Positions 1 through 36,285 of a stretch of 36,285 nucleotides of DNA are shown here, one piece after another (the first letter of the stretch is position 1; each line of letters begins with the position of its first letter). Under the pieces are notes generated by a model. The model was given only the letters and a program-made list of their open reading frames with translations. It was not told where the DNA came from and did no database searches. Made by a program: the position numbers and the translations under genes. Source of the stretch: an uncultured Bacteroidales bacterium (GTDB lineage: Bacteria > Bacteroidota > Bacteroidia > Bacteroidales > UBA4417); NCBI GenBank assembly GCA_903946925.1, contig CAJAXK010000150.1, positions 1 through 36,285 on the forward strand. Reading direction: 5' to 3'.

Positions 1-50
1 ATTGGCTTCGCCGTTCCATTGGCTTCGCCGTTCCATTGGCTTCGCCGTTC
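1..50. repeat. 17-bp tandem repeat, three copies
   Basis: The unit attggcttcgccgttcc occurs at 1-17 and 18-34, and again at 35-50 with its last base changed. Degenerate pieces (gcttcgcgttc, gcttcgcgtgttc) continue to about 100. The array lies just past the 3' end of the minus-strand oxidoreductase gene and may extend beyond the window. I see no coding role; the overlapping plus-strand reading frame is repetitive and resembles no protein I know. Confidence 0.85.
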
Positions 51-144
51 AAGGGTTCATTGCTTCGCGTTCAAAGTTCAATGCTTCGCGTGTTCATTTA
101 CTCCATATTTCACTCGTTTTCAAATTTCATTATTATTAGAAACC

Positions 145-1620
145 TTACCAACTCCAACCTGCCCTATATGTATGTTTGATGTATTCCTCGGCGGTTTGTT
201 TGGCATTCATGGTATCGTGTTGGGTATCAAAATGAGGATGGCCATCAATAATCTGGAATTTGTCGCTTTTCACAACCCTGATTTCATCGGTATCGCTGAT
301 ATTGGTAAAACGCATGTTTTCGCCGTCCCATTCGAGTTCGCGTTTTAAATCCTGAAGCCTTACAGCAACCACACCCATTACCACCATTTCGTTCATTGGG
401 CCGGAATAGCCAAAGTTTGAACTGGTTTCGACACGGTTTTCCGGGTTTTCTTTACAAGCGCGCACCCAATCCATTTCGTGGCCATCAACCCTTCGCATTT
501 GCTTTGGTGGGCGTTTATAGTCTTTATCGTAGTCGAGTGGAAGGAGGAAAGGATCTTTTCCATAACAGCCGGTCATTATTTTCCCTTTTGAGCCAATTAA
601 CAGGCAGCCGCCATTGGAATCGCGCCCCATTATTTCACCAGCTGGTAACTCCTCGGGGCGTGGAGGCAACAATCCGCCATCCCACCAGGTTACTTTTACT
701 TCGGGCATTTTAACATGCTGGAATTTATCCCTTTTGGGGAATTTGTAGGTTACGGTTTCGGCCAATGGGGGCGATTCGGTGTTGAATAGCGAAGAGCTTC
801 CCTGAACTTTTGTAGGATATTTTAGCTTCAGCGACATAAAGATCGGATCCATTATGTGGCAGGCCATATCACCCAATGCACCTGTCCCGAAATCCCACCA
901 GCCACGCCAGTTCCATGGAGTATAAATCGGGTTGAAAGGGCGTTCTTTTGCAGTTCCAAGGAAAAGGTCCCATTTTAATGTGTCGGGGATTGCCATCACT
1001 TCTGCGGGGCGTTCGAGGCCTTGAGGCCAGATTGGGCGGTTGGTCCAGGCATGTGCTTCGTGGACTTCGCCGATTGCGCCATCCCAAACCCATTCGCAAA
1101 CTTGCCTTATCCCTTCTCCGGAATTGCCCTGGTTTCCCATTTGTGTAGCAACCTTGTATTTTTTTGCAATTTCGGTCATTTGCCGCGATTCCCAAACTGA
1201 ATGTGTAAGTGGTTTTTCGCAATACACATGCTTGCCAAGTTTCATGGCGTTGATGCTTATAATGGCATGGGTATGGTCGGGTGTGCCAACTACCACGGCA
1301 TCAATGGAATCTTTAAGTTCGTCGAACATGATGCGCCAATCGTAGTATTTTTTGGCATCGGGATAATCGTTGAAAATCCCTGAAGCATATTTCCAATCCA
1401 CATCGCATAAAGCGACAATGTTTTCGCTGCTCACGGCACGGATTACACCGCCGCCTCGTCCGCCAACGCCAACGCCAACAATGTTCAACTTATCGCTGGG
1501 CATACGGTGTCCCAGACCAGAAATTACGTGGCTTGGCAGGATAATAAACCCTGCTGTGGCCGCGGCCGAGTTGCGGATAAACGAACGCCGGTCGGTTCCT
1601 GTGGTTTTGTTTTCTTCCAT
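145..1620 (-). CDS. Tat-exported Gfo/Idh/MocA family oxidoreductase
   Basis: The product is 491 residues. A twin-arginine signal (DRRSFIRN, residues 10-17, then a hydrophobic stretch to about 30) points to folded export to the periplasm. The N-terminal Rossmann fold has the dinucleotide loop GVGVGGRGG at 49-57. The family motif YCEKPL places the conserved lysine at 136, and GDMACH gives the usual Asp251/His255 pair. Family members oxidise or reduce sugar or polyol hydroxyls with tightly bound NAD(P); the substrate here cannot be read from sequence. The gene is last in a minus-strand run, 23 bp after a Tat-exported TIM-barrel isomerase. That pairing recalls envelope sugar-oxidation (3-keto-glycoside type) clusters of Bacteroidota; this is inference. 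Confidence 0.93.
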   Translation of the reverse strand: MEENKTTGTDRRSFIRNSAAATAGFIILPSHVISGLGHRMPSDKLNIVGVGVGGRGGGVIRAVSSENIVALCDVDWKYASGIFNDYPDAKKYYDWRIMFDELKDSIDAVVVGTPDHTHAIISINAMKLGKHVYCEKPLTHSVWESRQMTEIAKKYKVATQMGNQGNSGEGIRQVCEWVWDGAIGEVHEAHAWTNRPIWPQGLERPAEVMAIPDTLKWDLFLGTAKERPFNPIYTPWNWRGWWDFGTGALGDMACHIMDPIFMSLKLKYPTKVQGSSSLFNTESPPLAETVTYKFPKRDKFQHVKMPEVKVTWWDGGLLPPRPEELPAGEIMGRDSNGGCLLIGSKGKIMTGCYGKDPFLLPLDYDKDYKRPPKQMRRVDGHEMDWVRACKENPENRVETSSNFGYSGPMNEMVVMGVVAVRLQDLKRELEWDGENMRFTNISDTDEIRVVKSDKFQIIDGHPHFDTQHDTMNAKQTAEEYIKHTYRAGWSW

Positions 1621-1643
1621 TTTTTAGGGATTTGTGATTGGAC

Positions 1644-2495
1644 TTAAATTAAGTGCTTTTGTATATACTTGTAACTTTGTTCGACGCAATAAATAGGCGA
1701 GCCTTCGGAATATTGTTCCTGTTCGACAAATATTCTTTTCAATCCTGCCTTTTTCGATTGTGCCAACAAATCCTTGAATTTGATTTTCCCATTTCCTACA
1801 ATGCAGCTTTCGCCGTCGTTTCCCATATCTTTCAAATGCCATGTGTGGAAACGTCCGGGATGTTTTTCAAAATATTGCAATGGATCTTGACCGCCTTTTA
1901 CCACCCAGAAAATATCCATTTGGAATGTTACCAAAGCAGGATCAGTTTCGGCCAATAAGGTATCGTAAGGCAACTTGCCTTCCATTTGCCGGAATTCAAA
2001 ATTGTGGTTATGATACCCAAAAGTTATTCCTGCCTTTTTTGTGGCTTCGCCTATTTGGTTCATTTCGTGGGCAACCTTTTTAAAATCGTCTAATGTTTTT
2101 TCCGGGCGACCGCTAAAGGAAGGCAGGATAAGGTATTCGAGACCAGCTTCGGCAGCTTTTTCGGCATATTCGGCAGCGTTTGTTGCTGTTATGCCACAAT
2201 GTGTGCTGGTAATATCCATACCCAAATCGTTGCACATTTTACGGAATTCCTTGGCGGGATATTTATAAAACGTGCCATCAAAGCCGAAAGGCTCAAGGCT
2301 GTTGTACCCAATTTTGCTTAATGCGGCGAGGGTTCCCGAAAGATCGGTATTTACACTGTCGCGTATAGTCCAAAGCTGCAAACCAGTTTTCATCTTTTTC
2401 TTTTTAGCAGGTTCGCTTTCAGCGTGTAAGGACGATGTGGCCAAAACACCTGAAACTAATGTGATGTTTTTCAGGAAATCGCGTCGGGTGGTCAT
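1644..2495 (-). CDS. Tat-exported sugar phosphate isomerase/epimerase-like TIM-barrel protein
   Basis: The product is 283 residues. It opens with a short Tat signal (TTRRDFLKN, residues 2-10) and a hydrophobic segment ending near LHAES, so it is predicted to be periplasmic. The rest matches the xylose isomerase-like/AP endonuclease 2 TIM barrel: GLQLWTIRD at the first strand, a middle segment with YHNHNFEFR, then FHTWHLKD and a late FVEQEQ strand carrying likely metal-ligand His, Asp and Glu residues. In this family a divalent metal assists sugar isomerisation, epimerisation or keto-sugar cleavage. Its position between oxidoreductase genes suggests it acts on the keto-sugar they make. Substrate is unknown. 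Confidence 0.9.
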   Translation of the reverse strand: MTTRRDFLKNITLVSGVLATSSLHAESEPAKKKKMKTGLQLWTIRDSVNTDLSGTLAALSKIGYNSLEPFGFDGTFYKYPAKEFRKMCNDLGMDITSTHCGITATNAAEYAEKAAEAGLEYLILPSFSGRPEKTLDDFKKVAHEMNQIGEATKKAGITFGYHNHNFEFRQMEGKLPYDTLLAETDPALVTFQMDIFWVVKGGQDPLQYFEKHPGRFHTWHLKDMGNDGESCIVGNGKIKFKDLLAQSKKAGLKRIFVEQEQYSEGSPIYCVEQSYKYIQKHLI

Positions 2496-2548
2496 GTTTT
2501 TAGTTTTAAAAGTTTGATTTGCAATCTATTTTTGATTTGTTTATGTAC

Positions 2549-3604
2549 TTACAAATGTATGATTTTCTGCTCTTTATCGCTTTTTCGCGCCGCTTCTATT
2601 ATCCTGATGTTAAGCAGTGCGTCTTCCGGTGTTACGATGGTTTCGGCTCCGTTTGCAATAACAGAATATATGTTGTTGAAAAAATCCATATAATTTCCAG
2701 GGCAACTTTCATATCGCCCACGGAAATTTTTTTCGAAAGTTGCCGTATTCAAAATGCCATATTGTTTTGAGGGTTCGATGCCATAGTTTTTGCAACCGGG
2801 TTTTTTGCCTTTGCGAAGCATGGCTTCCTGTGTATCCAATCCATATTTTAAAAACGAACCTTTTGTGCCGTGGACCTGAAACCGAGGGCCGGGTTCTTTT
2901 ACAAATACACCGGCTTTTATCGTAACATTCAATTCCGGATAAATAAGTTTCAAATCGAAACTGTCATCGGTTACGCTGCCTTCGCGCTGGTTGAACAACC
3001 TGCAAAAAACACCTTCTGGAGCACCAAATATGCTGACAGCCTGATCTATAAGATGAATTCCAAGATCGAACAAAGTTCCGCCTCCGGCTTCCTGATTGTA
3101 TTTCCATGCTGCCCGCACAATTTCGGGCGAATAGCGGTCAAAATGGGATTCGTACTCAAGGACTTTCCCTAAATAGCCCTCGGCTATAATATGTTTCAAA
3201 GTCAGAAAATCACTGTCCCAGCGGCGGTTATGAAAAGGGAACAAGAGTTTTCCCTTCATTTTTGAAATTTCAATCAGGGTTTCGGCTTCGGTAGAATCAA
3301 CTGTAAATGGTTTTTCAACAATAACATGATTCCCTGCCTGCAATGCGGTTTTGGCATGTTCGAAGTGTAAAGCATTTGGTGAACAGACAATAACAATATC
3401 TATTTCGGGCTTGGCCAACATTTCTTCAATGGAAGAAGTAATTTGTGCCAAAGGATATTTTTCCTTGGCCAATGTGCCCGAGGTAACAATGGTGTTCAGG
3501 TTAAAATGAGGGTTGGCTTCAATAAACGGAGCATGAAAAACCTGTCCCGAAAGGCCAAAGCCAATAATGCCGACTTGTAAAACTTTGTTGTTGCTGCTTG
3601 TCAT
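2549..3604 (-). CDS. Cytosolic Gfo/Idh/MocA family oxidoreductase (IolW/YdgJ-like)
   Basis: The start is set at the ATG at 3604, giving 351 residues. An in-frame ATG at 3835 would add 77 residues, but these are translated 7/8-bp intergenic repeats (IPTSSNPQIPTSPN), so that start is rejected. From 3604 the protein begins a clean Rossmann fold (VGIIGFGLSGQVFHAPF, residues 11-27). VEKPF gives the family lysine at 98, and LFDLGIH gives Asp180/His184. The GFGLSG-x-VFHAP pattern is that of scyllo-inositol dehydrogenase (NADP+) and YdgJ-type enzymes. No export signal is present, unlike the two other oxidoreductases in the run, so it probably handles an imported product. Confidence 0.88.
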   Translation of the reverse strand: MTSSNNKVLQVGIIGFGLSGQVFHAPFIEANPHFNLNTIVTSGTLAKEKYPLAQITSSIEEMLAKPEIDIVIVCSPNALHFEHAKTALQAGNHVIVEKPFTVDSTEAETLIEISKMKGKLLFPFHNRRWDSDFLTLKHIIAEGYLGKVLEYESHFDRYSPEIVRAAWKYNQEAGGGTLFDLGIHLIDQAVSIFGAPEGVFCRLFNQREGSVTDDSFDLKLIYPELNVTIKAGVFVKEPGPRFQVHGTKGSFLKYGLDTQEAMLRKGKKPGCKNYGIEPSKQYGILNTATFEKNFRGRYESCPGNYMDFFNNIYSVIANGAETIVTPEDALLNIRIIEAARKSDKEQKIIHL

Positions 3605-3615
3605 TTTATTATTTT

Positions 3616-3727
3616 GAGGATGTGGAGATTTGAGTATGTGGAGATTTGAGTATGTGAGGATGTGGGAATTTGGGGATGTGGGGATTTGGGGATTTGAGGA
3701 TGTGGGAATTTGAGGATGTGGGAATGG
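3616..3727. repeat. Degenerate tandem repeat with exact 8-bp period (14 units)
   Basis: The plus strand divides without slip into fourteen 8-mers of the form GRRRATKT with few deviations, for example gaggatgt, ggagattt, gagtatgt, gggaattt, ggggatgt. It fills half of the gap between two minus-strand oxidoreductase genes. Reading through it produced the false N-terminal extension of the 2549-3604 gene. The same unit family recurs at 8912-8983. Confidence 0.9.
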
Positions 3728-3746
3728 CCAGAAGTTAGCTTGTTTT

Positions 3747-3820
3747 CCTTTCACCTTGTCACCTTGTCTCCTTCTCTCCTTGTCACCTTTCTCCTTGTCT
3801 CCCTTCTCCTTGTCTCCCTT
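3747..3820. repeat. Pyrimidine-rich ccttgtc/tcccttc repeat
   Basis: A strongly strand-biased run of 7- and 8-bp units built on ccttgtc, tccttctc and tcccttc lies directly beside the GRRRATKT array and ends about 15 bp before the stop codon of the 3836-5404 gene. On the minus strand it reads as purine-rich aaggtgac/aaggagac units. It carries no credible reading frame. Confidence 0.75.
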
Positions 3821-3835
3821 CATCTTACAAAGCAT

Positions 3836-5404
3836 CTAAACAATAACCTCCTTCTCCGCATCCCAATACGTTCGACGACCTTCTTTATAAGAAATGGTGC
3901 CCATATGTGCTGCCATTGCTTCCTGAAATGCCTGATCGATATTGCAGCTTGGCTGTGCACCATTTCCGGCCCTGATACAGTTAAGCCATTCGCGCAAATG
4001 CAAATGGGTTGTGTCAACAGCTTTTCCGTCACGGTAAGTGTAGAGCAAACCCCGCCCGGCAAAATACTTTTCGGTTGGCGAAGTAATGGCGTCAACGGCT
4101 CCCTGGCCAGGGACATATGAAAATATCGGTTTGAAGGCTTCCACAATGCCTTGTTCCAGTTTCTCCTTATAGCGGGTAGAACGTGGATCAACATTCACCA
4201 GCAAGGTATCACTTAGTTCCAGATACGCATCGTGGCCCATAATAACTTTGCCCCGGTTTTTTTCGCTGGCCAATGTGGCACTGTAAAGCAACGTGAAATC
4301 GCGGTCGGGATATTCGAGTGCCATATTCAGCACATCGGGCACTGTACGTCCATCCTTGAAAAAATATATTCCGCCGGAAGCCACCACCGAATTTGGGATT
4401 CCCAAATCAAGGATCTGGTTCAGCGCATCAAATTCGTGGGTGAACAAATCGCCGCTCAGCCCAGTGCTGTAATCCCACCAGCAACGCCAGCGGAAAAAGC
4501 GTTCGGGACTGAAATCGTGCCAGGGAGCCTGACCTATAAATTGTTTCCAATCAATTGTTTGCTCATTGGCTTCGGGTGCAATATCGTAAACCCATGCGCC
4601 GTTCGGGTCGTTGCGGTTGGTGCAAACTTCGATAAGGGAAATTTTGCCAATAACATCCTGCTTTATCAGCGAACGAGCCACATTGTAACTTTCAGTTTGC
4701 CTACCCTGATGGCCTAACTGGAAAACAACCCCGGATTTTTTAACTACATCGCGTATTTCGTACGTTTCGGCCACCGACCACGAAAGCGGTTTTTCGCAAT
4801 ACACATGTTTTCCATTTTGGGCTGCTTCAATGGCAATGGGAACATGCCAATGGTCGGGAGTGGCGACAATAACGGCATCCACATCAGGCGAAGCAATCAG
4901 TTCTTTATAGGTTGCGAATCGTTTGGGTGCATCGTCCATTGCTCCGCCTTTTCCATTGCGATGAACATTGGCCCCGGCGGCAATTGCCCGATCAGCGTTT
5001 TTATCGAACACATCGCAAATAGCGGTAATTTTAACGTTCAGGTTTTCCTGATCCCTGAAATCCTCAAGGTACTGTAACCAATATTTGTCGGTTTTGCCTT
5101 TTTCGGTGTACTCGTCAATGCGGTCGGGGTTCACAAAACCCAAGGCTTTCATCAGGTAGCCGCCACGCCCACCGCTTCCGATAATGCCAAGGCGCAAGGT
5201 TTTCCCTTCGATCAAGGGCGGGATTCCGGTTTGTATTTCGGGTTTAATATCGCTCAAAAGGCTTGAGTTGCGTTTGGCTGCTTCCGATTTGTTCCGTAAC
5301 AAACCATAACCAATTATTCCAACAATGGGCAAAGCAGCCAAGCCGGCCAAAATATCGCGGCGGCTTAATTTCCCTTTTTCATTTTCGTTTTTATCGTTTG
5401 CCAT
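3836..5404 (-). CDS. Tat-exported Gfo/Idh/MocA family oxidoreductase (long form)
   Basis: The product is 522 residues. A twin-arginine motif (LSRRDILAG, residues 13-21) precedes a hydrophobic stretch to about 36, so periplasmic export or membrane anchoring is predicted. The Rossmann loop is IIGSGGRGG near 74-82. ATPDHWH and YCEKPLSWS follow, with the family lysine at 205, and a later SGDLFTHEFD supplies the Asp/His pair. It is longer than usual because residues 90-165 form an insertion between the first strand and the conserved TPDHWH region. It starts 1 bp after the DoxX gene stop, which implies translational coupling. The likely role is oxidation of a sugar or glycoside in the envelope; the substrate is not inferable. 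Confidence 0.92.
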   Translation of the reverse strand: MANDKNENEKGKLSRRDILAGLAALPIVGIIGYGLLRNKSEAAKRNSSLLSDIKPEIQTGIPPLIEGKTLRLGIIGSGGRGGYLMKALGFVNPDRIDEYTEKGKTDKYWLQYLEDFRDQENLNVKITAICDVFDKNADRAIAAGANVHRNGKGGAMDDAPKRFATYKELIASPDVDAVIVATPDHWHVPIAIEAAQNGKHVYCEKPLSWSVAETYEIRDVVKKSGVVFQLGHQGRQTESYNVARSLIKQDVIGKISLIEVCTNRNDPNGAWVYDIAPEANEQTIDWKQFIGQAPWHDFSPERFFRWRCWWDYSTGLSGDLFTHEFDALNQILDLGIPNSVVASGGIYFFKDGRTVPDVLNMALEYPDRDFTLLYSATLASEKNRGKVIMGHDAYLELSDTLLVNVDPRSTRYKEKLEQGIVEAFKPIFSYVPGQGAVDAITSPTEKYFAGRGLLYTYRDGKAVDTTHLHLREWLNCIRAGNGAQPSCNIDQAFQEAMAAHMGTISYKEGRRTYWDAEKEVIV

Positions 5405-5405
5405 T

Positions 5406-5885
5406 TTATTCCAAAAATGATTTATCGCTTTTTATAATTCGCTGCAGCCCAAAAATACCCGAAGTTGGGAAAGCATATATTACCAGGAGCGAAAATAGTT
5501 CGACCAAGGTTTTGTTTATGATAAAGTAACTGCCATCGGAAGGGAACAAATACTCAATGCCTGGAAAAGCGGGATGCGACAAATAATACAAAAACAGCAA
5601 AACCATGCCGGCAATGCTTGAGTAACGGGTAAAAATGCCGATAATGAGCGACAAACCGATCAAAGTCAATGCGTATGCATTTGCATAATCGGAAAATGTT
5701 AAAACTGTTTGATTGCCAGCAATTTGTTGGAATAAACCTTTAAGGAAACCGCCTGAATCGAGCAGGTAAGATTTTGAGGTCCAGTGCGGATTTAGGACTT
5801 TTACGCCACCTTCGTAAAGAAAATGCCAACCAATTGAAACCCTCAGTATTACCAGCGCGAAAGCCTGTATTTTTGAATAGCGCAT
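5406..5885 (-). CDS. DoxX-like integral membrane protein
   Basis: The product is 159 residues with four predicted hydrophobic segments: LVILRVSIGWHFLYEG, a central LTLIGLSLIIGIF, MVLLFLYYL, and FSLLVIYAFPTSGIFG. The first helix with R-x-x-x-GWHFLYEG is characteristic of the DoxX family. Some DoxX relatives are linked to quinone-dependent electron transfer. As first gene of the run with the Gfo/Idh/MocA oxidoreductases, it could pass electrons from sugar oxidation to the respiratory chain; this is inference from context. A fitting -7 box lies 20 bp upstream. Confidence 0.85.
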   Translation of the reverse strand: MRYSKIQAFALVILRVSIGWHFLYEGGVKVLNPHWTSKSYLLDSGGFLKGLFQQIAGNQTVLTFSDYANAYALTLIGLSLIIGIFTRYSSIAGMVLLFLYYLSHPAFPGIEYLFPSDGSYFIINKTLVELFSLLVIYAFPTSGIFGLQRIIKSDKSFLE

Positions 5886-5904
5886 AATGCTGTTATTTGC
5901 CTTA

Positions 5905-5912
5905 CAAACCTA
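5905..5912 (-). promoter_or_regulatory. Candidate -7 box (TAGGTTTG) of the DoxX/oxidoreductase run
   Basis: Read on the minus strand this is TAGGTTTG, an exact match to the Bacteroidota TAnnTTTG consensus. It lies 20 bp before the DoxX start, giving a very short leader. I see no good -33 TTG at the normal distance, so the call is moderate. Confidence 0.4.
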
Positions 5913-6179
5913 ATACTATTATGGATTGAAATGGCGCAGCTTAAAAAAAAATAATTTTGGCTTTTAGCTGTGAAACCTAAGCGGCGATATAGCAAAAAAA
6001 CGTTTTGGGAAATGTTTGCCCGAAAATTGAGATCTGGATATTGGATAACAAGAACTGTATAATCCCGACAAATCCCAGCTTTTGGGAGTAGGACTTTCAA
6101 ATAAACTTGTAATGTGGAAAGCTGCCCGATATTTGCAACAGTTTTAACTATGCAAACCGCAAGGGTTTTGTTTGAACCC

Positions 6180-6614
6180 CTATTTTGCCGGAATAATCAT
6201 AACCGGGCATGGGCTATGTTTAAGCACACCCGTGCTAACGCTGCCAATAAAAGCCCTATACAGGAACCCATGGTTGTGCGCTCCCAAAACAATAAGGTCG
6301 GACTGGTAGTTGGTGGCAATTTCAACAATGGTTTCGGCAATCGGGCCTTTGGCAAGTTCGTAATCGGCATCAACGCCACGCTGGTGCAGGTACTCGGCCA
6401 TGGCACTCAAATCGTGTTTTATCCTTTCGTTTTCTTCCTCATTTTCAATTGGCATAACCGGAGGTACAATCTCGTTGCCAACATAGCTCAAAACAGGGGC
6501 TTCAACATGCAGAATGTGAACATGGCTTTTAAATGCCAATGCGAAAGAAGCAGCATAATCAACTGCCAGGGTTGCAATATCCGAAAGATCGACAGCAACT
6601 ATAATCTTTTTCAT
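6180..6614 (-). CDS. Universal stress protein, UspA family
   Basis: The product is 144 residues, the normal length of a single-domain Usp. It starts KKIIVAVDLSDIATLAVDYA, the usual first strand with the nucleotide-contacting Asp, and ends with LGAHNHG followed by FIGSVSTGVLKHSPCPVMII. The ATP-binding signature is usually G-x2-G-x9-G-S; here the second Gly is replaced by Asn (GAHN, then nine residues, then GS), so nucleotide binding may differ. It is a single gene with its own strong promoter 38 bp upstream. The role is cytosolic stress or starvation protection by family knowledge; the partner is unknown. Confidence 0.93.
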   Translation of the reverse strand: MKKIIVAVDLSDIATLAVDYAASFALAFKSHVHILHVEAPVLSYVGNEIVPPVMPIENEEENERIKHDLSAMAEYLHQRGVDADYELAKGPIAETIVEIATNYQSDLIVLGAHNHGFLYRAFIGSVSTGVLKHSPCPVMIIPAK

Positions 6615-6651
6615 TCTTTAGGTTTTAAAATTGAAAGCTGTATGAATTGTA

Positions 6652-6682
6652 CAAAAATAGTGATTTAATCGGGCGAAAGCAA
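6652..6682 (-). promoter_or_regulatory. Bacteroidota-type promoter of the UspA gene
   Basis: On the minus strand a TTG at 6680-6682 is followed after 20 bp by TATTTTTG at 6652-6659, matching TTG-N(17-23)-TAnnTTTG. Transcription would begin near 6645, giving a leader of about 30 nt to the ATG at 6614. Confidence 0.65.
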
Positions 6683-7091
6683 CATTTTGCCGCTATCAGA
6701 ATGTTATTTGCTTGGATTTCAGGTAGAAGTGGTGTTAAAAAAGCTGTTTTTATTCACCAAGAAAATGGATAAAATTACAATAGCCAGCACATTGAAGTAT
6801 AAACCAATGCTTTTCTTTAAGCTAAAATCCCAAATTTGAACAAAGCGGTATTTTTTTGAAACAACCCACTATAAAGGCAATTTTCCTGAATTTTGGCCCA
6901 ATTTGATTTAGGAGGATTTGCCCTATTCGGCAGCTAAAAACCTTAGGGTTGAGAATGCGAAATGGTTTGGGTTTTGGGGCAAACCACCACCATTGACCTT
7001 CAAGCCAAATTATTGCCAACCAAACTTATTTAATGTTAATTTTGCGCCGTTTATATTTTTAACATAGCCTAAAACCTAAAAAACTGATTTC
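6683..7091. other. Intergenic region upstream of the ABC exporter
   Basis: This stretch lies between divergent genes and is AT-rich with no convincing gene; a 65-codon minus-strand frame has no protein-like features. The one structure seen is a 7-bp stem, TGGTTTG/CAAACCA, at 6963-6986 with a G/T-rich loop. A TATATTTT at 7052-7059 could be a -7 box for the exporter, but no well-placed -33 box accompanies it. Confidence 0.5.
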
Positions 7092-8912
7092 GTGAGGAAA
7101 TTCTTAAAACTAATGCGTTATGGCAAGCCTTATTGGGTTTATGCCGTTATAAATATCGTTCTCAACTTATTGGTAATTGTTTTTTCGCTGGTTTCATTTG
7201 CTGCCTTGATACCCATTTTGCAGATACTTTTTAAAATGTCGAAACCGATAACCTCGGCTCCGCCAATGGCCATGAACCAGGAAGCTATAATGCAGAACCT
7301 GAATTTTTACATCAGCGAAATGATCAAGAAAAATGGCGAACTGCATGTGCTGGCTTATATCTGCGTTATACTTGTTGCCCTTTATTTCCTAAAAAACCTG
7401 TTTAGGTATTTTGCCATGTTTTTTATTGCCGTTTTACGTAATGGCGTAGTCAAGGATTTGCGCAACGCAATCTATTACAAGGCTTTGATACTTCCTCTTT
7501 CATATTTTAACGAGCAGCGGAAAGGCGATATTATCTCGCGCATAACCGGCGATGTTCAGGAAGTAGAATGGTCCATATTGCAGATGATAGAAATCATTTT
7601 CCGTCAACCGCTTACATTGCTGTCATACCTTATATTCCTGTTTGTGTTAAGCCCGCAACTCACGCTTTTTGTACTGATAGTTTTACCCGTTTCGGGCTTG
7701 ATTATTGGTAAAATAGGAAGCTCCCTTCGCCGTACATCCGATAAAGTACAGAGCAAAATGGGCAATATGGTTTCGCTTATCGAGGAAACTATTTCAGGGC
7801 TGCGGATTATAAAGGCTTTCAATGCCATTGATTTCAGTTACAACAACTTTGTTAAAACCAATACCGATTACGCAAAATTTGCAACCAAGATGATCCGCAA
7901 GCGCGACCTTGCTTCGCCCCTTAGCGAATTTTTGGGCATCATGGTTACAGCTATCATACTTTGGTATGGTGGACGGCTGATACTTTCGCACGAAAATTCG
8001 CTCGATGCAACCATGTTCCTGGTTTATCTGGGTGTTTTTTCCCAACTCCTGCCTCCGGCCAAAGATATTTCGCAAGCAGCGGCCTATATCCAAAAAGGCG
8101 CTTCTTCGTTGGATCGTATTGACTATATCTTACAGGCAGAGGAAGTTATTGTCGAAAAATCCAATCCTATACACATCAGCGATTTGCAACAATGTATCGA
8201 ATACCGGAACGTGGGTTTCAGCTACAACACCGAACCTGTGCTTAACAACATCAACCTGATTATCCCAAAAGGGAAAACCATTGCGTTGGTTGGGCCTTCG
8301 GGTGGAGGAAAATCAACAATGGTGGATCTTTTGCCAAGATTTTACGACATAACAGGTGGCCAATTGCTTATTGATGGGAACGATATCCGCGATATAGCTA
8401 TTGCTGATGTTAGGGGATTGATGGGGATTGTAAACCAGGACACCATACTTTTCAACGGAACGGTTTACGAAAATATCTCTTTCGGGATGAAGGATGTTAC
8501 CCTCGAAAAGGTGGTTTCGGCTGCTAAAGTGGCCAATGCGCACGAGTTTATCGAGAAACTGGATAAAGGCTATGACACCAATATTGGCGACCGTGGGCTT
8601 AAACTTTCGGGTGGGCAGCGCCAACGTATTAGTATTGCAAGGGCTGTGCTCAAAAACCCGCCAGTCCTTATCCTCGACGAGGCTACATCGGCATTGGATA
8701 CCGAAAGCGAACGCTTGGTTCAGGATGCTTTGGTAAAACTGATGGAAAACCGCACTTCGGTGGTAATTGCTCACAGATTGTCAACCATACAACATGCCGA
8801 CGAAATAATTGTGCTTAGTGCCGGACAGATTGTTCAACGTGGGAAACACCAGGATTTGATCATGACCGAGGGGATTTACAAGAAACTGTGCGATATGCAG
8901 TCGTTTAGTTAG
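7092..8912 (+). CDS. MsbA-like ABC exporter, fused permease and ATPase
   Basis: The product is 606 residues from a GTG start. The N-terminal half (about 1-330) is a six-helix type I exporter domain. The ATPase half has Walker A GPSGGGKS with Lys407, a Q-loop (NQDTILF), the signature LSGGQRQ, Walker B with Asp529/Glu530 in ILDEATSALD, and the switch His in AHRLST. Length and layout fit half-transporters that work as homodimers, such as the lipid A flippase MsbA or related lipid and drug exporters. No partner gene is adjacent, in keeping with a homodimer. Substrate is unproven; lipid A-core flipping is the default guess for this phylum. Confidence 0.95.
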   Translation: MRKFLKLMRYGKPYWVYAVINIVLNLLVIVFSLVSFAALIPILQILFKMSKPITSAPPMAMNQEAIMQNLNFYISEMIKKNGELHVLAYICVILVALYFLKNLFRYFAMFFIAVLRNGVVKDLRNAIYYKALILPLSYFNEQRKGDIISRITGDVQEVEWSILQMIEIIFRQPLTLLSYLIFLFVLSPQLTLFVLIVLPVSGLIIGKIGSSLRRTSDKVQSKMGNMVSLIEETISGLRIIKAFNAIDFSYNNFVKTNTDYAKFATKMIRKRDLASPLSEFLGIMVTAIILWYGGRLILSHENSLDATMFLVYLGVFSQLLPPAKDISQAAAYIQKGASSLDRIDYILQAEEVIVEKSNPIHISDLQQCIEYRNVGFSYNTEPVLNNINLIIPKGKTIALVGPSGGGKSTMVDLLPRFYDITGGQLLIDGNDIRDIAIADVRGLMGIVNQDTILFNGTVYENISFGMKDVTLEKVVSAAKVANAHEFIEKLDKGYDTNIGDRGLKLSGGQRQRISIARAVLKNPPVLILDEATSALDTESERLVQDALVKLMENRTSVVIAHRLSTIQHADEIIVLSAGQIVQRGKHQDLIMTEGIYKKLCDMQSFS

Positions 8913-8983
8913 GGAATTTGAAAATTTGAAAATGTGGGGATTTGCGGATGTGAAAATTTGAGGATGTGAAAATGTGGGGATTG
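8912..8983. repeat. Second 8-bp phased repeat array (9 units)
   Basis: Nine consecutive 8-mers (gggaattt, gaaaattt, gaaaatgt, ggggattt, gcggatgt and so on) follow the ABC exporter stop codon with no phase slip. They fit the same GRRRATKT pattern as the array at 3616-3727, about 5 kb away. Confidence 0.88.
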
Positions 8984-9016
8984 AATCTGCACCGAAAAGA
9001 TCCTTTACTTATAAAA

Positions 9017-9129
9017 GCCCTGAAAGGGCGGAATTTAATAACCGTGGGTGAAGCCCACAGATAACGTGGGTGAAGCCCACGCATAACCACCGGTGAAGCC
9101 CACGGATAAAAGTACAGCCCTGAAAGGGC
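9017..9129. repeat. Cluster of five small GAA-loop hairpins
   Basis: The two outer elements are identical 13-mers, gccctgaaagggc, at 9017-9029 and 9117-9129, exactly 100 bp apart. Between them lie gtgggtgaagcccac at 9044-9058, cgtgggtgaagcccacg at 9065-9081, and a copy at 9087-9105 whose left arm has diverged. Each intact copy folds into a 5-6 bp stem with a GAA-centred loop. The cluster ends 28 bp before the M20 gene start. It looks like a REP-like palindromic repeat group. Confidence 0.85.
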
Positions 9130-9157
9130 GAAATATCAATACACTGATTCCACAACA

Positions 9158-10360
9158 ATGAAATCACTAATCGAAAAAATAAAAGTTCTTTCTGCAAAAT
9201 TTGCTCCTGATATCATCGGCATCAGGCGGCATTTGCACGCCAATCCCGAATTGTCGGAACTGGAGTTTAAAACCGCAGATTTTATTTGCAAAACACTTGA
9301 AAGTTTCGACATTCCATTTACTCGTAATGTTGGTGGGAATGGAATTGTTGCAAAAATTGAAGGACCAAACCCTCAAAAATCCACCTTTGCACTTAGGGCT
9401 GATATGGATGCCTTGCCAATAAACGAACTCAATACTTTTGAGTATAAATCGCTTAACCCGGGTGTGATGCATGCTTGTGGGCATGATGTCCATGTAGCTT
9501 CGTTGCTGGGAACTTCGAGGATATTGAATGAGTTGCGCCAGCATTTTGAAGGCACAATCCGTTTGATTTTTCAGCCTTCGGAAGAAAAATTTCCCGGTGG
9601 CGCTTTAGCCATGATCAAGGATGGGGTGCTGAAAAACCCGATTCCTGAGCGCATTTACGGCCAACATGTTCTGCCAACCCTCGAAGCCGGCAAAGTCGGT
9701 TTTAAATCAGGGCGTTATATGGCTTCTACCGACGAAATTTACCTCACCGTAAAAGGCAAGGGCGGCCATGCTGCCACACCTGAGCTAAATATTGACCCTG
9801 TTTTAATAGCATCGCATATAATTGTTGCCTTGCAGCAGGTGGTAAGCCGGTTTGCGCCTCCGGGCATACCAACCGTACTTTCCTTCGGACGCGTAATAGC
9901 GGATGGCCGCACCAATATTATCCCATCAGAGGTTAAAATAGATGGGACAATACGTACTTTCGACGAAGCATGGCGGGCCAAAGCACACGAAAAAATCACG
10001 ACACTTGCCAATGGAATGGCCGAAAGCATGGGTGGTTTATGCGAGGTGTTTATTGCAAAAGGTTATCCATTTCTTGTTAATGATGAACTGGCAACAGCCG
10101 AAGCCAAAAAACATGCACAACTATATTTAGGGTCGGAAAATGTGGTTGATCTGGACCAACGTATGACCGCCGAGGATTTTGCCTATTACTCACATATTAT
10201 TCCTGCATGTTTTTACCGTTTGGGCGTTAAAAACCCATCGTGGCCCAATATCCGAAACCTCCACACACCAGAATTTGATGCCGACGAGAGCAGCCTCGAA
10301 ACGGGAATGGGTTTGATGGCTTGGCTAGCAATGGCTGAGTTGCGCATTGGCAAAGATTAG
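9158..10360 (+). CDS. M20 family amidohydrolase (N-acyl amino acid/hippurate hydrolase type)
   Basis: The product is 400 residues with no signal peptide. The catalytic di-metal site is recognisable: MHACGHD (Cys107, His109), QPSEEK with Glu142/143, GQHVLP with His170, and a C-terminal RNLHTPEF His. KGGHAATPE marks the lid/dimerisation domain of the M20D group. Family enzymes remove acyl groups from amino acids (aminoacylase, hippuricase, IAA-amino acid hydrolase); Cys107 as metal ligand is typical of this subgroup. It is cytosolic and appears monocistronic. The leader contains the hairpin cluster at 9017-9129. Confidence 0.94.
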   Translation: MKSLIEKIKVLSAKFAPDIIGIRRHLHANPELSELEFKTADFICKTLESFDIPFTRNVGGNGIVAKIEGPNPQKSTFALRADMDALPINELNTFEYKSLNPGVMHACGHDVHVASLLGTSRILNELRQHFEGTIRLIFQPSEEKFPGGALAMIKDGVLKNPIPERIYGQHVLPTLEAGKVGFKSGRYMASTDEIYLTVKGKGGHAATPELNIDPVLIASHIIVALQQVVSRFAPPGIPTVLSFGRVIADGRTNIIPSEVKIDGTIRTFDEAWRAKAHEKITTLANGMAESMGGLCEVFIAKGYPFLVNDELATAEAKKHAQLYLGSENVVDLDQRMTAEDFAYYSHIIPACFYRLGVKNPSWPNIRNLHTPEFDADESSLETGMGLMAWLAMAELRIGKD

Positions 10361-10771
10361 TGCTGAATTGAAGTTTGGCTGAAATAGTTTCCAAATGCTT
10401 GACAAGCAGTTTTGATACTGTGCCATAAAATTAGAGTGTATTTTTTTTGACTTGGTTTAGTTTAAATGGTATGTATTGCGCGTTTTAAACTGATTGCCAG
10501 ACTAATTATGTCAAACTGCCTGTTGTAATGTGCAATTTATTTTCAGTTGGTGATCATCGTAAATCAGGTTCGTTTAGTAAGGATTAGAACGCTGATAGCG
10601 CTCTTGCAAGCAGCGCGGATATTCACTGATCATGGCTATTTTATCTATCAGTTTGCGTGGTTTTGATTTCGATGTTTGATACATCCAAGTTAAATTAATC
10701 TTAATCTTCAAGCCAATAATTTATATCAATTGTTGTTACAATATTCAAAACTTAAGTCGTCGGGGAACTTT
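10361..10771. other. Intergenic region before the copper ATPase
   Basis: About 410 bp without a gene. After the M20 stop a 5-bp stem (TGCTT-gac-AAGCA, 10396-10408) followed by gtttt could be a weak terminator. Further on, ttgcaagcagcgc beside gatagcgctc makes a short imperfect hairpin. I looked for a CueR-like or CsoR-like operator before the ATPase and found none I can defend. Confidence 0.45.
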
Positions 10772-13486
10772 ATGAGCAGCATCAAAACAGCTACAATGCC
10801 TGTAACGGGCTTAACATGTGTTAATTGCGCTTCTATAATTGATACGAATGTTAAAAAAATGCCAGGTGTAAATAGCGCGAACGTTGATTTTGCCAGCGAA
10901 AAGCTTACGGTAAGTTTCGACCCCGATGTTGTGAACGAAAAAAATATTGTTGATGCAGTAAAACGTATCGGCTATGGGGTTGCCACTGGTAAAGTCGAAT
11001 TGCCCATTGTTGGGATGCAGGATAACACCGATGCTTTAACGCTTGAGAAACTCATTGCCAAACTGGATGGGGTTTTGCATGCCAGTGTTGGTTATGGGAA
11101 CGAGCGTGCAACTATTGAGTACATTCCGGGTATGACAAGTATCGCCGGGCTTGCCGCTGCCATACGTAAATCGGGATTTGATATTGTACTGGCAGGAAAA
11201 ACCGAGCAATTGGAAGATGTTGAAGCCAATGTGCGGGCGGCTGAATTGGTAAAGCAAAAAAAAATACTGCTGGTTGGGCTAATGTTCACAGTGCCGCTCA
11301 TTGTTTATAGCATGGCCCGCGACTTCCGTGTTATTGGGTTTCGTTACGATGAATTTACCATGCTTCTTGCAGCTACCGTAGTGCAGTTTTATGTGGGCTG
11401 GCAGTTTTATGTAGGTGCATTTAAAAGCCTGAGACATGGCAGTGCAAATATGGATGTACTGATAGTTTTGGGGTCATCGGCGGCATATTTTTCAAGCCTG
11501 CTGGTAACGCTTGGCGTAATTGATGGTCCACATGTTTATTTCGAAACCGGGGCTGCAATTATCACCCTTATAAAACTTGGTAAATACCTGGAAGCAGGCG
11601 CAAAAGGAAAAACCTCTGCAGCATTAAAAGCCTTAATGGGGCTGCGTGCCCTTACCGCCATTGTGATCCGCAACGGGGTTGAAACGGAGATTGAAATTGA
11701 AGATGTAGTGGTTGGCGACACCTTGCTTGTGCGGCCCGGCGGTAAAGTTCCTGTTGATGGCATTATCATCGAAGGCCATTCCGCTTTCGACGAGGCAATG
11801 TTGACAGGCGAATCCATGCCAGTGAGCAAAGGCCCTGGCGATGAGGTAATTGGTGCAACTATAAACCGCGAGGGTTTGGTAAAATTTGAAGCTACCAAAG
11901 TTGGTAAAAACACTGCATTGGCACAGATTATCAGGCTGGTGCAGGAAGCGCAGGGAAGCAAAGCACCAATACAGGAACTTACTGACAAGATTGGGAAATA
12001 TTTTGTCCCAATAATAATTGCAATTGCAATTTTCACCTTTTTGGGATGGTTTTTTGTTGCACAAACCAATTGGATTGGAGCCATGATAAATGCCATTGCC
12101 GTACTGGTGATTGCCTGCCCTTGTGCAATTGGGCTTGCTACGCCAACAGCAATTATGGTTGGGACTTCTAAGGGTGCCGGGAATGGGATTTTATTTAAGA
12201 ACAGCGAAATACTCGAACGCGCTGGGAGGGTTGATATTGTTGTGTTTGATAAAACCGGGACTTTAACAAATGGCGAACCAGAGGTAACGGATATTGTTGC
12301 CCTAAATTCGCGGAATGTTGACCAAGTGTTGCGGTTAGCCGGCAGTGCCGAGCGTGGATCCGAGCACCCTTTGGGGAAGGCTTTGGTGAAAGCAGCCCAG
12401 GAAAAAGGCTTAACACTATCCAGCACGAAGCAATTCAGGGCATTTGGGGGTTTTGGAATAAGGGCAACGGTAGAAGGTGAAACCGTAATAGTGGGCAACC
12501 TGCGGATGATGCAAAATGAAGGGGTTTATACCGATGCTTTTAAACCCGAAGTTATTAGGCTGCAAGCCGAAGGGAAAACTGCCATGGTGGTTGCCATAAA
12601 ACCCTTTGGTAGCATTGAACCATCCGTTGCAATAGGGATTATAGCCGTAGCCGATACTTTAAAGCCTGGGGCAAAGGAAGCAATTGCCAATCTGCAAAAA
12701 CTTGGTATCGAAATTCTTATGGTTACAGGCGACAACAAAAGTACGGCAAACGCCATTGCAAGCCAGGTTGGGATAAAAACTGTGTTGGCCGAAGTGCTGC
12801 CTTCCGAAAAGGCTGATGCCATTAAAAATTTGCAATTGACTGGGACTTCAGGAAAAACCGGAAACTATCAGGTAGCCATGGTAGGCGATGGCATAAACGA
12901 TGCTCCGGCATTGGCACAGGCTGATGTTGGCATTGCCATTGGAACCGGTACCGATATTGCCATGGCAGCCGCTGGAATTACGCTGATCAGTGGCGATTTA
13001 TCGGGCGTTGGCAAGGCAATTTCACTATCGCGGGGTACTTCACAAACCATTGTACAGAACCTTATTTGGGCATTGATTTACAATATAGCCTTAATACCTA
13101 TTGCCGCTTTTGGTTTGCTAAGCCCTATGTTTGCAGCCGGGGCAATGGCTTTTAGTTCCATTTTTGTAGTAACCAACAGTCTTCGATTACGCGCATTTAA
13201 AGTAATGTCGTTTACACCTCCCAAATCGCTGTTCCATCAAGTTGTTCAACTCTTGCCTCATTTAGTCCTACCAGCGGTTGCCTTGCTTGTACTTATTGCA
13301 GGGCCGTTGATACTGATGCCAGGCAATGGAATGGAAATAAATGGCATGCATACATTGGCAGCCACACCAATATCCGGTTTTATGATGGTGCTTTTCAATG
13401 TGTTGGTGGCACTCTCATTATTTTCCATCCCTGTTTTCCTGTATATCTTTTTCAGGAAAAGCAAAGGGGATAAAGGGGTTGGGTAG
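10772..13486 (+). CDS. copA: CopA-type copper-translocating P1B ATPase
   Basis: The start is taken as ATG 10772 (904 residues) because ggggaa lies upstream and the first HMA domain begins right after; a TTG start at 10730 is less likely. HMA 1 has GLTCVNC with Cys16 and Cys19. A second HMA-like fold (about 73-140) has lost its cysteines, with GMQDNTDA where CxxC belongs. The transmembrane metal motif CPC is at 449-451, the phosphorylated Asp is 493 in [18 protein letters not shown] is the nucleotide-binding HP motif, and [10 protein letters not shown] is the hinge. The protein runs about 95 residues past the usual end with two more hydrophobic helices and a Met-rich loop ([12 protein letters not shown]). 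It should export Cu(I); no chaperone or regulator gene adjoins. Confidence 0.95.
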
Positions 13487-13509
13487 GAAGTGTGGTTATT
13501 GATGATTCT

Positions 13510-13534
13510 GCTTTTTAAACAGGAAATAAAAAGC
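13510..13534 (+). terminator. Possible terminator hairpin after copA
   Basis: GCTTTTTA at 13510-13517 and TAAAAAGC at 13527-13534 form an 8-bp stem with a 9-nt loop, 24 bp after the copA stop. The stem is AT-rich and has no U-tract after it, so this is tentative. Confidence 0.35.
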
Positions 13535-13670
13535 CCTTCGTATAAAGTGAAACTCATGAATAAAGCACCACTTTTTAGCCAGAGAATTAAACTATCGGCT
13601 AAATAAAAGCAAACAAATCCTGCGTGGTTCAAACACAACTTTGGAATTTGATTTAAACAAATTACCTAAG

Positions 13671-13699
13671 TTGTAAATTGCTTTTAAATTGTATCTTTG
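13671..13699 (+). promoter_or_regulatory. Bacteroidota-type promoter upstream of the alpha-2-macroglobulin gene
   Basis: TTG at 13671-13673, an 18-bp spacer and TATCTTTG at 13692-13699 match TTG-N(17-23)-TAnnTTTG. The next gene on this strand begins at 14009, so the transcript would carry a leader of about 300 nt. Confidence 0.55.
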
Positions 13700-14008
13700 A
13701 TAGATTGAACACAACTATTCAGCCGTTACCTCCTTGATGTGTATCGTTGTGAATTGCATTTAGAAACTTAAAACTTAACAGCAGTAATTTATCCCGTTTT
13801 GAAAATAGCGACCACAATAAAAACCAACAACAAATAGTTTATCAAAAGGCATATTGCCACTGGCTTCCCCTTTGTTGAAATCGTGAAATGGGATGTTTAA
13901 AAACCGGAACATGCAAATCCTCAGTTTTCTAAAGGAAAAGAAAACCTTTTCACACCCGCTTACCTTCAAATTGTATAATTTTATCCTTTTCGGTTAAACC
14001 CATCATTT
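13700..14008 (+). other. Long leader before the alpha-2-macroglobulin gene
   Basis: About 300 bp lie between the candidate promoter and the start codon. There is only a tiny open frame (8 codons near 13738) and no recognisable riboswitch fold. A 64-codon minus-strand frame across it lacks protein-like composition. If the promoter is right, this is untranslated leader; otherwise a closer promoter was missed. Confidence 0.4.
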
Positions 14009-17000
14009 ATGAAAAAGTATCTCTTTATCATCGGCCTGTTTTTAAGTTTAAATGCCATGGCACAAAACCAATATAAGATTGAATGGCAGCAGGTTGACTC
14101 GTTGGTAGCCTTGGGCCAATCGCAATCGGCACTCGATTTGGTAACAAGTGTGTACGAACAATCCAAATCTGCCGGACAAGCTGATCAGTTCCTTAAATCC
14201 TCCATTTATCGTATGAAATTGGAAGCCGATTTTCAGGAAGATTACTTCGAAAAGAGCATTGCCCGCACCCAAACCGAAATAGTATCGGCAAAAGCCCCGG
14301 TGAAGCAAATCCTACATTCCATATTGGCGGAACTTTACTGGCAATATTACCAAAGCAACCGCTGGAAAATACTGCAACGCAGCGAAACCAAAGGCTTGGT
14401 TAGCGACGACATTAAAACCTGGGATTTTACCAAATTGGTTGCTGCCTGTATGCACAACTATGCTTTCTCCCTTACCGATAAGGATTTGCTAAAATTTACG
14501 ACCCTTTCTTCCTTTTCCGAAATTATTTTAAAACAAAAGGATTCCGAAAAATTCAGACCCACTTTATTTGATTTCCTGGCTCACCGTGCCATTGATTTTT
14601 ACACTTCCGCTGAAGCTGGATTAACAAAACCCGCCAATACTTTTTTGTTGGATAAACCGGATTATTTTTCGGCATCTAACGATTTTGCTGCTTTCGCTAT
14701 TGTTTCGCCCGACACACTTTCGTTTGAATATCAGGCTTTGAAACTTTATCAGGAAGTTATTGCGATGCATGTATTGGATAAAGACCCGACAGCCTTGGTG
14801 GATGTTGATTTGGAACGACTTGCGTACGTGCATGGAAACAGCACATTACCCTTAAAGGACAGCCTTTATCTGGCTGCACTTTACAAATTGGAAAGCCGGT
14901 ACAAAAACCACCCATCATCAACGGAGGTTGCTTATCAAATTGCCTCGCAGTTAATCAGCCATGATGAGGAAGCAACACCATATTACGAAGAAGAAGTACC
15001 CGTTCAATCCATTCCTGATTCCCATAAATGGGATAAAAAACAAGCCATCGAAGTATGCGAAGCGGCCATAAGCCGTTTCCCGGATAGTTTTGGGGCTAAA
15101 AATTGCCGTTTCCTGATTGAGCGAATCAAGCAGCCTTCGTTGTTTATTACTTCAAATTATGCAAGTATTCCCAATAAGCCTTCGTTGGCTTTGGTGAGCT
15201 ACCAAAATTTAACAAAAGTATATTTCCGTTTGGTAAAAATTGATCCTGAAACCGATCGGGATTTGCAAGAAAAACAGATGGAAGTCCGGCTGGCGAAATA
15301 CCTTTCCCTCAAAGCCCAAAAAACATGGGAACAGCTGCTTCCTGATGATGGCGATTACAGGAGCCACTCAACCGAGATACGCATCCCGGAATTGAAACCT
15401 GGCTATTATGTTTTGTTGGCAAGCAACGATGCTTCTTTCCCAAATAAGTCGGCCATTGTAACCGCAACCACCTTTTGGGCCAGCAATATCAGCTACCTGA
15501 GCAGGAAGAATCTTAATGGCGATAATGAAATTGTGGTTTTGGACCGCAACTCCGGGCAGCCGCTTTCCGGCATCAAAGTACAGTCTTTTTACCGCGAGTA
15601 TAAACCCGGAACCCGAAAATATGAAAGCGTTGCAGGGGAGGTTTTTGTTTCGGATAAGTCGGGGATGGTCAATATTCCTGCAAAAGGCGAGAACTGGAGA
15701 AACAACCAGTTTTATCTGGTTTTTAGTTCAAAAACCGACTTGCTGATAACAGAAAGTTACTTTTCGGGATATTCGTACCGCAATAACGAACCCAAAACCA
15801 GTGTAGAAACCCACTTTTTTACTGACAGGGCAATTTACCGTCCCGGACAAACAATTTACTTTAAAGGGATTGTGTTGGAGCGCACAGGTGATGATGTAAA
15901 AATTAAAACCGATAGCAAAACCGAAGTCATTTTGTATGATGTCAACGTACAGGTGCTTTCGAAACAAAGCCATGTTACCAATGATTTTGGTTCGTTCAGC
16001 GGGAATTTTATTGCACCTCAAAACGTGCTGACAGGGCAAATGACCATCCGTTGCGAAACTGGTTCGGTTTCGGTTCAGGTGGAAGAATATAAGAGGCCAA
16101 AATTTGAAGTAACCTTCGAGCCGGTTAAAGGCTCGTACAAATTAGGCGAAACCATTGCTGCCAAAGGGAAAGCTACAGCGTATGCCGGAAGTATGGTTTC
16201 CGATGCCAAAGTTGCTTACCGTGTGGTGCGGATGGCCCGTTTCCCCAATTGGTGGGGTTGGCGCGGAATGCCTATCTCTGATGAAATGGAAATCGCGAAT
16301 GGCGAAACTGCTACTGGCAGCGATGGCTCGTTTACAATAAATTTCCTTGCTATCCCCGACCTTTCGGTTGACCGAAAAACCGATCCTGTGTTCACTTACA
16401 CGGTTTATGCCGATGTTACCGATATAAATGGCGAAAGCCACACCGGAGAAACCGGGATTTCGGTTGGCTATAATGCCCTTTTGGTGAAAACCGATATTGC
16501 CGATGATGTAAACCTTGAAAAAGAAATGCAGTTTACACTCAGCACCACCAACCTGAACGGGGAAACAGAAGCTGCAACAGGAAGTATTACCATTTCGAAA
16601 CTTACAAAACCCGATCAGGTTTTATACACGCGCAAATGGTCACGACCCGACAGGTTTGTGATGACGAAGGAAGAATTTGCAAAAGATTTTCCCGGCGAAG
16701 TGTTTAAAGATGAAGACGATGTGGCAACCTGGGCAAAGTCGGCTACTATGTTTAGCGCAAATTTCAAAACACCTACCGATTCGCTTTTTAAAATGGGAAA
16801 TGCATTTGAAGCTGGAATGTACGTTTTGGAACTAAAAACAAAAGATGCTTTTGGACAGGAAGTTTTGTATAAAAAATATTTTAATGCATTTCAGCCAAAA
16901 GCCCAAATTTGCGAGGCGGTTTCCCCGGCATTTTTCACCTTGCTCACCCCAACCTTGGAACCTGGTGAAGAAGCAAAATTCCTTATCGGCACACCAGTTA

Positions 17001-20000
17001 AAAATGCGTACATCATCTACGAAGTCCTTCATAAGGAAAAAGTGGTAAGCCGCCAAATACTTAACCTTAGCAACGAACAAAAACTTATAAGCATACCGGT
17101 AAAAGAGGAATATCGTGGCAACTTCGCCATCAGCCTTTCGTTTGTGAAAAACAACCGTACATTTTTGGTTAGTAAGCTGATTAATGTGCCATACACCAAT
17201 AAAAAGCTTGACATCAGTTTTGCTACTTTCCGCAATAAATTGCTGCCGGGGCAGGACGAAGAATGGCAAATTACCCTTCGCGACAGCAAAGGCGAAAAAG
17301 CTGTTGCAGAAATGCTTGCCGGAATGTATGATGCTTCCCTTGACGAATTTGCTCCACATAATTGGTATTTTAACATTTTCAGGTCCTTTTATGGAACCCA
17401 ATTCTGGGACGACAACCGCTTTTTCAGAATCACCAACAGCAACCAGTTTTTTTATCCTGAAATGTACGATTCCACCGCTGCACACGAATACGATCAATTA
17501 AATTGGTTTGGATTCAACTTCGGTTATTATGGAGGAAGACCTAGAATAATGGCTAGTAGCAAAAGTCTTCAAATGGATGCAGCAAATGTCCAGGAAAGCA
17601 TTCCTCCACCCCCTCCGCCACCTGGGAGTAGCGGCGAAAAATCTGATTTCTATGCCCCATCGCTCTCACAAGCTGAGATGCGAGATGTTTTGGGAGGCTC
17701 AAAAGTAAAATTTGTTGCTCCGGTCCTTACAACAGAAGAGGTATTTGACGAGCCAAAATCAGTGGGTGCTCCAATAATCCAAATTCGTAAAAACCTTAAC
17801 GAAACAGCATTTTTCTTCCCCCAGCTTGCCACAAACCAAAATGGCGAAATAGTTATAAAATTTAAAGCTCCCGAAGCGCTTACCCGTTGGAAAATGATGG
17901 GATTGGCTTATACCAAGGACCTTAAATTTGGTCAGATTGAGAAATCATTGGTAACCCAAAAGGATTTGATGGTTTTTACCAATGCGCCGCGTTTCCTTCG
18001 CGAAGGCGACATAATGGATTTTTCTGCAAAAGTTTCAAATATCAGCCAAAGCGATCTTGCGGGAAATGCTGAATTGCACTTTTTCGATGCCTTGACCATG
18101 AAACCCATTGATGAAATGCTGAGTTTGAAACAATCCAATGTTTCGTTTTCAGTGGCAAAAGGCTTAAGTTCTGCAGTAAGCTGGAAAATCAGTATTCCGG
18201 AAGGTTTGCAAGCTGTTATTTACCGGATTACAGCCACAGCGGGAACTTTCAGCGATGGCGAGGAAGCAGCAATCCCGGTGCTTACCAACCGAATGTTAGT
18301 TACCGAATCCATGCCGCTTCCGGTAAACGGGATGCAGGAAAAGAAATTTAACTTCGAAAAACTTACCAATTCCGGCAAGGCAGGTTCTACTCTTCGCAAT
18401 TACAGGCTTACACTCGAATATACTTCCAACCCGGCCTGGTACGCGGTTCAAGCCCTTCCTTATTTGATGGAATATCCGTACGAATGTGCCGAGCAGATTT
18501 TCAGCCGCTATTATGCCAACAGCCTCGCAACACATATCGCCAACAGCGACCCAAAAATCAAACGTGTGTTCGAAAGCTGGAAAACGATAACACCCGATGC
18601 CTTAAAATCGAACCTCGAAAAAAACGAAGAACTGAAATCGGTGCTTTTGCAGGAAAGTCCTTGGGTGCGCGAAGCCACCAACGAAACCGAGCGGAAACAA
18701 CGCATCGCACTGCTTTTCGACCTCAACCGCATGGCTTCGGAACAAAACTCGGCTTTAAAAAAACTGCGCGACATGCAAAGCTCCAACGGTGGCTGGCCTT
18801 GGTTCCAGGGAATGCCCGAAAGCCGATATATCACCCAACATATCGTTACCGGACTTGGCCACCTTTATTACCTCGAAGTGCTAAATCCATCGGGAAATAA
18901 TGAAATACATGAAATGCTGAAAAAGGCAATCGCATATCTGGACCAAGAAGTTAAAACCGATTTCGAAAAATTAAAATCAAACGATAAAGAGTACCTGAAA
19001 AACAACCACTTGGGATACGAGGAAATCCAATACCTGTATTCACGCACTTATTTCCTTGCCGATTTCCCGGTAGCGAAGGAATACAGTGAAATGCTTGAGT
19101 ATTATAAAACACAATCCACAAAATACTGGAATACACAGAATAACTACATGAAAGCCATGGTCGCCTTGTACCTGAACCGTTTTGGCGATGAAAAAACCGC
19201 GATGCTTGTATTGCGTTCGCTGAAAGAAAACGCTTTGCATAACGAGGAAATGGGGATGTATTGGCGTAACGAACAGCGTGGCTGGAACTGGTATCAGGCT
19301 CCGGTTGAAACCCAGGCACTGCTTATAGAAGCCTTCGATGAGGTAGGCAACGACCAGAAATCGGTGGAGGAAATGAAAATATGGTTGCTCAAGCAGAAAC
19401 AGACCCAGGACTGGAAAACTACCAAAGCCACAACCGAAGCTGTATATGCCCTGTTGCTCCGTGGAACTTCCTTGCTGGCATCCGATAAGCAAGTTGAGGT
19501 TACGCTTGGCGGCGAAAAAGTTGATCTATACAAACAAGATGGCTCAAAACCCGAAGCGGGAACTGGATATTTTAAAACAAGCTGGGATGCATCGGCAATT
19601 AAACCCGAAATGGGAAAAGTAACGGTAAAAAACCCAAATCCTACAGTAGCCTGGGGCGCAATATACTGGCAGTATTTCGAACAGCTTGATAAAATCACAC
19701 CTGCCGAAACCCCGCTTAAACTGTCTAAAAAACTCTTTCGAGAAATCAACACTCCAACTGGTCCGGTTATTGAACCAATTACTGAAAATACAAATGTTAA
19801 AGTTGGCGATAAAATTGTGGTGCGTGTAGAACTGCGCTCCGACCGCGATATGGAATACATCCATTTGAAGGATATGCGCGCATCTGCTTTTGAGCCTGTA
19901 AATGTGCTTTCGGGATATCGTTATCAGGATGGTTTGGGCTATTACGAATCCACACGCGATGCTTCAACCAACTTCTTTATTTACTATCTGCCCAAAGGCA

Positions 20001-20131
20001 CTTATGTGTTTGAGTACAAGTTGACAGCCACGCAAAAGGGAGATTTCTCGAATGGTATTACTTCGGTACAATGTATGTATGCACCCGAGTTTTCATCTCA
20101 TTCGGAAGGCGTGAGGGTGAAGGTGGAGTAG
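14009..20131 (+). CDS. Alpha-2-macroglobulin-like protein with thioester motif
   Basis: The product is 2040 residues. A type I signal peptide (to AMA-Q, about residue 18) exports it; no lipobox cysteine follows, unlike many proteobacterial lipoprotein homologues. A helical, TPR-like N-terminal part covers about 20-380. Macroglobulin domains follow, with the MG2 hallmark DRAIYRPGQ near 605. A variable segment holds seven prolines at 1199-1205 (ESIPPPPPPPG) where the bait region is expected. The MG7-like part (LTRWKMMGLAYTKD) is near 1285. The thioester motif is YECAEQ, with Cys1493 and Gln1496, followed by a helical thioester domain (GGWPWFQGMPESRYIT). Bacterial homologues are thought to trap foreign proteases in the periplasm. 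No penicillin-binding pbpC partner is adjacent. Confidence 0.93.
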   Translation: MKKYLFIIGLFLSLNAMAQNQYKIEWQQVDSLVALGQSQSALDLVTSVYEQSKSAGQADQFLKSSIYRMKLEADFQEDYFEKSIARTQTEIVSAKAPVKQILHSILAELYWQYYQSNRWKILQRSETKGLVSDDIKTWDFTKLVAACMHNYAFSLTDKDLLKFTTLSSFSEIILKQKDSEKFRPTLFDFLAHRAIDFYTSAEAGLTKPANTFLLDKPDYFSASNDFAAFAIVSPDTLSFEYQALKLYQEVIAMHVLDKDPTALVDVDLERLAYVHGNSTLPLKDSLYLAALYKLESRYKNHPSSTEVAYQIASQLISHDEEATPYYEEEVPVQSIPDSHKWDKKQAIEVCEAAISRFPDSFGAKNCRFLIERIKQPSLFITSNYASIPNKPSLALVSYQNLTKVYFRLVKIDPETDRDLQEKQMEVRLAKYLSLKAQKTWEQLLPDDGDYRSHSTEIRIPELKPGYYVLLASNDASFPNKSAIVTATTFWASNISYLSRKNLNGDNEIVVLDRNSGQPLSGIKVQSFYREYKPGTRKYESVAGEVFVSDKSGMVNIPAKGENWRNNQFYLVFSSKTDLLITESYFSGYSYRNNEPKTSVETHFFTDRAIYRPGQTIYFKGIVLERTGDDVKIKTDSKTEVILYDVNVQVLSKQSHVTNDFGSFSGNFIAPQNVLTGQMTIRCETGSVSVQVEEYKRPKFEVTFEPVKGSYKLGETIAAKGKATAYAGSMVSDAKVAYRVVRMARFPNWWGWRGMPISDEMEIANGETATGSDGSFTINFLAIPDLSVDRKTDPVFTYTVYADVTDINGESHTGETGISVGYNALLVKTDIADDVNLEKEMQFTLSTTNLNGETEAATGSITISKLTKPDQVLYTRKWSRPDRFVMTKEEFAKDFPGEVFKDEDDVATWAKSATMFSANFKTPTDSLFKMGNAFEAGMYVLELKTKDAFGQEVLYKKYFNAFQPKAQICEAVSPAFFTLLTPTLEPGEEAKFLIGTPVKNAYIIYEVLHKEKVVSRQILNLSNEQKLISIPVKEEYRGNFAISLSFVKNNRTFLVSKLINVPYTNKKLDISFATFRNKLLPGQDEEWQITLRDSKGEKAVAEMLAGMYDASLDEFAPHNWYFNIFRSFYGTQFWDDNRFFRITNSNQFFYPEMYDSTAAHEYDQLNWFGFNFGYYGGRPRIMASSKSLQMDAANVQESIPPPPPPPGSSGEKSDFYAPSLSQAEMRDVLGGSKVKFVAPVLTTEEVFDEPKSVGAPIIQIRKNLNETAFFFPQLATNQNGEIVIKFKAPEALTRWKMMGLAYTKDLKFGQIEKSLVTQKDLMVFTNAPRFLREGDIMDFSAKVSNISQSDLAGNAELHFFDALTMKPIDEMLSLKQSNVSFSVAKGLSSAVSWKISIPEGLQAVIYRITATAGTFSDGEEAAIPVLTNRMLVTESMPLPVNGMQEKKFNFEKLTNSGKAGSTLRNYRLTLEYTSNPAWYAVQALPYLMEYPYECAEQIFSRYYANSLATHIANSDPKIKRVFESWKTITPDALKSNLEKNEELKSVLLQESPWVREATNETERKQRIALLFDLNRMASEQNSALKKLRDMQSSNGGWPWFQGMPESRYITQHIVTGLGHLYYLEVLNPSGNNEIHEMLKKAIAYLDQEVKTDFEKLKSNDKEYLKNNHLGYEEIQYLYSRTYFLADFPVAKEYSEMLEYYKTQSTKYWNTQNNYMKAMVALYLNRFGDEKTAMLVLRSLKENALHNEEMGMYWRNEQRGWNWYQAPVETQALLIEAFDEVGNDQKSVEEMKIWLLKQKQTQDWKTTKATTEAVYALLLRGTSLLASDKQVEVTLGGEKVDLYKQDGSKPEAGTGYFKTSWDASAIKPEMGKVTVKNPNPTVAWGAIYWQYFEQLDKITPAETPLKLSKKLFREINTPTGPVIEPITENTNVKVGDKIVVRVELRSDRDMEYIHLKDMRASAFEPVNVLSGYRYQDGLGYYESTRDASTNFFIYYLPKGTYVFEYKLTATQKGDFSNGITSVQCMYAPEFSSHSEGVRVKVE

Positions 20132-20180
20132 GGATGTCGGATGTTCGATTGCGGATGTCGGATTTTAGAATGCGGATTTC
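20132..20180. repeat. Degenerate 7-bp phased repeat (7 units)
   Basis: Directly after the alpha-2-macroglobulin stop codon the sequence divides into seven 7-mers: ggatgtc, ggatgtt, cgattgc, ggatgtc, ggatttt, agaatgc, ggatttc. The unit GGATKNC recurs at 29908-29956 and, inverted, at 34767-34808. Confidence 0.85.
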
Positions 20181-20332
20181 TTCCCGGGAACTTTTGTTCC
20201 ATTAGGCTCTATCGCATTGTACGTCTGTTACCTATCTTTAATAAAGAGGCAGGAATCCTGTTCGGTTGGTGTTAAGTTGATTTCTTATCAACCAACGCCT
20301 AATCTGGTCTGTTTCGAGTTAGAAACACCTTT
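20181..20332. terminator. Convergent intergenic hairpins, possible bidirectional termination
   Basis: Two genes converge here. The palindrome ttcccgggaa (20181-20190) overlaps a 5-bp stem, GGAAC-tttt-GTTCC (20187-20200). Near 20266-20298 ggttggtgtt faces accaacgcc across an inner TTGAT/ATCAA stem, giving alternative foldings. No clear U-tract is present, so terminator function is a guess from position. Confidence 0.3.
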
Positions 20333-22294
20333 TTACTGGCTGATAAGGTGGTTGGTAATTTCAATATTTTGTTGCACCTGCGTATCTTTTGGGTCGAGCT
20401 TTAAAGCTGCTTGAAAGGATTGCAGTGCCGCACCATAGTTTTTCCTCATTCCATAAACAATGCCTAAATCTTTATAGGGCAATGGGTTTTCAGGCGAAAG
20501 CTTTGTTGCCTTTACAAGGAAATATTCTGCCGAATCGAGGTTGCCTTTGTACTGTCCATAAAGTTTCCCCAAAAGGTAATTTGCATCCCCATTTTCAGGA
20601 TTTATTTTGTTAATGCCATGTAAAACGTTCATTTTGTAATCAATCTCTTTGGCATCTTCAAGCATGGCAATAACCTTAAACAGGTTGCTGTACGCATTTT
20701 TATCGTAAGGGTCAAAAGCTAATACTTTTAGATATTGGCTGATAGCAGCTTTATAATCAGCTTTATAGAAAACAAGTGTATTGCCCAATAAAATCAGGCT
20801 GTTGTTGTTGTAAGGATAAATGCTTGTTGCCTGGTTCAAGTATTTTAATGCTAATTGAAAATCCTTTTCTTTTTCGCCAGGATCTTGTTCAGCTTGTGCT
20901 TTTTCCATGTATTTTCCCCCAGCCGAGGTGGTGCATTTCAAACTGTTTTCTGAAATTTTTACATCGGTAGTAAAAAGTGTAAAATCGTCTTTCCAGGCAA
21001 AATTACGTACAAATGTTTTGATGCCGAAGGGTACTAAAATCAATAATACCAAGCCATTTAAAACCATTGGGCGAAGCTTTTCGGATTTGATATACTTTGG
21101 CACTATTTCAACGATAATAAACGAAAGCACCAAAACGAAACCCACCGATGGCATGTAAACAAAACGCTCGTTCATAAAAGTCCCGACTGAAAAAAGCAAG
21201 TTGGAAACAATGAACAACGTGCTCAGGTAGAAGATAATACCAAAAGAAACAAGTTCTTTTTTCCTGATTTTGATCAATGCATAAACCCCCATCGCAGCAT
21301 ATAAAATAAATGAGATCACTGATTTTAAATCCATCAGGTCAACCAAAGGGATATGGTATGGGTAATAATCGTGAGTGAGCGGAAACGGGAGAAACAGCAA
21401 CTTGACGTACAAACCCAAAGTGTAAAGTACGGTCCCGATTTTTTGTCCAAAAGTGGCAAACAGGAAAGGGTTGTTCAACAGTTCCTTTGGCAATTCGGGC
21501 GAATTCAAATACCCAAGCACCTTATACCTTATAAATATGAAAAGCAGGGCTGGGACCAACAATATTGCAGCCATTGTAAACACCTTTTTCAGGGGTTGGG
21601 AAGTGAAAAAGTAAACCGTAAGCGGGATAATGAACAGGAACATAATCGCATTTTCTTTGGAAAGTAGCCCAATAAAAAACCAAAACCCGGAAAGCGCGAT
21701 ATAATAAAATTTCTTCCTGTCGAGGTATAAGAGAGCGCACCATAGCGAAATCAGGGAAAAGAGCAAGGAGAAAATTTCGTCGCGGCCTTTAATATTGGCA
21801 ACCACTTCGGTATGGATGGGATGCGAAATAAACAAAATAGCGGTAAGGAAAGGAATGGTAAGCAGCCATTTTTTATCCGCTTTGGTTGCAAGCAAACGTT
21901 GGAAAATCACCATCAATATCACCCCAGTAAAACCATAAAGCAGAATATTTATCAGTCTGCTCACAAACGGATTAAACCCGCCAAACAACTGGTATTCAAC
22001 CGCAAATGTGGCTATCGAAAAAGGTCGGTACCTTCCACCAGCCACCAAGGTTTTCTGTACACCAAAAAATCCGGTGAACGAATCGTATTTAAAAATATCT
22101 GCCAACCCATCGAAACCTTTTTTTGTAAACGCATTATCTTTAATCACAATGGCATCGTCGAGCACATACCCATAAAAAAGCGTATTGCAATACAACACAA
22201 ATGCAAGTGCAATTAAAATAAAATGAGGCAGATAGCGGGAATACGAATCAGGTTTTTCCTGAATTGGGTTTGGGCGGGATATCGGTTTTGCCAT
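20333..22294 (-). CDS. TMTC-like GT-C membrane glycosyltransferase with C-terminal TPRs
   Basis: The product is 653 residues. Roughly eleven hydrophobic helices fill about 22-425. The first large external loop after helix 1 carries the acidic pair Asp46-Asp47 in FYGYVLDDAIV, as in GT-C polyprenol-phosphate-sugar transferases. RYRPFSIATF and FISHPIHTEVVANIKGRDE are typical of the TMTC/DUF1736 group. The last 200 residues are TPR repeats (YLNQATSIYPYNNNSLILLG, then PLPYKDLGIVYG). Eukaryotic TMTCs O-mannosylate proteins; bacterial members are mostly uncharacterised, so protein O-glycosylation in the periplasm is inference. It has its own -7 box and is probably transcribed alone. Confidence 0.85.
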   Translation of the reverse strand: MAKPISRPNPIQEKPDSYSRYLPHFILIALAFVLYCNTLFYGYVLDDAIVIKDNAFTKKGFDGLADIFKYDSFTGFFGVQKTLVAGGRYRPFSIATFAVEYQLFGGFNPFVSRLINILLYGFTGVILMVIFQRLLATKADKKWLLTIPFLTAILFISHPIHTEVVANIKGRDEIFSLLFSLISLWCALLYLDRKKFYYIALSGFWFFIGLLSKENAIMFLFIIPLTVYFFTSQPLKKVFTMAAILLVPALLFIFIRYKVLGYLNSPELPKELLNNPFLFATFGQKIGTVLYTLGLYVKLLFLPFPLTHDYYPYHIPLVDLMDLKSVISFILYAAMGVYALIKIRKKELVSFGIIFYLSTLFIVSNLLFSVGTFMNERFVYMPSVGFVLVLSFIIVEIVPKYIKSEKLRPMVLNGLVLLILVPFGIKTFVRNFAWKDDFTLFTTDVKISENSLKCTTSAGGKYMEKAQAEQDPGEKEKDFQLALKYLNQATSIYPYNNNSLILLGNTLVFYKADYKAAISQYLKVLAFDPYDKNAYSNLFKVIAMLEDAKEIDYKMNVLHGINKINPENGDANYLLGKLYGQYKGNLDSAEYFLVKATKLSPENPLPYKDLGIVYGMRKNYGAALQSFQAALKLDPKDTQVQQNIEITNHLISQ

Positions 22295-22334
22295 AAAGGT
22301 TTTCTTCTGTTTGAAAATGATTTATTTTAAATCC

Positions 22335-22342
22335 CAAAGATA
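22335..22342 (-). promoter_or_regulatory. Candidate -7 box (TATCTTTG) of the TMTC-like gene
   Basis: On the minus strand this reads TATCTTTG, an exact TAnnTTTG match 40 bp before the start codon. A TTG lies 24 bp further upstream, slightly beyond normal spacing. Confidence 0.5.
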
Positions 22343-22455
22343 GGAATTTGGCTGAAATTAGGTTTTCAACAATTTTAAATTGGATAGAATAGGAATATAA
22401 ATCCAATTTTTAGAATTAGCAGAAAAGTAAACGATAAGTTGAAAATAAATTCCTC

Positions 22456-23907
22456 CTATTGGATCAACGCTTCTATCTGAGCTAATGTATCGGGCAATGA
22501 AACGATTTTTTTAGTTTTCGAATCCAACAAAATCATAACCGGCGTGGCCAATACAAAATAGTCGCTTGCCACTTTGCTGCGCACCCCTTCTTTGGCGCGA
22601 AGATGTTCCCAGCCGTTAAGCGTTGTTGTTTTTTGCTGCCAGGCTTTTATTTCTGTCTCGGTTTCGTCGAGGCTTATGGCTACAACGGCAATTTTTGTTT
22701 TGTTTTCAGTCAGTTGCGACCAAGGGAAAAGCGTGTTTACGGTCTCCACGCAATGGCCGCAATCGGCTGACCAAAATATCAGCAAAGTGTATGGCGTGCT
22801 TGGTTTGTATTTAGCCAAATCGAACATTTTGCCAGGTTCGGTTTCCAGATCAATGTTGGGGGCTATGCTACCGGCTACAAGGGTTTGCATCCCTTTTAAC
22901 CTTCGGTCAATTTCCATCCGTTTGGATGTGAGGCAATTGGGGTCGTTGGTATAAGGCTCAAGCACTTTCATTCCCGAAGGTATGTTGTTGCTTTCGAAGC
23001 CTTTATAGAAATAATCAACCATCCAGCCATACACCAAAGGGTTTCCCAATTTTGCCTTTTCAATGGCCGCGTGCGCCGCTGCCGGGAGCAACGAATCGCG
23101 CAAAGCAACTGTGGTGGCCATTTGCCCATAAAGGTTCACGTAATTGTCCATCCATTTATTTAGGTCCGATGTCCTTATCAACAAAGGATCCGTTAAGTCA
23201 ATTCCATCGAAATAATGTGCTATAACGCTCAACAGCCGTTCGGTTTCAGTGCCTTCCCACGGGATTTGGGGCACAAATTGAAACCTGTACAAACTGCTGA
23301 CAAACAATGCTTTGTCCTGTTTTACCTGCTTATCGAGCCATTGGTTGTAATCGTTGCGCCGCTTTTCGTATTCTTCAATCCCCGACTTATAGAATTTCGA
23401 TTGGGTATCGTCGTAATTCATCAGGAACTGCTGCAACAAACCAATTTTTTCTTTTTGCTTGCCATTTTCTTTCGAGAATGTGGCAAAAGCAGCATTTTCT
23501 TTTTCATCTTTTTGGTACCAGGTGCTGTCAGAATTGTTACAATAAATTGGACTGACCCAAAGTTCCAGATCCTGGGTGTTGATTATCAGGCTCTTTTCGG
23601 AAGGATAAGGTGTACTTTCCTTTTTCTCTTTATAATCGAAACGCAAAACAAACTCGCCGGGCAAACTGCTCTTCGGAACTGTAAGCTTCGTGGTTTCGCC
23701 TTTTTTTATCCCATTCACTTCCAAAATAGGTTTTATTAACCTTGTACCCGAAAGCGACATAAGGCTGATTTTACTTTCGCTAACTCCACGTAAATGAATG
23801 GTTAGCGTAACATCCTGATTTTGTGCCGATAGTGGTAATGTGCTATAAACCAGCATGAAACTGCAAAACAAATATTTGAAACCAATAACAATGATATGCT
23901 TAATCAT
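22456..23907 (-). CDS. Exported thioredoxin-fold protein (TlpA/DUF5106-like)
   Basis: The start is placed at ATG 23907 (483 residues) because a clear signal peptide begins there (hydrophobic to LPLSAQ, about 28); the in-frame ATG at 24060 would bury it behind 51 unlikely residues. The N-terminal part (30-130) is a beta-rich DUF4369-like domain, the middle is helical, and the C-terminus is a thioredoxin fold with FWSADCGHC (Cys383, Cys386). Proteins of this layout are common periplasmic or outer-membrane-associated thiol-disulfide oxidoreductases in Bacteroidota. The substrate is unknown. It is transcribed in the same direction as the TMTC-like gene, which begins 161 bp beyond its stop. Confidence 0.88.
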   Translation of the reverse strand: MIKHIIVIGFKYLFCSFMLVYSTLPLSAQNQDVTLTIHLRGVSESKISLMSLSGTRLIKPILEVNGIKKGETTKLTVPKSSLPGEFVLRFDYKEKKESTPYPSEKSLIINTQDLELWVSPIYCNNSDSTWYQKDEKENAAFATFSKENGKQKEKIGLLQQFLMNYDDTQSKFYKSGIEEYEKRRNDYNQWLDKQVKQDKALFVSSLYRFQFVPQIPWEGTETERLLSVIAHYFDGIDLTDPLLIRTSDLNKWMDNYVNLYGQMATTVALRDSLLPAAAHAAIEKAKLGNPLVYGWMVDYFYKGFESNNIPSGMKVLEPYTNDPNCLTSKRMEIDRRLKGMQTLVAGSIAPNIDLETEPGKMFDLAKYKPSTPYTLLIFWSADCGHCVETVNTLFPWSQLTENKTKIAVVAISLDETETEIKAWQQKTTTLNGWEHLRAKEGVRSKVASDYFVLATPVMILLDSKTKKIVSLPDTLAQIEALIQ

Positions 23908-23927
23908 AAAATTTGTGTTTTGAAATG

Positions 23928-23935
23928 CAAATTTA
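23928..23935 (-). promoter_or_regulatory. Candidate -7 box (TAAATTTG) of the thioredoxin-fold gene
   Basis: The minus strand reads TAAATTTG, an exact TAnnTTTG match 20 bp before the ATG at 23907. It supports that start over 24060, because a transcript from here could not include the upstream start. The -33 box is not obvious. Confidence 0.5.
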
Positions 23936-24052
23936 AACAATCTGCTATATGGGCGAAGGAAAATAAAAAAATGAATTGACAATTGACAGTTATTCAGTGT
24001 TATATCAAAAGTATTCAGTACAATATATGCATCATTCTGTTTTTCGATACCT

Positions 24053-24092
24053 AGTAACACCTAACAGCATAACAGCCTAACAGCTTAACATC
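24053..24092. repeat. 8-bp phased repeat of taacagc type (5 units)
   Basis: Five 8-mers in register: agtaacac, ctaacagc, ataacagc, ctaacagc, ttaacatc. They lie between the thioredoxin-fold gene and the end of lacI. The unit differs from the GGAT families, but the 8-bp register is the same. Confidence 0.75.
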
Positions 24093-24148
24093 ATTCAATT
24101 TGTCGTAGAACCCTCTTACATCATTAGGCTTTCGCGAAGCAAGGCCGG

Positions 24149-25204
24149 CTATGTCCGAAAACTGTTTGTTCCACTTAGTGCAATCCTTGATGTGGATTCC
24201 CTCACTATTACCTTTGTTTTCATTACAATATTTTCGCGCGAAATATTTTTTTTCATATTGATGTTCGATAAAAGAAGCCGAATACTCTTTTTACCTATGG
24301 CAACACCGGGCTGATGAATAGAGGAGAGTGTGGGATAACAAACTTCGGCCAAGTCGGAATTGCTGAACCCCAATACAGCCACATCTTCTGGAACCCGAAT
24401 GCCTGCTTTTTTCAAACCAGACAAAACGCCAACGGCAACTACATCGCTTATGCAAAAAATAGCATCCGGTCGGTTTTCGAGCGACATCAGTCTTATGGCC
24501 AATGCCTCACCTTCGGCTTTGTTGAATTTATTGCACAAAATAACCCAGTCGGGGTTTAGTTCCATATTGTTTTTCAGAAGGCAGTCGCGGTATGCGTAGT
24601 AGCGTACATTGGCTAAAGTGGATGATTCTTCGCCCCGCAAATGTGCAATTTTCTTATACCCATTATCAATTAAATGCTTAATCCCTTCGGTAGTGCCGCC
24701 ATAATCGTCGGAAGCAATGCTTGGAACCGTTTTTTGATCAAATTTGATTATGCGGTCAATAATCAAAAATGGGATATCGTCCCGTATCAGGTTTTCCAGC
24801 TTATCCTTTACCAGACTAAGTTTTCTGCTTGGCAAGATTAAAATGGCATCCACATTTAATTCGTAAAACTCTTTAATATATTCCAATTCTTTAAACTGAT
24901 TATAGTTACTTTCGGCAATCAACATTTTGTACCCATTTTTACCTGCCTCAATCAACATTCCGCTAAGGATTTGGGTAACGTAATAATGCGATAGCTTAGG
25001 GAAAATAACACCGATACGGTATGATTTCTGAAACTTCAACGATAAGGCTGTTGCATTAGGTTTATAACTGTAAAGATTGGCAACTTCCTTAACCCTGTTT
25101 TTCATCGAATCGCTGATTTCGGGTTTGTCGTGAAGCGCCCTCGAAACTGTTGCAATTGTAGTATTGAGTGCTTTTGCGATGTCTTTAAGGGTAGTTTTTG
25201 TCAT
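24149..25204 (-). CDS. LacI-family transcriptional regulator
   Basis: The product is 351 residues. Residues 3-50 are the LacI helix-turn-helix (TLKDIAKALNTTIATVSRAL, then HDKPEISDSMKNRVKE), and the hinge helix PNATALSLK follows near 54-62. The rest is the periplasmic-binding-protein-like ligand domain (GVIFPKLSHYYVTQILSGM, FLIIDRI, ISDVVAVGVLSGLK). The recognition helix TVSRAL and hinge leucine are standard for binding palindromes with a central CG. The gene is divergent from the TonB-dependent receptor, and a perfect palindrome lies in between, so it very probably controls the receptor/symporter/enzyme locus and itself. The inducer is likely the imported solute or a breakdown product. Confidence 0.94.
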   Translation of the reverse strand: MTKTTLKDIAKALNTTIATVSRALHDKPEISDSMKNRVKEVANLYSYKPNATALSLKFQKSYRIGVIFPKLSHYYVTQILSGMLIEAGKNGYKMLIAESNYNQFKELEYIKEFYELNVDAILILPSRKLSLVKDKLENLIRDDIPFLIIDRIIKFDQKTVPSIASDDYGGTTEGIKHLIDNGYKKIAHLRGEESSTLANVRYYAYRDCLLKNNMELNPDWVILCNKFNKAEGEALAIRLMSLENRPDAIFCISDVVAVGVLSGLKKAGIRVPEDVAVLGFSNSDLAEVCYPTLSSIHQPGVAIGKKSIRLLLSNINMKKNISRENIVMKTKVIVRESTSRIALSGTNSFRT

Positions 25205-25235
25205 CTGTAACCTTTTAATATTCCGTTAATTGGAT

Positions 25236-25243
25236 GCAAATAT
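25236..25243 (-). promoter_or_regulatory. Candidate -7 box (TATATTTG) of lacI
   Basis: The minus strand reads TATATTTG, an exact TAnnTTTG match 32 bp before the regulator start. The operator palindrome begins 27 bp upstream, covering the zone where the -33 box should be. Confidence 0.55.
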
Positions 25244-25269
25244 AATAAATTTTCAATAAAGATGTTAAC

Positions 25270-25283
25270 CGTAAACGTTTACG
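25270..25283. promoter_or_regulatory. LacI-family operator, perfect 14-bp palindrome
   Basis: cgtaaacgtttacg reads the same on both strands and has the central CG step favoured by LacI/PurR/CcpA-type regulators (compare the AAACGTTT core of PurR sites). It lies 27 bp from the lacI -7 box and 24 bp from the receptor -7 box, so a bound repressor would cover the -33 zone of both promoters. Confidence 0.8.
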
Positions 25284-25306
25284 TAAAATACAGCCTATTG
25301 CGCATT

Positions 25307-25314
25307 TATTTTTG
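25307..25314 (+). promoter_or_regulatory. Candidate -7 box (TATTTTTG) of the TonB receptor locus
   Basis: TATTTTTG fits TAnnTTTG exactly and lies 55 bp before the receptor start. No ideal TTG -33 box is seen; the operator occupies that position, as expected for repression by steric block. Confidence 0.5.
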
Positions 25315-25368
25315 ATGTTGTTATTTTGACCCCACACAAATAACTCTAACTTCAAAACCATTAATCAA

Positions 25369-27999
25369 ATGAAAAAATCAATTTATTTTCTAGTTTGGGT
25401 GATGACATGTTTTGCGTTTACAACCATTGCGCAAACAAGTATTACCGGGTCAGTTCAGGATGCAAATGCAAAGCCCCTCCCATTTACATCCATATCGGTA
25501 AAAAACTCTACCGATGGTGCAATAGCCGATTTGAACGGGAAATTTGAACTGAAAGTCCAATCGCTTCCCGTTACCATTGTTGCAAGTTATACTGGGTATA
25601 ATTCAAAAGAGTTGGTTGTTACTAATGCTGAACCCTTAATCATAATCCTTACCGAAGGAGTCGGGCTTAACGAGGTAATGGTTACCGGTACCAAAGTTAT
25701 TCGGTCGCAAAAGCAATCTGCCATGTCGATGACAACCATGAAAGGCAAGGATATCCAGCTCAAAGCAGCAAGCGGACAAGCGGATATATTATCGGCTATT
25801 CCTGGCATTACCGCCGAAGGCAGTGGTGGCGAAGTTGCGGCCAACGTATTCGTAAGGGGGCTTCCTTCAGGTGGCCAATATACATTTAACCCACTCGAAA
25901 TTGATGGTATGCCCGTTATCAGTACATTTGGATTGAACTCATCGGCCCATGATGTATATTTCAGAAACGATCTTGGCATCAAATCGCTCGATTTTCCACG
26001 TGGTGGTTCTGCAATTTTGTTCGGTGCAGGTTCCGTAGCAGGTTTGATCAACTATATTTCGAAAACAGGAACCGAGACTCCTGAAAATACGATTCAGTTA
26101 GAATTAGCCGACAAAGGCCGTTACAAAGCCGACTTTTTCACCGGAGGGAAAATGGGTGGAAAAGATTCACATACCTATTACGCATTGAGCGGATTATACC
26201 GTTATGACGAAGGCCCTATTGTTACAGGATTGCCAACCGAAGGATTTCAGTTACGTGGCAATATTAAACAGGTATTTGCAAAAGGGGAAATTATTATGTC
26301 CGGACAATACATTGACGATAAAGTACAATTTTACGGGCCATTGCCGCTTGACGGAACCAGCAGGGAGGCTGCAATAGGGAACGATGGCGAAGAGGTACAA
26401 ACCATCATGACCAAACATGCAAAAAATGCTTCCTTTTTATCCCCCGACGGTGTATATCATACCCCAATCGGCGATGGCGTTGTTACCAAAGGCGGATATT
26501 TTATGTCGCAATTCAAATACAAATTTGAGAATAACATTACTATTGATTCCAAACTGCGTTATGCCCGCTACCAGCATCAGTTCAATTTCTTTGTGGCTGG
26601 CTCCGGCAACCCTATTTCGATTGCTGACTACGTAACCGGAATAGATCCAACAGCAACCGGAATTGTTGCAAAAAGCACCGGATTATCCAAAGTGCTTCCG
26701 AACAACTATTTGGTTACAGCCAATACCTTATTGGATCGCTACCGTCCAATGACCGACCTTTCGGGCGAATTTAACCTAACAAAGCGGATTACAGGCAATA
26801 CAATTGAACACAATATTACTATTGGCGCATTCTTTTCGAGAAGCGAAGCAGAAGATAAAAACATACAGACCGGTTACTTGAGCGAATTCAACAACATGCC
26901 GCTTTTGGTTGACCTATCCTATACCACTGGTGCAGGCGATAAAGTAATATACAGCAAAAACGGTATTTATAAACCGGGTGCTGCCTATTCCAACAATTTC
27001 GTTACCGCGAACCGCCAGGCTTTTTATTTGACCAACGAAATGAAAATGGATCGGTTGCGGATTGATGTTGGACTCCGTTTGGAAACCTTGGTAACCGATG
27101 TTTCGAAAGAAGGAAACACAACATACACCATGAGCAGCGATGCCAGTTTGACATCCAGCTTGAAAACCGTAAAATGGGGGAACAACGCTTACCTTACCGG
27201 AACCGGAAAAGCTACCGATTGGGCTGGAGTACTTGGCCTTAACTACCAATTGAACGAAAAAATGAACGTTTATGGAAACGTTTCAAAAGGCTATTTCTTT
27301 CCTCAGCCACGAACCCTGGCTATTTCGAGCGATGGAACTGTTGGATCCTATGAAACCGAAAAAATTTATCAAACCGAAGTTGGGGTTAAATATTCGACTC
27401 GCCGTTTAACCGCCACCTTGGCAGGATATTATATTGACCTGAGCAACAGAAGGGATGTAATTTTAGTAGATGACCCAAACAACCCTGGAACCATCATTGA
27501 AAAAGTATCGGTAATAAGCACCCGCACTTTTGGCCTTGAAGCTACCTGGGAATACAAAATAGTTAAAAACTTAAACTTCAACGGTAGTTTTACCTATCAA
27601 AACCACGAATATACCGAGAATGAAACTACCCCCGATTATGTAGGGAACAAATTGGCCCGTCAACCTAATCTGTTGTCGTCGTTGGCTTTATCTTATTCAA
27701 ACAAAAAATATGATGCCAATGTTTCGGTTGATAACACAGGGAAAAAATACACTGACGACTCGAATAAAGTGCTATTGGAAGCTGCAAGCGTAGTAAGGCT
27801 CGATGCTGGTTATACCATGCCAATGGGAGAATCGAACGAAACCTTGCGGTTTGGGCTTTCAGTGTTTAATTTGCTCGACAGCAAAGGGTTAACAGAAGGA
27901 AACCCCCGTGATTTATCGCAAGCTAACCAAGGTGTTTATTTTGTTGGCCGTCCGGTGCTTCCCAGAAGGGCATTCCTTCGTTTCACACTTAATTTCTAA
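25369..27999 (+). CDS. TonB-dependent outer-membrane receptor with CarboxypepD_reg-like domain
   Basis: The product is 876 residues. A signal peptide runs to about TTIAQ, and a CarboxypepD_reg-like beta domain covers about 24-105 (ITGSVQDANAKPLPFTSISV). The plug domain follows (ILSAIPGITAEGSGGEVAAN, FVRGLPSGGQYTFNPLEIDG, GAGSVAGLINYISK), then a 22-strand-type barrel ending RRAFLRFTLNF with the C-terminal Phe needed for barrel insertion. No SusD-like lipoprotein is adjacent, so it resembles FecA/BtuB-type small-ligand receptors more than SusC polysaccharide importers. It heads the LacI-controlled locus. The proposed cargo, glycerate-based glycosides, is inferred from the downstream enzymes. 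Confidence 0.94.
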   Translation: MKKSIYFLVWVMTCFAFTTIAQTSITGSVQDANAKPLPFTSISVKNSTDGAIADLNGKFELKVQSLPVTIVASYTGYNSKELVVTNAEPLIIILTEGVGLNEVMVTGTKVIRSQKQSAMSMTTMKGKDIQLKAASGQADILSAIPGITAEGSGGEVAANVFVRGLPSGGQYTFNPLEIDGMPVISTFGLNSSAHDVYFRNDLGIKSLDFPRGGSAILFGAGSVAGLINYISKTGTETPENTIQLELADKGRYKADFFTGGKMGGKDSHTYYALSGLYRYDEGPIVTGLPTEGFQLRGNIKQVFAKGEIIMSGQYIDDKVQFYGPLPLDGTSREAAIGNDGEEVQTIMTKHAKNASFLSPDGVYHTPIGDGVVTKGGYFMSQFKYKFENNITIDSKLRYARYQHQFNFFVAGSGNPISIADYVTGIDPTATGIVAKSTGLSKVLPNNYLVTANTLLDRYRPMTDLSGEFNLTKRITGNTIEHNITIGAFFSRSEAEDKNIQTGYLSEFNNMPLLVDLSYTTGAGDKVIYSKNGIYKPGAAYSNNFVTANRQAFYLTNEMKMDRLRIDVGLRLETLVTDVSKEGNTTYTMSSDASLTSSLKTVKWGNNAYLTGTGKATDWAGVLGLNYQLNEKMNVYGNVSKGYFFPQPRTLAISSDGTVGSYETEKIYQTEVGVKYSTRRLTATLAGYYIDLSNRRDVILVDDPNNPGTIIEKVSVISTRTFGLEATWEYKIVKNLNFNGSFTYQNHEYTENETTPDYVGNKLARQPNLLSSLALSYSNKKYDANVSVDNTGKKYTDDSNKVLLEAASVVRLDAGYTMPMGESNETLRFGLSVFNLLDSKGLTEGNPRDLSQANQGVYFVGRPVLPRRAFLRFTLNF

Positions 28000-28017
28000 T
28001 AGAAATATCATCGGGAA

Positions 28018-28097
28018 TCCTTTTTCCGAAAAAGGAATAAATTCCTATTCACAGCCGATATCGGTAAATTGCCGGAAGGGTATTAAAGCCCTTCCGG
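28018..28097 (+). terminator. Hairpins between receptor and symporter genes
   Basis: Three inverted repeats lie in the 155-bp gap: an 8-bp stem tcctttt.../...aaaagga with a ccg loop at 28018-28036, the palindrome ccgatatcgg at 28055-28064, and a strong 9-bp GC-rich stem CCGGAAGGG/CCCTTCCGG (loop tattaaag) at 28072-28097 followed by ttaattt. They could attenuate transcription or protect the receptor mRNA, leaving less symporter than receptor message. Confidence 0.55.
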
Positions 28098-28154
28098 TTA
28101 ATTTAAACAACAAGTTCCTCATTTTAAATGGCATAAACATTAAAAACTAAACTT

Positions 28155-29798
28155 ATGAATTGGCTCGATTTTGTAATTATTTTCCTGTATTTCGGAGGTT
28201 TCCTGGGGATGGGTTACTTTTTTAAAGAGAACAATAATTCAACCGATTATTTCCTTGGCGGTAAAAGCATGGGATGGTTTCCATTAAGCTTATCCGCCAT
28301 GGCAACGCAACTTTCGGCTATCAGCTTTGTATCGGCGCCGGCATTTGTTGCAATAAAAGCCGGAGGCGGGATGAAATGGCTTTCGTTTGAATTTTCGGTC
28401 CCCCTGGCCATGCTTTTCCTGATAATTGTGATTGTGCCACCCTTGTTCAGGTCGGGTGTGGTAAGTATCTACGAGTTTGTCGAAAGACGGTACGATGCAT
28501 CAACCCGAATGATTCTGAGTGTGGTTTTTCAAATTAGCCGATCATTAAGCACAGGGGTAATGGTTTATACCATTGCCATCATCCTTCAGGCCGTACTCGA
28601 TATCGATTTCATTTATACCATTATCATAATCAGTGTAATAACAATCATTTACTCGTGGCAGGGAGGCATGAAAGCGGTGGTTTGGGGCGACACCATACAA
28701 ATGATTCTTTTGTTTGCCGGATTGCTTATTTGTTTGGGTTACGGATATTTTATGATGGTAGCGAACGGTGGTTCACTGGCAAATGTTGACCCTGAACGGT
28801 TTCGGGTTATCCAAAATAATTTTGGACTTGGCGATGGTGGCGAATACGGATTTTGGCCCATGATAATAGGTGGATTTTTCCTTTACGCATCGTATTACGG
28901 CACTGACCAAACACAGGCCCAACGTGTTCTATCGGCTAAAGACGAAAAAACAGCCCGAACCTTATTGTTTGCAAATGGCTTGCTTCGTTTACCCGTAGTT
29001 TTGGTTTATTGCACCATGGGGCTTGTTTTGGCAGGTTTCTTAATGGTGACACCCGATTTTATGGATGCGATCAGTGCAACAACACAAAAATATTTTCCAG
29101 AAGAGTTTGCAGCTTATGGTGCTAAAGCCGACTTGATGTTACCGGTTTACATCATCAAATATATGCCACACGGAATAATTGGGATAATGATGGTTGCCAT
29201 TTTGTCGGCAGCCATGTCAACACTTTCTTCCACTATCAACTCATTGTCGGCAGTAACTGTCGAAGACTTTTTTAACCGGGGGAAAGAAAAGCTTACCGAT
29301 GTTAAATACATGGTGCTTTCAAAGGCTTCCGTTGTTTTTTGGGGTGGTGTTTGTATTGGAAGCGCTTTTCTTTTTGGCGACAGCCAAAGTGCCGTAATAG
29401 AAATAATCAATGCAATAGGATCGGTATTTTACGGGCCGGTGCTTGCCACTTTTGTTTTGGCCATTTATTCCAAAAAAGTTAATAAACATGGCATAAAAGC
29501 CGGGATTATTATTGCTGTACTTGTCAACTTATTGTTTTCCAATACCATGCAAGGGATTATCGGCTTCGATCCCGGGTTCAATATTTTTTGGATTTGGCTA
29601 AACTTCACCGGTTTTGCGATGTGTGTTGTCATTGCATATTTGGTAAGCTTCGTTTTCCCCGACAAGGAGAATAAGGTACTTGAAGTAAATTTCAAACTAC
29701 GAAAAGAAGATTTCTTGGTTAAAGAAACATACATTTTGGTTGGTTTCTTTTTCGCAATTGTTGTTTTCAGTTACTTCCTGCCTCAAATTTTCGGTTAA
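28155..29798 (+). CDS. Sodium:solute symporter family transporter
   Basis: The product is 547 residues with about 13-14 hydrophobic helices, the normal SSS size and layout. The N-terminus NWLDFVIIFLYFGGFLGMGY, then DYFLGGKSMGWFPLSLSAMA and TQLSAISFVSAPAF, is the typical helix 1-2 region with the serine/threonine-rich sodium site. Later AAMSTLSSTINSLSAVTVED is the conserved helix 8 segment containing the Na2-site serines. Relatives of the SGLT branch carry sugars, sialic acid or inositol. Its place between the outer-membrane receptor and the enzymes suggests it moves the glycoside from periplasm to cytosol with sodium. Confidence 0.94.
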   Translation: MNWLDFVIIFLYFGGFLGMGYFFKENNNSTDYFLGGKSMGWFPLSLSAMATQLSAISFVSAPAFVAIKAGGGMKWLSFEFSVPLAMLFLIIVIVPPLFRSGVVSIYEFVERRYDASTRMILSVVFQISRSLSTGVMVYTIAIILQAVLDIDFIYTIIIISVITIIYSWQGGMKAVVWGDTIQMILLFAGLLICLGYGYFMMVANGGSLANVDPERFRVIQNNFGLGDGGEYGFWPMIIGGFFLYASYYGTDQTQAQRVLSAKDEKTARTLLFANGLLRLPVVLVYCTMGLVLAGFLMVTPDFMDAISATTQKYFPEEFAAYGAKADLMLPVYIIKYMPHGIIGIMMVAILSAAMSTLSSTINSLSAVTVEDFFNRGKEKLTDVKYMVLSKASVVFWGGVCIGSAFLFGDSQSAVIEIINAIGSVFYGPVLATFVLAIYSKKVNKHGIKAGIIIAVLVNLLFSNTMQGIIGFDPGFNIFWIWLNFTGFAMCVVIAYLVSFVFPDKENKVLEVNFKLRKEDFLVKETYILVGFFFAIVVFSYFLPQIFG

Positions 29799-29868
29799 AG
29801 GATCGCTTTCTGCCACCTCTGGGTTTGGTTGGTGCTTGGTTGCAGGGTGGTAGAAAGCGCCTTTACCG
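29792..29868. terminator. Long inverted repeat across the symporter stop codon
   Basis: The arms pair in three blocks: CGG/CCG, TAAAGG/CCTTTA, and CGCTTTCTGCCACC/GGTGGTAGAAAGCG with one G-U pair. That makes about 23 bp of stem with two small bulges on the left arm (one T, then AT) and a 28-nt G/T-rich loop. The TAA stop (29796-29798) is inside the left arm. No U-tract follows, so it may be a processing or stabilising structure rather than a classical terminator. Confidence 0.7.
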
Positions 29869-29907
29869 GATAATAATTCAAGTGGAGGATGTTCTTAAAA
29901 TAATTGT

Positions 29908-29956
29908 GGATTTCGGATTGCAGATTGCGGATTGCGGATTGCGGATTGCGGATTGC
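29908..29956. repeat. 7-bp phased repeat ggattgc (7 units)
   Basis: Seven 7-mers in register: ggatttc, ggattgc, agattgc, then four perfect ggattgc copies, followed by ggaa. Isolated ggattgcggat pieces reappear at 29996-30006 and 30052-30060. It lies in the 357-bp gap between the symporter and phosphorylase genes, which otherwise holds the hairpin at 29792-29868 and a direct repeat. Confidence 0.9.
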
Positions 29957-29961
29957 GGAAA

Positions 29962-30047
29962 ATAACCATTAACTCAATAACCAATAACCATTTACGGATT
30001 GCGGATAATAACCATTAACTCATTAACTCAATAACCAATAACCATTT
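29962..30047. repeat. Direct repeat of ataaccattaactc type
   Basis: A 32-bp sequence starting ataaccattaactcaa at 29962-29993 recurs at 30008-30047 with an 8-bp internal duplication (attaactc). Each copy is itself made of ataacc and taactc pieces, so this is nested repetition next to the ggattgc array. Confidence 0.85.
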
Positions 30048-30121
30048 GCAGATTGCGGATTTGAAACAAACCATGATTACCAACAAAACCTAATCTTTTC
30101 GAGCGGCATCAAAACAAAACA

Positions 30122-30151
30122 TTGGCTGCCAACTCACAGAATTTATTTTTC
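30122..30151 (+). promoter_or_regulatory. Possible internal promoter before the phosphorylase gene
   Basis: TTG at 30122-30124, a 19-bp spacer and TATTTTTC at 30144-30151 nearly match the phylum consensus (last base C instead of G). Transcription would begin at or within a few bases of the ATG at 30156, so the message would be nearly leaderless if this start codon is right. Confidence 0.3.
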
Positions 30152-30155
30152 GGAG

Positions 30156-31811
30156 ATGGATCAAATAAGAGCAAACATAAAATGCCTTTATCCCGACCAG
30201 TCTAAATCGGTGATGATAAGTATTGCCGTGCTTTTATCAAAATACCAATCATTGTTCTCTCCCGAAAACCATGGTTTTCAAGTTAACGACATCATTCTGA
30301 TAACGTATGCCGAGAGCTTTAAAAACGTATCGGAAAGCGGTTTGCAAACCTTAAATAAAGTCTGTAAAAAATACCTTTCCGGTTCAATAAACAGCATCCA
30401 TATCCTTCCGTTTTATCCTTCTACATCCGACGATGGGTTTTCGGTTACCGATTATAAAAAAGTGAATCCGAAATATGGGAATTGGGATGACATCAGGAAA
30501 ATAGGTGAATCATTCCACTTAATGTTTGATGCGGTAATTAACCATATTTCCAAATCATCCGGTTGGTTCATCTATTATCTGAATGGGGATACTGAATTCG
30601 ACGATTTCTTTATCGAAGGGGATCCAAGAAATGCTGAACTTGCAAAAGTAATTCGCCCAAGGACTTCGCCTTTGTTGCATACATACATCCGGAAAGGGGA
30701 AGAAATTAATATCTGGACTACTTTTTCGGAAGACCAGGTTGATTTAAACTATTCGAACCCGAAGGTATTTCTTAAAGTTTTGGATGTGCTGTTGTTTTAC
30801 ATATCCAAAGGCGCAAAATTCATCCGTTTGGATGCCATCGCTTTTTTATGGAAAACCATCGGTACCAATTGTTTGCACCTCGATGAAACACATCTTGTAG
30901 TACAAACCTACCGGAGAATAATCGAACGTATTGCGCCCCACACAGTCCTGATTACCGAAACCAATGTGCCGCACGCCGAAAACATATCCTATTTCGGAAC
31001 AGGGTGCAACGAGGCGCACATGGTTTACAATTTTAGCTTGCCTCCACTTCTGGCATACAGCCTCTTGAACGAAAATGTTGAAATCCTGACCCGCTGGGCC
31101 AATTCGCTCCGGCTTCCTTCCGGCCAATGTTGCTTTTTCAATTTTACGGCCAGCCACGATGGGATAGGTTTGCGGCCTTTGCAAGGTTTGATAAGTGATG
31201 AAGCCATTCGCGAACTGGCAAAAACTGCAATACGAAATGGTGGCTTTGTTTCATCAAAATCAAATGCCGATGGAACAACATCGCCCTACGAAATTAACTG
31301 CAATTACTTGGATTTGCTTACCGTTCCAAATGCAGAAAACCAGTTAAGGGCGAAACGGTTTATGCTCACCCAATCGGTTATGCTCTGTATGCCAGGCGTT
31401 CCGGGAATTTATTATCATTCGTTGTTTGGTTCGGGAAACGATCGCCAGGGAGCAATCAATTCAGGGATAAACCGTAGGATCAACCGGGAGAAAATTCAGT
31501 TTGCCGTTTTGGAAAACGAATTACAAACGTCGGGAAACATTAGGCAACTTGTATTCCAGCAATACACCGATTTACTTCAGTTAAGAAAGCAGGAAGCGGC
31601 TTTTCATCCGACAGGCAAAGCCAGATTTACAAACGACGAGGGTGTTTTTGTGATAGAGCGGATTTATGACAATGAAACCATCGTTTGCCTGCACAATTTC
31701 TCCGGAAAACAGAAGGACATCAGCAAATACACGGATAACAAACTTTGTTTAACAAATAATAATCCGAACAAAAATATACCCGAACCTTATGGTTTCGAGT
31801 GGTTTAAGTAA
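30156..31811 (+). CDS. ycjM: Glucosylglycerate phosphorylase-like GH13_18 enzyme
   Basis: The product is 551 residues, close to E. coli YcjM (about 559), and has no signal peptide, so it is cytosolic. The GH13 nucleophile is Asp226 in FIRLDAIAFLWK, the acid/base is Glu268 in ITETNVPHAENISYFG, and the stabilising Asp335 is in ASHDGIGLRPL. The blocks HILPFYPSTSDDGFSV, PRTSPLLHTY, WTTFSEDQVDLNY and GTTSPYEIN match the sucrose-phosphorylase subfamily, and NVPH-x-ENISYFG-x-G is as in glucosylglycerate phosphorylases. Reaction by family: glucosylglycerate plus phosphate gives alpha-glucose-1-phosphate plus D-glycerate. A glycerate kinase two genes downstream strongly favours this over sucrose. The start codon is uncertain because cggag directly abuts the ATG. 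Confidence 0.9.
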   Translation: MDQIRANIKCLYPDQSKSVMISIAVLLSKYQSLFSPENHGFQVNDIILITYAESFKNVSESGLQTLNKVCKKYLSGSINSIHILPFYPSTSDDGFSVTDYKKVNPKYGNWDDIRKIGESFHLMFDAVINHISKSSGWFIYYLNGDTEFDDFFIEGDPRNAELAKVIRPRTSPLLHTYIRKGEEINIWTTFSEDQVDLNYSNPKVFLKVLDVLLFYISKGAKFIRLDAIAFLWKTIGTNCLHLDETHLVVQTYRRIIERIAPHTVLITETNVPHAENISYFGTGCNEAHMVYNFSLPPLLAYSLLNENVEILTRWANSLRLPSGQCCFFNFTASHDGIGLRPLQGLISDEAIRELAKTAIRNGGFVSSKSNADGTTSPYEINCNYLDLLTVPNAENQLRAKRFMLTQSVMLCMPGVPGIYYHSLFGSGNDRQGAINSGINRRINREKIQFAVLENELQTSGNIRQLVFQQYTDLLQLRKQEAAFHPTGKARFTNDEGVFVIERIYDNETIVCLHNFSGKQKDISKYTDNKLCLTNNNPNKNIPEPYGFEWFK

Positions 31812-31845
31812 GATTTAGGAATATTCCACAATTAACATTTACAAG

Positions 31846-34677
31846 ATGAAAAAGAAAACCGCACATATAATTTCGCACACGCATTGGGATAGGGAATGGT
31901 ATTTAAACAGCAAATACACCAACGAATGGTTGATCCCGTTTTTTGATAACCTGTTTAAAATGTTCGAAAAAGAACCCGATTATATTTTTGTCCTCGACGG
32001 GCAAATGGCAATGGTTGAAGACTATTTCGAAGAATTGGATAAACACAATTATAACCTGAATGAGTATAAACGTAAAATCAGGAAATATGTAGGTCAAAAC
32101 CGGCTTTTCATAGGTCCTTATTACCTTCAACCCGATTGGCAACTTTTAAGTGACGAATCGCTTGTGCGCAACCTCACTTATGGTATTCAAGCAGCTAAAG
32201 AACTTGGTGGCGCCATGAAGGTGGGTTGGATGCTGGATAATTTTGGGCAAATCTCGCAAACTTCGCAAATACACACACAGTTCAATCTGGAGGGCTTGTT
32301 TGTTTGGCGCGGTGTCGAAATGGATTTGAATAATGTCCGATCTGAATTTCTTTGGAAATCGCCCGATGGAACTTCAATTCCTGCAATATACCTATTGGAT
32401 AGCTACCGCAATGTAATGCGCCTGGCCGAATACAACGATATTATGAAGGACAGGATTTACGACGAAGTAAAAAAACTGTCGCCCTTTGCAACAACAAGTC
32501 ATGTTCTGTTAATGAACGGGTACGATCAGGAAATGATCCCCGACGATATTCAGCCGTACATTACAGGAGGCAAAATGGATTCAGAAGATTTGGAGGTAAT
32601 CCAAAGCAATCCTGTAAAATACATTCACGATGTAATGAGCGAAAATCCACAACTGAACACACTTGAAGGTGCCCTTTACAGTGGCCGTTTCATCTCGGTT
32701 TTCCCCGGTGTTATGTCTGCACGAATGTATTTGAAACTTCAAAACGATCAGCAGCAAAAAGCGCTCCAACAGAGGGTTGAACCTTTATCGGCATTGGTTT
32801 GGGCATTAGGTGGCGAGTATGAAAAAACACAAATCAGGGAAGCATGGAAAACCCTGTTGAAAAACCATCCACACGACAGTATTTGTGGCGTAAGCATTGA
32901 TGATGTGCATACCGATATGGAAAACCGCACACGGGTTGTAAACCAGCTTACACAGTCGTTGACAGAACAAAAATTAAAAGAACTCTGTGGCCTGATTGAT
33001 ACATCGAAATGTGCCGATAATGAAGTGAAAGTGGTTTTCAATACATCCATGCAAAACCGTTCGGCAAATGTTGAATTTGAAAGCGGTAATTACTTTGTGA
33101 AAGATATTCCGGCCATGGGATATAAAATTGTTGAAAAACAAGATGATTCCATGGATCAAGTAAGGGTTGATGGCCTGAAGTTGTCAAACAACAAAATTAC
33201 AGTTCAATTTAACGGCAATGGCTCCTTTAACCTCCTGTTGCACGAAAACAACCAATTATTCGAAAACCTTGGAATAATTGAAGATCGCGCTGATACAGGC
33301 GACGAGTACAACTATTCGTATCCCGACAAGGATTTGATAATTACGAGCATGGATTGCAAAGCCGAAATGTCGGTTGTTGAACAAAGCAAAACCAAAGCAG
33401 TTGTTCGAGTAAAATTGGAATTGGAACTGCCTGAATCGGATGCCGAAGAGCATACGATGCGCAGTGCTACGTTAAGGAAACTGCCCATTGTTAATTATTA
33501 TACTATCGAAGCAGATTCTGCTATCGTTAAATGCCAGACGTTGCTTCGTAATACCGTTAAGGATCACCTGATGCGTGTATTGTTTAAAACGGGAATCGAA
33601 ACAAAATACGCCTTTGCAGGCAGCCCATTCGATGTGGTTGAAAGGCCTATCCACATTGACGATTACGATGAATCCGCGATACCTGAAGATGTTAAAAAAG
33701 TAATTATCGGCGCAAGGGAAGCCAGGCCAAATACCATCTTTTTAAACCGTGAATTTGTTGACTTAAACGATGGCATTTCAGGATTAGCCGTTTTATCTAA
33801 AGGACTTCCTGAATACCAAGTAATTGACAAAGATACAGTTGCACTCACACTTTTCCGTTCAGTTGGTTGGATTGCAAAAGAAATTAACTCACGGATTGGT
33901 GATGCAGGGCCAGAAATTTTTACCCCCGATGCACAGTGTTTGCGCGAAATGGAATTCGAATATGCCGTTTATCCTCATTTGAACGATACCACCACGGGGA
34001 AAGTTTGCCAAACTGCCAGCCTGTTCAACCAAGAATTAATTGCCGTTACCACCGACAAACACGAAGGGATATTGCCTGCTTCGAACAGTTATTTTTCACT
34101 TTCCTATTCACTTGATTCCGTAAAAGTTACTGCCACCAAACGGAGTGAAGACAATAAATCTTTAATAATCCGGGGTTACAATTCGGCTGAAGCAGATACT
34201 GAAGTTCGGTTAAATTGTTTTTTTGCTTTAAAACAGGCACATTTAACCAATTTACTTGAAGAGGAAACGGAACAACTCAACATCACCAACCAACAGGCAA
34301 AATTCATGGTTGGTCCTAAAAAAATATTCACGGTGAAGCTGGATATTTGCAAAGAGCAAAATACCGTTAATGACACTTGTGGATTAACCTACGAACAAAG
34401 CAGGAAGAAAGAATCTTTCGATGGATACGAATATGCAACCTATGTAACTGAAGAAGACATAAACAACGAATTGGATAGGGCCGGGAAACTCAAAGAAAAA
34501 ATCGAACACCCTATGTTTCGGAGAAGTGCACTTGAGGCTCAATTGTCGGCTATACTAACACAAAACAGAAAGCACGAAAGGCGAATTAGGGAGCTTGGTT
34601 ATGGCCTGAATGAAGCAAGGGTGCAGCGACGGGTTTACGATTACATAAAACAATTCAAAAACCCCGATAAAGAATAA
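31846..34677 (+). CDS. GH38 alpha-mannosidase, MngB (mannosylglycerate hydrolase)-like
   Basis: The product is 943 residues with no signal peptide, so it is cytosolic. HTHWDREW gives zinc ligands His13 and Asp15. The nucleophile is Asp131 in GWMLDNFGQ, and NHPHDSICG gives the last ligand His343 before Asp344. The GH38 barrel and middle domain cover about 1-400; beta domains follow, with TGDEYNYSYPDKD and GLAVLSKGLPEYQV as in E. coli MngB. MngB hydrolyses mannosyl-6-phosphate-glycerate made by a PTS; no PTS gene is here, so an unphosphorylated mannosyl compound is more likely. The last 75 residues are a charged helical tail beyond the usual MngB length. It follows the phosphorylase gene by 34 bp, which suggests co-transcription. 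Confidence 0.88.
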   Translation: MKKKTAHIISHTHWDREWYLNSKYTNEWLIPFFDNLFKMFEKEPDYIFVLDGQMAMVEDYFEELDKHNYNLNEYKRKIRKYVGQNRLFIGPYYLQPDWQLLSDESLVRNLTYGIQAAKELGGAMKVGWMLDNFGQISQTSQIHTQFNLEGLFVWRGVEMDLNNVRSEFLWKSPDGTSIPAIYLLDSYRNVMRLAEYNDIMKDRIYDEVKKLSPFATTSHVLLMNGYDQEMIPDDIQPYITGGKMDSEDLEVIQSNPVKYIHDVMSENPQLNTLEGALYSGRFISVFPGVMSARMYLKLQNDQQQKALQQRVEPLSALVWALGGEYEKTQIREAWKTLLKNHPHDSICGVSIDDVHTDMENRTRVVNQLTQSLTEQKLKELCGLIDTSKCADNEVKVVFNTSMQNRSANVEFESGNYFVKDIPAMGYKIVEKQDDSMDQVRVDGLKLSNNKITVQFNGNGSFNLLLHENNQLFENLGIIEDRADTGDEYNYSYPDKDLIITSMDCKAEMSVVEQSKTKAVVRVKLELELPESDAEEHTMRSATLRKLPIVNYYTIEADSAIVKCQTLLRNTVKDHLMRVLFKTGIETKYAFAGSPFDVVERPIHIDDYDESAIPEDVKKVIIGAREARPNTIFLNREFVDLNDGISGLAVLSKGLPEYQVIDKDTVALTLFRSVGWIAKEINSRIGDAGPEIFTPDAQCLREMEFEYAVYPHLNDTTTGKVCQTASLFNQELIAVTTDKHEGILPASNSYFSLSYSLDSVKVTATKRSEDNKSLIIRGYNSAEADTEVRLNCFFALKQAHLTNLLEEETEQLNITNQQAKFMVGPKKIFTVKLDICKEQNTVNDTCGLTYEQSRKKESFDGYEYATYVTEEDINNELDRAGKLKEKIEHPMFRRSALEAQLSAILTQNRKHERRIRELGYGLNEARVQRRVYDYIKQFKNPDKE

Positions 34678-34766
34678 GTATGATGCTACTGCGAATGGAA
34701 TTTAACCTTTTAGAGGTCAGAAATCGGAAGACAGAAGTACCTTTGGAAAAGAAAAATCCTACTCTG

Positions 34767-34808
34767 TACTTCCCACATCCGCCATCCGACTTCCAACTTC
34801 CAACATCC
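34767..34808. repeat. Inverted copy of the 7-bp GGAT repeat (6 units)
   Basis: On the minus strand this reads ggatgtt, ggaagtt, ggaagtc, ggatggc, ggatgtg, ggaagta, the same 7-bp register as at 20132-20180 but in opposite orientation. It fills part of the 189-bp gap between the mannosidase and glycerate kinase genes. Confidence 0.8.
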
Positions 34809-34866
34809 GACATACTATAAACACCACTAACCAAGCAATAGAGCCAATTTCCCAAATAATTCTGCC

Positions 34867-35991
34867 ATGAAGTTTGTAATTGCCCCCGATAAATTTAAAG
34901 GCTCGCTAACGGGTATTGAATTTTGCGATATTGTCGAAAAGGGGATTCTGGAAATTGCGCCTCATTCCGAAATATACAAACTTCCCCTTGCTGATGGAGG
35001 TGACGGAACTGTGGAAGTTCTTAAATACTATCTTGGTGGCGAAATTATACATGTAACGGTACAAAACCCGATTGGAAAACCAACACCTGCAACTTATTTA
35101 TTCTCAAAAAACAAGCATCTTGCATTTATCGAGATGGCTGAGGCTTCAGGTATAAAGCTCCTCACAAATGAGCAATTAAACCCTCTCGAAACCACAACAT
35201 TTGGAACAGGCCAGTTATTACTGCATGCCATTGAACTTGGGGCAAAGCATATAATTTTAGGCATTGGCGGAAGCGCAACCAATGATGCGGGCATGGGAAC
35301 GGCCAGGGCATTGGGATATCAATTTTTTGACGTCAATAACCATGAACTTGAAGGTAGGGGTAAAGACCTATCACAGCTTTACAGAATTGACGCTTCGCAA
35401 AAACGTGTTGAACTTGACCGGGTATCATTTGAAATTGCCTGCGACGTAAATAATCCGTTATTTGGAACCGAAGGCGCAGCTTATGTGTATGCACCCCAGA
35501 AAGGCGCCGACAGCAAAATAGTTCAGGAATTAGATAAGGGATTGGAGAATTTCAACAATGTGGTTTTAAGGCAATACGGCATCAACCTTCAGGAAATTAA
35601 GGGTGCTGGTGCCGCAGGCGGGCTGGGCGCAGGAAGTATTTGCTTCCTGAATGCTACGCTAAAACCGGGTATTGAATTGATAAAGTCAATCGTAGATTTT
35701 GACAAAATCATAGAAAATGCGGATTGGATAATTACCGGGGAAGGCAAATTTGACGATCAAACATTTTCGGGAAAAGTGATTAAAGGAATAATAGACTCAA
35801 TATCAAACCAAAGATTAGCTGTTTTTTGCGGCACCAGCCAACTCTCGGAACATCAAATTAAGCAACATGGTATTGATTACATTGACCAAATGACAAATTA
35901 TGCTACTGATATAAACGATTCGATTAAAAACTCAAAAACCTATCTGAAAATGTCTGCCCGAAAATTTGCCAGATTGTTGCAGGGAAATTGA
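34867..35991 (+). CDS. Glycerate kinase (GarK/GlxK family)
   Basis: The product is 374 residues, normal for the family. The N-terminal signature KFVIAPDKFKGSLTGIEFCD and LPLADGGDGTVEVL (about 40-53) are diagnostic. Then come FIEMAEASGI, the glycine-rich GIGGSATNDAGMG, PQKGAD, GAGAAGGLGAG and ITGEGKFDDQTFSGKV. Family enzymes phosphorylate D-glycerate with ATP; the GarK/GlxK group gives 2-phosphoglycerate, which enters lower glycolysis. Placed after the phosphorylase and mannosidase genes, it would use the glycerate they release, completing the pathway. Confidence 0.95.
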   Translation: MKFVIAPDKFKGSLTGIEFCDIVEKGILEIAPHSEIYKLPLADGGDGTVEVLKYYLGGEIIHVTVQNPIGKPTPATYLFSKNKHLAFIEMAEASGIKLLTNEQLNPLETTTFGTGQLLLHAIELGAKHIILGIGGSATNDAGMGTARALGYQFFDVNNHELEGRGKDLSQLYRIDASQKRVELDRVSFEIACDVNNPLFGTEGAAYVYAPQKGADSKIVQELDKGLENFNNVVLRQYGINLQEIKGAGAAGGLGAGSICFLNATLKPGIELIKSIVDFDKIIENADWIITGEGKFDDQTFSGKVIKGIIDSISNQRLAVFCGTSQLSEHQIKQHGIDYIDQMTNYATDINDSIKNSKTYLKMSARKFARLLQGN

Positions 35992-36048
35992 TTGCCAGAG
36001 ATCGTTAATGCTTTACAAACCATAAACCTTTAAGCAGCAGTTCATGTA

Positions 36049-36066
36049 GGTTCCACAACGGGAACC
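36049..36066 (+). terminator. Possible hairpin after glycerate kinase
   Basis: GGTTCC at 36049-36054 and GGAACC at 36061-36066 pair around a 6-nt loop, 57 bp after the kinase stop. It is short and lacks a U-tract; the position at the end of the locus is the main reason to list it. Confidence 0.3.
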
Positions 36067-36151
36067 CTAAAATGAACATCCACCGATTAGCGTAGAGTTT
36101 TGGAGTAAAAAAGAGGATTTTGGGAGTAGGACCAAGTGTTTAGATGATAAA

Positions 36152-36203
36152 TAGCACAACATCGTTGACACTTTAAATTGTAGCACAACATCGTTGACAC
36201 TTT
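36152..36203. repeat. Two 23-bp direct repeats, 29-bp period
   Basis: The copies at 36152-36174 and 36181-36203 are identical over 23 bp; a 6-bp spacer (aaattg) separates them. They do not resemble the 7/8-bp arrays elsewhere in the window. Confidence 0.9.
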
Positions 36204-36254
36204 TTTAGCAAATCGTTCTTTGACATAATTTTTTCGTATTGTTCTGATAAAAAA

Positions 36255-36285
36255 ATGAACGAATACGAGAAACGAAAAGTAGCTA
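36255..36285 (+). CDS. Start of a truncated reading frame, possible transposase
   Basis: Ten codons are visible from ATG 36255 (MNEYEKRKVA) before the sequence ends. The charged N-terminus would suit a DNA-binding protein, and the direct repeats upstream suggest a transposase, but ten residues cannot identify a family. Confidence 0.3.
   Translation, partial: MNEYEKRKVA

Follow-up and report, generated by a model that had tools for sequence, protein, structure and literature searches.

A Bacteroidales locus predicted to import and degrade glycerate glycosides, with a divergent GH38 enzyme where related loci encode GH63

Introduction

Among the closest described systems, Escherichia coli mngRAB encodes, under a regulator, a GH38 enzyme that acts on a mannosyl-glycerate substrate (MngB, reaction described in PMC2815779) and imports its substrate in phosphorylated form through a phosphotransferase system (PTS). 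The E. coli ycj operon encodes the glucosylglycerate phosphorylase (GGaP) YcjM together with an ABC importer, oxidoreductases, and the kojibiose phosphorylase YcjT. In Photobacterium DA100 and Vibrio THAF191d, GH38 adjoins GGaP within a PTS operon (EIIBC-GH38-GGaP-EIIA), and the stretches read around it contained no homologue of glycerate kinase; in Meiothermus, GH63 adjoins GGaP together with ABC import. A trait for mannosylglycerate (digeneaside) has also been reported in a flavobacterium, Zobellia galactanivorans, in the form of degradation genes (Barbeyron et al. 2016, as relayed in PMC8072126).

Here, we describe a locus on a contig of an uncultured Bacteroidales bacterium, analyzed over its whole length (36,285 nt; hereafter, the window). 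Like mngRAB, it has a GH38 enzyme and a regulator, and like ycj, it has a GGaP with the same signatures, but a TonB-dependent receptor and a sodium:solute symporter (SSF) replace the PTS of mngRAB, a GGaP and a glycerate kinase are additional to the mngRAB set, and no ABC importer or oxidoreductase gene was found by Pfam among its six genes. It shares the adjoining GH38 and GGaP with Photobacterium and Vibrio, unlike which it lacks PTS import; moreover, the tree places their GH38 on the MngB side and that of the window elsewhere. What sets the locus apart is the presence of GH38 where related loci use the unrelated GH63. In the literature available to our search, neither a TonB/symporter locus with a GGaP nor a GH38 in such a locus was described. 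To our knowledge, no dedicated breakdown route for mannosylglucosylglycerate (MGG) has been described.

Results

All six genes were intact open frames with family matches, in the order and at the coordinates originally predicted (Table 1). The glycerate kinase scored 439 bits on PF02595 and 412 bits on TIGR00045 (curated cut-offs, 23 and 168). A Pfam scan of the 18 window proteins found neither SusD nor PTS, bearing out the prediction of a receptor without SusD and a locus without PTS; the SusC-SusD pair of a SusCD polysaccharide utilization locus is thus missing, and a 155-base gap lies 3' of the receptor. No mannose kinase is present among the six genes. Because the contig ends 294 bases 3' of the glycerate kinase, a further downstream gene is possible. 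The gene set is unlikely to be a chance assembly, since the order LacI / TonB-SSF-GGaP-kinase recurs in a genome of another family (L047).

Table 1. Features of the locus (positions in the window)
Feature	Position	Strand	Remarks
LacI-family regulator	24149..25204	-	Divergent from the operon; PF00356 and PF13377 over cut-off
Perfect 14-bp palindrome CGTAAACGTTTACG	25270..25283	.	Candidate LacI operator; lies between the LacI and TonB receptor genes
TonB-dependent receptor	25369..27999	+	CarboxypepD_reg, plug, and barrel; hydrophobic N-terminus; no SusD gene alongside
Sodium:solute symporter (SSF)	28155..29798	+	PF00474 and TIGR00813 over cut-off; predicted inner-membrane importer
Period-7 tandem repeats, SSF-GGaP spacer	29903..30046	.	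–
Predicted GH13_18 glucosylglycerate phosphorylase (GGaP)	30156..31811	+	TETN and PYE signatures, YcjM identity, clade
GH38 alpha-mannosidase	31846..34677	+	Four GH38 Pfam domains; catalytic residues intact
Glycerate kinase	34867..35991	+	PF02595 and TIGR00045 over cut-off

The LacI regulator shared 36% identity over 336 residues with the LacI at the equivalent place in L047, whose corresponding LacI/TonB spacer contains GCAAACGTTTGC. Mononucleotide shuffling of the window spacer also produced a perfect 14-bp palindrome in 166 of 5000 trials (3.3%), and the whole window contains four, so that CGTAAACGTTTACG is no more than modestly suggestive of a LacI operator. Promoter-like and terminator-like sites showed no excess over shuffles.

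Within GH13_18, GGaP is marked by a (T/S)ETN motif at beta-strand 5 and by the replacement of a loop A Gln with Glu, according to PMC7178133. The window enzyme carries ITETN at beta-strand 5 and TSPYEIN in loop A (RSPYEIN in YcjM), and is 48% identical to E. coli YcjM over 443 residues. Across 56 GH13 rows (those of 420 residues or fewer were excluded in advance), TETN was found in 48 of 48 GGaP-type rows (two of them E. coli YcjM) and was absent from all eight others. Both signatures and the clade support the YcjM-like phosphorylase of the original prediction, with catalysis predicted from sequence. A sucrose phosphorylase was considered and rejected: the top NCBIfam model was sucrose_gtfA, at 216 bits and under its cut-off of 334, but the GGaP motifs are present, the plasmid-borne gtfA sucrose phosphorylases among the matches listed were at 26–30% versus 39–47% for GGaP-/ycj-type sequences, and the host genome encodes another GH13_18-like protein, L035, in which the loop reads DVHQ. 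Importer genes lay beside GGaP in only one of the 19 phylum-sample GGaP neighborhoods read, and four of the nine plasmid GGaP neighborhoods read were ycj-like, with GH65 instead.

The GH38 residues H13, D15, D131, H343, and D227 align with H13, D15, D125, H351, and D232 of SpGH38 (alignment with 2wyh, chain positions read as 22 higher); thus, the zinc ligands, nucleophile, and acid/base defined on SpGH38 (PMC2815779) are all present. The label "MngB-like", in contrast, was not supported. On PRK09819 (MngB), the enzyme scored 477 bits versus a curated cut-off of 1138, no better than six other, ordinary GH38s (393–568 bits), whereas an annotated mngB (L135) and a protein with 63% identity to E. 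coli MngB (L130) scored 1413 and 1341 bits, and a Photobacterium GH38 (L132) scored 713 bits. In the tree, it fell outside the MngB clade (90/86) as a lone long branch, although the AU test did not reject its inclusion (p = 0.158). Its identity was 26% to E. coli MngB and at most 35% to any compared row; the top piece in the phylum sample reached 43%, over a short piece. MngB membership is therefore not supported by NCBIfam, tree, and AU test taken together. A single-sequence structure prediction (mean pLDDT, 34) was too low for use. Specificity is unreadable from the GH38 sequence; the proposed function rests on gene context, from which we predict action on mannosylglycerate or MGG. Among the ORFs of 14 stretches around other phylum-sample GH38s, no homologue of the window glycerate kinase or GGaP was found (the GH38 ORF of one, L117, was itself absent from the listing), and only L119 had an SSF match, a weak one (23%).

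Orthologues of the TonB receptor (44–46% identity) occur in three genomes of other families (G296, G894, and G675), where the query had a single match per genome at E <= 1e-20, each at a sister locus; the next-best match in the host's own genome was 28%. The SSF was 50–61% identical to its sister-locus orthologues; in the genome searches, its match at the locus stood at 52–61%, and matches elsewhere were 33% or lower. The receptor and symporter are thus orthologous across four loci (the window, L047, L106, and L148). L047 has the core order of the window with GH63 between receptor and symporter (LacI / TonB-GH63-SSF-GGaP-kinase). L106 is arranged as AraC / TonB-GH63-SSF-MGG-synthase-like-GGaP-kinase, and L148 as AraC / TonB-GH63-SSF-kinase with no GGaP seen, so that the sister-locus regulator is LacI in one case and AraC in two. 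A further locus, L044, comprises SSF-GGaP-kinase, with no GH38 or GH63 homologue within 13.6 kb. In Vibrio THAF190c, a glycerate kinase gene comes directly after that of an MngB with 63% identity to the E. coli protein.

The GH63 proteins of L047, L106, L148, and L137 scored 303, 275, 297, and 374 bits, respectively, on PF22422 ("mannosylglycerate hydrolase MGH1-like"). The closest solved relative of the L047 enzyme was the 2z07/4wva sequence. According to PMC6608630, 4wva is the Thermus mannosylglycerate hydrolase, and a mycobacterial GH63 enzyme has both glucosylglycerate and mannosylglycerate as substrates. No GH38 was found at L047, L106, or L148 in the stretches read. Conversely, the window combines a glycerate kinase with the orthologous receptor and symporter, but has GH38 instead of a GH63 MGH-type hydrolase: no GH63 match was found among its 18 proteins, or in the host genome with a GH63 query (P0009, E <= 1e-30). 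In 247 genomes of the class, GH63 matches occurred in three (G675, G037, and G667), with TonB, SSF, and kinase homologues beside GH63 only in G675 in the stretches read. This gene context favors the view that GH38 occupies the place of GH63 in the window. Conservation of gene order, originally named as a test of the idea, gave a mixed result: TonB, SSF, and kinase genes form a core that is found again in three other families, but GH38 is found in one of only four TonB/SSF-type loci, that of the window, and 15 genomes of the same genus (three only 64–74% complete) yielded neither GGaP (E <= 1e-60) nor GH38 (E <= 1e-30).

Discussion

The locus very probably serves the uptake and breakdown of glycerate glycosides made by other organisms; gene context supports the dedicated role originally predicted, as well as a GGaP-type GH13_18, the absence of PTS, and a core gene order shared with other families. 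The intact solute would cross the outer membrane through the TonB receptor and the inner membrane through the sodium symporter, and GH38 would remove mannose inside the cell. The phosphorylase would convert glucosylglycerate and phosphate to glucose 1-phosphate and glycerate, the kinase would phosphorylate the glycerate, and the LacI repressor probably controls the locus.

As to the substrate, it may quite possibly be that the importer takes up both mannosylglycerate, cleaved by GH38, and glucosylglycerate, cleaved by GGaP. L148 (GH63, no GGaP seen) and L044 resemble single-substrate versions of such a locus, and the mycobacterial GH63 has both solutes as substrates (PMC6608630), but the GH38-GGaP pairing in Photobacterium, which has a separate MngB, is left unexplained. 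It is also a real possibility that the substrate is MGG and that GH38 cuts the outer mannose, leaving glucosylglycerate for the phosphorylase. The GH38 and GGaP genes are adjacent, with 34 bases between them, and the pair occurs again in the PTS operons of Photobacterium and Vibrio. Because the Photobacterium record additionally encodes a distinct MngB with 64% identity to the E. coli protein, its second, GGaP-paired GH38 is likely to have a different substrate. The L106 operon includes a homologue of MGG synthase (397 bits; cut-off, 640), and the sequences nearest the window GGaP in the tree are planctomycetal, including one from Rhodopirellula baltica, which is reported to accumulate MGG. 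However, the GGaP-paired Vibrionaceae GH38s are not close to that of the window (25–26% identity), and L148, with the same importer and GH63 but no GGaP seen, fits mannosylglycerate alone. We tentatively propose the more specific model of MGG scavenging, with TonB/sodium-symporter import and a GH38-to-GGaP relay yielding mannose, glucose 1-phosphate, and glycerate, in which a deeply divergent GH38 lineage would have replaced GH63.

It is unlikely that GH38 merely sits in the operon as an ordinary mannosidase of mannans or N-glycans: its ordinary PRK09819 score and lone branch would fit, but SusD and any other mannosidase match are missing among the 18 window proteins, hydropathy gave no evident signal peptide, unlike in the second GH38 of the host genome, and the sister loci carry a mannosylglycerate-hydrolase-type enzyme. 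Turnover of the cell's own glucosylglycerate, a GGaP role proposed elsewhere, is very improbable here; in seven of the seven neighborhoods read from the host's order (eight carriers besides the host), GGaP adjoins an ORF whose N-terminus is of the GpgS type, and in two same-order genomes with GGaP NF040724 (GpgS) matched at 369 and 385 bits, under the cut-off of 700 (369 bits on GpgS_Meth for the ORF of L108), but the absence of an NF040724 match at E <= 0.001 in the host genome (one family searched) speaks against it, as do the importer genes in the operon and the position of the window GGaP outside the 28-row clade holding those seven.

Many stressed microbes make mannosyl- or glucosylglycerate solutes, and red algae make mannosylglycerate, but consumers of these solutes in nature are little documented; the locus and its relatives supply a set of importers and enzymes that can be tested. 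PMC7178133 leaves open what GGaP does in organisms that are not considered glucosylglycerate accumulators, and these loci offer a physiological role for it there. They also present an apparent swap, at one pathway step, between the unrelated hydrolase families GH63 and GH38.

Organization of the locus

The six genes named in the original prediction, from the LacI regulator to the glycerate kinase, are all intact at the coordinates in the table. The five genes other than the LacI gene are co-oriented, and the LacI gene is divergent; successive gaps from the TonB receptor to the kinase measure 155, 357, 34, and 189 bases, making GH13_18–GH38 the tightest pair. Neither SusD nor PTS was matched among the 18 window proteins in a Pfam scan. 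Simple hydropathy profiles show a hydrophobic N-terminus for the TonB receptor and no obvious signal peptide for GH38 or the kinase, and the hydrophobic stretch of GH13_18 starts only at residue 18; the enzymes of the locus are probably cytoplasmic. The window is the whole of contig C150, from a host genome of 6.17 Mb in 498 contigs whose protein families point to Bacteroidota, and it ends 294 bases past the kinase, where anything downstream is cut off. The repeat region at this end may be one edge of an insertion element at which the assembly was interrupted. Tandem repeats elsewhere in the window have periods of 7–8 or multiples, with units including ATTGCGG, AATAACC, TCCGACA, GGATGTC, and TTTGAGGATGTGGGGA.

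Features of the window and of the stretches compared with it
Stretch	Position (strand)	Feature
Window	145-5404	Consecutive genes for three GFO/IDH/MocA oxidoreductases and a xylose-isomerase-like protein; may form a distinct cluster for sugar modification
Window	3613-3722	Tandem repeat in coding sequence
Window	20132-20177; 29903-30046; 34768-34813	Intergenic tandem repeats
Window	24149-25204 (-)	LacI regulator
Window	25270-25283	Palindrome
Window	25369-27999 (+)	TonB receptor
Window	28155-29798 (+)	Sodium:solute symporter (SSF)
Window	30156-31811 (+)	GH13_18
Window	31846-34677 (+)	GH38
Window	34342-34677	Charged C-terminal extension of GH38 (residues about 833-943), ~110 residues past the end of the MngB alignment
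Window	34867-35991 (+)	Glycerate kinase
Window	36152-36285	Direct repeat TAGCACAACATCGTTGACAC at 36152 and 36181, then possible truncated ORF start
L035 (host contig C256)	1339-2808	Second GH13_18-like protein
L066 (host contig C174)	269-3637	Second GH38, 1122 residues
L066	near 8744 and 11874	GATTGCGGATT motif or its complement, recurring from the window
L047 (G296)		LacI / TonB, GH63, SSF, GGaP, kinase
L106 (G894)		AraC / TonB, GH63, SSF, MGG-synthase homologue, GGaP, kinase
L106	11661-12974	MGG-synthase homologue
L148 (G675)		AraC / TonB, GH63, SSF, kinase
L048	10668-11927	ORF directly upstream of GGaP
L058	7489-8757	ORF directly upstream of GGaP

Phosphorylase and mannosidase

Hallmarks of glucosylglycerate phosphorylases (GGaPs), as opposed to sucrose phosphorylases, are a (T/S)ETN motif and a loop-A Glu (excerpt of PMC7178133). 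The window GH13_18 carries ITETN and TSPYEIN, like E. coli YcjM, with which it shares 48% identity over 443 residues. In a 56-row GH13 alignment, from which homologues of ≤420 residues were excluded ahead of the motif count, TETN and the loop-A Glu were present in the 48 GGaP-type rows (YcjM counted twice), and the 8 other GH13 rows had neither. A 47-row tree, with 9 of the 56 removed beforehand (six of them amylosucrase-like), placed the window enzyme in a 10-row clade (99/100) with those of stretches L047, L106, L042, L043, and L044 and four planctomycete enzymes, separate from a 28-row clade made up mainly of enzymes from the same order and phylum. The second GH13_18-like protein of the host shares a DVHQ loop with promiscuous sucrose 6F-phosphate phosphorylase, as described in part of PMC7178133.

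In the window GH38, H13, D15, D131, D227, and H343 align to the zinc ligands, nucleophile, and acid/base of SpGH38 (2wyh) taken from an excerpt of PMC2815779. The original prediction had called this enzyme MngB-like, which was not supported at the subfamily level: it scored 477 bits on PRK09819 (cut-off 1138), within the 393–568 range of six other GH38s, and two MngBs scored 1341 and 1413 and a Photobacterium GH38 713. A 30-row tree (4 distant rows dropped) set it outside the MngB clade (90/86) as a lone branch of length 2.1, with ≤35% identity to any row, and its inclusion in that clade was not rejected (AU p 0.158). Matches at E ≤ 1e-30 were found in 19 of 389 other phylum genomes, the best sharing 38% identity across the first 419 residues and the most similar segment 43% across about 180, and in 0 of 98 other relatives; there were thus no close relatives among the genomes searched. 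The predicted structure was unusable (mean pLDDT 34). The second host GH38, very distant from that of the window, has a hydrophobic N-terminus and is perhaps exported.

Sister loci with orthologous importers

Queried at E ≤ 1e-20, the window TonB receptor had one match each in G296, G894, and G675, genomes of other families, each time at the sister locus; its best paralogue in its own genome reached 28%. The window symporter is 52–61% identical to the SSFs of these loci and ≤33% to those elsewhere. The importers are orthologous, whereas the hydrolase differs: GH38 in the window and GH63 in the sister loci, in whose stretches no GH38 homologue was seen. The GH63s of L047, L106, and L148 match PF22422, ‘mannosylglycerate hydrolase MGH1-like’, at 303, 275, and 297 bits. 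For the L047 enzyme, the best solved relative is the sequence of 2z07/4wva, followed by 6g3n (deposited as ‘mycobacterial hydrolase’); an excerpt of PMC6608630 identifies 4wva as the Thermus mannosylglycerate hydrolase and also covers a glucosylglycerate hydrolase from mycobacteria. Motifs around most residues listed in that excerpt are conserved, by eye, in an alignment of the three GH63s with that of Meiothermus (L137). On the NCBIfam ‘glucosylglycerate hydrolase’, the L047 and L106 enzymes scored 317 and 276 bits, under the 550 cut-off; judging from sequence, their glycoside may be either mannosyl- or glucosylglycerate. Mainly because sister loci with orthologous importers have GH63 in this place, we assign the window GH38 a glycerate-glycoside substrate. 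In L148, the kinase lies at the contig end and a GGaP gene beyond it could fall outside the stretch; a class-genome search, which apparently took in G675, gave no GGaP match there.

These loci could serve turnover of the cell's own solute or uptake. The genome search, for which the GpgS family NF040724 was the sole basis, gave no match at E ≤ 0.001 in the host or the three sister genomes; same-order G436 and G524 did match, with scores of 369 and 385 bits that fall short of the 700 cut-off. We favor uptake over turnover. Within the uptake operon of L106, the mannosylglucosylglycerate (MGG)-synthase homologue (397 bits; cut-off 640) may mean that the cell rebuilds the imported solute as its own protectant.

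Import would proceed through the TonB receptor and then the sodium symporter; GH38 would take off mannose, GGaP would phosphorolyze glucosylglycerate, and the kinase would phosphorylate glycerate, under LacI control perhaps exerted via the palindrome (modest statistics). A scheme in series, on MGG, and a parallel one, on mannosylglycerate plus glucosylglycerate, are about equally likely.

Known systems and distribution

MngB and its PTS, YcjM, and GH63 hydrolases of mannosyl- and glucosylglycerate are all established enzymes. Our search of the open-access literature found no published description of a TonB/symporter importer with GGaP or GH38, and within that literature the combination seems undescribed. 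A Maribacter has homologues of digeneaside-degradation genes characterized in Zobellia galactanivorans (excerpt of PMC8072126).

Photobacterium sp. DA100 (L132) and Vibrio sp. THAF191d (L143) have the order PTS EIIBC–GH38–GGaP–EIIA, and the Photobacterium record also has a separate MngB (L133; 64% to that of E. coli). Vibrio sp. THAF190c (L130) has MngB (63%) followed by glycerate kinase, and Meiothermus taiwanensis (L137) has LacI–ABC importer–GH63–GGaP. Neighborhoods were read for 9 of 236 plasmid records matching GGaP at E ≤ 1e-40 and for 7 of 128 records matching GH38. The nine comprised two GH38–GGaP pairs, one with GH63, four ycj-like arrangements with GH65 (L134, L144, L145, L147), one adjoining a HAD hydrolase and glycosyl transferase (L153), and one with LacI, ABC, and TRAP importer genes (L146); therefore, a mannosidase beside GGaP is a minority arrangement.

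At E ≤ 1e-40, GGaP matched 29 of 395 phylum genomes, own included; six matches were amylosucrase-like, leaving 22 other carriers, among them G336, which has two fragments only and was counted without the motif test. We read 19 of these 22 neighborhoods, some shortened by contig ends, and only in G296 did homologues of the window TonB receptor, SSF, kinase, and LacI adjoin GGaP. The class sample gave 2 matches in 395, the host and G894. Neither GGaP (E ≤ 1e-60) nor the window GH38 (E ≤ 1e-30) matched any of 15 same-genus genomes, three of which are just 64–74% complete; this pattern suggests that the locus was acquired or has frequently been lost.

Within the order, 9 of 198 genomes, the host among them, matched GGaP at E ≤ 1e-60. 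In all seven neighborhoods read of the other eight, GGaP adjoins an ORF with a GpgS-type N-terminus (one such ORF, when checked, scored 369 bits on GpgS_Meth, under the 700 cut-off), and five of the seven have a kinase, one cut by a contig end. The ORFs directly upstream of GGaP in L048 and L058 resemble the L106 MGG-synthase homologue at the N-terminus, and that of L048 matches Glycos_transf_1 (Pfam). GGaP acting in reverse could feed synthesis by ORFs of this type.
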